Source of the DNA: Sympetrum striolatum
Taxonomy: Eukaryota; Arthropoda; Insecta; Odonata; Libellulidae
Reading direction: 5' to 3'
Assembly: GCA_947579665.1 (NCBI GenBank)
Contig: OX388349.1
Coordinates: 24,832,459 to 24,896,458 of the forward strand
Length of the DNA stretch: 64,000 bases
Shown here: positions 1-64,000 of the stretch, in pieces
Layout: each line of letters begins with the position of its first letter
Position numbering within the stretch: position 1 is the first letter of the stretch
Notes under the pieces: model-generated
Told to the model about the DNA's origin: nothing
Database searches by the model: none
What the model saw: the letters and a program-made list of their open reading frames with translations, nothing else
Position numbers and translations under genes: made by a program

Positions 1-1104
1 CATTTACGCTGAGATTCTTCGCAATAAATAGATAGCATGGTTTTCAACGTTTTGTTTAGCCTTTCGCACGGGTTCGCCTGGGGCGAGTACGGGGCAGTGT
101 GTTGGAGTTGAACTTTGAACAAGCTACACATTTTTTTAAGGGTCCTGCCGATGTATTGCGGCCCATTGTCCGCGAGGAGGATTTCGGGACAACCCCACTG
201 ATTTATGACTTCCGTGCGGAAGTGCTGTGCTGCATGCGCTGTCTTTACCGAACGCAACGGAATCGCAATTGGCCAGCGCGTCGCAACATCGTAAAATACT
301 AAAAGATACCGATTTCCCTTCAGAGAACGAGGCAAGGGGCCGATGATGTCTGTCGCCACGATTGTCCACGGCCCTACCATTTGACGGGGCCTCATTAGGC
401 CGGCCGGTTTCGCTTGCGTAACCATGTATCGCTGGCAAACTCGACACGAGCGCACGTAATCCCTTACGTCTTTTCTCAGCGTCGGCCACCAGTAATTCTC
501 GCGTATTCTTCTGAATGTTTTAAAGAATCCCATGTGCCCACTACGAGGGTCGTTGTGGTTAGCTGCTAAAATTTCTCCACGGCCGCCCGGCGGTATGGCA
601 ATCCTCCAGACCCCATCCGCATCCCGGCAATATAAGAGATTATTGGCGATCCGTAAATCGGGATGAGACGAAGGATTCTCTTCCGCCTCACCGCGAAGTT
701 GCTGATACCACAACTCCCCCGATACTCGATTCTGGTCAGTCGCATCCCGAATAAGCCCAATCCTCGACAATGCGTCAGGTACCACATGCAGCCCACCTTT
801 ACGATGAATAATTTCGCAGTCGTACTGTTGGAGTTGAGCTATCCAACGGGCCAGCCGGCCTTGGGGATTACTGAAATTTGCCAACCACTTCAAGGAAGCG
901 TGGTCCGTGACAACGGTGAAGCGGTAGCCCTCCACATAGGGCTTGAATTTGTTAATTGAAAATAACACCGCGAGACACTCGTTCGGTAACGCTATAGTTG
1001 CGCTCGGAGGGGGATAAGGATCGGGAACAATACGCGACAACGCGGTCTTCTCCGCTAATCTTTTGTATTAATACGCCTCCTATCCCGACGCCCGAAGCGT
1101 CACA
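1..1104 (-). pseudogene. Gypsy-1 pol, RNase H and integrase part (broken)
   Basis: This continues the pol reading frame after an in-frame TAG at 1105-1107, which sits just before the RNase H motif CDASG. A second lesion near position 980 looks like a 2-base deletion in the ERNYSVTER region. From there to the window edge one frame stays open. It carries the RNase H end (TDHASLKW), an integrase HHCC zinc module (HNDPRSGHMG, then CRVCQRY), and the integrase core with D in TDIIGP, D in ADNGPQY and E in NPCERLNKT. Integrase joins retrotransposon cDNA to the chromosome. The end of the gene lies outside the window. The two lesions mean no complete Pol protein can be made. Confidence 0.85.
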
Positions 1105-2712
1105 CTAGATTATAAAGGGAAGATCAAATTGAGGGCAAGACAAAATAGGCGCCGTAACTAGGCAGTCCTTCAACTTAAGGAATGAGGCCTGATGCTCAGA
1201 AGTCCAAATGAACTTTCGACGCTTTTCCTTGAGCAAGTCCGTCATTGGAGCAGCCACGGTGGCAAAGTTCTGAATGAACCTTCGATACCAACCCACGAAG
1301 CCTAAAAATCTTCTAAGCTCGGTGACGCTGGTGGGAGGAGGATAATCCACGACGGCGGAAACTTTTTCGGGGTCCATCTCTAACTCGCCATTCCCAACGA
1401 TATAACCGAGGAATTTAAGTCGAGACTTCGCGAAGTGGCATTTGTCTACATTAATCTTCAGCCCCGCGGAACGAAGTCTCTCAAACACCTCCCTCAAATG
1501 TCCGAGGTGTTCTAGAAAAGTATTGCTTACGACCACGACATCATCCAAATAGGCGAACGTATGAGGCTCTAATTCCGCCCCAAGCACCTTATCCATAAGG
1601 CGTTGAAACGTAGCCCCCGCGCTATGTAACCCAAAAGGCATTACGTTAAAATGGAATAACCCCCGGCCTGGGATCGTGAACGCCGTCATCTCCTTACTAT
1701 CCTGTTCAAGTTCCACTTGCCAATACCCTTTCTCGAGGTCAAGGGTGGATATAAACTTACTATCTCTTAGCTTATTAAGTATATTGGATATGTAAGGAAC
1801 TGGGTAAGCGTCCTTCTTACTCACGCTGTTCACTTTCCGAAAGTCGACCACAAAACGCTTAGTACCGTCTTTTTTCGGAACGAGAAGGACAGGGGACGAC
1901 CACGAACTATTCGAAGGCTCTATTACCCCAGTTTTAACCATCTCATCGACTTGCTCGTCAATCATTTGTTGGATAATAGGCGAGACCGGATAATACCTTT
2001 GCTTAATGGGGACACGGTTGGTTAAAACAATTTTATGACTCACAACGTTGGTCCTCCCCGGCACATTCTCAAATAAGTTTAGTTCATAGTCTAAGAACCG
2101 CATCAAAGCAAGATCGTCTTGGGGGGAGAGGTCGCTACCAACGGGTATTTCTATTAAATTGGTCTGCAAGTCCGAAAGCGAATCCTCGGAAAGGAGAAGT
2201 GGCACTACCTCCCCATCTACCAGAACCATGGGTCGGTCGGAAAAGTCCAGCCTCACTCTTGCGTCCCGCATAAAATCGGTTCCCAAGACAATACTATGCG
2301 GTAAACCCGGTAGGACTTCAAAATGGGTTACGGAGACCTTACTCCCCAATTGCACCGGCAATGTCACAGACTTCGATACCGCGATCCTACTCCCGTCAGC
2401 CATTTCTAATCGAGAGAGGTTCGGGCGCATTCGAACGCCGCGATCTTCGAGCCACCGCTCGACAGAGGTGCTTAGCACGGAGCGTGTAGCCCCCGAATCT
2501 AAAAGAGCAGGCCACTTTCTCCCATAAATGCAGACCCCCACAATAATTTTCTTCGCCTCGACAGGATAAACCGGAGGAGCAGGCCGTGACATGAAATTCC
2601 TAACGGTTCCCAACCAATCTCGCCATTTATTCTCTATTCCGGGCGGCTTGCAGACCCGTACGGAACGCCTTCGACCCGGTTTGACGGCGTTCCTCTCGCG
2701 TTTCCCGCACAC
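1105..2712 (-). pseudogene. Gypsy-1 pol, protease and reverse transcriptase part
   Basis: This is the 5' portion of pol, about 535 residues to the premature TAG. An aspartic protease active site (LDSGAT) lies near residues 71-76. The reverse transcriptase includes SPVLLVPKKDG near 273-283, STLDLEKGYWQ near 322-332 and the catalytic YLDD at 388-391, followed by the connection to RNase H. The frame is -1 relative to gag and overlaps the gag end by about 80 bases, as expected for Gag-Pol made by -1 frameshifting. The first Met is probably not used as a start. RT copies element RNA into DNA in cytoplasmic particles. I score it as a pseudogene because the frame stops before RNase H. Confidence 0.85.
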
Positions 2713-3722
2713 TTACAGTTCTGGGCTAATTGACCCTTCTCCCCGCAGCGATGACAAAAGCGCGTGGACGCGACGTTACAGTCGCGAAATAAATGTCCAA
2801 TAGAACCACAGTTCCAACATTTCCTAGTTACAGCCCCGCGAACGCCGGTAACCGTAGGCGTGGCCACCAAAACAGAAGCGTCTCTTCCCTGGTCCTTAAA
2901 AGAAAACCCGAACTCCGGTTCAGTCATGGCGGAAGGCCTCGGTGGCGGTTGGTAAAAATCCGCTATAGCGCGTTGTCCTTCTACCGATCGCCCAAAGATC
3001 AATAACTCCCTCAAGGACTCGAAAGGACGCGTGGGGACTCTAACTAAATAATCGGGGTTAAGGTTGCCGCTGGCCAGTTCGACTAGTTCATTTTCCGGGA
3101 GAGGACGCGTTAAGCGGTTGTTCATGGCCGAAACGCAAGTGAGGAAGTCCACGACTTTCTCTCCAATTCCTTGGGTTCTGACGAACAGATCCTTCCTCAT
3201 CCTAATGTCGTAATCCAGTGGTTGATACGACTCCTTCAGACCCCCCTTCAACTCACTAAACGTTCTAAACAAAACTCTGTTCACGCGGAACCAGAGCAAC
3301 GCCTTCCCTTTTAATAATTCGGGCGCCAGCCTCAACATGTCCTCCTCCGTTGCGCCATTTGAAATCCGGAATTCCTCGCATTCCTCGAGGAAGGAGGTCA
3401 CGCTCTCCCCTTCCTCTCCCGAAAACGAGAGCCCCTTTCTGCCAGCACACTTTGCTAGGTCGCCGGCGATTGACCGTCGGCTAGCATTGCCAGCGGTCAG
3501 ATCCCCGATACGCCGTAATAATTGCTCCAACAATTTATTTTCTTCCACTACCTCGGGAGTGGCTTCGGAAGGTAGCTGCTTAACGTACTCCCTTAGTCGG
3601 GACCGGAGCTGGTCAAGTGTCCCTTCAGATACCAACCCAAACCTCTCGCAATAAGACTCCGCCTGCGATTTGGACAAATCTTGGATCCAAGCGGTTCCAG
3701 GCTTCAACGGACCGGTCGCCAT
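2634..3722 (-). CDS. Gypsy-1 gag
   Basis: The structural Gag protein of Gypsy-1 forms the virus-like particle and binds element RNA. The frame is uninterrupted. I choose the ATG at 3722 (MATGPLKPG) over an upstream in-frame ATG at 3749 because the first nine residues look like leader. An N-terminal SAP-like segment (SYCERFGLVSEGTLDQLRSRL) comes before the capsid-like region. Two CCHC zinc knuckles, CWNCGSIGHLFRDC and CHRCGEKGQLAQNC, lie in the last 65 or so residues. The end overlaps pol in the -1 frame. Gag itself looks intact even though pol is dead. Confidence 0.85.
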   Translation of the reverse strand: MATGPLKPGTAWIQDLSKSQAESYCERFGLVSEGTLDQLRSRLREYVKQLPSEATPEVVEENKLLEQLLRRIGDLTAGNASRRSIAGDLAKCAGRKGLSFSGEEGESVTSFLEECEEFRISNGATEEDMLRLAPELLKGKALLWFRVNRVLFRTFSELKGGLKESYQPLDYDIRMRKDLFVRTQGIGEKVVDFLTCVSAMNNRLTRPLPENELVELASGNLNPDYLVRVPTRPFESLRELLIFGRSVEGQRAIADFYQPPPRPSAMTEPEFGFSFKDQGRDASVLVATPTVTGVRGAVTRKCWNCGSIGHLFRDCNVASTRFCHRCGEKGQLAQNCKCAGNARGTPSNRVEGVPYGSASRPE

Positions 3723-3905
3723 CACTAATGACAAAAGGGAAAGGTACAAAAAGGTTCTACTTCTTCTCTTCCCGAGGTCCGCCAGGAAATTTACTACGGG
3801 AAATAGGTTGGACCCTGGTAAGGTTAGACGAACGGGATGGAGACAACAACGTTGTTCCTACCTCAACACTTCCGAGACCGACCGCGATCAAGATTCTGTA
3901 ATCAG

Positions 3906-3923
3906 GCCCCACGTTGGGCGCCA
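3906..3923 (-). other. Gypsy-1 primer-binding site (tRNA-Lys)
   Basis: On the minus strand this reads TGGCGCCCAACGTGGGGC. These 18 bases are complementary to the 3' end of tRNA-Lys(CUU) including CCA, as I know that tRNA. It lies 5 bases inside the LTR end, where minus-strand cDNA priming is expected. Confidence 0.85.
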
Positions 3924-3928
3924 GATTC

Positions 3929-4550
3929 TGTGACCCCTTTGGGTCCCCGGGCTGGCTCTAGCGTGGGTTCGCAAAAATATGATGGTTTGGGCGCCAGTGC
4001 GGGAGAATAAATGAAAATAAAGAGCAGGGGGCAAGCCTCCGCCCGCACTCGGAGGGGGTTAGGTATGTAAGAAAAGAAAAAAGGAATGTTTTGGGGAAAA
4101 TTGGTAATTTCCTCAGCCTCGGGGCGCGGATCATTCACTCAATGATTCCGACGCCGATCATCACAGGAAACGGGGTAATAGGATGGAGGAAGAGGTAAGG
4201 GTTACGAATAGAAAAGAAAGGAAGAGGAAAAAGGGAAAAACGAAAAAGAACGAACAACAAAACTACCCTTTACGGCGAAGAAAATCGAAAACCACAGAGA
4301 AAAAAAAAAAAGGAAGAGAAACTAAACTGGTACTTATCTAACTGAACGCAGGAACACGAAACGCAAAGACTTTATCGCGCCTGACGGAACGCTCCTCACT
4401 CGAGGACTCCCAACGCAAAAATTCCTCTTCGGCCGTCCGCCACCGGACCTAAATACCCTCCGCCCTTCCCCCCCCCCTCCGCGACCCGCGAAGGAAACAA
4501 AAGCGAAAGGAAAGGGCGGAGTAAACAAGCCGGAGGCGCAAAACGTCACA
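3929..4550 (-). repeat. Gypsy-1 5' LTR
   Basis: The LTR begins TGTGACG (4550) and ends GGTCACA (3929), giving TG...CA ends with 5-bp inverted termini. The 4550 boundary is set by the abrupt end of REL-element homology just before TGTGACG. The inner boundary is set by the adjacent primer-binding site. The first 61 bases recur at 6236-6296. The partner LTR is outside the window. Confidence 0.75.
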
Positions 4551-6235
4551 GCGGGTCCTCCTCTGGTTCGCCGTCTGCTCCGGTCCTTGCGGTGGTGGCC
4601 TGGTATTGCCGCACCCCGGTGATGTGCTCTACGTATATGTCTCTGGACCATCTCACGGCGGCGGAGACCATCTTCCGTTGGAGCCCGGGGATGCGGCTCT
4701 TCTGGATCCGGAGTCGGCGGAGGAGGGCGTCGTTGGCGGCATCCCAGGTCCCGAGGGCGCCTACTACCAGGGCGTCGAGGTGGACGTCCGCTCCCTGGTT
4801 CCGCTCCCGAAGTCCCTCTGCAGCGGCGGCGTACTTCTGCAGCTTGGCAGCCCTCGCCGCATCCAGGGCCTCCTGGCGGTTGTCGAAGGGCACCGTGACG
4901 TCGATTATGTGGAAGGGGCCGTCTGGGCTCTCCGACGCCACGATGTCCGGCCGCAGGAGGGATGGGTCCCCTCGGATGCGGCGGTCCTGCCGCACCGTCC
5001 AAGTCCTCGGGAGGGCCTCCACCAGGAGCTCTTGGATGGCGTTGTGCCTCCGGGTCCACGCCGCGGAGTGAGTGGCGCAATGGTTGAGGACGTGCGGGAG
5101 CGTCTCCTCCTTGGTCCCGCAGCGCCTACACCGCGTATCCCCTCTCGCTGCTCCGCGGCGCGCGGCGTTCAATGGTAGGACGTTGAGCCGCGCCCGGTGC
5201 ACAAACCGCCAGTCACAGAAGCGGGTGTGGTTCCCGCTCTGTACAAAATGGGAGCTCGCTGGATGACGGGAGGCCGCATGGAGGACCTTCCCCTGATCGG
5301 GCTTCTGGGCGAGGTTCCGGCGCCACTGCTCTTCTACCGCACCCCTGATCAGCGTGCACACTTGGTGCCGGTGCGTTGACATGATCCGGAGGACTTCTGC
5401 GGTGGGAGTGGGGTTGGAGATGAGGATCCCCAGACTGTGGTCACCCTCGCTCCACTCCCACTGCGGCCCGCACCATCTTTGGAGGGAGCGGGTGGCACGC
5501 CGCACCCGCGACCAGAGGGAGGTGGCGTCGCCCACATCCGCTCCAAGGCGTCCTTCCATCGACCCCGAGAGATATGCAGCCAGCGTGGCGTTGTTGGGTG
5601 CGGGGGCGAGAGCAGGAAGACTCTGACCGCATCCAATTTCTGCCACGGAGCCAGTTGGCTTCCGCGCACTGCGTTCCGTTCCTCTTCTCCCTCGATCCGC
5701 GTCACTGTCAGTTCCGCTATGGTGGAGGGTGCGGGGCCGTCGTTGACGTGTGGCGGCGGGCATGAGAAGTGCGCCTCCAGTGCGGCGAGTGGTACGGGGC
5801 AGTCCGGGGAGGGGGCCTCCGTGATACTCTTGAAGGCCCTCCTTTTGTCCACCCTGTACGTCGTCTGTAGTTCTATGGCCGCTGGTCTACTGACGGCCTT
5901 CCGTCGTCGTGGAGCCGTTGACCTGGGTTTGGCCCGAACGGCGGTTGCCGCCGTTGTGGTAAATTCGTCTATGATCCTTTCCATTTCCTCCCATTCCCCC
6001 TCTTGGAGGATTCCCAGACGGATTTCCCACACCATCTGTTCCTCCGTGGGTTCCGAGATGGGGACGGCGTGTGGTGGCCTTCTCCTACTGATGGAGGCTT
6101 CCGGGATGGCCATTGTGGTGCGGTCGCTGGCGGTCCGTGGTGCTCCAATCCTCCTATTTACACGAGCCACCACTTCCCGTGCTCCCACACCATGTGGCAT
6201 TCGGGCCTCTGGTCCCTGCTCCGGGCCGTTCGGGC
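4551..6235 (-). pseudogene. REL element copy X, internally deleted, no RT
   Basis: This is a fragment of the tandem REL family. It starts (6235) in the ORF1/ORF2 overlap region and ends (4551) at the Gypsy-1 LTR. The ORF2 N-terminus, through the segment ending EGEEER, is joined at about 5674 to a segment from well after the RT active site (GSQLAPWQKLDAVRVFLLS). That segment is joined again at about 5608 to the region starting APAPNNATLAAYLSGS. The whole RT catalytic core is therefore missing. The CCHC knuckle and REL endonuclease coding remain readable down to 4551. The second junction shifts the frame. The stop after EEDPL is supplied by the LTR. Confidence 0.8.
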
Positions 6236-6296
6236 GAAGGAAACAAAAGCGAAAGGAAAGGGCGGAGTAAACAAGCCGGAGGCGCAAAACGTCACA
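6236..6296 (-). repeat. 61-bp Gypsy-1 LTR start fragment
   Basis: This is the same sequence as the first 61 bases of the Gypsy-1 LTR (4550-4490), at the same junction with the REL ORF2 end. It then switches to copy X at a short GC microhomology. It implies a local duplication after Gypsy-1 inserted. Confidence 0.8.
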
Positions 6297-9200
6297 GCGG
6301 GTCCTCCTCTGGTTCGCCGTCTGCTCCGGTCCTTGCGGTGGTGGCCTGGTATTGCCGCACCCCGGTGATGTGCTCTACGTATATGTCTCTGGACCATCTC
6401 ACGGCGGCGGAGACCATCTTCCGTTGAAGCCCGGGGATGCGGCTCTTATGGATCCGGAGTCGGCGGAGGAGGGCGTCATTGGCGGCATCCCAGGTCCCGA
6501 GGGCGCCTACCACCAGGGCGTCGAGGTGGACGTCCGTTCCCTGGTTCCGCTCCCGAAGTCCCTCTGCAGCGGCGGCGTATTTCTGCAGCTTGGCTGCTCT
6601 CGCCGCATCCAGGGCCTCCTGGCGGTTGTCAAAGGGCACCGTGACGTCTACGATGTGGAAGGGGCCGTCCGGGCTCTCCGACGCCACGATGTCCGGCCGC
6701 AGGAGGGATGGGTCCCCTCGGATGCGGCGGTCCTGCCGGATCGTCCAGGTCTTCGGGAGGGCCTCGACCAGGAGCTCTTGAATGGCGTTGTGCCTCCGGG
6801 TCCACGCCGCGGAGTGGGTGGCGCAGTGGTTGAGGACGTGCGGTAGCGTCTCCTCCTTGGTCCTGCAGCGCCTGCACCGCGTGTCCCCTCTCGCCGCTCC
6901 GCGGCGCGCGGCGTTCAACGGGAGGATGTTGAGCCGCTCCCGGACCACAAACCTCCAGTCGCAGAAGCGGGTGTGGTTCCCGCTCTGTACGAAGTGGGAG
7001 CTCGCTGGTTGACGGGAGGCCGCATGGAAGACCTTCCCCTGATCGGGCTTCTGGACGAGGTTCCGACGCCACTGCTCTTCGACTGCACCCCTGATGAGGG
7101 TGCAGACTTGGTGCCGGTGCGTCGACGGGATACGGAGGACTTCTGCGGTGGGAGTGGGGTTGGTGATGAGGATCCCCAGACAGTGGTCACCCTCACTCCA
7201 CTCCCACTGCGGCCCGCACCATCTTTGGAGGGAGCGGGTGGCGCGCCGCGCCCGCGACCAGAGGGAGGTGGCGTCGCCCACATCCGCTCCGAGGCGTCCT
7301 TCCATTGACCCCGAGAGATATGCGACAAGAGTCGCGTTATTGGGTGCGGGGGCGTCTCGTCCTGTCTTTCGGTGGACTGTGTCACGCAGTGCGTTCCATG
7401 CCAGGTCTTTTGTGAAAGGGTCCCGGCACGTCAGCATCCGGAAGGCCTGCGTGACACAGAGGACGTCTTTCAGGATCGACGGCGGGAAGAATCCGGCTCC
7501 TCCTAGGCGAGGCGGCAGGTGGCACATCTCGCGGCTTCCTCTCTGCGGGATGGCGAGGAATTCCCGTGCGCCGGCTGCGAGGCTCCTCTCGAGCGTGGCG
7601 AGTTCTTTCTTGGGGAAATCCGCGATCCGGAGGTGGAAGTCCAGACGCGAGAGCAGGAAGACCCGGACCGCATCTAGTTTTTGCCACGGGGCAAGCTGGC
7701 TCCCGCGGACGGCTGCTAGGTCCCGCAGAAATGCGGCCAGGACTTCCTGTGGTGCCTCTCGGATCTTCCACCCCTTCGGAGCCCCAAGGTATTTATAGGG
7801 CTCGCCTTGTTCAAGTGCTCTTATTGTTCCTCCTTGGACTTCGAAGTTGGTAGCCCGCACGATGCGTCTGCTCGCCGTGTGTGCGAGATGCAGACTTGCG
7901 CATTTGCGGGGCTGGAAGCGCAGACCGCTGCAAGAGGCTGCTGCGCTGACGGCGTGGAGTAGAATGTTGAGCGCGCCTGCGCTTCGTCCAAGGAGAACCA
8001 GATCGTCTGCATATGCCAAAATGCAGATCGAGGAGCCGCCGAAGGAGTATCCCGCCGTCGTCCGTTGGGCTAGCACCGAGCGTATTATTGGCTCGATGGC
8101 GAGATTGAAGAGGAGGGGGGAGAGCGGGTCCCCCTGCCGCACCCCCTTGTAGATCGGGATCTCCCTTGAGGTTCCTTCCGCAGCCTCAATCCTGGTGGTG
8201 ACCCCTTTGTACATTTGTTGGATCAACCTTACCAACGCGTTCGGCATTGCCATCTCGGTCAGGATCCGGATGAGGTGTTGGTGCGGTAGGGAGCCGAAGG
8301 CGTCTGCGAGATCCAACCAGGCGATTGCAATCTCCTTCCCGTTCCGTCTTGCATCCTCCAGAGCGGCGTTGAGAAGGAAGTTATGCTCAAAGCATCCCTC
8401 TGTTCCGGGAATGAAGCCTTTCTGGAAAGGGAAGGAGATGCGGCGGCCCCTCATCGCCCATTCGTGGATCCGATCGGCGAGAATCCCCGAGAAGGTCTTC
8501 CCGAGGGTGGACTGCAGCGCGATAGGCCTCCAGTTCCCGATTTCTTCTTCCGCTCCCCCCTTGTGGAGCAGCACCGTTCGGCTGCTCTTCCACTCCGCCG
8601 GGATCCTTTCGTGTGTCATGCAGGTATTAAAAATTGCGGCCAAGATGCGGCCGTCTGGGTCGATCTTCTTCCACGCCCGGTATGGGATGCCGTCCGGGCC
8701 CGGGGCGGTGTTGCTGCTTCGGAGCAGCCGTTCCATTACTTCTGCGGAGGAGATGTTCCGCATAAGTCGTTCTTCTTCTCCTTCGGATCGGAGGATTGTC
8801 ATGTCCGGTACTGTAGATGGTGCGGGGCCTCCATTGATCTGCGGCGGTGGACAGGAGAAGTGTGCCTCCAGGTCTGTGAGGCGCACGGGGCAGTCCGGGG
8901 AGGGGGCTTCTGTGATCATTTTGAAGGCCCTCCCTTTGTCGATTCGATACGTCCGCTGGATGTCCGCGGGCGTAGTCCGCTGTATTGTTTTTCTCCTTCG
9001 CGGTGCCGCAGATCGGGGTTTTGCGCGGACCGCCGTTGCCGCGGAAGACGTTATTTCTGCGGTGATGCGTTCCATCTCGTCCCACTCGTGGTGCTGAAGG
9101 ATCCCGATTCTAATCTCCCACACCATCTGTTCGTCTGTTGGCTCAACGGTGGGGATGGTACGCGGCGCCCGTCGCCTCGCGATGGAGGATTCTGGTATGA

Positions 9201-9315
9201 TCATCGCGGTGCGGTCGCCGGTTATGCGTGGTGCTCCAACTCTCCTGGTTACAGGAGCCACCACTTCCCGTTCTCCCACACCATGTGGCATTCGGGCCTC
9301 TGGTCCCTGCTCCAC
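6292..9315 (-). CDS. M-A ORF2: reverse transcriptase with REL endonuclease
   Basis: This replication protein nicks target DNA and reverse-transcribes element RNA in place. Of 1007 residues, the RT spans about 190-560: GPDGIPYRAW at 206-215, NWRPIALQS near 261, WLDLADAF near 333, GVRQGDPLSPLLFN near 391 and catalytic YADD at 435-438. A CCHC knuckle (C814, C817, H826, C831) precedes the restriction-like nuclease with PD at 874-875 and D890, then KLQKY. No N-terminal zinc finger or Myb domain is visible, unlike R2. The start is uncertain: ATG at 9315 or 9291, or frameshifting from ORF1. The frame is -1 to ORF1 and overlaps it by 67 bases. The last ten or so residues are lost to the LTR insertion, which supplies the stop. 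Confidence 0.88.
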   Translation of the reverse strand: MEQGPEARMPHGVGEREVVAPVTRRVGAPRITGDRTAMIIPESSIARRRAPRTIPTVEPTDEQMVWEIRIGILQHHEWDEMERITAEITSSAATAVRAKPRSAAPRRRKTIQRTTPADIQRTYRIDKGRAFKMITEAPSPDCPVRLTDLEAHFSCPPPQINGGPAPSTVPDMTILRSEGEEERLMRNISSAEVMERLLRSSNTAPGPDGIPYRAWKKIDPDGRILAAIFNTCMTHERIPAEWKSSRTVLLHKGGAEEEIGNWRPIALQSTLGKTFSGILADRIHEWAMRGRRISFPFQKGFIPGTEGCFEHNFLLNAALEDARRNGKEIAIAWLDLADAFGSLPHQHLIRILTEMAMPNALVRLIQQMYKGVTTRIEAAEGTSREIPIYKGVRQGDPLSPLLFNLAIEPIIRSVLAQRTTAGYSFGGSSICILAYADDLVLLGRSAGALNILLHAVSAAASCSGLRFQPRKCASLHLAHTASRRIVRATNFEVQGGTIRALEQGEPYKYLGAPKGWKIREAPQEVLAAFLRDLAAVRGSQLAPWQKLDAVRVFLLSRLDFHLRIADFPKKELATLERSLAAGAREFLAIPQRGSREMCHLPPRLGGAGFFPPSILKDVLCVTQAFRMLTCRDPFTKDLAWNALRDTVHRKTGRDAPAPNNATLVAYLSGSMEGRLGADVGDATSLWSRARRATRSLQRWCGPQWEWSEGDHCLGILITNPTPTAEVLRIPSTHRHQVCTLIRGAVEEQWRRNLVQKPDQGKVFHAASRQPASSHFVQSGNHTRFCDWRFVVRERLNILPLNAARRGAARGDTRCRRCRTKEETLPHVLNHCATHSAAWTRRHNAIQELLVEALPKTWTIRQDRRIRGDPSLLRPDIVASESPDGPFHIVDVTVPFDNRQEALDAARAAKLQKYAAAAEGLRERNQGTDVHLDALVVGALGTWDAANDALLRRLRIHKSRIPGLQRKMVSAAVRWSRDIYVEHITGVRQYQATTARTGADGEPEEDPL

Positions 9316-10394
9316 GCCGTTCGGGCCCTCCTCGGCGGGAGCGGCTCGGGGTGCGGATCCTCGGCGGGTTGTTGACGGGGTGGCGGCTGCTGCGGGGGAT
9401 TTCCTCTCCTCCGTGGCTGCTGGTTGGTCCGGTTGTGCGGGTGCGGCGGTTGGTGCGCCGGCCGTCTCTGCGGTTGGTTCCTCTGAGGGCGGGCAGGAGC
9501 GCGGTACCCGTCTTCCCAGGGCCGGGCGCCGTATAGTGGCGGTGGTTGTCTGTCATTCCGGTGGTGCCGCCAATGGTGCCGCATGTGTTGGGGCGGCGGT
9601 GGTGGTGGTGGTGGTGGCGGAAGCGGGGGCCAAGGTCCTCGTCCATGGTCCGGCCATCGGATGCCGGGTGGCGGGCGTCTCATTTGGGGGCCTGGGTGCG
9701 GCCACGGTCCGTCGCGGCGCGGTATTACATTCCGCCGCCATTCCTCCTCCCTTCTTCGGTCATCTGGTGGTGGTCTTCTCCTCCGGTCTGGTCTCGGGGG
9801 GCGTTGGGGGAGCGGCGCCTGGTTCCGCTCCCTTCTTTCCCTCCTCATCCTGTTTCTGCGGGACTCCACCGTTCGCCAAGGTGGCTGCTGCTCCCTTTCG
9901 ATGGCCGGGAGTCGTTCGTTCATGCGCCTTTGTGGTGGCGCCATCTCCGTGGCCGGTTTGGGAGGCTCACGGATATTTTGAATTTCGCGCCGCGGTCCGC
10001 GGTCGTGGCGCTTTTCAGTGGGAATACGGGGCTGCGGGGGTGGCTTCCTGATCCTCTGCTCCTTAGTAAGCCAATGCAGAGGCGTTTGGGTGCCTGCGGT
10101 TCTCAGGAGGAGGAATTCCTCCGTCTTTGGAGGAGCACTGCGCGGTCTTCCCCGCTTTTTCCCGCTTATTACGAACGACTCCCTTCCGAGGCGGGCCGCC
10201 GCTCGTCGAGCGTCGGCGGAGATGGTGGGCGGTGGGATGGTGGTGGCGGCCGTGAGGAGATCACGGATCCATGCATCCTCGTCTACTGCCTCCGTGCTGG
10301 TAGAGGCCACGGCATTCCGCCTTGCGGCCACGGAGGCCCGCGATTGACCCCTCGGGTCCGGAGTCATGCTCTCTCCGATTTTCATTCCGTTCAA
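9249..10394 (-). CDS. M-A ORF1: Pro/Arg-rich protein
   Basis: This upstream protein of the tandem REL family has about 380 residues and no recognised domain. The conserved N-terminal block contains SPEARRAAARLGRE-like and LLRTAGTQTPLHW motifs. It is followed by basic, proline-rich sequence with RPPPGIRWPDHGRGPWPP and a run of about ten prolines. The end is MVWENGKWWLL. The homologous ORF1 of P-E starts at MKIGES, so the ATG at 10385 is a better start than 10394. A basic, low-complexity protein could bind RNA, but that is inference. Histidine-rich translations seen over the same DNA are the -1 frame of the proline tract. Confidence 0.7.
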   Translation of the reverse strand: MNGMKIGESMTPDPRGQSRASVAARRNAVASTSTEAVDEDAWIRDLLTAATTIPPPTISADARRAAARLGRESFVISGKKRGRPRSAPPKTEEFLLLRTAGTQTPLHWLTKEQRIRKPPPQPRIPTEKRHDRGPRREIQNIREPPKPATEMAPPQRRMNERLPAIEREQQPPWRTVESRRNRMRRERRERNQAPLPQRPPRPDRRRRPPPDDRRREEEWRRNVIPRRDGPWPHPGPQMRRPPPGIRWPDHGRGPWPPLPPPPPPPPPPQHMRHHWRHHRNDRQPPPLYGARPWEDGYRAPARPQRNQPQRRPAHQPPHPHNRTNQQPRRRGNPPQQPPPRQQPAEDPHPEPLPPRRARTAWSRDQRPECHMVWENGKWWLL

Positions 10395-11393
10395 TTTCTG
10401 TATCCCGTTTCTTGGCGGGAAGGTGGGGAATCGGGGGTCAGGTGCGACGATCGAGGTATTTCGAGCGCCCGTATGGCCGTAAACGGACGTTTCGGAGTGC
10501 GCTCTTAATTCCCCTTTCGCCGACCAAAATTAAACCTCTTGGGCTATCCGCGAGAGTGAAGCTCTACGACGGATAGTTTAGTCACGGCCCGGAAAAACGA
10601 GAGGTGCAATATGCGTTTAAACCTCCGGCAATTAAATGCCTATGGGCCGCAACTTGCACGGGCCCGAGTGAGGCTCGACGCCGTGCTGTCCCGACGGCGG
10701 GTGATGCCCGTCGATCTGCCTAGTACCGGTGAGGCCGGTCTAAAGAAGGGCGGGAAGTTGTGCGACCGTTACGAGTGACGCATAACGGCCGCAGCTCCGG
10801 AGTCGACACCCGGCTGAAGGCGAGGTTGTCGGAATTGCGCGACGGAGGCCCCAATGGGCCTTTCGTCCAAGTCGAGCGCGGCACCCTATAAAGAAGGGAG
10901 GAGCAGAAGCTTGGCTCTATGAAGCGGGGAGTTAAGCTCCTCGGCCGCTTCTACGCAATTCGCTGGGTGCCGAGACGCGGCATTGGCAGTGCAAGGGGGA
11001 GCGGGGGTTTGGAAGTGTGGAGTGACGCTCCACAAAGCACTTCCGTCGCAGGTTGGGGCCTTAGGGGCTTGCCAACCACCGAATTTCAGAGGGAAATTCA
11101 GTCAACTAACTGAACCCGGGATTACTTCCCCCTCGTGAGAGGGGTTTTCAAGACACCGGCAGTTCAGCGCAAGGCGACAATTCCTATTCTGCCGGAATCC
11201 CTTTTCCCGGGCTCAAATCCGTACTACCTCTTTTAAAAAGAGGGTTCCTAGGAGCGCCGATAGAGGGACACAAGCAGAAAGGACAAAGGCATGCAAGGGG
11301 AAGCAAGAGAAAGGGCACCGAACAATATACTTACTTAAAACGGCAAACAGGAACCTACGATCGACCTAGACCCTACAACTAAGACCATAGTAC
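10395..11393 (-). promoter_or_regulatory. M-A structured 5' UTR
   Basis: This leader of about 1 kb is GC-rich, lacks a convincing sense ORF and is conserved in all five copies. It begins with the segment complementary to U2 (11369-11393, one extra change in this copy) and contains several strong hairpins. An opposite-strand 64-codon ORF at 10919-11113 is not kept in P-D or P-E. Confidence 0.6.
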
Positions 11394-11808
11394 TTTATTT
11401 TAAACTCATAATCAATATACAAGATATTTGCAGGTCTCTGCAGTTTAGAGCCTTGCGGCGCAACCCCATATACCGTAAACGGCTGGGTGCGGTTGAATTT
11501 AAGCACTGTTCCCCATCAGCCTTTTTTTTAATTATTTACAAGTTTCATTTATTTACAAAATTTTACTATTTGCGGCTGATTTAAAGCTAGGATCATGCGG
11601 CCCGTTTGTTTGGGTCCGCATACAATGGGGATACAGTGAAAAAGGAATTTTAAAATAATTTTCATTGACATAGATATGGTTATTCATACAGTATATAATT
11701 TCCCTGGCCTTACAATAATTAAAATTTTTCATTTATACAACGACAATTCCCTATGGCCAGGGTGCAAGATTTTCTGGATTATTCTCATTATTTCCATTGT
11801 CAATTTAT

Positions 11809-14800
11809 TTATTCTGCCTCCGTGGGATGCCGGGCGAGCGGGTCTTCCGCCGGTTCGCCGTCCGCTCCGGTCCTCGCCGTCGTGGCCTGGTACTGCCGCA
11901 CCCCGGTGATGTGTTCCACGTAAATGTCCCGCGACCATCTGACTGCCGCGGAGATCATTTGACGCTGCAGCCCGGGGATGCGGCGCTTCGGGATCCGGAG
12001 GCGGCGAAGGAGGGCGTCGTTGGCTGCATCCCAGGACCCGAGGGCTCCCACGACGAGGGCGTCCAGATGGACCTCAGCGGCTCCTCGGTGCCGCTCCCGG
12101 AGACGCTCAGTACAGGCTGCGTATTTCTCCCTCTTGGCTGCTCTGGCTGCGTCTAAGGCCTCCTGTCGGTTGTCGAAGGGCACCGTGACGTCGACGATGT
12201 GGAAGGGGCCGTCCAGTCCTTCCGACGCCACGATGTCCGGCCGCAGGAGGGATGGGTCCCCTCGGATGCGGCGGTCCTGCCTCACGGTCCAGTCCTTCGG
12301 GAGGGCTGCGACGAGGAGCTCCTGTATGGCGTTGTGGCGTCTCGTCCATGCTGCGGAGTGCGTGGCGCAGTGGTTGAGCACGTGCGGCAACGTCTCGTCG
12401 GCGGTCCCGCATCGTCTGCATCTCGTGTCCCCCCTGGCCGCTCCTCTGCGCGCGGCGTTCAGTGGGAGCACGTTGAGTCTCGTCCTATGCACGAATCGCC
12501 AGTCGCAGAAGCGGGTGTGGGCCCCTTCCTGCACGAAGTGGGAGCTGGCGGGATGGCGGGTGGCAGCATGGAACACCTTTCCCTGGTCGGGCTTTTCGAT
12601 GAGGTTTCTCCTCCATTTCTCTTCGACGGCGCCCCTCATGAGTGTGCAGATCATGTGGCGGTGGGTGGCGGGGATCCGGAGGACTTCTGCGGTGGGGGTG
12701 GGGTTGGTGATGAGAACACCCAAGCCGTGTTCTGCATCGTTCCATTCCCACTGAGGTCCGCACCATTTCTGCAGGGAGCGGGTGGCTTTCCTCGTCCGCG
12801 ACCAAAGGGATGCGGCGTCTCCCACGTCCGCTCCGAGTCGTCCGTCGGTGGATCCCGAGAGGTAGGCCGCCAGGGTTGCATTGTTGGGCGCGGGTGCGTC
12901 GCGGCCCGTCTTCCTGTGCACCATGTCCCGCAGGCCGTTCCATGCCAGGTCCTTGGTGAATGGATCCCGACAGGTGAGCATTCGGAAGGCCTGCGTGATG
13001 CACAGGATGTCCTTGAGGGTTGACGGCGGGAAGAAGCCCGCTCCTCCTAGGCGCGGCGGCAGGTGGCACAGTTCGCGGCTTCCTCTCTGCGGGAGGGCGA
13101 GCATCTCGCGGGCCGTTTCCGCGAGACTCCTTTCCAGTTCGGCCAGTTCCTTCTTCGGGAAGTCCGCGATGCGCAGGTGGAAGTCCAGCCGGGAGAGGAG
13201 GAAGACTCTCACCGCATCCATCTTTTGCCATGGTGCGAGTTGGCTCCCTCGGACGGCGGCCAAGTCCCGCAGGAATGCGGCGAGGACCTCCTGTGGCGCC
13301 TCCCGGACTTTCCACCCTTTCGGCGCTCCGAGGTATTTATACGATTCTCCCTCCGTCAGCGCTCGCATGGTTCCCCCTTGTATGTGGAAAATGGTTTCTT
13401 GAATTCTTCTTCTGCTCCCGTGGTGCGTCAGATGAAGGGTTGCGCATTTGCGGGGTTGAAACCTTAGGCCGCTCCATGTGGCGGCGGTGCTGATGGCGTG
13501 CAGGAGGATGTTCAGTGCCCCTGCACTGCGGCCGAGGAGCACCAAGTCGTCCGCGTATGCGAGGATGCATACGTTGGTGCCCCCGACCGCGTATCCCGCC
13601 GTCGACCGACGCGCCAATGCCGCCCTGAGCATCGGTTCGATGGCGAGATTGAAGAGGAGGGGTGAGAGCGGGTCTCCTTGCCGCACCCCCTTGTGGATCC
13701 TGATTTCTGCCGACGTTCCTGCGGCCGCCTCCACTCTGGTGGTCACCCCCTCGTACATTCCGCTGATGAGACGGACCATGGCGTTGGGCATTGCCATGTC
13801 CGTCAGCACCCGGACGAGATGCTGGTGCGGGAGGGAGCCGAAGGCGTCGGCCAGGTCGAGCCATGCTATGGCTATCTCCTTCCCATTTCGTCTTGCATCC
13901 TCCGTCGCGGCGTTGAGCACGAAGTTGTGCTCGAAGCACCCCTCCGCTCCGGGGATGAAGCCCTTCTGGAATGGGAAGGAGATGCTGTGGCCCCTCATCG
14001 CCCATTCGTGTATCCTCTCTGCGAGTATCCCGGAGAATGTCTTTCCGAGGGTTGACTGCAGAGCGATGGGTCTCCAGTTGGTCACGTCCTGCTCCTCTCC
14101 TCCTTTGTGGAGCAGGACCGTGCGGCTCGCTTTCCACGCTCGTGGAATTTTCTCCTGTTCGACGCAGCGATTGAAAAGAGCGGCCGTTATTCTTCCGTCC
14201 GGGTCGATCTTCTTCCACGCCCGGTACGGGATGCCGTCTGGGCCTGGGGTGGTGTTGCCGGCGCGGGAGAGCCGGTCCAACACTTCTGCGGGGGAGATGG
14301 CTCGCAGGAGTCGCTCTTCTTCTCCGGCGACGCGGGATGGCACCATTTCCGGGACAGTGGACGGTGCGGGGCCTTCGTTGGTCGGCGGCGGCGGGCAAGA
14401 GAAGTGTCCTTCCAGGGTGCGGAGGGCTATTGGGCAGTCCGGCGAGGGGGCTTCGGTCGTCATCTTGAAGGCCCTCCTTTTGTCGATTCTATAGGTTCGT
14501 TGAATTTCCGCCGCTGTCGTTTGCCTTATCGCCTTTCTTCTGCGCGGCGCTGTGGAGCGCGGCTTGGCTTTGGAGGCGGCTGCTGCGGCCGCGGCGAATT
14601 CCTCGTGGATGGCCTCCATCTCATCCCATTCCCCGTCTCGCAGGATGCCGAGGCGGATCTCCCACATCATCTGCTCGTCGGTGGGCTCGACGACGGGGAT
14701 GGTTCGCGGCGCTCTTCTCCTCACGATGGACGCCTCTGGTATCGCCATCGTGGTGCGGTCGCCGGTGGTGCGGGCTGCTCCGATTCTTCTTATTCTGTGA

Positions 14801-15084
14801 TCCACCATCGCCCCTGCTCCCACACCATTTGGTATCAGGGCCCCTGCTCCACGCCGTTTGGGCCCTCGTCGGCTGGAGCGGCTCGGGGTGCGGAGCGTCT
14901 GCGGGTGCTCGGAGGGGTTCTTCTCTCCGCCGCTGCGGCTCGGGACGGTTCCTCCGTCGTTGCGGCCGTTCGTCTCTCCTTGGGTGCGGTTGTGGTGGTG
15001 GTGCTGGTCGGAACGGTCGTCGTTGCGGGTGCCATTGTCGGTTGGGGGGCGCGTGGTAATCTCTTTCCCACGGTCGTGCACCAT
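11809..15084 (-). CDS. M-B ORF2: reverse transcriptase with REL endonuclease
   Basis: This is a full-length replicase, 1091 residues if read from 15084. The part homologous to other copies begins near the ATG at 14808, giving about 999 residues. The order is NWRPIALQS, WLDLADAFGSLPHQ, GVRQGDPLSPLLFN, AYADDLVLLG, the CCHC knuckle (CRRCGTADETLPHVLNHC) and the REL nuclease (RPDIVAS, then HIVDVTV). It ends with ARHPTEAE, the native C-terminus that M-A lost. No stop or frameshift is seen. The extra upstream 92 codons overlap ORF1 in the -1 frame and are low-complexity, so they may not be translated as such. Confidence 0.9.
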   Translation of the reverse strand: MVHDRGKEITTRPPTDNGTRNDDRSDQHHHHNRTQGETNGRNDGGTVPSRSGGEKNPSEHPQTLRTPSRSSRRGPKRRGAGALIPNGVGAGAMVDHRIRRIGAARTTGDRTTMAIPEASIVRRRAPRTIPVVEPTDEQMMWEIRLGILRDGEWDEMEAIHEEFAAAAAAASKAKPRSTAPRRRKAIRQTTAAEIQRTYRIDKRRAFKMTTEAPSPDCPIALRTLEGHFSCPPPPTNEGPAPSTVPEMVPSRVAGEEERLLRAISPAEVLDRLSRAGNTTPGPDGIPYRAWKKIDPDGRITAALFNRCVEQEKIPRAWKASRTVLLHKGGEEQDVTNWRPIALQSTLGKTFSGILAERIHEWAMRGHSISFPFQKGFIPGAEGCFEHNFVLNAATEDARRNGKEIAIAWLDLADAFGSLPHQHLVRVLTDMAMPNAMVRLISGMYEGVTTRVEAAAGTSAEIRIHKGVRQGDPLSPLLFNLAIEPMLRAALARRSTAGYAVGGTNVCILAYADDLVLLGRSAGALNILLHAISTAATWSGLRFQPRKCATLHLTHHGSRRRIQETIFHIQGGTMRALTEGESYKYLGAPKGWKVREAPQEVLAAFLRDLAAVRGSQLAPWQKMDAVRVFLLSRLDFHLRIADFPKKELAELERSLAETAREMLALPQRGSRELCHLPPRLGGAGFFPPSTLKDILCITQAFRMLTCRDPFTKDLAWNGLRDMVHRKTGRDAPAPNNATLAAYLSGSTDGRLGADVGDAASLWSRTRKATRSLQKWCGPQWEWNDAEHGLGVLITNPTPTAEVLRIPATHRHMICTLMRGAVEEKWRRNLIEKPDQGKVFHAATRHPASSHFVQEGAHTRFCDWRFVHRTRLNVLPLNAARRGAARGDTRCRRCGTADETLPHVLNHCATHSAAWTRRHNAIQELLVAALPKDWTVRQDRRIRGDPSLLRPDIVASEGLDGPFHIVDVTVPFDNRQEALDAARAAKREKYAACTERLRERHRGAAEVHLDALVVGALGSWDAANDALLRRLRIPKRRIPGLQRQMISAAVRWSRDIYVEHITGVRQYQATTARTGADGEPAEDPLARHPTEAE

Positions 15085-15910
15085 GCAGTGGCGGTGGTCC
15101 TCTGTTGTCGTGGAACGGCATGCCGCGCCATTGATGCTGAGGCGGCGGTGGTGGTGGTGGTGGCGGGAACGGCGGCCAGGGTCCTCGGCCGTGGTCCGGC
15201 CACCTGATGCCGGGTGGCGGGCGTCTCCTTTGGCCTGGGTGCGGCCATGGTTCGTTGCGACGCTGCTGTCTTTCCTCTCGTTCTCGTCGGCGGTCCGGCC
15301 TCCGCGGGCGCTGGGGGAGCGGCGCTTGGTTCCGCTCCCTTCTTACTCTGCGCATCCGGTTCCTCCTCGACTCCACTGTCTTCCAGGGTGGCTGCGGGTC
15401 TTCTCCTCTGTCCGGCCTGGGTGCGGGCTGCATCTCTTCGTACGCCTCTCCTATTTCCCTCAGTGGCGCTCTCGCTGCGGCTGGCGGCGGAACCCTCCGG
15501 CGGGTTTGAATCTCGCGCCGTTGGCCGTGGCGGTTTTTGGTCGGCGTCGGAGTTGGCGGGGCCCGTTTCCTCAGTCGCTGCTCCTTCGACATCCAGTGGA
15601 GCGGCGTCTGGGTGCCCTCGGTCCTTAGCAAGGTGTATGCATCTGTCCTCGGGGGAACGCTGCTCGTCCTTCCCTCTCGTCTCGTCCGGTGCGTCTCCCT
15701 TGCCAGGCGTGCTGCGGCTCGCCGCGCCTCGGGGGATGGGGCGGGTGCGGGGATGGACGTCGCGGCGGCGAAAAGCTCCTTCAACCATTCGTCTATATCG
15801 CCTATCCCTTCCTCTGTGCTGGTTGAGGCGACGGCGTCCCTCCGCATAGCAACAGCCGCTCTCGTCTGTCCTCGCGGCTCGGGGTTTAGGGTTTCCCCGA
15901 TTTTCGTCAT
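14621..15910 (-). CDS. M-B ORF1: Pro/Arg-rich protein, frameshifted near its end
   Basis: This is homologous to the other ORF1 copies: MTKIGETLNPEPRGQ start, the SPEARRAAARLARE block, LLRTEGTQTPLHWM, then basic proline-rich sequence with a poly-proline run. Other copies end shortly after MVWE.GKWW. Here that motif (MVWEQGRWW) lies in a different frame because of a small deletion just upstream, so this ORF runs on into about 60 unrelated residues. The protein may still be largely functional, as the change affects only the tail. Function is unknown, and RNA binding is a guess from composition. Confidence 0.65.
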   Translation of the reverse strand: MTKIGETLNPEPRGQTRAAVAMRRDAVASTSTEEGIGDIDEWLKELFAAATSIPAPAPSPEARRAAARLARETHRTRREGRTSSVPPRTDAYTLLRTEGTQTPLHWMSKEQRLRKRAPPTPTPTKNRHGQRREIQTRRRVPPPAAARAPLREIGEAYEEMQPAPRPDRGEDPQPPWKTVESRRNRMRRVRRERNQAPLPQRPRRPDRRREREERQQRRNEPWPHPGQRRRPPPGIRWPDHGRGPWPPFPPPPPPPPPQHQWRGMPFHDNRGPPPLHGARPWERDYHAPPNRQWHPQRRPFRPAPPPQPHPRRDERPQRRRNRPEPQRRREEPLRAPADAPHPEPLQPTRAQTAWSRGPDTKWCGSRGDGGSQNKKNRSSPHHRRPHHDGDTRGVHREEKSAANHPRRRAHRRADDVGDPPRHPARRGMG

Positions 15911-17222
15911 CGCTTCGAAAATTGCTATATCCCGCCTTTTTCCTTTTGGCGGGAGAATGGGGAATCGGGGGTCAGGTGCGACGATCGAGGTCTTTCGAGC
16001 GCCCGTATGGCCGTAAACGGACGTTTCGGAGTGCGCTCTTAATTCCCCTTTCGCCGACCAAAATTAAACCTCTTGGGCTATCCGCGAGAGTGAAGCTCTA
16101 CGACGGATAGTTTAGTCACGGCCCGGAAAAACGAGAGGTGCAATATGCGTTTAAACCTCCGGCAATTCAATGCCTATGGGCCGCAACTTGCCCGGGCTCG
16201 AGTGAGGCTCGACGCCGTGCTGCCCCGACGGCAGGTGATGCCCGTTGACCCGTCTAGGACCGGTTAGGCCGGCCTAAAAAAGGGCGGGAAATTGTGCGAC
16301 CGTTACGAGTGACGCATAACGGCCGCAGCTCCGGAGTCGACACCCGGCTGAAGGCGAGGTTGTCGGAATTGCGCGACGGAGGCCCCAATGGGCCTTTCGT
16401 CCAGGTCGAGCGCGGCACCCTATAAAGAAGGGAGGAGCAGAAGCTCGGCTCTATGAAGCGGGGAGTTAAGCTCCTCGGCCGCTTCTACGCAATTCGCTGG
16501 GTGCCGAGACGCGGCATTGCCAGTGCAAGGGGGAGCGGGGGTTTGGAAGTGTGGAGTGACGCTCCACAAAGCACTTCCGTCGCTGGTTGGGGCCTAGGGG
16601 CTTGCCAACCACCGAATTTCAGACGGAAATTCGGTCAACTAACTGAACCCGCGATTACTTCCCCCTCGTGAGAGGGGTTTTCAAGACACCGGCAGTTCAG
16701 CGCAAGGCGACAATTCCTATTCTGCCGGAATCCCTTTTCCCGGGCTCAAATCCGTACTACCTCTTTTAAAAAGAGGGTTCCTAGGAGCGCCGATAGAGGG
16801 ACACAAGCAGAAAGGACAAAGGCATGCAAGGGGAAACAAGAGAAAGGGCACCGAACAATATACTTACTTAAACGGCAAACAGGAACCTACGATCGACCTA
16901 GACCCTACAACTAAGACCAAAGTGCTTATAGAATATATACAATATATTTGCAGGTCTCTGCAGGAAGAGCCTTGCGGCGCAACCCCATACACCGTAAACG
17001 GCGGGGAGCGTTGAAGCTACATGTTGTTCCCCTCAGCCTTTTCTTTAAATATTTACAAGTTATTTACAACAGAATTGAAATTAATGGCTGATTTAAAAAA
17101 ACTAGAGTCATGCGGCCCGTTTGTTTGGGCCACATACAAAGAAAGGGGATACAACATACAAAAAATGAATTTAAGGTAAGAGCATTTCACATTAATTAAT
17201 TATGTACAATATTTATATAAAT

Positions 17223-17285
17223 ACCCTGGCCTTACAATAATAATATATATACATTTATACAATGGCAAATTCCTATGGCCAGGGT
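17223..17285 (-). other. 3' UTR hairpin of M-C
   Basis: ACCCTGGCC (17223-17231) pairs with GGCCAGGGT (17277-17285) across an AT-rich loop. The same 9-bp stem, with changes, is in M-B (near 11703/11756), P-D (60177/60229) and the fragment at 46013/46067. A 3' UTR structure recognised by the RT is expected for target-primed elements. Confidence 0.65.
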
Positions 17286-17319
17286 GCAAGATCTTATTTT
17301 CATTAATTGTCTTTTGTTT

Positions 17320-20300
17320 TCATAGGTCCTCCGCGGGATGCCGGGCTAGGGGGTCTTCCTCCGGTTCACCGTCTGCTCCGGTCCTTGCTGTGGCGACCTG
17401 GTACTGCCGCACCCCGGTGATGTGCTCAACGTAGATGTCTCTGGACCATCTCACGGCGGCGGAGATCATCTTCCGTTGGAGCCCGGGGATGCGGCTCTTC
17501 TGGATCCGGAGTCGGCGGAGGAGGGCGTCGTTGGCGGCATCCCAGGTCCCGAGGGCGCCTACTACCAGGGCGTCGAGGTGGACGTCCGCTCCCTGGTTCC
17601 GCTCCCGAAGTCCCTCTGCAGCGGCGGCGTACTTCTGCAGCTTGGCAGCCCTCGCCGCATCCAGGGCCTCCTGGCGGTTTTCGAAGGGCACCGTGACGTC
17701 GATTATGTGGAAGGGGCCGTCCGGGCTCTCCGACGCCACGATGTCCGGCCGCAGGAGGGATGGGTCCCCTCGGATGCGGCGGTCCTGCCGCACCGTCCAG
17801 GTCCTCGGGAGGGCCTCCACCAGGAGCTCTTGGATGGCGTTGTGCCTCCGGGTCCACGCCGCGGAGTGAGTGGCGCAATGGTTTAGGACGTGCGGGAGCG
17901 TCTCCTCCTTGGTCCCGCAGCGCCTACACCGCGTATCCCCTCTCGCTGCTCCGCGGCGCGCGGCGTTCAATGGTAGGACGTTGAGCCGCGCCCGGTGCAC
18001 AAACCGCCAGTCACAGAAGCGGGTGTGGTTCCCGCTCTGTACAAAATGGGAGCTCGCTGGATGACGGGAGGCCGCGTGGAGGACCTTCCCCTGATCGGGC
18101 TTCTGTACGAGGTTCCGGCGCCACTGCTCTTCGACTGCACCCCTGATGAGGGTGCAGACTTGGTGCCGGTGCGTCGACGGGATACGGAGGACTTCTGCGG
18201 TGGGAGTGGGGTTGGTGATGAGGATCCCCAGACAGTGGTCACCCTCACTCCACTCCCACTGCGGCCCGCACCATCTTTGGAGGGAGCGGGTGGCGCGCCG
18301 CGCCCGCGACCAGAGGGAGGTGGCGTCGCCCACATCCGCTCCGAGGCGTCCTTCCATCGACCCCGAGAGATATGCGACAAGAGTCGCATTATTGGGTGCG
18401 GGGGCGTCTCGTCCTGTCTTTCGGTGGACTGTGTCACGCAGTGCGTTCCATGCCAGGTCTTTTGTGAAAGGGTCCCGGCACGTCAGCATCCGGAAGGCCT
18501 GCGTGACACAGAGGACGTCTTTCAGGATCGACGGCGGGAAGAATCCGGCTCCTCCTAGGCGAGGCGGCAGGTGGCACATCTCGCGGCTTCCTCTCTGCGG
18601 GATGGCGAGGAATTCCCTTGCGGCGGCTGCGAGGCTCTTCTCGAGCGTGGCGAGTTCCTTCTTCGGGAAGTCCGCGATCCGGAGGTGGAAGTCCAGGCGC
18701 GAGAGCAGGAAGACTCGGACCGCATCCAATTTCTGCCACGGAGCCAGTTGGCTTCCGCGCACTGCGGCCAAATCTCGGAGAAATGCGGCCAGAACCTCCT
18801 GTGGTGCCTCTCGCACCTTCCACCCCCTCGGAGCCCCCAGGTATTTGTAGGACTCGCCCTGCTCCAGCGCTCTCATTGTTCCTCCTTGGACTTGGAAGGT
18901 CGTGCCCCGCACGATGCGCCTGCTCGCGGTGTGGGCGAGGTGCAGACTTGCGCACTTCCGGGGTTTGAAGCGCAGGCCGCTCCACGATGCTGCCGCGCTG
19001 ACGGCGTGGAGTAGAATGTCCAGCGCACCTGCGCTTCGTCCAAGGAGGACCAGGTCGTCTGCATACGCCAATATGCAGACGGATGTGCCGCCGAAGGAGT
19101 AGCCCGCCGTCGTCCTTCGGGCGAGTGCCGATCGCAGGATTGGTTCGATGGCCAGGTTGAAGAGGAGGGGGGAGAGTGGGTCTCCTTGCCGCACCCCCTT
19201 GAGGATCGCAATCTCCTTCGTCGTGCCCTCGGACGCCTCGACTCTGGTTGTGACTCCCGCGTACATGTGCTGTATCAGTCTCACCAGGGTATTCGGCATC
19301 GCCATCTCGGACAGCACCCTGGTGAGATGATGGTGCGGGAGTGAGCCGAAGGCGTCGGCCAAGTCAAGCCACGCGACGGCGATCTCCTTCCCGCTTCTTC
19401 TCGCGTCTTCGAGGGCCGCATTGAGCACAAAGTTGTGCTCAAAGCACCCCTCCGCACCCGGAACGAAACCTTTCTGGAACGGGAAGGAGATGCGGTGGCC
19501 CCTCATCGCCCACTCGTGGATGCGGTCGGCGATGAGTCCCGAGAATGTTTTCCCCAAGGTGGATTGTAGGGCAATCGGCATCCAGTTGCTGACGTCCTCC
19601 TCCTCTCCCCCCTTGTGGAGCAGGATGGTGCGGCTCCTCTTCCATCCTGCGGGAATTTTTTCCTGGGCCAAGCAGATATTAAAGGCCGCCGCCATGATCC
19701 GTCCATCCGGGTCAATCCTCTTCCATGCCCGGTATGGAATGCCGTCTGGGCCCGGGGCGGTGTTGCTGGTGCGGGCGAGGCGGTCGAGTACTTCCGCGGG
19801 GGAGATGTCCCGCAGGAGCCGCTCCTCTTCTCCCTCGATCCGCGTTATGGTCGTCTCCGGGATGGTGGAAGGTGCGGGGCCGTCGTTGATGTGTGGCGGC
19901 GGGCACGAGAAGTGCGCTTCCAGCGCGGCGAGTGGTACGGGGCAGTCCGGGGAGGGGGCCTCCGTGATGCTTTTGAGGCCCTCCTCTTGTCCACTCGGTA
20001 GGTGGTCTGCAGCTCCTTAGCCGCGGGTCTGCTGATGGCCTTCCGCCGTCGTGGAGCCGTGGATCTGGGCTTGGCCCGGACGGCGGAAGCCGCGGCTGCA
20101 GTAAATTCCTCAATGATCCGCTCCATTTCCTCCCATTCCCCGTCTTGAAGGATACCCAGCCGGATTTCCCACACCATCTGTTCCTCCGTGGGCTCCGCAA
20201 TCGGGACGGTGCGTGGTGGCCTTCTCCTAGTGATGGAGGCTTCCGGGATGGCCATTGTGGTGCGGTCGCTGGCGGTCCGTGGTGCTCCGATCCTCCTATT

Positions 20301-20366
20301 TACACGAGCCACCACTTCCCGTGCTCCCACACCATGCGGCATTCGGGCCTCTGGTCCCTGCTCCAC
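17320..20366 (-). pseudogene. M-C ORF2: RT-REL replicase with one frameshift
   Basis: ORF2 starts at 20366 (MEQGPEARMPHGVG) and runs to about 19976. A one-base deletion in the FKSITEAPSPDC region shifts the frame there. The remaining RT, CCHC and REL part reads open from there to 17320, ending ARHPAEDL. RT motifs (AYADDLVLLG), the CCHC knuckle and the PD...D nuclease residues are all present. A single indel therefore separates it from an intact gene of about 1015 codons. Confidence 0.85.
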
Positions 20367-21441
20367 GCCGTTCGGGCCCTCCTCGGCGGGAGCGGCTCGG
20401 GGTGCGGGTCCTCGGCGGGTTGTTGATGGGGTGGCGGCTGCTGCGGGGGATTTCTTCTCCTCCGGGGCTGCTGGTTGGTCCGGTGGTGCGGGTGCGGCGG
20501 TTGGCGTGCCGGCCGCCTCTGAGGTTGGTTCCTTTGTGGGTGGGTGGGAGCGCGGTACCCGCCTTCCCAGGGCCGGGCGCCGTATAATGGCGGCGGTTGC
20601 CTGCCATTACCGTGGTGCCGAAAATGGTGCAGCATGTGTTGGGGCGGCGGTGGTGGTGGTGGTGGCGGAAGCGGGGGCCAAGGTCCCCGTCCATGATCCG
20701 GCCATCGGATGCCGGGTGGCGGGCGTCTTCTTTGGGGGCCTGGATGCGGCCAGGGCCTGGGTGCGGCCGTGGGTAGTTGCGGCGTGGTCCTTCCCTCCTT
20801 TGCCATCCTTCCTGTCGTGGTGGTGGTGGTGGATGCCTTGGATTCATCCTTGGTGGGTGCTGGGGGTGTGGCGCTTGGTGCCGCTCCCTCTTCTCCCTTC
20901 GCATCCTGTTTTTCCGCGACTCCACTGTTTTCCACGGCTCTTCCCTGGGTGCGGGGCGTTGTTCAATGACCTCCCTTCTCCGTTCTGGTGGTGGCGCCAT
21001 CACCGCGGCCGGTTCCCTAACTCCCCGGGCGATTTGAGTTTCGCGCCGGCGGTCGCGGTGATTTTGAACGGAGGTGGGCGGCTGTGGAGGCGGTTTTTTG
21101 ATTCTTTGCTCCATGGTCATCCAGTGGAGCGGCGTTTGGGTGCCGGCCGTTCGCAGGAGGGTGTATTCCTCCGTTTTTGGAGGAGCGCTGCTCGTCCTTG
21201 TCCTCCTTCCTGGTCGGAGCGCGTGGGACTCGCGTCCGAGGCGGGCTGCCGCTCGCCGGGCTTCGGGGGAGACGGCGGGTGCGGGGATCGTTGTGGCGGC
21301 GTCGAAGAGGGCCGCGATCCAGGCGTCCACGTTCATCACCTCCTCTGTGCTCGTGGACGCAACGGCCTCCCGCCGCATGGCAACAGATGCTCGGGTTTGC
21401 CTCCGCGGCTCGGGGTTTGAATTAGCCCCGAATTTCGGCAT
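20296..21441 (-). pseudogene. M-C ORF1: Pro/Arg-rich protein, frameshifted
   Basis: The ATG at 21441 (MPKFGANSNPEPRRQ) matches the start in P-D. The conserved N-terminal block and GTQTPLHWM motif are present. Near 20760, where a short GC-rich segment is duplicated, the frame changes, so the proline-rich end with RMVWEHGKWWLV is read in another frame (20300 to about 20760). The ORF can be read upstream to 21690, but that part lies in the 5' UTR region. Confidence 0.65.
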
Positions 21442-22446
21442 TTCTGTATCGCGCCTTCCGGTTTTTGGCGGGAAAGTGGGGATTCGGGGGTCAGGTGCGA
21501 CGATCGGAAAATTTCGAGCGCCCGTATGGCCGTAAACGGACGTTTCGGAGTGCGCTCTCGATTCCCCTTTCGCCGACCAGAAGTTACCTTTTGGGCTATC
21601 CGCGAGAGTGAAGCTCTGCGACGGATAGTTTAGTTGCGGCCCGGAAAAAACGAGAGGTGCAAATATGCGTTTCAACCTCCGGCAATTCAATGCCTATGGG
21701 CCGTAACTTGCCCGGGCTCGAGTGAGGCTCGACGCCGTGCTGCCCCGACGGCAGGTGATGCCCGTTGACCCGTCTAGGACCGGTTAGGCCGGCCTAAAAA
21801 AGGGCGGGAAATTGTGCGACCGTTACGAATGACGCATAACGGCCGCAGCTCCGGAGTCGACACCCGGCTGAAGGCGAGGTTGTCGGAATTGCGCGACGGA
21901 GGCCCCAACGGGCCTTTCGTCCAGGTCGAGCGCGGCACCCTATAAAGAAGGGAGGAGCAGAAGCTCGGCTCTATGAAGCGGGGAGTTAGGCTCCTCGGCC
22001 GCTTCTACGCAATTCGCTGGGTGCCGAGACGCGGCATTGCCAGTGCAAGGGGGAGCGGGGGTTTGGAAGTGTGGAGTGACGCTCCACAAAGCACTTCCGT
22101 CGCTGGTTGGGGCCTTAGGGGCTTGCCAACCACCGAATTTCAGACGGAAATTCGGTCAACTAACTGAACCCGCGATTACTTCCCCCTCGTGAGAGGGGTT
22201 TTCAAGACACCGGCAGTTCAGCGCAAGGCGACAATTCCTATTCTGCCGGAATCCCTTTTCCCGGGCTCAAATCCGTACTACCTCTTTTAAAAAGAGGGTT
22301 CCTAGGAGCGCCGATAGAGGGACACAAGCAGAAAGGACAAAGGCATGCAAGGGGAAACAAGAGAAAGGGCACCGAACAATATACTTACTTAAACGGCAAA
22401 CAGGAACCTACGATCGACCTAGACCCTACAACTAAGACCAAAGTAC
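21442..22446 (-). promoter_or_regulatory. M-C structured 5' UTR
   Basis: This has the same roughly 1-kb leader as in M-A and M-B. The U2-complementary segment is 22422-22446. On the opposite strand a CCCTATAAAG motif precedes a 64-codon ORF (21973-22167) in the minus-strand copies only. Confidence 0.6.
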
Positions 22447-22676
22447 TTTACTTTAAATACTTTTCAAAATACATTTCAAGTATAAATATAAATATAAATA
22501 TAAAATTCAAAATAAATAGCCTTGTGGCGGTACAGACACAGATTTTAAATAAATAAATAAATACGTATAATAAAAAAAACTTCGTAAAAGGAGAGATAGT
22601 AAAAATGTTCAAGTCTAAAAAGTTCTTCCTAGGGGGGCTAAGACACTGCCCCCCATCACTCTCACTTGACACATTC
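22447..22676 (-). mobile_element. Utopia-like element, severely 5'-truncated (3' UTR only)
   Basis: This is about 230 bp matching the end of the longer copy at roughly 54829-55082, including a run of six G, a short loop and six C, and CGCCACAAGGCTAT. It starts immediately after U2 nt 35 and ends at the 5' end of M-C. It contains no coding sequence. Confidence 0.8.
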
Positions 22677-22711
22677 ACACTTTGATCTTAGCCATAAGGC
22701 CGAGAAGCGAT
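22677..22711 (-). ncRNA. U2 snRNA gene, first 35 nt only (interrupted)
   Basis: On the minus strand this reads ATCGCTTCTCGGCC followed by TTATGGCTAAGATC and AAAGTGT, the 5' end of insect U2 snRNA. After nt 35 it changes to retrotransposon sequence, and the remaining part of U2 is not found in the window. The cut lies in the GUAGUA branch-point-recognition segment, so this gene cannot make working U2. Confidence 0.9.
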
Positions 22712-23195
22712 AAAGGGTACTATATAAGGGTATTGGGCATGTGGGGAAAAAATTGAAACCCTGGTTCAGCAAAGTTTGCAGGTCTGAAGGATCGTGGTTC
22801 GAGAGGGCCTGGAAGGTCGAGTACACGCACTTCGTACTCAAGTCGTGTAGGATGTTGATACTAGAGTGTATAGTCAGGGTTCGGGGGTAAAATGGGGGGG
22901 CACAGGGTCCAAAGGTTCCCCCCCAAATCGTAGAAATCGAAATAATCGGCTATTTTGGCTCCCTCTGGCGTCCAAAGGCAAGAGGCGGCGGAAATCATTG
23001 TATCTCCCGCTCCCCATTACGTGGCAGAGGCGGGAAGAAACAAGTTTGATGAATTAACAAAATTATAGCAAAAAGGGGTATGTTTCGCGTGGGGCAGCGT
23101 TCGATGCGCAACCGGGTGGATCGCGTCGTCTTGGAGGGCCCTCGGGGACATTAGCAGAGGATGTATTTTGGCTGGAATGAATTTTTATGTGATTG
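22712..23195 (-). promoter_or_regulatory. U2 snRNA upstream region and promoter
   Basis: About 480 bp upstream of the U2 fragment is homologous, in inverted orientation, to 52985-53466 upstream of the other U2 fragment. A conserved GCTGAACCAGGG (22759-22770, -48 to -59) is at the right distance to be the proximal sequence element bound by SNAPc in insect snRNA promoters. That assignment rests on position and conservation only. Confidence 0.7.
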
Positions 23196-23936
23196 TTTAT
23201 CCGATTTTCGGGGATCCCGAAGATTCATCCTGAAAGAATCTGTCGTAGAAGCGTGGGTTGGGTGCAAAAAAAACTTTCTCATTCATCGGGGAACTGGAGA
23301 AAAATTTCGATCTTTGAGTTGAAGTAGTTTTCGTTGGTCAATGTGCATGTGAAATATTTTTTTCATTGTTTTCAGTATAGTTCAGCATTTTTCGAGGTAT
23401 TCTTTCCCCAAAGAACGGCAAATTTTACTGTTAATTTATTTATTGTTCATTTTTTGTAGTTGTCGTCGGTTGTTTTGGGTCAGTTTGAGTTTGATTAAGT
23501 GTTATCAATTTTGGAAATATGCCCAAGTTTTTGATTTTTTTTTACGTGTCTAAGTTTTTCACGTTCGAAATTTTTCGAAGGTATTTATTTCCATGTGTCG
23601 TGCGTTTTAAGGGATGGATAAAATAAAAAAGTAGTCAGTTTGCAATGTATTTATAACAAAAAATAACATCAACTGAACGGTTACACTGCCTCAATGACGA
23701 GTTAAACCCGACCCCTTCATTCATCAACCCTGGCCTTGTCTCACACCTAAATGTTTCTGTGTTTTTTTGGTGGATTTCCTAAAAAAACTTTTGTTCAGCG
23801 ACCCCAAGAACATAAATATCAGATAAAAAAGTAAAAAAACTGCGAAAAATTACCAAAAGTTGCCTATTGTGGGCAACTCACCAGATAAAAAAGTAAAAAA
23901 AAGGTATTAAAAGGCACTTACAGAAAAATCTAACCC
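23196..23936. other. AT-rich stretch with no recognised feature
   Basis: There are no long ORFs, terminal repeats or known motifs. The sequence is AT-rich with short homopolymer runs and two near-copies of an ACCAGATAAAAAAGT-like phrase near 23820 and 23880. Confidence 0.5.
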
Positions 23937-24196
23937 GAAAAATCTCAAGCTTAATAGTATTTTATTGCAACTTGCGATGCGACCCCGGACGAGGACAGAT
24001 TTGCGAAAGGCGGGAGCGATGTCTCTGCTGGTGAGAGGCGAGAGAAAAAAGGGAGAGAGGTTCGGCTAGCGAAGTCCGAAACTCAATTCATTAGTAGAGA
24101 GGGGGGAGGGGGTAGCGAGGTGACTGACGGGAAATACCTGCCACCGCGCAAGTGATTTGCATCAGTGTCAAGCAATACCGCGAACTCAAAAGGTAC
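23937..24196 (+). repeat. Dispersed repeat, copy 1
   Basis: This is about 260 bp similar to 45705-45966 in the same orientation. Shared landmarks are GCGATGTCTCTGCTG, CTCATT.AGTAGA and AATACCGCGAA. The second copy lies just upstream (in minus sense) of an old BEL-like gag, so the repeat may be an LTR or leader of that family. I could not prove this. Confidence 0.6.
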
Positions 24197-24560
24197 GGAA
24201 CAATCTCCTTTGAAAAAGGGAGTGCTGTCGGTATTGAAGGGAGCAGCGAGATCGTTGCGATTAAACGAATTGATACGGCCATAGAACGAATAGATATTAA
24301 CAGGTTTATTATTTGCATGAATTTGAATGCCAATTACATCGAAAGAAAAAGTGATTGGGGTGGGGAGTGTGACAAATTTAATGTGGTGTTTGACAATTAT
24401 GAGAAGACCGCCGCCTTTCGAAACGGTGTAATTTATAATTCGGAATGATATGATTTAAGAAAAGTTTCCTCTAGGCAGATGATATCGAATGAGTGAAGTA
24501 AGATGAAGTTGATGAGTACGGTTTTTTCGTGGTAGGACCATTACAATGCCAGGATAAAAT
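24197..24560 (-). pseudogene. Jockey-like ORF2, endonuclease fragment
   Basis: The minus-strand translation gives an apurinic-endonuclease-like segment: FDIICLEETFL, then NYTVSKGGGLLIIVKHHIKF and IGIQIHANNKPVNIYSFYGR, typical of the N-terminal nuclease of Jockey-clade ORF2. It follows the end of ORF1 and is cut off at the dispersed repeat near 24196. Frameshifts occur upstream. No RT remains. Confidence 0.65.
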
Positions 24561-24698
24561 CGATAGGGATTTGTGAGAAGTTGTATTTACGGAGCTGAAT
24601 ATAAGGCCATTAACTCTTTCAAAATAACGATTTTTTGTTCTCTTACGGAGGTGACTGATTAAATTTCATTTAGTATGTTGAAAAACCAGGCTGCAAGG

Positions 24699-25092
24699 TC
24701 AGTGGAGTCTGAATTTGATGAGTGAACTATGGAAGAAACGCGAGGCAGCGGAGAGGCAACAGCGGAAGCATAGGTTCTGGCGTGGGAAAAGGATGGTGGA
24801 GAGGCGGAAAGAAGAGGCGGATGGAAGAGGCGCCCTGATTGGGCGAGCGGGCGGAGGCAACTGGGCTACAGTGGCTTGGTCTGAACTTATCGTATTATTT
24901 CGCGGAGAAATTTGTTTCGGCATTAAGCGTTTTCGGATGGCTTCCTTTGCTCTAATAAAAGCTTCACAGCCGCGATAATTAGCGGTATGATCCGATTTGC
25001 AGAGAAAGCATCTGGGCTCGTCGGTTTTAAGTTTTTTACATTCCGAAGTGGCATGAGGGCCACCGCATTTCACACAATTTGGCTTCAAGTTA
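24699..25092 (-). pseudogene. Jockey-like ORF1, 3' part
   Basis: This continues the ORF1 whose 5' part is at 37509-38652. The zinc-knuckle region reads NLKPNCVKCGGPHATSECKK and PRCFLCKSDHTANYRGC, the second and third knuckles of a Jockey-type Gag-like protein. The exact join is across the Gypsy-2 insertion with its CAGT duplication. The tail after about residue 75 is frame-damaged; another frame gives an end like DLAAWFFNILNEI at about 24660. Confidence 0.8.
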
Positions 25093-25096
25093 CAGT
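25093..25096. repeat. Gypsy-2 target-site duplication, left
   Basis: CAGT directly flanks the Gypsy-2 LTR here and again at 37505-37508. Removing the element rejoins the Jockey ORF1 reading frame (KNYC to NLKPNC). Confidence 0.85.
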
Positions 25097-25388
25097 TGAA
25101 GGAACGTTAGGCGAGGACGGAAGTACTACAAATAATTAAGGCGGCCATTAACAACTAACAAATACACTTTATTGCGGAATATAACTAAACAGTACAAAGG
25201 CACAATGCAATGTAGCACGTGGCTAATAGCGACAGGCAGGAGTGAATATCACGTGTTAGCAGGTCAGTGGACGGCCAGTGAGTGAGATCGATGGTTAACT
25301 TCCTCTCTTTCAGCTTGGTATAGACAGATGAAGGTCGTCGCCCGCTAAACATGGCGGAGGGCGCAACTCGTCTGCTACGGCCGCCACA
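25097..25388 (-). repeat. Gypsy-2 3' LTR
   Basis: Minus-strand ends are TGTGGCGG (25388) and CCTTCA (25097). A G-rich tract (GGCGGGGGAGTGC) lies just upstream at 25389-25401, as expected for the polypurine tract. It matches the LTR at 37229-37504 but is complete at its end. Confidence 0.85.
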
Positions 25389-25458
25389 GCACTCCCCCGC
25401 CAGTGGTTTGCCTTGGCTAAATCATGGTACTATAATTAAAGAAAAAGAAAAGACAAGA

Positions 25459-26539
25459 TTAATAAACATGAAATTGACGAAGGTGTTCTGGGAAATGTAC
25501 TATTCTCCCCAATCTCGCTCGTCGTTCTGCCGGCGCCTCTCCTTCGGTCTCCTCCGGAAAGAAGTAGGCGGGTTTCAGATGGTCTGCCGAAACGCGTATC
25601 TCTCGTCCGTTTATCCGAAGAACGAACGTCTTTACTGTTCTGCTTACCACTTCGTAGGGACCCTCGTACGGACGTTGCAGTGGTCGTTCAACTGCGTCGT
25701 TCCTCAGAGAAACATGGTCCGCCGTCATGAGGTCATTGTGAATAAAGACCTTCCTTGTTGAATGATGCGAGGTTGGTTGTGGGCGCAGATGCTGCATCTT
25801 CTCCTTAAGATCCGTGGCGAAAGAAGTGGTATTCCCGGCGCCAGCTCCGGTGAGGAATTCGCCCGGGAGACGAATGGGTTGTCCATATAGCAGCTCAGCG
25901 GCGGTGGCCTTCAGGTCCTCCTCCCATGCCGTCCTGATGCCGAGGAGAACAATTGGAAGTGCGTCCAGCCAGGTCTCGCCCTCATGGCACACTATTGCGG
26001 CTTTTAATTGGCGATGGAACCTTTCCACCAGGCCGTTTGATGCGGGGTGGTAAGTGGTAGTCCTAAGGTGGTTAATACCGGTCATCCTTGTCAATTCCCG
26101 GAACACCTCGGATTCGAACTGCCTCCCTTAGTCCGTTGTTACGTGGAGTGGCAGTCCGAATCTGGATATCCATCCTGCAGTGAAGGTGCGGGCGACTGTC
26201 TCCGCCGTAATATCCTCCATAGGGAATGCCTCGGGCCACCTCGAGAACCGATCCACGCACGTCAAGCAGTGCCTCTGTCCTTGAGTGATAGGGAGGGGTC
26301 CGATGATGTCTATATGGATGTGGTCGAACCTGGATGCGGGAGTTTCAAAATTTCCTAGCGGTGCCAAGGTGTACTTATGGATTTTCGCCCTCTGGCAGGG
26401 GATACATATTCGAGCCCAGTTGCGGCAATTCTTCTGTATTCCGGGCCATACGTAGCGTGAGGAAACAGATGCCTTCGCCCCAGGATGGGCGACTCTATGC
26501 AGCTATAGGAAGATCTGCTTCTGTAGGGCTGCAGGGACG
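25459..26539 (-). pseudogene. Gypsy-2 pol, integrase part
   Basis: The integrase core shows D in [10 protein letters not shown] in HVTTD and E in NGLVERFHRQLK. A C-terminal chromodomain-free tail ends PEHLRQFHVY at 25459. A TAA stop at 26128-26130 directly follows the second catalytic Asp, so the protein is cut. The upstream zinc module ([18 protein letters not shown], then CIPCQRAK) reaches the Harbinger insertion at 26540, beyond which pol resumes at 30080. Confidence 0.85.
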
Positions 26540-26542
26540 TAA
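26540..26542. repeat. Harbinger target-site duplication TAA, left
   Basis: TAA here and at 30077-30079 flank the inverted repeats; the 3-bp TWA duplication is typical of PIF/Harbinger. Confidence 0.85.
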
Positions 26543-27228
26543 GAGCCATTTCACACTTTCCCGGCAGCCGGCTAAACGGCACCGTTGACACGGTGATTTA
26601 TTGAAAGGTATATGGAGCCATTCACACTTGCCCAGCAGGTGCCGTGTGCCGTCCAAACGGCGCACGGCACCGGCAAGCAGCCCGGCCTTCCCACTGCTTC
26701 GGACGGTTGCCGGGTCATTTTCAGGCGGTAAATACAAAAGATTGTTCAATCCCAGCAATGTCCAGGTGAATCCAGGCGATTATTTGGCCCTTATTTTAAG
26801 AAAAGATTAGATCTGAAAACGTTGTACTGTCTACGACAATAAGATTTAATGAGCTACGCAGGTTTCGGTATTAAAAATTACTTTGTAATATTATTCGTTA
26901 TGTAATACCACAAAATGAAGGCCGAAACAGTAGATTTCATTATCAAGTACATGGATTAGCTTATATTCAACATCTAAAATTAATCAAGGTTAGAGGGGAG
27001 GGGAAACAATGGTGGTTACAAAGTAAAGGAGATAATTAAATGAATACTGAAAAGGTCTTTATAATTAGTAATTAAGCGGAGGAGAAGGGCATAAAGAGGG
27101 AAATGGCAGGTAATCAATTAATTGTAATTCTTGCAATAAATATTGTTAATGTATTACTGGCAATCCGTAAATCCAGTTCACAGTCGGTGCTTGAGTCAAT
27201 TCCCAGTTCAAATACCCAATATTTTACG

Positions 27229-29271
27229 ATGACTCTCGAAATTGACATTGAACGTCTAATTTCTTTGGTGGAGGAACGTCCAGTTTTATAGGACAAAACT
27301 CTAGACGTGTATAAGGACCGCATCCAAACGAGAAGCGTGTGGATGGAAGTATTCCAGGAATTGAACGACACCTTTAAAGGGATGGAGGATAAGAAAAGAA
27401 ATGAATACGGTAATCTCTACATTTTATTAAGTAATTTGAATAGTTTTAATGTGCTATCTGCAAAACATTTATGAATATTAAACCAATAATAGTTTTAAAA
27501 CAATTAAATTTTAGACAACTGCCAATTCACAGACCCGATAGGCGTCATAAAGTAATCAGTCATCGTGTTTCTTACTTTATTTGCTGAAATTCCACCGCGC
27601 ACCTGTCCGGATTTTTCTATATCTTTCAGTCCTACTATAGATAATGTGTCCTCTGTTTCATAACCATCTCTATCTCGGACAAAATTATGCAGAACGACAC
27701 AAGCTTTCACAATATCTACTGCATAATCGGGATCCAAGTTCAAAGGTCGATGGAAAATTTTCCATTTGTTGCTTAAAATTCCGAATGCAAATTCTACATA
27801 TCTTTTGGCTCTAGAAAGGCGATAGTTAAAAATTCTCTTAGCAATTGTCAAATTATTCCCACCATATGGTCGGAGAAGGTGTCTGTGTAATCCAAAAGCC
27901 TCATCGCCCACTAAGAAATAGGGTATCTTGGGGCCCGTTGTACCAGGAAGACATTTTTCTTCGGGAATTTCCAGGTCTTCATTTACAATTAATTTCCAGA
28001 GAGTACTTGCTTTAAATATGTTAGAATCACTATCCTTGCCATAACTGCCAATATCGACGTATATGAATCGATAATCCGAATCTGCGATGGCCATCAACAC
28101 TACTGACGAAAATCCCTTATAGTTAAAATACATCGAATTCGATGGATTAACGATTCGTATATGTTTTCCATCAACGGCTCTTAAGCAGTGCGGAAAGTTA
28201 GCTTTACGTTCGAAATTTTGTGCGATGGATTCCCACTGTGATTTTGTAGGTACCGGGATGCATTCTTGAGGCAGCGACCAAATATTTTTACAAACATCTC
28301 TGATTATCTTACTGATTGTAGAGATACCCATCCTATAACTATAATGAAGGTCTGTGAATGTACAACCGCTTGCCAGATATCTGAAATAATGCAAAAACAC
28401 TAGTTAGCTACGAAAAAATCCTTTACAGAACAATGTTTTTATATTTTATTTATTTCATTTATGAAGTGATTAAGTGGTCATCACCAAAGCCATCAAAAAG
28501 GTTTAAAGTGACGTCACTTCAATGAATATGAGGGTATGTTTTTAAACCATTTTGATGGCTTTGGTGATGGTCACTTACTCAAAATTTTACCATCAGTGAC
28601 TTTTACCAATTCATTAATGAAGTTGACTCACATTGATGTACTGATTTCATTCATGTTTGTTTTGTTAGTGTGAGTTACGCTCAACATGATTTTTGGCATG
28701 TCTACCCTTGTCATTTTCTGGCAAAACAGTTATGAAAAAGTGGGTGAATGTAAGAGATTCGTACCAAAAGTGGGAAAAGAAATATAAGTCTACTCTAAGC
28801 TCCGGCAGCGGCAGAACGAAGGTAACTTATGTGTACGGGCAACAGTTACAATTTCTGAAAAAATCTTCAGAAGCAAGGCCAACGGAGGATTCCATACCTA
28901 TCGTGAACGAGCCTCTGGAGGATGAATACTGTGAGGATCTTAACAGCAGGAAAACGGAGGGTTTCAAAAAACCTTTCAAAGACATTAAAAAACGGAAGTT
29001 AGACGCTGTTGAAGTAGCACTTATTAATGCCATTCAACAGCAGCCAGATCGGCACACCTCCTTTATTAAAGGAATAATTCCATCTTTAGATACGTTTACC
29101 GACGATGAAATTGTTGAGTTTCAACTAAAGGTACTACAAATAGTGTCAGAAATTAAAAAAAGGGAAAGGGAGTCAAATTCAGAGCAGTCATTGGTAACAA
29201 TCTTGGCTCCAAGTTCATATGAATCTTGTGATTTCACTTTTACTGCATCTGATCCTAGTGTTTTCATTTAA
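27229..29271 (+). pseudogene. Harbinger MADF/BESS-like DNA-binding protein (2 exons)
   Basis: This is the accessory protein that PIF/Harbinger elements need alongside the transposase. Exon 1 (27229-27409) reads MTLEIDIERLISLVEERPVL, then a TAG stop at 27289-27291 where MADF domains have Trp, then DKTLDVYKDR. The donor is G|GTAATC. Exon 2 (28730-29271) follows the acceptor GGCAAAACAG and begins MKKWVNVRDSYQKWEKKY, completing MADF. A BESS-like C-terminal helix pair (HTSFIKGIIPSLDTF, DDEIVEFQLKVLQIV) follows. The intron contains transposase exon 2 on the other strand. The single stop makes this copy a likely pseudogene. Splice sites are inferred from frame and motif. Confidence 0.7.
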
Positions 29272-29907
29272 ATTGGATGTAATATTTTTTGCTTAAATAA
29301 TAACATACTTATTGTCAATGGTTTATAGCAGGAACGGATCTAGAAAAAAATTTTGGGGGGGTCCGATCGAAAAATTTCAAAATAGAAGATATTTCGGCTT
29401 TCACAAAACGTAACGTTAGAATTGTGTTAGACAAACTCGAATTTTTTCGCTAGTGATTGCTTATTAAATTGTGTTTTTATTTGCGTTATTTGAGTTTCAT
29501 TTTCGAAAAATAGGCACAAGTGACATTTCGGGGGGGGGGGGGGGGGGGTCCGGACCCCCAGGACCACCCCCCTGGATCCGTCCCTGGTTGATAGTGTGTT
29601 TTTATTTTACTCACCTGATTGCGACCACCAACATTTCTATAGGCTCAATAGATTCCCTAAAGAAAGTGTTGCGGCGCTGTAAAGAATCCTTGAGTCTCAG
29701 ATGAAGCTGATCGAATGTCGACATGCTCATTCTGAAGTAATTAAAAAACTTATTTGGATCGTTGCGGAGCTCTTCAAACAGAACGTGGTAAGCTCCCGAT
29801 TCCCTCCTTTTCAAGTTGATCGGATGGACCCACTGCATTCTATTTCTCTTCCTCCTTTTCGCTCGTCGATAAACTATCAAAAACGCTATCATCTGCTCCC
29901 TTTCCAT
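27504..29907 (-). CDS. Harbinger transposase, HARBI1-like (2 exons)
   Basis: This is a cut-and-paste transposase of the DDE_4 type. Exon 1 is 29907-29615 (MEREQMIAFLIVYRR, WVHPINLKRRESGAYH) with donor AG|GTGAGT. Exon 2 is 28380-27504 after acceptor TTATTTCAG. The join keeps the frame (AIR to YLASG) and gives about 389 residues, the usual size for the family. Catalytic residues are D in LRAVDGKHIRI, D in VDIGSYGKDSD and E in KRYVEFAFGILSNKW. No stop or frameshift is seen, so the transposase may still be functional. The intron holds exon 2 of the partner gene on the opposite strand. The splice sites are read from sequence only. Confidence 0.82.
28470..28577. repeat. 108-bp palindrome, MITE-like
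   Basis: Two inverted arms of about 35 bp share TCACCAAAGCCATCAAAA and enclose a short centre that contains GTGACGTCAC. The palindrome lies between transposase exon 2 and MADF exon 2. It may be a small nested MITE or an internal hairpin. Confidence 0.6.
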
Positions 29908-30076
29908 TTCTTCTGAAATATTTACAATTTATCGTAGAAAATGAAACAGGTGGGTGGATATCAAATTAAGGGACTTCGCCGTTTAAACGACTGCCGGATA
30001 GATGTGAAACCGCTCGCACCGTGTGCCGTCTATACGGTGCCGTTTAGCCGGCTGCCGGGCAAGTGTGAAATGGCTC

Positions 30077-30079
30077 TAA
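30077..30079. repeat. Harbinger target-site duplication TAA, right
   Basis: This pairs with 26540-26542. Confidence 0.85.
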
Positions 30080-31734
30080 GGGTGGACTTTCTGCGTTGAA
30101 ACATTGCAGTACAACTCCACCTGTTCATCTGGAAACTGAAACTTTCTGAAAATGAGAGCAGAATCATTAGCATTAAGCAAATTGCCCAATTCGTCATCGT
30201 TCTCCTGAGCGTCTGCGAGCGCTCGTTGGGATACGGCCTCCGTTATCTCCGCACAGCGGGAGAGGGCGTCAGCGACCACATTGTCTTTTCCGGAGACATA
30301 CCGAATATCGGTCGAAAACTGCGCGATGTAATTCAACCACCGGAATTGTCGCGGAATGCACTTTTCTGCTTTCTGTCTGAAAGCAAAAGTCAAAGGTTTA
30401 TAATCGGTGAAGAGGGAAAATGGTCTTGCTTCCACCATATGCCGGAATCTTTGAATAGCCCTATATAGCGCTAGCAACTATCTATCATAAGCACTATATT
30501 TTTTCCGTGGGGGTTAAACACTTCGTAAAGAATGCCAGCCTTCAGAAGTGCGTTGCTGAAGAACAGCCCCGATGGTATCGGCTGATGCATCCTCGACAAT
30601 GGAGATTTCAGCGTTCGAATTTGGATGCGCGAGTAATGGTGCACTCGCGAGAGCCTCTTTACAATTCCTAAAAGCACTGTCTAAAGATCGCGTCCAAACA
30701 ATAGGCGTAGCGCCTCTCACTTTTCCCCCACATAATAAAGAATTCAATGGCGCCTGCAAAGTGGCTGCGTTCGGTAAGAAACGCCTGTAAAAATTAAGCA
30801 TTCCTAAAAATTGTCTTAGTTCTTTCACCGTTTTCGGTTTTATGAATTGTCTGATTGCTTCCACTTTTTCAGGCAAAGGCTTAGTACCTTCCCCTGATAC
30901 GAAATAACCGAGGAATTGAACTTCTGATTTTTGAAAGACGCATTTCCGCGTATTTATCACCACACCAAAACTCTCAAGTCTGCGAAACACTTCGTGGAGA
31001 TGTTGCTTGTGCTCGGCTTCTGAATTAGATGCCACAAGTATATCGTCAATATAAACATAACAAAAATCTAACCCGCGCAGCGTTTCGTCAATAAATCTCT
31101 GAAAAGTCTGCGCTGCATTTTTAAGCCCGAAAGTCATCAATCTGAATTCAAAGAGGCCGAAGGGAGTAGTTATTGCGGTTTTAGAAGTGTCCCTTTCGCA
31201 ATCGGGAATTTGGTTGTACGCGCGCACTCGGTCTATTGTACAAAATACTTTTTTCCCATGGAGGAACATGGAAAAATCCTCAATGTGGGGCACCGGGTAT
31301 CTGTCTGGGATGGTCCTCTCGTTCAGCGCTCTGTAATCGCCGCATGGCCTACATCCGCCGTCGGTCTTGGGAATGAGGTGAAGTGGAGATGCCCAAGGAC
31401 TCTCCTACTGCCTCGCGATGCCCATCAGCACCATGGGGTCGAACTCCGTCCTCGCGATTGGGGCCATGGATGGTGCCAATCTTCTCGGCCGGCAGGTGAC
31501 GGGGGGTCCCGGCGTTATCCGGATGTGGTGCTCCGTTGCATGTCGACCGGTCATCGGTGCTCCCGCGGGGCGCGTAATCGAGGGCAATTCACTCAGAATG
31601 TCTAAAATTTTACATTTACTATTTACAGTTTTAACACTAAGAACACTATTTACAACACGGCCAGACACAGAAAGAGAAATTACACCGTCAAGGAGTCCGT
31701 TCCGGATATAAACTAAAAGTATGTAAAAACACAA
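30080..31734 (-). pseudogene. Gypsy-2 pol, reverse transcriptase and RNase H part
   Basis: RT is read from about 31734: the segment between protease and RT (ILSELPSITRPAGAP, HHIRITPGPPV) is out of frame with the rest after about 31405. Catalytic-domain motifs follow: TIDRVRAYNQIP (Leu-to-Arg-like change after Asp), TPFGLFEFRLMTFGLKNA and YVYIDDILVASN, then the thumb (FLGMLNFYRRFLP). The RNase H start (IVEDASADTIGAVL) and a break near 30515 come before LFTDYKPLTFAF and VADALSR. The Harbinger element interrupts it at 30079. Several lesions make it inactive. Confidence 0.85.
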
Positions 31735-31819
31735 GAAATCGGCTCCGATTATCGGTTTGCAAACGTCCGCTCTTCACAAATTTCCACGGGAAGTCTCTCC
31801 GCAAGCCTAGGTTTAAATT

Positions 31820-32237
31820 TTAGGTAATCCAACCGTAGGTGGGGATAATACTTTCGTTCACGGCGTGTAGTTCGTAATCGGTTCTCGGGTACCTCCCTCG
31901 CACTAATGACTTAGGGTAAACACACAAATCTGCTCCCGTATCCACGAGAAATTTAACTTTACTCAAGGAATATGTGACAAATAGGCGGCGCGCGGTTGAG
32001 CGGCCGCTTCTATCGACTGGCTCTGTCGTTTTCCGACCCGAAATTACTAGGTTGTATGCATCTACGAGCGTTGGAACCGAACTTCCAATAATACCAGCAC
32101 ATTCCAATGATACCACACAAGGGGCCGTTTGGTCGACGTGACGATTGGTTCCCCCTCTGCTTCCTTTGCTGCGCTCGCGAGTGTGTACTAGCGGTCTTCT
32201 TGCTGCCTTTGAGAAACTGCGTCGGCCTAACAGGCAC
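31820..32237 (-). pseudogene. Gypsy-2 gag end and protease
   Basis: The protease reads VKFLVDTGADLCVYPKSLV with the DTGAD active site, then ELHAVNESIIPTYGWIT, as in insect Gypsy elements whose gag ends with a cysteine/histidine cluster. The preceding gag remnant (RRPNGPLC, then CWYYWKFGSNARRC and PSNFGSEN) is frameshifted by a small duplication. Gag upstream of about 32237 has been lost or replaced by the R1-like insertion. Confidence 0.75.
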
Positions 32238-32456
32238 CCCCCCTACCGGTGCGTGGCGCCCGCTGCGCCGAGTAGAAGACCAGTCTATCTGGTAGATAGC
32301 CGGTTCCCGACCGGCCAGTAGCTGCTACCCGCTGAAAGCTATTCAAGAGGGCGAACCCTAAAGCAGATCTGACCCGGGCCCCATGGCCGGGTCAGGGCTC
32401 GCTATGAGGGAGTTTGACGATGTGAGCTCTCCTGAGGGTGACCTCATAAAAAATAC

Positions 32457-33429
32457 GTGCTGTTGCAAGCACAGATAAGACAGGTCCTCCATGAGGACAG
32501 CCGAATTATGAAGGTCATGCGTGAAACGGTGAATGAGAAAGTATCGGAGGTACTCGCAGTAGTGGCTGGAATCCTCTTCAAGGAGGCTGAAAAACGCGGA
32601 TATCAGAAGGCTCTGGACGAGTTGGAGCAGAGAATCGCAAAGAAAGTAAGCTATGCTGAAAAGGCCACTGTGGGTAAGCCGGCCGCCTCTGGCACCTCGA
32701 AGGCCAGGAAGAAAACTGAAGAAGTCCGTGAGGTTCAAGATCGGCACATAGCGTTCTTGAAACCAAAAGATGGGAAGAAAGTGTCTAAAGAGCAGCTTAC
32801 AAGAAAGTTAGGCGAGGTTGTTGGGTATCCAAGTATAGAAAAAGTAAGGATCAAGGCGACCCGACATACTCGGGAGGGAGCCATCATGATTGAAGCGGCC
32901 ACTGCTGCAGACCTAAAGAAAATCGTTAACAACAACAAACTGACGAAGGACAGTCCTGTTGAGTTGGCGTTGCAAAACAAAAAGAAACCGCGGCTGATAA
33001 TCTGCGATGTAAATGCAGCGGAGTATACCAGAGACGATCTCATGATGGCTGCATGTACCCAGAATGGTGTTGGTACGGAGGAGGAGTTTACTCCTGTCTT
33101 CAAAACCGGCCCTAAAGGCAGTGATACAGTGCATTGGGTGGTGGAAACCTCTCCAGAAGCCCGTAAAGTCCTCTTGGAACAAGGTAGGTTCTACTGCGCC
33201 TACAGCTCATTTAAAATCAAAGACTACATGGTAGTCACCCGATGCATGAAATGTATGCAATATAGCCACGTTGCAAAGTTCTGAAAAGGGGATAAACGCT
33301 GTAGGCGTTGCGGTGAAAAGGATCTCAAAAAGGAAGATTGTAAAGTTGAGGCAAAGAGATATGCGACCTGTGGGCCGAGGAGCTCTTACAGTAGGAGCAT
33401 GGAAAGCTGTGAGGCTTATTTGCTGGCCT
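32457..33429 (+). pseudogene. R1-like ORF1 (Gag-like)
   Basis: A coiled-coil-like N-terminal part (EKVSEVLAVVAGILFKEAEK) is followed by an RRM-like middle (YPSIEKVRIKATRHTREGAI) and a CCHC knuckle cluster (CMKCMQYSHVAKF). A TGA at 33282-33284 replaces the knuckle's second-half Cys. Reading continues in the same frame with RCRRCGEKDL and ends at 33429. The layout matches R1-clade ORF1, an RNA-binding chaperone. One nonsense change inactivates it. Confidence 0.75.
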
Positions 33430-33457
33430 GAAGGCAGCTAATTGAGGGCACTGATTA

Positions 33458-36080
33458 TGGGTGTTAAATCTATGATTAGGGTCTTGCAGTTAAACGTGGC
33501 CCGTAGCAAGGAAGTCATGGCCAAACTCCGGTCATACGTCGACAGCAACCCTGTCAACATAATGTCTTCAAGAGCCATATTATAGTCCCGGTAGGTCTTA
33601 CTGCTTTCCTGCTGGCATAAGGTACCTTGAGTCAGGAATCTCCCCCATGGCAGTAACCATTGTATGCAATCCAAACATTCAAGCCTTAGGGTTGTCCCAG
33701 GCCATGACAGACCACCTGGTGGCAGTAGAAGTTAAATTCCTAGGTCAATGCTTTACAATAGTAAATCAGTACTGTCAGTTTCCGCATCCCATTGAGCCTC
33801 ACGCTGCTCAACTATGAGCCATTAAGGGGCTTCTGCGGCCCCGCCTACTCTATGCTGCTGACGCTAATGCACGTGCCATTGCATGACACTGCAAACGAAC
33901 AGACGACAGAGGCGACGAGATGCTCGCTGTACTCGAACATTTACGCCTGACAGTTTTAAATACTTGGACGTACTTGACGACCTACGCTAGCCACGCAGGT
34001 CAGGGATCCAACATTGACGTCACCGCATGTAGCTCACTACTTTTGGATCAGGTACGTGACTGGAAGGTCATGGAGGGGGTAACCACGAGTGACCACAATG
34101 TGCTGCTGAGTACAGTAGCCCTTGAGAGATACGAACCAAGTCTGTGCCATATCAAACGATGATATAATGTCAAAAACGCTAACTGGATCAAGCTGGCTGA
34201 CGAAATTTGTAAAACTGAGGTGACTCTCACAGGGAAGCCAGAAAGAGATTCAGTGCTTATCACAAACGCTGTATACAACACCTGCGCAAACCTGACACCT
34301 CTGCGTGGCGGAAAGCCATGGCGCCCTCCTGGGTGGTGGGGAACTCAGTTAATACGTCAGAAAAGCACGGCCAGCAAGACCAGGAGACGTGCGAAACAGA
34401 CAGCCAATCCGGCGGACAAGCGCTCTGCCAGAAGGCAGCTGTGTAAATATAAACAAATGCTAAGAGAACAAAAAGAGTAATACTGGCAGAAGTTTGTGGA
34501 GACCGAGATCCTGCAGGATCCCTGGTCGATCCCCTACAAGATCGTAGCAGGGAAACTGAGAAGTCCTGAGGCCCAGTACACGTTGCTCCGAGAGGACGGT
34601 ACTGTAACAACAAACTGGATTGAGACCCAGACGTATCTCCTTGACTCCCTTTTTATGGAACCAACAGGGAACAGACAAAATACCTGGCGGCGAGAAAGGT
34701 TATGTGAACCTGTACCCCAAGTGACTGGAGGGGAGATCGCAAGCGCGGCGGCACGCTTTAAGAACAATAAAGCCCCTGGCCCGGATGGATTGAATTCAGA
34801 AATCATAAGGGCTGTTTTGCCTTCCATAAAGCACATCTTTACCGGCCTATTTGACGAATGTCTGAAGACTGGCGTCTTCCCGAAGAGTCTCAAAATGGGT
34901 GAGGTCCAAGTACTTTACAAAGGTAAATGTGACAAGTACAGGACCCAAAACTAGCAGGGTACTACAGACCAATCTGTCTGCTAAACACTCTGGGGAAACT
35001 CCTCGAAAGAATCGTCTACGATAGTCTGGATAGTTACTTGCTTGAAGTGAAGCTGCCTCACGACAGCCAGTACGGATTTCGTGCTGGAAGAAGCACACAT
35101 ATGGCAGTAAACCTCGTGTGCAGCAGAATACGCGCCAGTAATGCTAAGTACGTCATGGGCTTGCTCATCGGCTTTAGCAATGCATTCATCTGCATGGAAT
35201 GGACTGTCCTTGCACGCAGGATGGACAAAATCGGCGTACCGCTGTATCTCCGAAACATATTGAGGTCCTATTCCAAAGACAGGTGTGTCGCAATTACGAC
35301 AGAAGAGACCAAAGTAACCAAGAAGACCCTTAGGGGCTGCCCCCAGGGGTCGGTGCTTGGACCATTATTATGGAACGTTTACCTAGACGATTTGCTCGAA
35401 AGACTGGAGTCTGACAAGGATGTTTACGCTCACGCTGCTTATGCAGATGACGTAATCAATCTGATAGAAGGGCAAAATCGTGAAACACTCGAACGCACTG
35501 GATCTCTGGTAATCCAGCAAGTGCATGACTGGTCTATCTCGGTCGGACTAGTACTCTCGCCTGCTAAGAGCCAGGTTATAACCTTCTTAGGCCAACTAAA
35601 CCAGTGGTACGTTGCGGGGGGACAACAATACCAGCCAGAGACGAAATAATGTACCTGGGAGTGATGTTGGATTCGAGGCTCAGCTTTTATCCACACATTT
35701 CCAGGGCCTTGTCTAAAGGAGATACGGCTATCCAGAAAGTACTTTCGATGGCCAAAAGGTACAGTTTACCTGCACAGATAAGCCAGACTTTCTATAAGTC
35801 CATTATGCTCACGATAGCCTCATACGGGTGCACTGCGTTCGCGCATGCATTCGAAAGAGTCGCTATCAAAAGGAGAGCTTTTATTGGCCAAAGGAGGATA
35901 CTAAGATGTATGACTCGAGCTTACTCCACCACACCAGTGGAAAGCTTACAAATTATCTGTAACATACCACCGCTTGATCTTCAAGTTCAAGCGACGGCAG
36001 CGGCTCTAGACAGAGGCTGTGCTTTGCAAAGGTTAGGAAAAGAGGACGCAACCAGGCCAAAATTAACACATGGCTCGTGA
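33458..36080 (+). pseudogene. R1-like ORF2 (endonuclease and RT), broken
   Basis: It starts MGVKSMIRVLQLNVARSKE, the typical first strand of the AP endonuclease, and soon loses the frame. RT blocks are AAARFKNNKAPGPDGLNSEI (34736 on), then in another frame QYGFRAGRSTHMAVNLV, GCPQGSVLGPLLWN and AYADDVINLI (35038-35649). The C-terminal part follows in a third frame (MYLGVMLDSRLSFYPHI, 35648 on). At least four frame changes or stops are present. The YADD box and PQGSVLGP are standard for non-LTR RTs. Confidence 0.8.
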
Positions 36081-36233
36081 CAGAGTGGAACAAAAGGTGG
36101 CTCGCATGCACCAAAGCCAAGGTCCTCCATGACACAATCCCAAGCGTAAAGCACACACAAAGAATGAACTTTGAGCCAACTAAGCAAATGGTCCGGTTCC
36201 CCAGCGGCCATGGACCGTAAAATCATTATCTGT

Positions 36234-37195
36234 AGGGGAGACCGGGGCTGGTTGGCCGAAGGGGCAGGTTGGCCGAGTGTCTTTTTTAAAAAGACTTTTG
36301 GGCACAGTGGCAAAATCTATAGTAATTTTGGTGGGGTATTAGTTCGTCCATGTACCCACGTAATTTCAGGTGTTTTCGTGTTGCCGTTTGCACAAGAGCA
36401 CGTTTTATCTTTTTTCGACACTGGTGAGTAAATTTCTTTTCTCATAAAGTAGTCTTCGTAACACGAGTCAATTTCCATCCGATTTCAAAAAACGTGGTAC
36501 CGCTGGAAAGGGTATTCAAAACCCTACAAAATGGTATATTGGTTTCTAGAGTAACCTCACTTTTGTTTATGTAAACCGTGATTGTTCTCGAAAACATTCA
36601 TTGGGGTAGGTTGGCCGAGTTTTGTGTGGGGCTGGTTGGCCGAGTTGTAAATTTAAAAAAATCCAGGTTCATTTAAAAAATTCGTAAATACCTACTCTGA
36701 TGCGTGGATGACGAACAAACCTGGCAAAACAATGACCATCTACGACATTGCGGGAATCGTAGCCAGTGCATTTCCACTCGCCTGCACACCGAACAATATT
36801 CGAGCTGGTTTCAGAGTCTCTGGCGTGTACCCTTTCAATCCTGAAATTTTTCCTCCTGAGGAGTTCCTGGCAGGATTTGTCACAGATCGACCCAACCCTG
36901 AACAAAACTCGACCATCAGCATAGAATTTGCTGCAGATGTAAGCCTCCCTGAAGACGTCAGACCTCTTCCCAAGGCGAGTGCACGAACTGATTCGAAGAA
37001 ACGTCAAGATCGTAAACGCCGATCGACCGAAATTTTGACTGATTCCCCAATTAAAGCAGCATTGGAGAAGAAGAAAAATGAAAGCAAACGTAAGCGTACC
37101 CTGGCAGAGGAAAATAAAGCCGCGAGAGCTATAAAAAAGTTCACTAAAGCTGCCGAAACTAAGTCTAAAAATGTTAAAAAGAATAAAAAGTAAAG
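36234..37195 (+). mobile_element. pogo/Tigger-like DNA transposon remnant
   Basis: It begins near GGGGAGACCGGGGC and includes four GGTTGGCCGA.-type motifs at 36246-36645, then a transposase C-terminus. The 3' end is lost against the truncated Gypsy-2 LTR at about 37228. No matching inverted repeat is found. Confidence 0.6.
36668..37193 (+). pseudogene. pogo/Tigger-like transposase, C-terminal part
   Basis: The frame reads SFKKFVNTYSDAWMTNKPGK and TIYDIAGIVASAFPLACTP, then IRAGFRVSGVYPFNPEIF, the last part of the DDE domain in jerky/Tigger-like transposases. A Lys-rich tail ends in KNVKKNKK. The catalytic DDE residues lie upstream and are missing. The fragment is open from about 36668 with no native start. 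Confidence 0.7.
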
Positions 37196-37228
37196 AGCGG
37201 AGTTTTTTACGTACCTATATATTACAAA

Positions 37229-37504
37229 GGCGAGGACGGAAGTACTACGAATAATTAAGGCGGCCATTAACAACTAACAAATACGCTTTATTGCGGAATA
37301 TAACTAAACAGTACAAAGGCACAATGCAATGTAGCACGTGGCTAATAGCGACAGGCAGGAGTGAATATCACGTGTTAGCAGGTCAGTGGACGGCCAGTGA
37401 GTGAGAGCGATGGTTAACTTCCTCTCTCTCAGATTGGTATAGACAAATGGTCGTCGCCCACTAAACATGGCGGCGGGCGCAACTCGTCTGCTATGGCCGC
37501 CACA
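37229..37504 (-). repeat. Gypsy-2 5' LTR, inner end lost
   Basis: This matches 25097-25388 from TGTGGCGG (37504) to CCTCGCCT (37229). The last 12 or so bases and the primer-binding site are absent, and pogo-flanking sequence follows. A deletion probably removed the LTR end, leader and most of gag. Confidence 0.8.
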
Positions 37505-37508
37505 CAGT
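37505..37508. repeat. Gypsy-2 target-site duplication, right
   Basis: CAGT, partner of 25093-25096. Confidence 0.85.
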
Positions 37509-38652
37509 AATTTTTAGCGTGGCCCAGGTTTTGACAATTTGTACATTGAAGGGGAATTGCTGGTTTTTTATAAAAATCAATTTTAATGCGCAGATTATTG
37601 AATGAATTGAGCGATAAAATAGCCGATTGATCAATCGAGGCATTCGTAGTTATGCGAAAAAGAGGGCAAGGGCGTTTTTGCACAGTGAAGTTATTATCCC
37701 TAAGCTGTTCGGGCGTCGGACGGGTCGTAAATAATTGCGTTACAGAAATTATTGGAAAGTTTAATTCCTCCAAATCTTCTTTAATTTGGTCGCAGGGCGT
37801 TGAAGTTGGTAGACCGCGAATGACAAAATCTTTGTTACGTCCAGAAGTGATCTGATTAGTGAAAAACTGAATTTGCTTTTGCTTTAGATGACGGATGGTG
37901 GCGATGTAATCTGATATTGTCTGGCACTTGATGAGAATGACATTAGGACCGGACATTTGGCAAATTGGCGGTAGACTGGTAAGACGATACAATTCCTTCG
38001 AGAGAGCCAGCCATTCCTTCGTCTCAACGAGCTTAATGGACGGAATTTTCGTTTTTTTGGAAGCGGATGGAACGGGAGCGGGAATGGTTGGCTGCAGAGC
38101 AAAATATTCGTAAGCATTCTTTAATGGGTCGAAACGATTTTTGACCGGAATAAAAGATGACGCGGTGGGCGACGGCGGCGCTTTCCGCTTGTTTCGGACA
38201 GGGGCAAAGTCATCGATTTCTGACATTTTAACATTATTTAATTTACTGAAATTACTAACTACACTAGAATTTTCACTTGCTGCTGAAGGCCCTACATAAT
38301 TTTTTTCAAGTTTTTGATAAGCTGAAGGCTGTACATGAGGCAAATTCGCGGCTAAAGGCCCTACATTCAATTTTGGAGCAGCTGTAGGCTGTTTTAACAC
38401 TGCTTTAACACGGGCATTATGTGAGTCACTTTGAAAATGAGCATTCGGGTGACTTACAGTTGGTTGCTGGCTTGATTGGACAGATGCAATGGGTACAGAA
38501 TGGACTGGTGCGGCGAGGCCAGGAGCGGAAAGGTTGGGTGCGGCGAGGTCAGGAGAGGAAGGAGGTAAGTCGGCGGATGAGTCGAGCTTATCTAGGATGT
38601 AGATATTGTCGTCACCCGGTATCTTGAAAGTCTGAAGGACGTTTATTGCCAT
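37509..38652 (-). pseudogene. Jockey-like ORF1, 5' part
   Basis: This is a Gag-like protein starting MAINVLQTFKIPG (ATG 38652). A low-complexity Pro/Ala/Ser region with repeated PDLAAPNLSAP-like and A.GP. motifs is followed by the conserved DFVIRGLPTSTPCDQIKEDL fold and the first zinc knuckle CTNCQNLGHAKNYC. The frame is open until the Gypsy-2 insertion at 37505, beyond which it resumes at 25092. About 380 residues precede the break. It would bind element RNA. Confidence 0.8.
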
Positions 38653-38971
38653 CTTCAACGTTGCCCTCCCCTCTCCGGGGGATCTTGATGATTTTATTTC
38701 TTCTTATTTCTATTTTCGAAGTTTTTACTTCTTCGGGCGCTCGCCAGGCGGCGCGTCGGACGATCCTCGAAATGATTTTCTGACGTCTGAATTATTAGTT
38801 TTTCTCGAAATAACTTAATGATAACGTTATATCGGAGAAAGAAACCCAGTAGCCTGCCAACAATTAACTAACAAATGGTTAGCGTAACGTTCTACGGGGC
38901 AGGTTCCCCGAGGAGGTAGGTAGCTCAATTTTAGGCAATTGGGCATGTGTACACTCTCGCCGCGATATATA
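38653..38971 (-). other. Probable 5' leader of the Jockey-like element
   Basis: This non-coding stretch lies directly upstream of the Jockey ORF1 start and extends to the BEL/Pao target duplication. Which part belongs to the Jockey 5' UTR and which to the older BEL-like flank is unclear. Confidence 0.4.
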
Positions 38972-38976
38972 GTATG
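38972..38976. repeat. BEL/Pao target-site duplication, left
   Basis: GTATG, repeated at 45066-45070 outside the other LTR. Confidence 0.85.
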
Positions 38977-39314
38977 TGTTCAAATAAATCGAAGTCAAAT
39001 TTAACAAATAAGGTTTATTGCTTAAATAACAATGAACGCTTCAAATCGATGACTGAGTGATGATTGGCTGAAGAGTGACTGATGGCTGCTGCCGACTGGT
39101 TGCCGAAAGACTACGGCTGGCTGCCGATAGACTACGGCTGGCTGCCGATTGACTGCCATTGACTGACTTAAGACTGAAGAATGACTGCCTCTGACGGACT
39201 GTTTACTGGCAACTGACGACTGTCGGAAGAAGAATGAGAGCAGCAATCTTGCCAGGTGTCGCTTCCGTCTTCCAGCAGACGATACAAACAAAAGAACGCT
39301 CATTTGCGTGAACA
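38977..39314 (-). repeat. BEL/Pao 3' LTR
   Basis: It begins TGTTCACGCAAATGAGC (39314) and ends TTTGAACA (38977). It contains one extra copy of a 21-bp unit (CTACGGCTGGCTGCCGAT core) compared with the other LTR. Confidence 0.88.
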
Positions 39315-39426
39315 TACCGCCCGCCTCGTAGCGTCCATCTGCAACGATTACCTTTTAACTGGAATAATAAAATAAAAAGAATAAAGCAAACAATAACAAT
39401 AGAAAAAATAAACATTCTTGAGTGGA

Positions 39427-42400
39427 TTACCGCCCGCCGTAAAGGGCTGGTCTCCCAATTAAGGCTGCATAATAACCCTTGGCCGTTGAATCGACTGGCA
39501 AGGGTATCAGTTTTATGAGTGGTTGCATCAATTCAGTCCCGGCTGTCTTCACTGTTGCTACTCGAACTAGTTCATCTCTTCCTGGGTGCAGTGCGATGAT
39601 CTTTCCCATCGGCCATCTTGTCGGAGGTGTTATTTCGTCCTTGATGAGCACGATATCTCCTATCTTGAGACGTTGTATAGGTTTCAGCCACTTACTCCGC
39701 TGCTGCATGTGGTGAAGAACGTCCTTTTTCCAAGTTTTCCAAAATGCATTCCGCATACAAGTGATCAGTTTCCATCTTGAAGAAAACGTTAGGTTTAGGT
39801 CGACTTCCAAAAAAGGTGAGGGTGGAGAAAGCAATGACGATCCGATTAAAAAATGACCTGGAGTTAGAATAGTAAAATCACTTGCTTCACTATCGATTAC
39901 TGTTAAAGGCCTTGAATTGAGACAAGCTTCGATTTGCAGAATTAAAGTTAACAGTTCCTCATATGTAAGCTTAGCATCACCTAAGACTCTCCTGAGATGA
40001 TATTTGAAGCTCCGCACTGCTGCTTCCCACAAGCCGCCAAAATGAGGTGCTCTTGGAGGGATGAATGACCAATGAGTCCCATCTTTGGCAATCTACGAAG
40101 CCACTTCTGCACTGAAAGATGATGTTTCTGAGAATAACTGCTTGAGTTCCTGCAAAGCTCCTCGAAATGTTGTGGTGTTGTCGCTGCATAAAACCGTGCA
40201 TATTCCTCTCCTAGCAGTAAATCGATGATAAGCTGCTAAGAAAGATTGTGTGGTTAAGTCGGTGACAATTTCTAAGTGAATAGCTCTAGTGACCATACAA
40301 ATAAAGATTACTATGTATCCTTTGTGGGATCGATTACCCCTGCACTTAGCTGTTCTCAAGAATAGTGGACCAGCATAGTCAAGCCCAGTATAAGAGAATG
40401 CTCTTTGAGGGGTTAGTCTCACAGCAGGTAGTGGTGACATCATCTGCGATAAAGGTTTTGAAGCGAATCTTGCACACTTAACACAATTTCGATAGACTGC
40501 CTGGATTAATCTTCTGCCTCCAACAATCCAGTAAAATGTACTTAAATAGCTTCTCATTAGCTGAGGACCACCATGTAGTGTGGTTGAATGAGCTTCCTCA
40601 ACAAGTAACCTAGTGAATTTACTTCTTTTAGGAAGAATGATCGGGTGTTTCTCATCAAAGGAAAAGGAAGAATATTGCAAACGGCCGCCTACTCTTAAGA
40701 GGCCCTGTTCGCACAGGAAAGGGGACAAACGTCTTAAAGCACTTCCCTTCTTTTAAGTTTTACCCTTGAGAATGCGAATGATATCTTCCATGAAGAATTC
40801 CTGCTGTACCATTTTCCAGAATAGAGTCTTAGCTTTAGTTAACTCAGCCAAAGTTAACCATTTACGGTTTCTCTCAGAACTTGGTAAACGCCATCGACCA
40901 CAGTAAGCCAATATTCTAATGATTTTTGTATAAGATGAGAATCGTTCAAAATAGTGCAAAAATGATTCGTCAAAACTTGAGTTACAGACTAAGACTTTAG
41001 ACTTCCGTTCAATATCCGTTGAGGTTTGAACTGACTCAATGGAAGGCCATTCTTTTCGATCAAGTGAAATCCATCTTGGGCCATTCCACCATAATTGAGA
41101 ATTGCGAAGTTTTTCGGAAGTATATCCTCGAGTAGCACAATCTGCCGGATTATCTGCTGATTTCACATGGTGCCATTGACTGAAAGGGCATGTTTCAAGT
41201 ATTTCGCTTACTCTATTCGCGACAAATGACTTCCAATTTGAAAGATGTCCTTTTAGCCAACATAAAACTAATTGAGAATCAGACCAGCAATGAACACTAC
41301 TCGGTTTGAATGATAATTCTGAAAGAATATGCGATATGACTCTAGCCAGTAATAAAGCTCCACATAACTCCAACCGGGGTAGACTGACTGTCTTTATAGG
41401 TGCCACCTTGGCTTTAGCAAAGATAAGTTTTGCAGTACCTTGTCTTGGACAATAATAAATGGCTGCTGCATAGGCTCGTTCCGATGCATCTGAAAACCCA
41501 TGAAGTTGCCAATGATCTTCTGTGTAGGTTCCAAACCATCGTGGGATCTTCAGGTGCTGCAGGTCTAACAGTTGATTTGTTAGCAAGGTCCAAGTATTTT
41601 CGTATTTGCCGGTAATAGGAGTATCCCAATCCATTCCAGCTGTCCACAAGTCCTGTAAGAGTATTTTGGCATTGATTAATACGGGTGATAACCATCCTAA
41701 AGGATCGAATAGTCTAGCGACTTGTGATAGAATTATTCTTTTAGTTACAACCGACGAGGTCGTTAATTGGTCCATTCTAAAAGAAAAGAAGTCCCTCTTG
41801 GGTGACCATCTGATACCGAGTATGGGCAGTAACTCAGATGGTTCAATAGCCTTTTCCATTGGGTGGTAGCTCTGAAGACTTTCGAGGAGTACTATGTTAT
41901 TTGATGACCATTTCCCCAAGGGAAAACCAGCGGTTTCCAGGATTCCAATAATTTGATGTCTCTTCTTTAGAGCATCTTCGATGGTATCTCCACCTGAAAA
42001 TATATCATCGACGTATGTCTGACGTCGCAGAATTGCAGATCCTTCTGGAAACCTTTCCTCTTCATCCTCTGCCAATTGTAGTAATGTCCTGATGGCCAGA
42101 TAAGGTGCTGAGGCTGTTCCATATGTGACCGTTGTCAGCTTATAGTCTTTTAGGGGTTGTGCAGGATCTGACCTCCATATGATGCGTTGGTATGCGTCTG
42201 CATCATCGTCCTTAACTAAAATTTGTCTAAACATTTTTACGATGTCAGCACTGAATACAAATTTATAAAACCTCCAACGAGTTAAAATGCTAGTTAGATC
42301 AAGTTGTAATTTAGGACCAGTCTTTAAGAAATCATTAAGAGAATATCCTGTGTAACAACAACGAGATGCATTAAATACAACCCGTAGTTTTTTAGTGCCA

Positions 42401-43884
42401 TCATTGCGAATGACTGCATGATGTGGCATGTAATATGAAGAAGGTTTGTGAACATCTTGGTGTGGTACTTCCACCATATGTCCCAATCTTTCATACTCCT
42501 CCATGAAGTGTAAGTAGGCAATCCTTAATGGGTCCTTGCTTTGTCTTCGACTTTCCGCTTTCAGGAATGCTGAAATGGCTATGGCTCTTGAACCTGAAAA
42601 ATGTGGTGTATTGAATAAAGGCAACTTTACCACATAACGTCCATCTGTATTGCGATGTACAGTTTTTGTGAAGAGTTCTTCACAGCGATCATCATCAGGT
42701 GATCCCTGGGGCTGCGACGGAAATTCTTCCAATTCCCATAATTTGGAGAGCATCTCGGATGTATCAGGTTGCAGCAATGTTTGAAACGCGGCAGCATGGT
42801 CACTCGAATCCTCCATGTCGGCTGCTGCTGTCTGGCCGGTGAGGATCCAACCTAATGCTGTCTCTTGAGTAATTGGAGTACCTCGTGGTCCACGCTTAAC
42901 GCCGTTTCTCAGTACGGTGGCGTAGACATCTGCACCGAGGATAACGTCGACTCTCTGCAGTTTATGGAAGAATGGATCAGCCAACTGCAAACCTTTGATA
43001 TGAGGCCAGCTGCTGTGCACGACTTCTTTGTTTGGTAAAAACGAAGTCAGTTTATTTAGAATCAGAGCTGGAAATTTAAGAGAGAAAGAAGGATTAAAAC
43101 TTGAACATAAAGTAAGATTTGCGGTGCCGTGGGAGACAGCCGTAACAATTCCGCCAACTCCCGTGACGGGCACATTCACATTCTTCCTCTTTAATACTAA
43201 TAGATTTGCAAGACTTTCAGAAATAAATGATCTTTCTGCAGCAGGGTCCAGTAACGCTCTAGCAGTGATAGTATATTCCTCGTCAGATTTTAGCACAATC
43301 TGAGCGGTTGCTAATAAAACAGTTTTGCCAATCAATGACGTAAAGCTTGCAGCTGTTACGTCATTTGCAGGAACTCGCGAAGAAGTTGAAGCTGTTAATT
43401 CATTCGAAATTTCGCAATTAACTCTTATAATTTCTTCATGCAACTTGGTATGGTGCTTTTTATTGCATATTAAACATCGACTGGTAATGCGACAATCTGC
43501 GAGTGCATGATTTTGTCTGAGACAATTAAGGCAAAGTTTATTTCGCTGAGCAAATCCCTTTCGCGCCGCAATGGTCATTTCCCTGAATCTGGCGCAGAAG
43601 CCCAATGAATGACCGCCTTCGCATAAAATGCACGATTGTTGTCTTCTTAATTTAGGTTGAATGACAGCGGTGTACATCTGTTTGGATTTGACGAAGTTTC
43701 CTTCGAAATTTGCTTGATCGAATGATCGCACTCTCTTTTCTAAGAATTGGCTGAGACTTTTAAAGGTTGAAAAACCCTCAACATTCTCTTGCGTAATTTC
43801 CCACGCTTCCCTGGTTTCGTAATCCAATTTCTTAGTAGTCAAATGGACAAACCACGGGTCCCATTGCTCAATTGGACATTGCAA
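39427..43884 (-). pseudogene. BEL/Pao pol (protease, RT, RNase H, integrase)
   Basis: Residues from 43884 carry zinc knuckles (CILCEGGHSLGFC near 86, CLNCLRQNHALADC near 118, CLICNKKHHTKLH near 137) and a protease-like ALLDPAAERSF near 210, where DPA replaces the usual D-S/T-G. RT has FSADIVKMFRQI near 544 and YVDD at 624-627, followed by RNase H (LELCGALLLARV, HCWSDSQLVL). Integrase has D in GLDYAGPLFLR, D in LCSDNTTTF and E in GGLWEAAVRSFK. Two in-frame stops, TAA at 40753-40755 and TAG at 40093-40095, interrupt the integrase half. The frame is otherwise open. The gene is a recent pseudogene. Confidence 0.88.
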
Positions 43885-44744
43885 GTCGCGAAGACCTTGA
43901 ACTGCTTCTTCGACGACATCGATTAAGCGGTTAATTTATCGTATCGACGTAATAGTTTTTCCCAAGCTACATCAAGATTAGTGCCAACAATATTAATTCC
44001 CTTTAGTCGCTGAGCAGCAGGTCCTTCCAAGCTGTTGATAAGATATTGCAACTTGACCATGGAAGAAAGTTTAGGATTTTCTTTGATGATCGAACAGTAC
44101 AAGCCTTTAAATGTTTCCCACTCGCTTTGTTTCCCACCGAATTTAGGAACAGTTAGTGACGGAGTAGAATTAATTGTGAAATCATTATGCACAACTTGAG
44201 CCGCGGATTGTTGGTTAAATGAAGTATTATCGGAACCTCCAACCGATTTCAATTGTCGTAAATCGACCGACAATGCGGCTTTCGCACACAAATATTCCTC
44301 TTCGACTGTACTGTACGCATCAACCTTGAAATAATCGTCTTCGGCCAATGAGTCCTCGAATTCAATTAATTCATTATGCCTCGAATAGAATTCTTCCCAA
44401 TAATGATCGAGTAATTCGAGTCGGCCTTGGATATAAAGTTCAGTTTGAATCTTTTGCGACTTTTTCTCTTTAGTATTTTAAAAAAAATTCAAGATTCTGT
44501 TGGCATTTGTTATTTGCCTTCGTAAGAGAGCTTTTCCTTCGGACATAATGAGGGAATCAATTAGCTTACGAATAGAGCGACTTCTCCCTCGTAGAATCCG
44601 GTAGGTTTCAAATGCGGCTGGAAGGTGTCCGGGTCTAACTGGGCGATTCCTCCACGAGCTGATGGATTGCGACTGAAGATCTCGCACAGGGACGATGAAC
44701 CACGGACGATCAGCCACGGACGACAAACCACGCTCTGCTACCAA
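43885..44744 (-). pseudogene. BEL/Pao gag
   Basis: The N-terminal part (44744 down) reads IRKLIDSLIMSEGKALLRRQ, then a shift in an A/T run near 44475. The next frame gives LELLDHYWEEFYSRHNELIE and joins the ORF at 44348-43923, with PKFGGKQSEWETFKGLYCSI and LEGPAAQRLKGI, typical BEL gag (DUF1759-like). A further one-base shift near 43925 separates gag from the pol frame, which reads IDVVEEAVQGLRDLQCPIEQ. BEL elements normally have one gag-pol frame, so both shifts look like decay. Confidence 0.8.
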
Positions 44745-44748
44745 ATTT

Positions 44749-45065
44749 TTTTCGAATAAATCGAAGTCGAATTTAACAAATAAGGTTTATTGCTTAAATA
44801 ACAATGAATGCTTCAAATCGATGACTGAGTGATGATTAACTGAAGAGTGACTGATGGCTGCTGCCGACTGGTTGTCGAAAGACTACGGCTGGCTGCCGAT
44901 TGACTGCCAATGACTGACTGAAGACTGAAGAATGACTGCCTCTGACGGACTGTTGACTGGCAACTGACGACTGTCGGAAGAAGAATGAGAGCAGCAATCT
45001 CGCCAGGTGTCGCTTCCGTCTTCCAGCAGACGATACAAACAAAAGAACGCTCATTTGCGTGAACA
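44749..45065 (-). repeat. BEL/Pao 5' LTR
   Basis: This partner of 38977-39314 has one fewer 21-bp unit. Downstream on the minus strand, TTTGGTAGCAGAGCGTGG (near 44748-44731) is where a primer-binding site is expected. Confidence 0.85.
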
Positions 45066-45070
45066 GTATG
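45066..45070. repeat. BEL/Pao target-site duplication, right
   Basis: GTATG, partner of 38972-38976. Confidence 0.85.
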
Positions 45071-45393
45071 AGTCACATCTTTAGAGTCTACTTGAGGGTA
45101 CAAGTTGGAAATGAGTTCCGCAATATTGGCACACAATTCATTATAATTAAGTTCCGTCTGCGAAAAGACATTGTCCTCAAAATAGTCCGTTTTCGCGGTA
45201 TCAGAATTCTCTGATAAGGCATAATGTTTGCTCAAAAAGTCAGCCCAATAGGAATTCAATAGTTTGTGATGTTTAAATACGCAACAGTTAATTTTTCCTA
45301 TCCAAATTTTAAGGTATTTGCCCAAAATCTAGAAATTTGTTCACTTCTGTGGGCTTGCCCTAAAATTAACTTCTTGGTCTCGGACGAAGCCAT
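45071..45393 (-). pseudogene. Older BEL-like gag, N-terminal fragment
   Basis: From ATG 45393 the translation reads MASSETKKLILGQAHRSEQI, then a stop after WANTLKFG. Another frame continues HHKLLNSYWADFLSKHYALS and LCANIAELISNLYP, the helical N-terminus of a BEL gag. The newer BEL/Pao element is inserted at its end. The remaining part is not recognised on the far side. Confidence 0.55.
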
Positions 45394-45704
45394 AATGGGT
45401 AGTAATATAACAATCCCGAAATAAAACACGTGAGGAAAGATTCCAGAGTCAAAGTTAATTGAATATTATCACTTTACACGTCAGTAACGACACAAGATTT
45501 AGAACGCAGACACGTATTGCGAAACACTTAATGTACTTAAGGAAAGGATTTCCTTACCCTTGGGTCCAAACGAAAAGAGCACTTTGACGTTCGGTGACAC
45601 GTGGCGTTGTCCAACCATCAGGAACGAAAGCGACTTCTATATAAAATCTAAGGCCTTGCAAATCCGGCCTGAAGGACCAGAAAATGTTCGTGATTTTTCG
45701 TAAT
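45394..45704. other. Possible leader or LTR of the older BEL-like element
   Basis: This non-coding stretch lies upstream (minus sense) of the old gag. I see no matching LTR. Confidence 0.35.
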
Positions 45705-45966
45705 GAAAAAAAATCTCAAACTTAACAAGAGTTTCTTGAAACTAAGGAGGCGACTCCAGACGAGGACCTTAGATTTTATGATTTTCGGAAGCGATGTCTC
45801 TGCTGAGGAGACGCGAGAGAGAGAGAGAGCCAGCGAGCGACAGCCAAAACTCAGCTCATTTTAGTAGAAGGGGGGAAGGGGTAAGAAGGCAGCTGACCGG
45901 AAATATCTGCCACTGCACAAGTCCTTTTGTGTCAGTGGCAAGTAATACCGCGAAATCAAAAGTCCA
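45705..45966 (+). repeat. Dispersed repeat, copy 2
   Basis: This is similar to 23937-24196 in the same orientation (see that entry). Confidence 0.6.
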
Positions 45967-45984
45967 GACTAATAAAGTAATTTC

Positions 45985-46526
45985 ATAAAGAATATTTACA
46001 AGTTATATAATTTCCCTGGCATTACATTGTTATTGGCTTATATTTACACAATTGCAAGTACCACTGGCCAGGGTGCAAAAAGATCATTTCAATATTATTT
46101 CATTTTGTTAGTCCTCTTCCATGGGATGCCTTGCGAGCGGGTCCTCCTCCGGTTCTCCGTCGTTTCCGGTCCTCGTTGTGATGGGCTGGTAATGCCACAC
46201 CCCAGTGATGTGCTCGACGTTGATGTCCCGCGACTATATGACTGCCACGGAGACCATCTTTCTCTGGAGCCAGGGGTTGCGGCGCTTTGGGATCCGGAGT
46301 CGGCGGAGAAGGGCGTCGTTAGCGGCATCCCAGGATCCCAGCGCTCCCACCACAAGGGCGTCGAGGTGGACGTCGGTGGACCCATGGTGCCGCTCCCTGA
46401 GTCGCTCTACGAAGGCCGCGTACTTGTCCCTCTTGGCCGCTCTCGCCGCATCAAGGGCCTCCTGGTGGTTTTCGAACGGCACCGTGACGTCCACGATGTT
46501 GAAGGGGCCGTCCAATCTCTCCGACG
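45985..46526 (-). pseudogene. REL element fragment F, C-terminal nuclease end
   Basis: This 3' part of a diverged tandem-family copy covers the nuclease segment after the PD motif (FNIVDVTVPFENHQEALD), VGALGSWDAANDALLRRL and the C-terminal EEDPLARHPMEED, with a stop at the SRDI segment. It then has a 3' UTR with the CCTGGC/GCCAGG stem near 46013/46067. It is the downstream half of the copy split by the Transib-like element. The upstream half is at 49083-50175. Confidence 0.8.
46522..46526. repeat. Transib target-site duplication, left
   Basis: CGACG, repeated at 49083-49087. Removing the insertion restores the REL sequence CTCCGACGCC seen in other copies. Confidence 0.88.
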
Positions 46527-46580
46527 CACAGTGTGATATTTTCGTAATCTAGAAGGACAAAAGTCAATTTTCTTACTTGT
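46527..46580 (+). repeat. Transib-like inverted repeat, left
   Basis: CACAGTG (46527-46533), a 23-bp spacer, then ACAAAAGTC (46557-46565): heptamer, spacer and nonamer arranged as in a 23-type recombination signal. Confidence 0.85.
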
Positions 46581-46986
46581 ATACGCGGATCAAGCGCATT
46601 TTGGAAAATATATTAATTTCTTGAGTTATTAACTGGAATTGAGTCTTGGAATGCGAGTGATATGTTTACATGAAGCATAAACACCACCACACGCAAAGAA
46701 GACACAGGCCCAAAGAGATAAAGCGCAAACGGTGACGGCCGCTAACGGCCGAGTTAGCAAAGAGAGGGATATGAGGTTATTTAAATCTCAGGAAGGAAAG
46801 TGTTAAGATATCTTTTAACATATTTTTATTATAAATAATAACAATTCAATATGATCGATGATCAATGTGCAATAAAATAGGTACAGTAAAACATAATATT
46901 GGTAAGTAATAATTTGTAATCACAAAACAAATTGAAAGGAAAAATAAGGAATTAATTTTATACAACATATAATATGAATTAGAGGA

Positions 46987-47640
46987 TTATTCGGAATCAA
47001 CATCAGATTCTTCGATATCACTTTCTGATTCTTCGGAATCAGAAAAACCTGATAGGGTTCCGTCCTGATCCATTAGAGCTGGAGCTCTCATCTCTAAGAG
47101 GTCATATACCTCCCTACTGATTTTGCCTCGTTTGGTTTTAGGAATTGATCCTATGCTTGCTATAAATGGGTCTGAAGTCAAGAGTAATCTATTTATTAAA
47201 TCTTTGCTCTACCTCTGTCTTAATGACATTCGCAGTTTCTTTGGCAAACCCGAACTTTGTGGGACGATAATATCTTGTGGAGGATGGGGAAGGGTTTTGC
47301 CAAAGAATATTTTTAATTTTTTGGTCAGTCACTGAGAATATCTGAATAGGCACCATCGATCCACTAAATAAACTTTCGTCTGAGCGATTTACACAAGAAA
47401 ATCTCTGTTTGTATCTACTTTGTTCTGCCCCATCACAACCCCACTTCACAATTATGTCAAGAGTTTTCAATTCTCCTATGGACCTCTTCTTGCGCTTTGC
47501 ACAATCGCCTTATGGTGTGGTCCATTAAAGATTGTAATTTTATTTCTGCAAAGGTTTCTGTAGCATTGACGTCACTCGGATAGCACAGCTGTTTTGCTGC
47601 TTTAATATTATAATATGCTGGATTCATGTTCTTATATTAT
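46987..47640 (-). pseudogene. Transib-like transposase remnant
   Basis: Three frames on the minus strand join into one Transib-like segment. First MNPAYYNIKAAKQLCYPSDV and LQSLMDHTI (about 47625-47510). Then KRKKRSIGELKTLDIIVKWG and CDGAEQSRYKQRF, with the presumed first catalytic Asp in WGCDG, and SLFSGSMVPI and LWQNPSPSSTRYYRPTKF (47480-47189). Last DPFIASIGSIPKTKRGKIS with an acidic tail ending at 46987. A frameshift separates each pair and a stop (TAG) lies near 47189. The rest of the roughly 650-residue transposase is absent. Assignment is from the WGCDG and SSTRY.RP blocks shared by Transib and RAG1 cores. Confidence 0.75.
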
Positions 47641-49028
47641 TTGTTAGTTTGTTGTCGGATTACATTGTGTTGATGTCTTGACAGATTCGCATCAAACATC
47701 AAAGCAAGCGCTTGGTCTGAGCATTTTTCTGGCGGTTACACGTTATGGCCAATACGTCGAAAAAATTTTAAGTCTATGACGCTTGTGATTTAGCCTGTGA
47801 ATGTATCCTCTCTATCTATCTACCTATATACATGAATGAATCCGGAGAAGCATCTATATATAATAGATAGTAACAAAGAGCCACGCAATGAATACATTTG
47901 AATAATTTTTTAAGTTGATACCCCTACTATGTGAACTTATTTGGCTGGATATAATTATGGAAATGTTAATTAATGTCAGCTTGTTGAAATACAATTTATG
48001 TTCCTCAAATTTAGCCTAATAAAAAACATTTTTAGATAACACTTCTTTTGGCTGGTAGCGCTGATAAGGATTGATTTTACGATTTTGAAAGTATTACTAA
48101 TTGTTTGTCATTATCGGAAACCACTAAATTGAAAGTGTCATAAAAAAATCGAAAATATTTTGACTTTTTTCCGAAAGGAGTGAAATTAATTTTTATTATT
48201 TTCCGATAGATGGCATTTATAACATAGTGTAATTTTGCTAAATAAAATCAAAATAATAAATCCTCTACTACATATTCCAAAAGTATGAAACTGTTAGGTT
48301 GATTCTTAATAGGAAAACGTATCAATTATGTAAGTTACTGCAATTTCGGTACATATTTACACATTTTATTTAATTAATAATAAATGGAAAATAATATTTC
48401 GCTAAAAAAGCTATATTCACTTTCTTAAAGAATCATTTATGAACTTTTATAAATTGAATCAGTTGATTTATCGTTGAAAGCGTTTTTAAAAATTCAGATA
48501 ATTTTGGGATCATATTTACCCCTGATGCGACTAATTAATGTTTAAGGAAAGTATATTCAAATTCGCAAATATGCGCAAGCAAATTTAAGTATTTACTATA
48601 CTTAAAAAGTCATTCTTTCAGGCAAATACCATTTCACATTGGTATAATGCGATATAATAAACTAAAACTCAAGTTCAAACTGACTCATACGTTTTTCTCA
48701 TACGGAAAAAACGGCGATCAATTCTAATGATGCTCGTGATTAAATTAAAACACATATTAAAGTAAAATATTATGTAAACTAACTTTGGTACTTGTATTAT
48801 AATAATAGCAAAAACAACGGCTACTATCACACAGAAACACTGTGTATTCTTAAAGTAAACTTATACAAATGACGCTATCGCTTAGAACACTTGACATGCT
48901 GAGTTCAGATTGTCAGCGGGTTCGACCCTTTTTTCTATCGGTTGGCGCGGTTTTTATGAAATATAAACCTTAGATCCAGTTAGTATGGTTTGTTCTCTTC
49001 CTAACTATGCAAAAATTTGACCCGATTC

Positions 49029-49082
49029 ACAAGTAAGAAAATTGACTTTTGTCCCTCTAGATTACGAAAATATCACACTGTG
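49029..49082 (-). repeat. Transib-like inverted repeat, right
   Basis: Read inward it gives CACAGTG, a 23-bp spacer and ACAAAAGTC, identical in layout to the left end. Confidence 0.85.
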
Positions 49083-50175
49083 CGACGCCGCGATGTCCGG
49101 TCGCAGTAGTGATAGGTCCCTTCGGCGGTCCTTCCGCACCATCCAGTCTCTCGGGAGGGCTTTGGTGAGGAGTTGCTGGATGTCGTTGTGCCTCCTGGTC
49201 CACGCCATGGAGTGGGTGGTGCAGTGGTTGAGGACGTGCGGCAGCGTCTCCTCTGCGGTCCCACAGCATCTGCACCGCGTGTACCCTCTCGCCGCTCCTC
49301 GGCGCGCGGCAGTCAACGGGAGGACCTTGAGCCGCGCCCGGTGCACGAAGCATTCTCCTCCATTTTTCCTCGACAGTTCCCCTGATCAGGGTGCAAATTT
49401 GGTGTCGGTGCGTGGCTGGTATCCGGAGGACTTCCATCGTTGGGGTGGGGTTGGTGATAAGGACACCCAAGCTGTGGTCGCCCTCGCTCCACTCCCACTT
49501 GAGCCCGCACCATTTCTGCAGGTATCGGGGCTCGCCGTTTCCGACACCACACGGAGGCTGTGTCGCCCGCATCCTCCCCGAGTCCTCCCTCCATGGACCC
49601 CGAAAGGTATGCGACCAAGGCTGCGTTGTTGGGTGCGGGGGCATCGCGGCCCCTCTTCCGGTGCACCATGTCACGCAGGCTATTCCATGCCAGGTCCTTG
49701 GTAAATGGGTACCGGCAGGTCAGCATTTGGAATGCCTGCGTGATGCACAAGACGTCCTTCAGGGTCAACGGCGGGAACAGTCCGGCTCCTCCCATTCTTG
49801 GCGGCAGGAGTCAAATCTCGCGGCTGCCCCTCGGAGGGATATCGAGAAATTCGCGGGCCACTTCCGCGAGGCTCCTCTCGAGCGCGGCGAGTTCTTTCTT
49901 CGGGAAGTCCGCAATTCGGAGATGGAAGTACAGTCGCGAGAGGAGGAAGACTCGGACCGCATCTAGTTTCTGCCATGGGGCAAGTTGGCTTCCGCGGACG
50001 GCGGCCAAGTCCCACAGAAATGCGGTCAGTACTTCCTGGGGGAACTCTTGGACTCCACCCCTTTGGTGCTCCTAGGTATTTATAAGGCTCTCTGTTAGCG
50101 CCCTCATGGTTCCTCCTTGTCCTTCAAATAGCGTAGTTCGGATGATACGCCTGCTCCGTGTGCCCGAGGTGGAGG
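49083..50175 (-). pseudogene. REL element fragment F, RT end to nuclease
   Basis: This upstream half of the copy split by the Transib-like element is 5'-truncated at about 50175 against a Tc1-like fragment. It contains post-RT sequence (GSQLAPWQKLDAVRVFLLS, DFPKKELAALERSLAE, GRDAPAPNNAALVAYLSGS), a CCHC knuckle region (CRCCGTAEETLPHVLNHC) and the start of the REL nuclease (LLRPDIAAS). Several frameshifts and stops are present. The RT active site is absent. Confidence 0.8.
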
Positions 50176-50179
50176 CCAT

Positions 50180-50395
50180 AATGAGCTAGCCGTTCATCAT
50201 CCTCCGCGATGGTGGTTCTAGGCCTTCCTTGACCCTCCCTCCTCTCAACGGTGTGATCTGTATCCCATCTTGCCTTTATCCGTGAGATAGTCGAGGGCGC
50301 CCAATCGACGAGCAATTTCTCGAGAAGAAATATTTGCCTGGAGCATCCCAAGCACCTGGTTCCTCCTCCTGGGAGAAAGATGTGGCATTCTCAAA
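50180..50395 (-). pseudogene. Tc1-like transposase, N-terminal fragment
   Basis: From ATG 50392 the minus strand reads MPHLSPRRRNQVLGMLQANI and SSREIARRLGA, a helix-turn-helix. In the next frame it gives STISRIKARW, then TVERREGQGRPRTTIAEDD, the GRPR linker between the two DNA-binding halves of Tc1 transposases. It is cut off there and carries one frameshift. Confidence 0.7.
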
Positions 50396-50690
50396 GACTG
50401 CTAAGGTTTTGTAACCTAAAAATGCAAAACTTTCTTTGCTCGTTCTGTCTATCCTCTGTTTGTCCTATCGACGTGAACCTCAATGAAATAATGGTTACCA
50501 AGAACCCTAAAAAAGCTCCTACTGGTTAGAACCGGTTTGTGAATGACGTATGGTTGGCGAATGGGTTTCCGAATACCCGCTGCACTGGAAGGGAAAGGCT
50601 CATCGTGCTTCGAGGAATCAGAAGATTCTGTCAAATACATGTGAAGAAAAAATGTCAAAAGCCACTTCTTTCCACTGAAGGATTTTGAAC
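50396..50690. other. Unassigned stretch
   Basis: A 69-codon minus-strand ORF (50449-50658) shows no recognisable motif. Nothing else was seen. Confidence 0.4.
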
Positions 50691-50940
50691 CCCAGTGAGT
50701 GAGTGAGTGAGTGTATATTTAGGTATATCCGGAGAAACGTGTATATATAATAGATATATATATATATATAGGGGATCAAAATTCTAACCATGTTCCACAA
50801 GTGCCACTGACTTGAAATTTTTACGACACATTGGCCATAACGTGTAACCTCCATAAAAAAGCCGACTTTGAACCTCAGTGTCATGGGTTCGATTCCAGAA
50901 GGCCCCAAAGTCCCGATTTTCTCCATAAAGATACATGGTG
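50691..50940 (+). repeat. Dispersed repeat (GATCAAAATTCTAACCATG family), copy A
   Basis: A short (GTGA)n run and a TA-rich run precede about 165 bp similar to 52247-52410 and, inverted, to about 47735-47880. It contains GGGTTCGATTCC (50885-50896), a tRNA B-box-like motif. Confidence 0.65.
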
Positions 50941-50999
50941 GGGATATTCGAAAATTTTTAAGTAATACTTCACGGGTAGACAAAGAATTGAAATTCAAG

Positions 51000-52090
51000 G
51001 AGCTTATAGATATGGTCAAGAACTACAGAAAACTTAAATGACTTCTAATGAGAACCTCCTGTGTTCGATGCTAGGATGATGCAAAAATCCCATATTTAAA
51101 ATACATGGGGATGGTTTTTCATTATCTTTCTTGATGCACTTTTCAGAATGTTAGGAAGTTCTCGCTCCGCTAGAAGATATATATTAAGAATCTGTTTAAG
51201 AAAAAAAATTACATAAGACCATGCTGTTCCTGGGTTCGATGCCGGAGCACATTAACATTACTCTCATAAGGAATATATGGGAAACGTAGGACATCGTTTG
51301 AGGCAATTGCAGCCAATATTTTTGCCTGAATTTTCACACATAGTTAAAGATGGTGATCTACTGTTAGGCTGCATAGCAAGTATCACCAGAAAGACCCGGG
51401 TTTGAAGCCAGGTGGTAAATATATCCCCAAATTAAAATACATTGAGGTAGTTTTCATTATTTATTTTGATGTACTTATCGATATAAAATGAGGTTCTTGC
51501 TTTGCTAGAAGATGTATATTAAGACTTGGCTTCAGAAAAACAACTGGATAAGACCATGCTGTTCCTGGGTTCGATGCCAGAGCACAATAACTATTCTCTC
51601 ATAAGGAATATAAGGGAAAAGGAGGACGTCGTTTGAGGCAGTTGCAGCCAATATTTATGTTTGAATTTTCTCACATAGTTAATAATGGTGATCCTCTATT
51701 GTATTGCATAAGAAGTATCACCAGAAAGGACCGGGTTCGATGCCGGGCGGTAAATATATCTCCCACATATAACACATTGGGGTAGTTTTTCATTAATTTT
51801 TTATGCACTTATCGAAATGATAGAAAGTTCGTGCTTGCCTAGAAGATGTATGGTAAGAATTCGTTTAAGAAAAAAATTTAGATAAGACCATGCTGATCCT
51901 GGGTTTGTTGCCAGAGCAAATAACCATTTCTCACATAAGGAATATATGTGAAAAGTAGGACGTCGTTTGAGGCAGTTGCAGCCAATATTTCTGCTTGAAT
52001 TTTCACTCATAGTTAGAGATGGTGATCTTCTGTTGTGCTGCATAGTAACTTCGCAAGGAAGACCGGGGTTCGATGCCAGACGATTAAATT
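51000..52090 (+). repeat. Tandem array of about 168/335-bp units with B-box-like motifs
   Basis: Motifs like GGTTCGATGCC occur near 51062, 51232, 51399, 51568, 51733, 51901 and 52068, i.e. every 165-170 bases. Alternate units are more alike (CATGCTGTTCCTGGGTTCG type versus AGTATCACCAGAAAG type), giving a period of about 335 bases. No A box or cloverleaf could be built, so these are not called tRNA genes. Confidence 0.75.
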
Positions 52091-52246
52091 GCAGCGAATT
52101 GTAAGAATATTTTCAATCCTTTTTTTTTTTCTTTTGAGGACCGTCCCGATATGATGCTGACATGAAATTAGTGTTTTCGATCTGCTTGCAGTATGCAAGC
52201 TACATTTTACTCTTACCTATATACACACTCATTCATTCATTCACAG

Positions 52247-52410
52247 GGGATCAAAATTCTAACCATGTTCTAGATGCGGCACTGACTTGAACGTTTTAGG
52301 ACGTACTGGCCGTAACGTGTAACCTCCAGAAAACCGATTTCGAACCTCAGTGTCATGGGTTCGATTCCAAAAGGCCCCAAAGTCACGATTTTCTTAATAA
52401 AGATACATTG
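52247..52410 (+). repeat. Dispersed repeat (GATCAAAATTCTAACCATG family), copy B
   Basis: This is a second direct copy of the segment at 50774-50940, with the same B-box-like GGGTTCGATTCC near 52357. Confidence 0.7.
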
Positions 52411-52689
52411 TAGGGATTTTCGAAAACCTTTTTGAGGTTTTCCTGTCAAAGTAGAGAGTTGAAATTCGAGTTATCGCTGGAGGCCGTCCGTATCTGACAA
52501 AAACTATTAAGACATCATCGATGTTAATCTTTGGTTCGACGCTAGATCAGGGCGTATTCTCCTTAATTTCCAAAATCTTGATTTCTGTTGAGCTGAATTG
52601 ACATTCGACCATTATTTTCATTATAAATTATATTGTGATTCTCGAACAAAAGCTTCTAAGATAAATTAATGGAATTTTTGTTTTATCAG

Positions 52690-52805
52690 ATTATGAAGAT
52701 ACCAATAAGAAACCGAGAAAAGATATCACGGTTATAACAAAAGACGACAATACAGATGTCGACGGCTCTACTATAGACGAGGAAAAAAATCTGGATAGTG
52801 TGTAG
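52690..52805 (+). CDS. Candidate terminal exon of an unknown host gene
   Basis: A pyrimidine-rich tract ending TTTTATCAG is followed by an open frame of 37 codons reading YEDTNKKPRKDITVITKDDN, then a charged tail ending EEKNLDSV and TAG (52803-52805). The acceptor-like site, codon-like composition and stop suggest a last exon, but no upstream exon was found among the repeats. It could equally be chance or part of an old transposon. Confidence 0.25.
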
Positions 52806-52984
52806 TTTTGAATTTAATATATTATCATATTAATAATCAACATATGTTTTAATAGTTATTAAAATTTTAATTTACATTTATGATATTAAAATAATTTGCA
52901 TATCTTCCAACTTGTGATGAACCGTCGTCGCCATCATTGTTGATATCATCGCAGCCGTTTACATATTCATCCCTTTATTGCACA

Positions 52985-53466
52985 ATCATAAAAAAGTTTC
53001 ATTCCAGCCAAAAAACGTCCTCTGCGAATGCCACCGAGAGCTCTCCGAGACGAGGCGATCAACCCGGTTGCGCATCGAACGCTGCCCCACGCGAAACACA
53101 CCCCTTTTTTTCTATAATTTTTTTAATTTATCAAACTTGTTTCTTCCCGCCTCTGCTACGTACTGGGGAGCGGGAGATAAGATGATTTCCGCCGCCTCTT
53201 GCCTTTGGACGCCAGAGGGAGCCAAAAAGCCGATTATTTCGATTTCTCCGGTTTGGTGGGGAACCTTTGGTCCCTGCGCCACCCCAATTTACCCCCGAAC
53301 CCTGACTATACACTCTAGTATCAAAATCATGTACGACTTGAGTACGTAGTGCGTGTACTCGACCTTCCAGGCCCTCTCGAACCACGATCCCCCAGACCTC
53401 CAAACTCTTCGCTGAACCAGGGTTTAAATGTTTCCCCCTCCCCCCTATACCCTTATAGTACCCTTT
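52985..53466 (+). promoter_or_regulatory. U2 snRNA upstream region and promoter
   Basis: This is homologous in inverted orientation to 22712-23195. GCTGAACCAGGG at 53411-53422 (-56 to -45) is conserved at the position expected for the proximal sequence element. The segment CCCTTATAGTACCCTTT lies just before the U2 start. Confidence 0.7.
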
Positions 53467-53501
53467 ATCGCTTCTCGGCCTTATGGCTAAGATCAAAGTG
53501 T
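53467..53501 (+). ncRNA. U2 snRNA gene, first 35 nt only (interrupted)
   Basis: The first 35 nt of U2 (ATCGCTTCTCGGCC through GATCAAAGTGT) are followed directly by a Utopia-like element. The breakpoint is identical to that at 22677. The remainder of U2 is not in the window. Confidence 0.9.
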
Positions 53502-54591
53502 CGTCAGAAGAGTTGCCTGGACGAGGTTGCGTGAGGTAGTGAGGAGGAAGCTGAGAAGGTACCCGACGGAGGAGGACTGCGCAAGGTACCTGTCCGGAGT
53601 CAGCACCGAGGACTTCGGACAGCAGTCCTCCGACTTCTCCTCGCTCTTCACGCAGGTCCGCGGGGCATCCCGGCGCCTCAAGAAGACCATCAACTTGGGG
53701 TGGCGCTGGTCGACCGCGTTGGGGGAGCTACAACTCGTGCTGGACCAAGGAGAAGAAGAGGTCAGGGTCCCTCCGGGAGCGATTCCATTCCTGGAGCGGA
53801 CCCTTAAGAACGCCGCCAGGAAGGCCTACCTTCGGAAACTCCTGGCCAAGCCTGACCAGGGGAAGGCCTTCCTGGCATCCAGCAGCTCTCCCGCCTCCAA
53901 CCACTTCACAGCTGGAGGCCGGTACACGAGATTCTGCGACTGGAGGTTCGTGTACCGGGCGCGGCTCGACGTGCTGCCCCTGAATGCCTGTCGCCGTTGG
54001 GAAGGAGGTGGCGACAGGCGGTGCCGGCGATGCGGACATGGGGATGAGACCTTGCCCCATGTCCTGAACCACTGCAAGGTTCACTCGCGGGCCTGGCAAC
54101 TCAGACACGACGGGATCCTGGAAAGAATAGCCACCGCCATCCGTGGACGCCGTGGGAAGGAGCAGGACGTGCTGAGGGTAAATCAGACCGTTCCCGGGTA
54201 CCCTCAGCCCATCCGACCGGATCTCCTGCTCACCACCACGGGACCAGACGGTGTGGGGAAGTCCACGAAGATCGTCGATGTGACCGTCGCTTTCGAGAAC
54301 ACCAGGGAGGCCCTTGGGGAGGCGCGGCGAAGGAAGGAGGAGAAGTACGCCGCGCTGAGCCAGCATTTCCGAGAGCAGGGTCTCCACTCCTCGGTGGAAG
54401 CTATTGTCGTCGGGAGCCTGGGCTCCTGGGACCCCAAGAACGACGCCGTCCTCAGGGGTCTGGGTATTTCCCGGCGATATTCCACCACCATGAGGAGACT
54501 GGTGGTCTCACACGCCATCCGATGGTCACGGGACATCTACGTGGAGCACGTCACCGGGCATCGGCAGTACGAAGACGGAAATGAGCAGTAG
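53502..54591 (+). pseudogene. Utopia-like replicase, CCHC and REL endonuclease part
   Basis: The frame is open from the U2 junction, so the element's own start and RT are missing. The remainder reads KPDQGKAFL, RYTRFCDWRFVYRARLDVLP, the knuckle CRRCGHGDETLPHVLNHC (C-x2-C-x8-H-x4-C) and the nuclease RPDLLLTT, then KIVDVTVAFENTREALGEAR, ending IRWSRDIYVEHVTGHRQY. The REL domain nicks the target for priming. The same block order as in the tandem family shows common ancestry, with clear divergence. No stop is seen inside the fragment. It cannot replicate alone. Confidence 0.82.
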
Positions 54592-54766
54592 CGGCAGTGT
54601 CCCCCCCTCTATCCCCCTTTCTTTCTTTTCTTCTTCTTTCTTCTTCTATCTTTCTTCAAATTTATTCCTGCGCCGAGAGGTGATTTTACTATTTTAATAC
54701 TGTGTGTGTTTTTTATATTGAAATAATAAACAATTTTATGAGCGTTTATTCTTTTACCTTGTGGTG

Positions 54767-54797
54767 TCGGTGGGGCCAGTGTATAAGGCCCCACCGA
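54767..54797 (+). other. Utopia-like 3' UTR hairpin
   Basis: TCGGTGGGGCC pairs perfectly over 11 bp with GGCCCCACCGA across a 9-base loop. A second hairpin (six G against six C) lies near 54855-54878. These are candidates for the structure bound by the RT. Confidence 0.65.
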
Positions 54798-55082
54798 AGA
54801 CATTTATACTATTTTTAACGGATTTTAAATTAATGTTTCGAGTGAGAGTGATGGGGGGCAGTGTTCTGAGCCCCCCTAGGAAGAACTTTTTAGACTTGAA
54901 CATTTTTTATTTCTCTCTCCTTTTACGAAGTTTTTATTATACGTATTTATATATTTATTTATTTAAAATCTGTTTTTGTACCGCCACAAGGCTATCTATT
55001 TTGAATTTTATATTTATATTTATCTGATGAACTTGAAATGTATTTTGAAAAATATTTAAAATAAACGCTTTAAATCTGTAAA

Positions 55083-55107
55083 GTACTTTGGTCTTAGTTG
55101 TAGGGTC
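55083..55107 (+). promoter_or_regulatory. U2-complementary segment at P-D 5' end
   Basis: This starts GTACTTTGGTCTTAG and continues TTGTAGGGTC. Read as RNA it can pair with U2 nt 35 down to 11 without a break, using 17 Watson-Crick and 8 G-U pairs. Counterparts are 61594-61618, 22422-22446, 16901-16925 and 11369-11393. A function is inference. Confidence 0.6.
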
Positions 55108-56103
55108 TAGATCGGTCTTTAGGTTCCTGTTTGCCGTTTTAGTAAGTATATATATATAGTATATTGTTCGGTGACCTTTCTCTTGTATTCCCCTTGCATG
55201 CCTTTGTCCTATCTGCTTGTGTCCCTCTATCGGCGCTCCTAGGAACCCTCTTTTTAAAAGAGGTAGTACGGATTTGAGCCCGGGAAAAGGGATTCCGGCA
55301 GAATAGGAATAGTCGCTTTGCGCTGAACTGCCGGTGTCTTGAAAACCCCTCTCACGAGGGGGAAGTAATCGCGGGTTCAGTTAGTTGATCGTATTTCCCT
55401 CTGAAATTCGGTGGTTGGCAAGCCCCTAAGGCCCCAACCTGCGACGGAAGTGCTTTGTGGAGCGTCACTCCACACTTCCAAACCCCCGCTCCCCCTTGCA
55501 CTGGCAATGCCGCGTCTCGGCACCCAGCGAATTGCGTAGAAGCGGCCGAGGAGCCTAAACTCCCCGCTTCACAGAGCCGAGCTTCTGCTCCTCCCTTCCT
55601 TATAGGGTGCCGCGCTCGACTTGGACGAAAGGCCCATTGGGGCCTCCGTCGCGCAATTCCGACAACCTCGCCTTCAGCCGGGTGTCGACTCCGGAGCCGC
55701 GGCCGTTATGCGTCACTCGTAACGGTCGCACAATTTCCCGCCTTTTTTAGGCCGGCCTAACCGGTCCTAGACGGGTCAACGGGCATCACCTGCCGTCGGG
55801 GCAGCACGGCGTCGAGCCTCACTCGAGCCCGGGCAAGTTGCGGCCCATAGGCATTTAATTGCAAGAGGTTGAAACGCATATTTGCACCTCTCGTTTTTTC
55901 CGGGCCGCAACTAAACTATCCGTCGCAGAGCTTCACTCTCGCGGATAGCCCAAAAAGGTAACTTCTGGTCGGCGAAAGGGGAATTGAGAGCGCACTCCGA
56001 AACGTCCGTTTACGGCCATACGGGCGCTCGAAATTTTCCGATCGTCGCACCTGACCCCCGAATCCCCACTTTCCCGCCAAATACCGGAAGGCGCGATACA
56101 GAA
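55108..56103 (+). promoter_or_regulatory. P-D structured 5' UTR
   Basis: Strong hairpins include 55446-55479 (GGAAGTG...CACTTCC with an inner GTGGAG/CTCCAC), 55703-55725 (CCGTTA/TAACGG) and 55916-55948 (CTATCCG/CGGATAG). All recur in the other copies. A sense frame at 55455-55760 is present in P-E too but has no recognisable protein features. Confidence 0.6.
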
Positions 56104-57257
56104 ATGCCAAAAATCGGGGCTAATTTTAACCCCGAGCCACGGAGGCAAACCCGGGCATCTGTTGCCATGCGGCGGGAGGCCGTAGCGTCCACGAGCACAG
56201 AGGAGGTGATGAACGTGGACGCCTGGATCGCGGCCCTCTTCGACGCCGCCACAACGATCCCCGCACCCGCCGTCTCCCCCGAAGCCCGGCGAGTGGCAGC
56301 CCGCCTTGGCAGGGAAACATTCACCCAAAAGCGTAAGGTGAAGAGACCAAGAAGCGCGCCCCCCAAGGCAGAAGTCTTTACCATACTGAGAAATGCGGGC
56401 ACCCAAACGCCGCTACATTGGCTGACGACGGAGCAAAGACTACGAAAACCACCTCCACAACCTCCCGCCCACGTTCAAAATCACCGCGACCGCCGGCGCG
56501 AAATTCAAATCGCCCGGGGAGTTAAAGAACCGGCCGCGGCGATGGCGCCACCTCCAGAACGGAGAAGGGAGGTAATTGAACAACGCCCCGCGCCCAGGGA
56601 AGAGCCGTGGAAAACAGTGGAGTCGAGAAAAAACAGGATACGAAGGGAGAAAAGGGAGCGGCACCAAGCGCCACACCCCCGGCACCCACCAAGGATGAAT
56701 CAAAGGCATCCACCACCACCACCACGACAGGAAGGATGGCAAAGGAGGGAAAGACCGCGCCGCAACAACCCACTGCCGCACCCAGGCCTGGCCGCACCCA
56801 GGCCCTGGCCGCACACAGGCCCCCAAAGAAGACGCCCGCCACCCGGCATCCGATGGCCGGATCATGGACGGGGACCTTGGCCCCCGCTTCCGCCACCACC
56901 ACCACCACCGCCGCCCCAACACATGCTGCACCATTGGCGGCACTACGGGAATGGCAGACAACCGCCACCATTATACGGCGCCCGGCCCTGGGAAGGCGGG
57001 TACCGCGCTCCCACCCACCCACAGAGGAACCAACCGCAGAGGCGGCCGGCGCGCCAACCGCCGCACCCGCACCACCGGACCAACCAGCAGCCCCGGAGGA
57101 GAGGAAATCCCCCGCAGCAGCCGCCACCCCATCAACAACCCGCCTAGGACCCGCACTCCGAGCCGCTCCCGCCGAGGAGAGCCCGAACGGCGTGGAGCAG
57201 GGACCAGAGGCCGAATGCCGCATGGTGTGGGAGAACGGGAAGTGGTGGCTCCTGTAA
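56104..57257 (+). pseudogene. P-D ORF1: Pro/Arg-rich protein, broken
   Basis: It begins MPKIGANFNPEPRRQ, with the SPEARR.AARLGRE block, a GTQTPLHWLT motif and a long basic proline-rich part with a poly-proline run. A G-to-T change gives TAG at 57145-57147. A one-base deletion near 57211 then shifts the last motif (RMVWENGKWWLL, ending 57257) out of frame. About 346 of an expected 380 residues would be made. Confidence 0.7.
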
Positions 57258-60141
57258 CCAGGAGTGTTGGAGCACCACGCACCACCGGCGACCGCACCGC
57301 GATGATCATGACAGAATCCTCCATCGCGAGGCGACGGGCGCCGCGTACCATCCCCACCGTCGAGCCAACAGACGAACAGATGGTGTGGGAGATTAGAATC
57401 GGGATCCTTCAGCACCACGAGTGGGACGAGATGGAACGCATCACCGCAGAAATAACGTCTTCCGCGGCAACGGCGGTCCGCGCAAAACCCCGATCTGCGG
57501 CACCGCGAAGGAGAAAAACAATACAGCGGACTACGCCCGCGGACATCCAGCGGACGTATCGAATCGACAAAGGGAGGGCCTTCAAAATGATCACGGAAGC
57601 CCCCTCCCCGGACTGCCCCGTGCGCCTCACAGACCTGGAGGCACACTTCTCCTGTCCACCGCCGCAGATCAACGGAGGCCCCGCACCATCTACAGTACCG
57701 GACATGACAATCCTCCGATCCGAAGGAGAAGAAGAACGACTTATGCGGAACATCTCCTCCGCAGAAGTAATGGAACGGCTGCTCCGAAGCAGCAACACCG
57801 CCCCGGGCCCGGACGGCATCCCATACCGGGCGTGGAAGAAGATCGACCCAGACGGCCGCATCTTGGCCGCAATTTTTAATACCTGCATGACACACGAAAG
57901 GATCCCGGCGGAGTGGAGGAGCAGCCGAACGGTGCTGCTCCACAAGGGGGGAGCGGAAGAAGAAATCGGGAACTGGAGGCCTATCGCGCTGCAGTCCACC
58001 CTCGGGAAGACCTTCTCGGGGATTCTCGCCGATCGGATCCACGAATGGGCGATGAGGGGAGGCCGCATCTCCTTCCCTTTCCAGAAGGGCTTCATTCCCG
58101 GAACAGAGGGATGCTTTGAGAGTAACTTCCTTCTCAACGCCGATCTGGAGGATGCAAGACGGAACGGGAAGGAGATTGCAATCGCCTGGTTGGATCTCGC
58201 AGACGCCTTAGGCTCCCTACCACACCAACACCTCATCCGGATCCTGACCGAGATGGCAATGCCGAATGCGTTGGTAAGGTTGATCCAACAAATGTACAAA
58301 GGGGTCACCACCAGGATTGAGGATGCGGAAGGAACCTCAAGGGAGATCCCGATCTACAAGGGGGTGCGGCAGGGGGACCCGCTCTCCCCCCTCCTCTTCA
58401 ATCTCGCCATCGAGCCAATAATACGCTCGGTGCTAGCCCAACGGACGACGGCGGGATACTCCTTCGGTGGCTCCTCGATCTGCATTTTGGCATATGCAGA
58501 CGATCTGGTTCTCCTTGGACGAAGCGCAGGCGCGCTCAACATTCTACTCCACGCCGTCAGCGCGGCAGCCTCTTGGAGCGGTCTGCGCTTCCAGCCCCGC
58601 AAATGCGCAAGTCTGCATCTCGCACACACGGCGAGCAGACGCATCGTGCGGGCCACCAACTTCGAAGTCCAAGGAGGAACAATAAGAGCACTTGAACAAG
58701 GCGAGCCCTATAAATACCTTGGGGCTCCGAAGGGGTGGAAGATCCGAGAGGCACCACAGGAAGTCCTGGCCGCATTTCTGCGGGACCTAGCAGCCGTCCG
58801 CGGGAGCCAGCTTGCCCCGTGGCAAAAACTAGATGCGGTCCGGGTCTTCCTGCTCTCGCGTCTGGACTTCCACCTCCGGATCGCGGATTTCCCCAAAAAA
58901 GAACTCGCCACGCTCGAGAGGAGCCTCGCAGCCGCCGCACGGGAATTCCTCGCCATCCCGCAGAGAGGAAGCCGCGAGATGTGCCACCTGCCGCCTCGCC
59001 TAGGAGGAGCCGGATTCTTCCCGCCGTCGATCCTCAAAGACGTCCTCTGTGTCACGCAGGCCTTCCGGATGCTGACGTGCCGGGACCCATTCACAAAAGA
59101 CCTGGCATGGAACGCACTGCGTGACACAGTCCACCGCAAGACAGGACGTGGTCACGGGCGCGGCGTGCCACCCGCTCCCTCCAAAGATGGTGCGGGCCGC
59201 AGTGGGAGTGGAGTGAGGGTGACCACTGTCTGGGGATCCTCATCACCAACCCCACTCCCACCGCAGAAGTCCTCCGGAACCCGTCGACGCACCGGCACCA
59301 AGTCTGCACGCTCATCAGGGGTGCAGTCGAAGAGCAGTGGCGCCGGAACCTCGTCCAGAAGCCCGATCAGGGGAAGGTCTTCCATGCGGACTCCCGTCAG
59401 CCAGCGAGCTCCCACTTCGTACAGAGCGGGAACCACACCCGCTTCTGCGACTGGCGGTTTGTGCACCGGGCGCGGCTCAACATCCTCCCGTTGAACGCCG
59501 CGCGCCGCGGAGCGGCGAGAGGGGACACGCGGTGCAGGCGCTGCGGGACCAAGGAGGAGACGCTACCGCACGTCCTCAACCACTGCGCCACCCACTCCGC
59601 GGCGTGGACCCGGAGGCACAACGCCATTCAAGAGCTCCTGGTCGAGGCCCTCCCGAAGACTTGGACGATACGGCAGGACCGCCGCATCCGAGGGGACCCA
59701 TCCCTCCTGCGGCCGGACATCGTGGCGTCGGAGAGCCCGGACGGCCCCCTCCACATCGTAGACGTCACGGTGCCCTTTGACAACCGCCAGGAGGCCCTGG
59801 ATGCGGCGAGAGCAGCCTAGCTGCAGAAATACGCCGCCGCTGCAGAGGGACTTCGGGAGCGGAACCAGGGAACGGACGTCCACCTCGACGCCCTGGTGGT
59901 AGGCGCCCTCGGGACCTGGGATGCCGCCAATGACGCCCTCCTCCGCCGACTCCGGATCCATAAGAGCCGCATTCCCGGGCTTCAACGGAAGATGGTCTCC
60001 GCCGCCGCGAGATGGTCCAGAGACATCTACGTTGAGCACATCACCGGGGTGCGGCAGTACCAGGTCACCACCGTAAGGACCGGAGCAGACGGTGAACCGG
60101 AGGATAACCCCCTAGCCCGGCATCCCGCGGAGGACCAATGA
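57215..60141 (+). pseudogene. P-D ORF2: RT-REL replicase, broken
   Basis: From ATG 57215 (MPHGVGEREVV) the RT is intact, with GPDGIPYRAW, WLDLADALGSLPH (Phe to Leu change after Ala), GVRQGDPLSPLLFN and AYADDLVLLG. At about 59148, after VHRKTGR, roughly 100 bases are missing compared with M-A and the frame shifts. The CCHC and REL part reads in another frame from about 59461 (TRCRRCGTKEETLP, RPDIVASES, HIVDVTV). A TAG at 59818-59820 interrupts it before it runs to 60141. The copy cannot supply a working replicase. Confidence 0.82.
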
Positions 60142-60176
60142 AAAACAAAGGACAATTTATGAAAATCAGATCTTGC

Positions 60177-60237
60177 ACCCTGGCCATAGTAATTTGCTAT
60201 TGTATAAATACATATATTATTATTGTAAGGCCAGGGT
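60177..60237 (+). other. P-D 3' UTR hairpin
   Basis: ACCCTGGCC (60177-60185) and GGCCAGGGT (60229-60237) form the family's 9-bp stem. Confidence 0.6.
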
Positions 60238-60445
60238 ATTTATATAAATATTGTACATAATTAATTACTGTGAAATGCTTTTATCTTAAATTCAATTTTT
60301 TGTATGTTGTATCCCCTTTTTTACTTTCTCCATATACGAAGTATAGAGAAAGTATTATTTTCATGAAAAAAATCGACTTCGAGATTTCAACGGAAATATA
60401 TGTTTTGGGGTCCCTAGAACACGTTTTGACCATTTTCGGAATGAT

Positions 60446-60451
60446 GTCTGT

Positions 60452-60527
<76 letters not shown>
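60446..60527 (+). repeat. (TG)n microsatellite
   Basis: About 80 bases of TG with one early interruption, inside the unclassified insertion. Confidence 0.95.
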
Positions 60528-60529
60528 CA

Positions 60530-61165
60530 GTGGGCGCTCTAACGTGAAAACTATTAGTCGTATCAATACCAAAATTCATATATAGTACTGTGGTGTGTGC
60601 TGTCAGAGTTGATTAGTTTTTGGAGTAAATCGGTAAACCGGAAGTTGAGCTTCATTCATCAAAGCTCATTTCCGGTTTTCAAAATATCTCCATAAATATG
60701 ATATATAGGTAAATTGTATACCTCATAAAAGTTTTAGATAATGTAATTTACTATAACTTTTGTATCTAACATATTTTTGTATCACCGGTTGATTAGGAGT
60801 TATTCGTGAAATACTGATCAACCTGAAGTAGCTGATTATGTACTTTGTGGGCGCTCTAACATGAAAACCATTCATTGTATCATCACCAAATTTCATACAT
60901 AGTATTTTGGTTGGTGTTATTAGAGTTGATTAGTTTTTGGAGTAAATCGGTTAACCGAAAGTCGAGCTTTACTCTTCAAAGCTCATTTCCGTTTTTGCAA
61001 AATATCTCCATAAATATGATATTTAGGTATAAACTATTATTTATAAAAGTTTAAGAAAATGTATTATACTATGACTTTTGTATGAAACATATTTTTGTAT
61101 CACTGATTGTGTAGGAGTTATTTGTGAACTACTGATAAACCGGAAGTTGCTGATTATGTACGTTG
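60530..61165 (+). repeat. Two tandem units of about 318 bp
   Basis: Both units start GTGGGCGCTCTAAC.TGAAAAC and share GAGTTGATTAGTTTTTGGAG and CTCCATAAATATGATAT. A third start (GTGGGCGCTCT) follows at about 61166. Non-coding. Confidence 0.85.
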
Positions 61166-62601
61166 TGGGCGCTCTTGGCGCTGGGGCGAAGGGCTACTTC
61201 ATCGTTTTTCATCGAAAATGTCCCGAGAAAAATTATTTATAATTTTTGTGACGTAAAAGATAATATAAAAGAAATTAAGCACTAATCTTCCAAGTTTAGA
61301 TTGAATATAGAGTCGAAATTACTATCGTAGGTAAATATTTACATCTTATACATGGAGAAAGTCATGTGCTGGCCACATCAGATTTTTTTGTATGTGACCC
61401 AAACAAACGGGCCGCATGACTCTAGTTTTTAAATCAGCCATTTCAATTCAACCAAATGTAAATAACTAAGGAAAACAAAGGCTGAGGGGAACAACATGTA
61501 GCTTCAACGCTCCCCGTCTTTTACTGTGTATGGGGTTGCGCCGCAAGGCTCTAGTTGCAGAGACCTGCAATGAGATTGTAAAATTTCTATTAAGTACTTT
61601 GGTCTTGGTTGTAAGGTCTAGATCGGTTTTTAGGTTCCTGTTTGCCGTTTTAGTAAGTATATATTGTTCGGTGCCCTTTCTCTTGTATTCCCCTTGCATG
61701 CCTTTGTCCTATTCTTGTGTCCCTCTATCGGCGCTCCTAGGAACCCTCTTTTTAAAAGAGGTAGTATGGATTTGAGCCCGGGAAAAGGGATTCCGGCAGA
61801 ATAGGAATAGTCGCTTTGCGCTGAACTGCCGGTGTCTTGAAAACCCCTCTCACGAGGGGGAAGTAATCGCGGGTTCAGTTAGTTGATCGTATTTCCCTCT
61901 GAAATTCGGTGGTTGGCAAGCCCCTAAGGCCCCAACCTGCGACGGAAGTGCTTTGTGGAGCGTCACTCCACACTTCCAAACCCCCGCTCCCCCTTGCACT
62001 GGCAATGCCGCGTCTCGGCACCCAGCGAATTGCGTAGAAGCGGCCGAGGAGCCTAAACTCCCCGCTTCACAGAGCCGAGCTTCTGCTCCTCCCTTCCTTA
62101 TAGGGTGCCGCGCTCGACTTGGACGAAAGGCCCATTGGGGCCTCCGTCGCGCAATTCCGACAACCTCGCCTTCAGCCGGGTGTCGACTCCGGAGCTGCGG
62201 CCGTTATGCGTCACTCGTAACGGTCGCACAATTTCCCACCCTTTTTTAGGCCGGCCTAACCGGTCCTAGACGGGTCAACGGGCATCACCTGCCGTCGGGG
62301 CAGCACGGCGTCGAGCCTCACTCGAGCCCGGGCAAGTTGCGGCCCATAGGCATTTAATTGCCGGAGGTTGAAACGCATATTTGCACCTCTCGTTTTTTCC
62401 GGGCCGCAACTAAACTATCCATCGCAGAGCTTCACTCTCGCGGATAGCCCAAACAGGTAACTTCTGGTCGGCGAAAGGGGAATTGAGAGCGCACTCCGAA
62501 ACGTCCGTTTACGGCCATACGGGCGCTCGAAATTTTCCGATCGTCGCACCTGACCCCGAGCCCCTAATTTCCCGCCAAAAAACGGGATACAGAAATCGAT
62601 C

Positions 62602-63792
62602 ATGAAAATCGGCGAAAGTATCGCCAAAGCCCCGAGGGGCCAATCTCGGGCCTCCGTGGCGACGCGACGGGAGGAAATTGCATCCACGGGAACGGAGACA
62701 ATAGATGTGGACGCAATGGTGCGGGAACTGCTTGCCGCCGCCTCCACGATCCCGCCACCCACCGTCTCCCCCGAAGCCCGGCGAGCGGCAGCCCGCCTCG
62801 GACGCGAGTCCTATGCGCTCCGACCAGGAAAGAGGATAAGGACGAGCAGCGCTCCTCCAGAAACGGAGGAATACACCCTCCTGCGAACGGCCGGCACCCA
62901 AACGCCGCTCCATTGGATGACCAAAGAGCAAAGGATCCAGAAGCCACCCCCGCAGCCCCGTATTCCCGCCGATAAACGTCGCGACCGCCGGCGCGAAATT
63001 CAAAGCACCCGAGAGCCTCCTAAATCCGCCGCGGAGATGGCGCCACCCCAAAGGCGGGTCCATTCCGTGGACGAACGGCTCCCGACAACCGGAGGAGAAC
63101 CGCAGCCACCCTGGCGCACGGTGGAATCACGGCGCAACAGGATGCGTAGAGAGAGAAGGGAGCGGAACCAGGCGCCGCCCCCCCCGCAACCCCCCAGACC
63201 CGATCGACGTCCGCCGCCGCCACCGGAAGGATGGCGACGTAGAAATGGACCACGGCCGCACCCAGGCCCACAAAGACGGCGCCCGCCGCCCGGCATCCGA
63301 TGGCCAGACAACGGAAGGAGACCATGGCCCCCGTACCCGCCACCACCACCACCCCCGCCGCCACCACCACATGCCATCGCTAACCAATGGCGGGACATGC
63401 ACGAAAGGCAGCACCGCGGTGGTGCGGGAAGACCGCCACTACACGGCGCTCGCCCGTGGGAGATGGACTACCACGCCCCCGCCTACCAAAGATGGGACCA
63501 ACCACAGCCGCAGAGACGACCGCACCCATCCAGACGACCGCCACCGCACCCACGCCACGGGCCGAACGCGCCACAAGGGAGGAGACACATCCCCCCGCAG
63601 CAAAGACGGAACGAACCGCTGCCGCCAACCCGTCAAGAAAACACACACCCCGAGCTGCTCCCGCCGACGAGGACCCGATCGGCGAGGGGCCCGCACAACC
63701 GGGTCACCCTACCGCTCCTCCCGAACACGGAATTCCGCCTAATATGGACGAACGGGAGATGGGAAATGCACCTGACCAACCAGAGGCGGTAA
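62602..63792 (+). CDS. P-E ORF1: Pro/Arg-rich protein
   Basis: The open frame has 396 codons: MKIGESIAKAPRGQSRASVA start, PPTVSPEARRAAARLGRESY, LLRTAGTQTPLHWM, a basic proline-rich region (PPPGIRWPDNGRRPWPP, poly-proline), and an end with LIWTNGRWEMHLTNQRR. It is uninterrupted and sets the most likely start for the family. Its more diverged tail overlaps the ORF2 start by 49 bases. No known domain is recognised; composition suggests nucleic-acid binding, but that is inference. Confidence 0.72.
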   Translation: MKIGESIAKAPRGQSRASVATRREEIASTGTETIDVDAMVRELLAAASTIPPPTVSPEARRAAARLGRESYALRPGKRIRTSSAPPETEEYTLLRTAGTQTPLHWMTKEQRIQKPPPQPRIPADKRRDRRREIQSTREPPKSAAEMAPPQRRVHSVDERLPTTGGEPQPPWRTVESRRNRMRRERRERNQAPPPPQPPRPDRRPPPPPEGWRRRNGPRPHPGPQRRRPPPGIRWPDNGRRPWPPYPPPPPPPPPPPHAIANQWRDMHERQHRGGAGRPPLHGARPWEMDYHAPAYQRWDQPQPQRRPHPSRRPPPHPRHGPNAPQGRRHIPPQQRRNEPLPPTRQENTHPELLPPTRTRSARGPHNRVTLPLLPNTEFRLIWTNGRWEMHLTNQRR

Positions 63793-64000
63793 ACCGAAGA
63801 AACGGTGCGGATCGGCCGAAAGAGACGAGAAAAACGCTTGCTCTACCCAAGGAGATCCTACCAAGGCCACAACAACAAAGAACCGCCCACAGCGAACGAG
63901 AGCTCACCGAGGAGCAGATGATGTGGGAGTTGGAACTAGGCATCCTCAGAGAAGGGGACCATGAAACCCTCGATCGCATCGCCAGCGAACTCACCGCCGC
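63744..64000 (+). CDS. P-E ORF2: start of RT-REL replicase
   Basis: From ATG 63744 (MDEREMGNAPDQPEA) the frame is open to the window end. It includes LTEEQMMWELELGILREGD, the counterpart of PTDEQMVWEIRIGIL in the other ORF2 copies. It is in the -1 frame relative to ORF1, as in M-A. RT and REL domains would follow outside the window. Confidence 0.7.
   Translation, partial: MDEREMGNAPDQPEAVNRRNGADRPKETRKTLALPKEILPRPQQQRTAHSERELTEEQMMWELELGILREGDHETLDRIASELTA

Follow-up and report, generated by a model that had tools for sequence, protein, structure and literature searches.

The window analysed here, a stretch of 64,000 nucleotides from the dragonfly Sympetrum striolatum (C39:24.83-24.90 Mb of the 1.35-Gb assembly), lies just before an array of U2 snRNA genes and itself contains two arrays of retrotransposons. 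The question it raises is why the elements in these arrays begin with a segment complementary to U2 snRNA. An earlier note, which drew attention to the segment, offered three explanations: a guide that brings element RNA to U2, a carried mimic of the target site, or an old captured and inverted U2 flank.

On the plus strand, the P array is anchored in a U2 gene fragment (nt 1-35; 53467-53501). Next comes a Utopia copy (53502-55073) that is 5'-truncated and A2-like; its 3' end, judged by eye, is like that of insertion L015 of family A2, described below. A residue of U2 nt 39-44 (ATCTGT; 55074-55079) separates this copy from element P-D of the Utopia P clade (55083-61593), which has a foreign insert within its 3' UTR and starts with an antisense-U2 segment lying opposite U2 nt 35 to 1 (55083-55116). 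Element P-E, with its segment at 61594-61627, begins at 61594 and continues past the window end at 64000. The minus-strand M array is likewise anchored in a U2 gene fragment (nt 1-35; 22677-22711), so that both arrays are headed by U2 as had been claimed; a Utopia 3' UTR remnant (22447-22676), which shares 89% identity with the last part of the copy at 53502-55073, is followed by elements M-B (16926-22446; segment 22413-22446), M-C (11394-16925; segment 16892-16925) and M-D (4550-11393; segment 11360-11393), all on the minus strand. M-C has an ORF with RT and RLE/CCHC motifs (11809-15084). M-D is cut at about 4550 and its C-terminal sequence is repeated: the end of the element, at 4488-6290, holds two copies of Utopia C-terminal sequence spaced by 1,746 bp. 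The interruption (3700-4550) is an apparent LTR-type element, with what we take to be a primer-binding-site-like motif.

The elements are Utopia-type, U2-targeting LINEs. RVT_1 was found in all three window ORFs submitted to Pfam, with no other Pfam domain returned, and the proteins of family A, inserted in the neighbouring U2 array, have R2 proteins as their best PDB matches. CCHC and RPD...DVT motifs, in the forms that we assume for the C-terminal, restriction-like endonuclease region of Utopia, are present in both A and M-C (regular expression and eye), and a regular expression applied to family A only found one CCHH zinc finger, at residue 337, where Utopia has one to three N-terminal fingers. 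The U2 array is built of 1,316-bp units, the two units compared being identical, and all 46 candidate U2 matches scored lie above the cut-off. Its insertions L011-L017, a count that leaves out 61 places that include intact U2 genes, all (7/7) end in ...ATCTGTTCTTATCAG with a 3' flank from TCTG, which is nt 40 of U2 here and nt 39 of human U2. The U2 target and TCTG flank are shared with Utopia of the NeSL clade as presented by Kojima and Jurka (2015; PMC4640811), whose text also describes an ORF of R2-like type carrying zinc finger, RT, CCHC and RLE motifs, and reports tandem insertion in Nasonia. Keno, an APE-type LINE, uses the same U2 site (PMC4640811) but differs in its endonuclease. The target here is U2 and not the 28S rDNA of R2; no relatives were found in viral contigs.

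The five segments had been placed at 55083-55107, 61594-61618, 22422-22446, 16901-16925 and 11369-11393, and these coordinates are correct. With U2 read from the window, nt 11-35 pair at 25/25 positions with the segments of P-D, P-E, M-B and M-C (7-8 G-U pairs each) and at 24/25 with that of M-D. Complete pairing in P-D, M-B and M-C is therefore borne out, as is the claim that P-D departs from a perfect antisense copy by transitions yielding G-U wobbles: it has eight differences, all of them A>G or C>T. Two copies were said to have extra changes, and this holds for M-D; P-E was slightly undercounted, its two extra changes keeping the pairing.

Could a G/T-rich 5' end simply pair well with U2 by chance? 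About one in three pairs of the P core is G-U, which speaks for such a reading, but we consider it next to impossible, as it is contradicted by shuffled, window-wide and genome-wide controls, and as an independent family with antisense U2 turned up afterwards. The chance expectation for the five segment matches is 0 at up to 3 mismatches, and pairing runs of at least 14 nt with U2 1-35 occur on the two strands of the window only at the five segments and the two U2 fragments. Shuffled 5' ends, which the earlier note had considered as a possible source of equally good pairing, do not provide it: when the first 100 nt of P-D were put through 20,000 dinucleotide shuffles, the largest run was 19 and a run of 25 never arose, and the P-D duplex energy of -38.3 compares with a mean of -16.4 (sd 2.7, minimum -28.4) for 3,000 shuffles. 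Chance complementarity was rejected on these grounds, and the U2-complementary segment at the element 5' ends is confirmed as real.

Genome-wide, the first 200 nt of P-D have 16 matches, and the segment is kept in all of them. Copies starting downstream of it, which would have spoken against the earlier claim, are absent among these 16. Pairing is complete (25/25) in 10 of these P-clade 5' ends, with 24 positions paired in one and 23 in five. Scanning the 1.35 Gb with a wobble-aware antisense pattern of 24 nt gave 70 perfect matches, namely 60 in U2 sequence and 10 at P-clade 5' ends; the 12 matches with one mismatch comprise six P-clade 5' ends, a U2 gene holding a P-like element (L084), a further P-like 5' end (L085) and four places without Utopia sequence past the segment. 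The reversed pattern, used as a control, has three matches genome-wide at up to one mismatch. That the segment is inherited with the element and not remade at each insertion is supported, as is its form as an inverted U2 flank. For folding and divergence analyses 13 of the 16 copies were used, L027-L029 having the same core as L026. Folded with U2 1-38, 11 of the 13 pair as far as U2 nt 1 with 29-32 pairs and small loops, and the other two, L030 and L032, form 24-25 pairs; since the pairing extends to nt 1, the segment is about 34 nt long and not 25.

Insertions within the U2 array include those of family A (L011-L014 and L016) and family A2 (L015). They are inserted after U2 nt 59, and U2 picks up again at about nt 39-40; the resulting duplication of U2 nt 40-59 (20 bp from TCTG) is as long as the one that the text of PMC4640811 gives for reptile Utopia. 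Family A starts with GCTGGTAGGGC..., antisense U2 that runs from nt 54 to nt 1. Folded together with the U2 leader, it is predicted to form a single hairpin in which 48 pairs join leader and element across U2 nt 1-54, with UUAAU as the loop (-59.5). In A2 an insert of about 90 nt lies inside the antisense segment, with pairing retained on both its sides, and the predicted fold has 44 pairs within U2 nt 1-54. Shuffled sequences do not match A (-60.2) or A2 (-44.3) in any of 2,000 trials, the shuffled minimum for A2 being -43.0. The first 58 nt of family A are the best of 163 element windows by 26 kcal/mol, whereas in P-D and M-C the 5' end beats the next-best element window by only 2-4 kcal/mol. 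Protein identity is 39-43% between A and P and 61% between A and A2, and all of them have the segment. Across the six full-length A and A2 insertions compared in the array, U2 1-59 and 300 nt upstream are unchanged. Of 21 A/A2 matches in the genome, 18 were read, and 17 entered the counts after L081, with a gapped core, was dropped. An extra short hairpin (GTCGGC...GCCGAC, with variants) lies within the antisense segment of A2 in L015 and L070-L078. L017, an A copy in the U2 array, apparently lacks, by eye, both U2 1-59 and the A 5' end where it joins the spacer, and it seems that one change removed both hairpin halves.

The limits of the complementarity are informative. In both A and P it stops at U2 nt 1; past this point just 3-5 of 12 positions pair in the four copies tested, and complementarity reaching into the U2 promoter was rejected. 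At the other end, it begins in A 5 nt from the insertion point (nt 54 vs nt 59) and in P at U2 nt 34-35, where U2 on the insertion side is kept to nt 33 in L084 and to nt 38 in L035, while nt 39-44 precede P-D. The complementarity thus spans nt 1 to near the insertion site, and equals the leader expected in a co-transcript of U2 and element. Some copies still have sense U2 ahead of the segment: U2 10-38 in L035 (29/29), the only place in the genome with exact U2 17-38 without the following A, and U2 5-26 in L085 (22/22). The stretches of L035 and L085 have no match to the U2 promoter region, which in L084, lying in a U2 gene, is matched at 83% over 150; the two off-target copies look as if they came from reverse-transcribed U2-element RNA. 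L035, L084 and L085 each fold with their own leader (17-27 pairs). The U2 copy of L084 has changes at nt 10 and 11 with pairing still present in the predicted fold, which, in this one copy, is suggestive. A further off-target copy, L034, starts at the segment and has no U2 match nearby.

The explanation that we favour, with moderate confidence, is a selected hairpin to which the element contributes one half, the segment, and the U2 leader upstream of the insertion the other. We infer that transcription from U2 nt 1 would produce an RNA of U2 leader and element, in which the first 34-58 nt of the element are predicted to fold in the cell onto the leader as far as nt 1 (about 30 pairs in P, 48 in A). 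This hairpin would be the likely 5' module of the RNA, protecting its 5' end and masking the U2 5' domain, and a leader copied into cDNA could, by analogy with R2, anneal to the upstream U2 target and so be used in forming a precise 5' junction. The segment itself probably originated as a snap-back junction and may then have been retained by selection for RNA pairing. Pairing in cis with a co-transcribed leader would explain both ends of the complementarity. Trimming the leader would not require a ribozyme, because the insertion is just 38-59 nt away from the U2 start. An Rfam search of three 5' ends, run without a positive control, gave no ribozyme match at E up to 5. Of the earlier reading as a whole, inheritance and the form of an inverted flank have stood and the target mimic has not; cis pairing with the U2 leader was absent from its options.

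R2 elements provide a counterpart. Their RNA derives from co-transcription with the host gene, a 28S leader is retained in many of them, and cDNA of this leader has been postulated to anneal with the target, according to the text of Eickbush (2013; PMC3774820). In R2s with an HDV-like 5' ribozyme the RNA 5' end can also bring together element and upstream host sequence by pairing, as proposed here, but it does so in a P1 stem of about 7 nt within a self-cleaving fold (PMC3774820), in contrast to the simple hairpin predicted here, which takes in most of the leader. The hairpin module perhaps stands where R2 elements use a ribozyme. Another structural parallel is a laboratory design for R2: in the PRINT system, as its text describes, a stem-loop with 26 nt of 28S leader (SL-28) gives mostly precise annealed junctions (PMC11331408), and the segment here would be a natural, inherited counterpart for U2. 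The PRINT stem-loop is less efficient than the ribozyme fold, yielding few insertions unless the RNA contains a stabilising U analogue; with unmodified U it stands slightly above an unpaired leader (PMC11331408), and this low efficiency counts against the cis hairpin. So do the off-target copy L034 without U2 nearby, four pair-breaking changes shared in the A lineage, a P core almost as diverged as its flank, the narrow energetic lead of P-D and M-C and, as set out below, the 65% figure for P-A differences and the non-significant tests within single clades. In array P copies of the type seen in the window, which have no adjoining U2 leader, the hairpin cannot form in place.

The pattern of change in the segment was examined in 9 P and 10 A/A2 distinct core sequences. 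Of the changes shared by at least two distinct cores, 14 preserve pairing and 4 disrupt it, while unique changes divide 0:15 (Fisher p = 6e-6); with L084 and L085 included, the tallies are 14:5 and 2:16 (p = 1.9e-4). Both versions are given because L085 was found by a search selecting for pairing and L084 via its own U2, and both are event counts, not phylogenetic ones. Shared transitions are strand-asymmetric (14 keep pairing, 2 break it; p = 0.006), which fits pairing of the sense RNA with U2 RNA or top-strand DNA. Pairing at the cDNA level was rejected, as the same asymmetry would give C-A mismatches there, and ADAR editing alone was rejected because the shared P changes comprise four C>T and four A>G. 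Pairwise comparison of cores within P gives 221 differences, of which 150 preserve pairing; our own arithmetic from the flank transition share and site make-up would put the expected share at about 29%. Between P and A, all 90 pairs of distinct cores together show 771 differences, and at 503 of these (65%) both cores remain paired. Every distinct core has 20-24 of its 24 sites paired. When a single clade was tested on the numbers of its transition sites, no significance was reached (p = 0.10 and 0.30), and the P core is almost as diverged as its flank (0.118 vs 0.140; 13 of 16 copies). We consider that the segment is probably kept by selection for RNA pairing, G-U changes being tolerated.

How do the other explanations compare? 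That the segment is a decaying neutral relic, an inverted U2 flank caught at an ancestral snap-back junction, appears unlikely to us, even though R2-based insertion does give snap-back junctions with reverse-complemented nearby target DNA (PMC11331408), the P core diverges at nearly the pace of its flank and unique changes mostly disrupt pairing. Mere decay sits poorly with the near-complete pairing of distinct cores from families whose proteins are only 39-43% identical, with the excess of pairing-preserving differences within P, and with the different behaviour of shared and unique changes. Neither is it probable that the 5' end acts as a guide in trans, pairing with U2 snRNA, nascent U2 RNA or sense DNA and so bringing the RNP to its target. 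Full pairing in 10 of the 16 P copies and the direction of change would fit such a role, and array copies without a U2 leader nevertheless keep the segment; a trans guide does not, however, account for a complementarity that in every family sets in close to the site where that family inserts and runs out at nt 1, and the folded U2 snRNP would hide part of the U2 5' region concerned. An RNA-guided LINE, whose antisense 5' end would hybridise to nascent U2 RNA or the opened sense strand beside the cut site, strikes us as distinctly doubtful.

A carried target mimic, in which the segment directs new copies to land just 5' of old ones, is very improbable. It draws on the head-to-tail arrangement with segments at the joints, and on the P joints of the window, which have no U2 residue except ahead of P-D. 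Yet the segment is antisense to the target and not sense, off-target L034 retains it too, and the joints of A and A2 contain the genuine site: among the 5' ends L070-L081, U2 nt 40-59 directly precedes the element in 11 of 12 (eight identical, three with 1-2 differences), with a recognisable Utopia 3' end upstream in 9 of those 11. Since U2 sequence is retained upstream of old copies, new copies can insert there and a mimic is unneeded for building arrays; it was rejected for this reason.

For site-specific LINEs other than R2 it is, to our knowledge, an open question how the RNA comes by a 5' end that is defined and protected, and how the 5' junction is made precisely. In the cis hairpin, a target-specific retrotransposon may have a novel means of drawing on its host gene for the front part of its RNA. 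If it is correct, Utopia takes a host-gene leader as half of its RNA structure, a U2 start so near the insertion makes a ribozyme unnecessary, and the segment is a natural counterpart to an engineered template module tried for gene insertion. It would also make a direct prediction for every Utopia family, all data here coming from one genome. The main text of PMC4640811, taken apart from its figures and supplements, gives no description of an antisense leader or hairpin, and the words inverted, complementar-, hairpin and ribozyme are absent from it. Among the matches listed in a literature search, with subscription journals, figures and supplements outside its scope, no title or abstract opening mentions a segment of this kind.

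Several smaller features accompany the arrays. The insert in the P-D 3' UTR (60340-61380) has a (GT)n run, and similar sequence is apparently present, by eye, in the U2-array spacer insertion L010. Diverged Utopia fragments, mostly 76-83% identical, lie on the minus strand at 45993-50174, and a repeat of about 335 bp occurs in three tandem copies at 51116-52084, ahead of the P array. Finally, GTAAGTATA is found at 55142-55150 in P-D and at the equivalent place of all 16 P-clade 5' ends, and resembles a U1-type 5' splice site.
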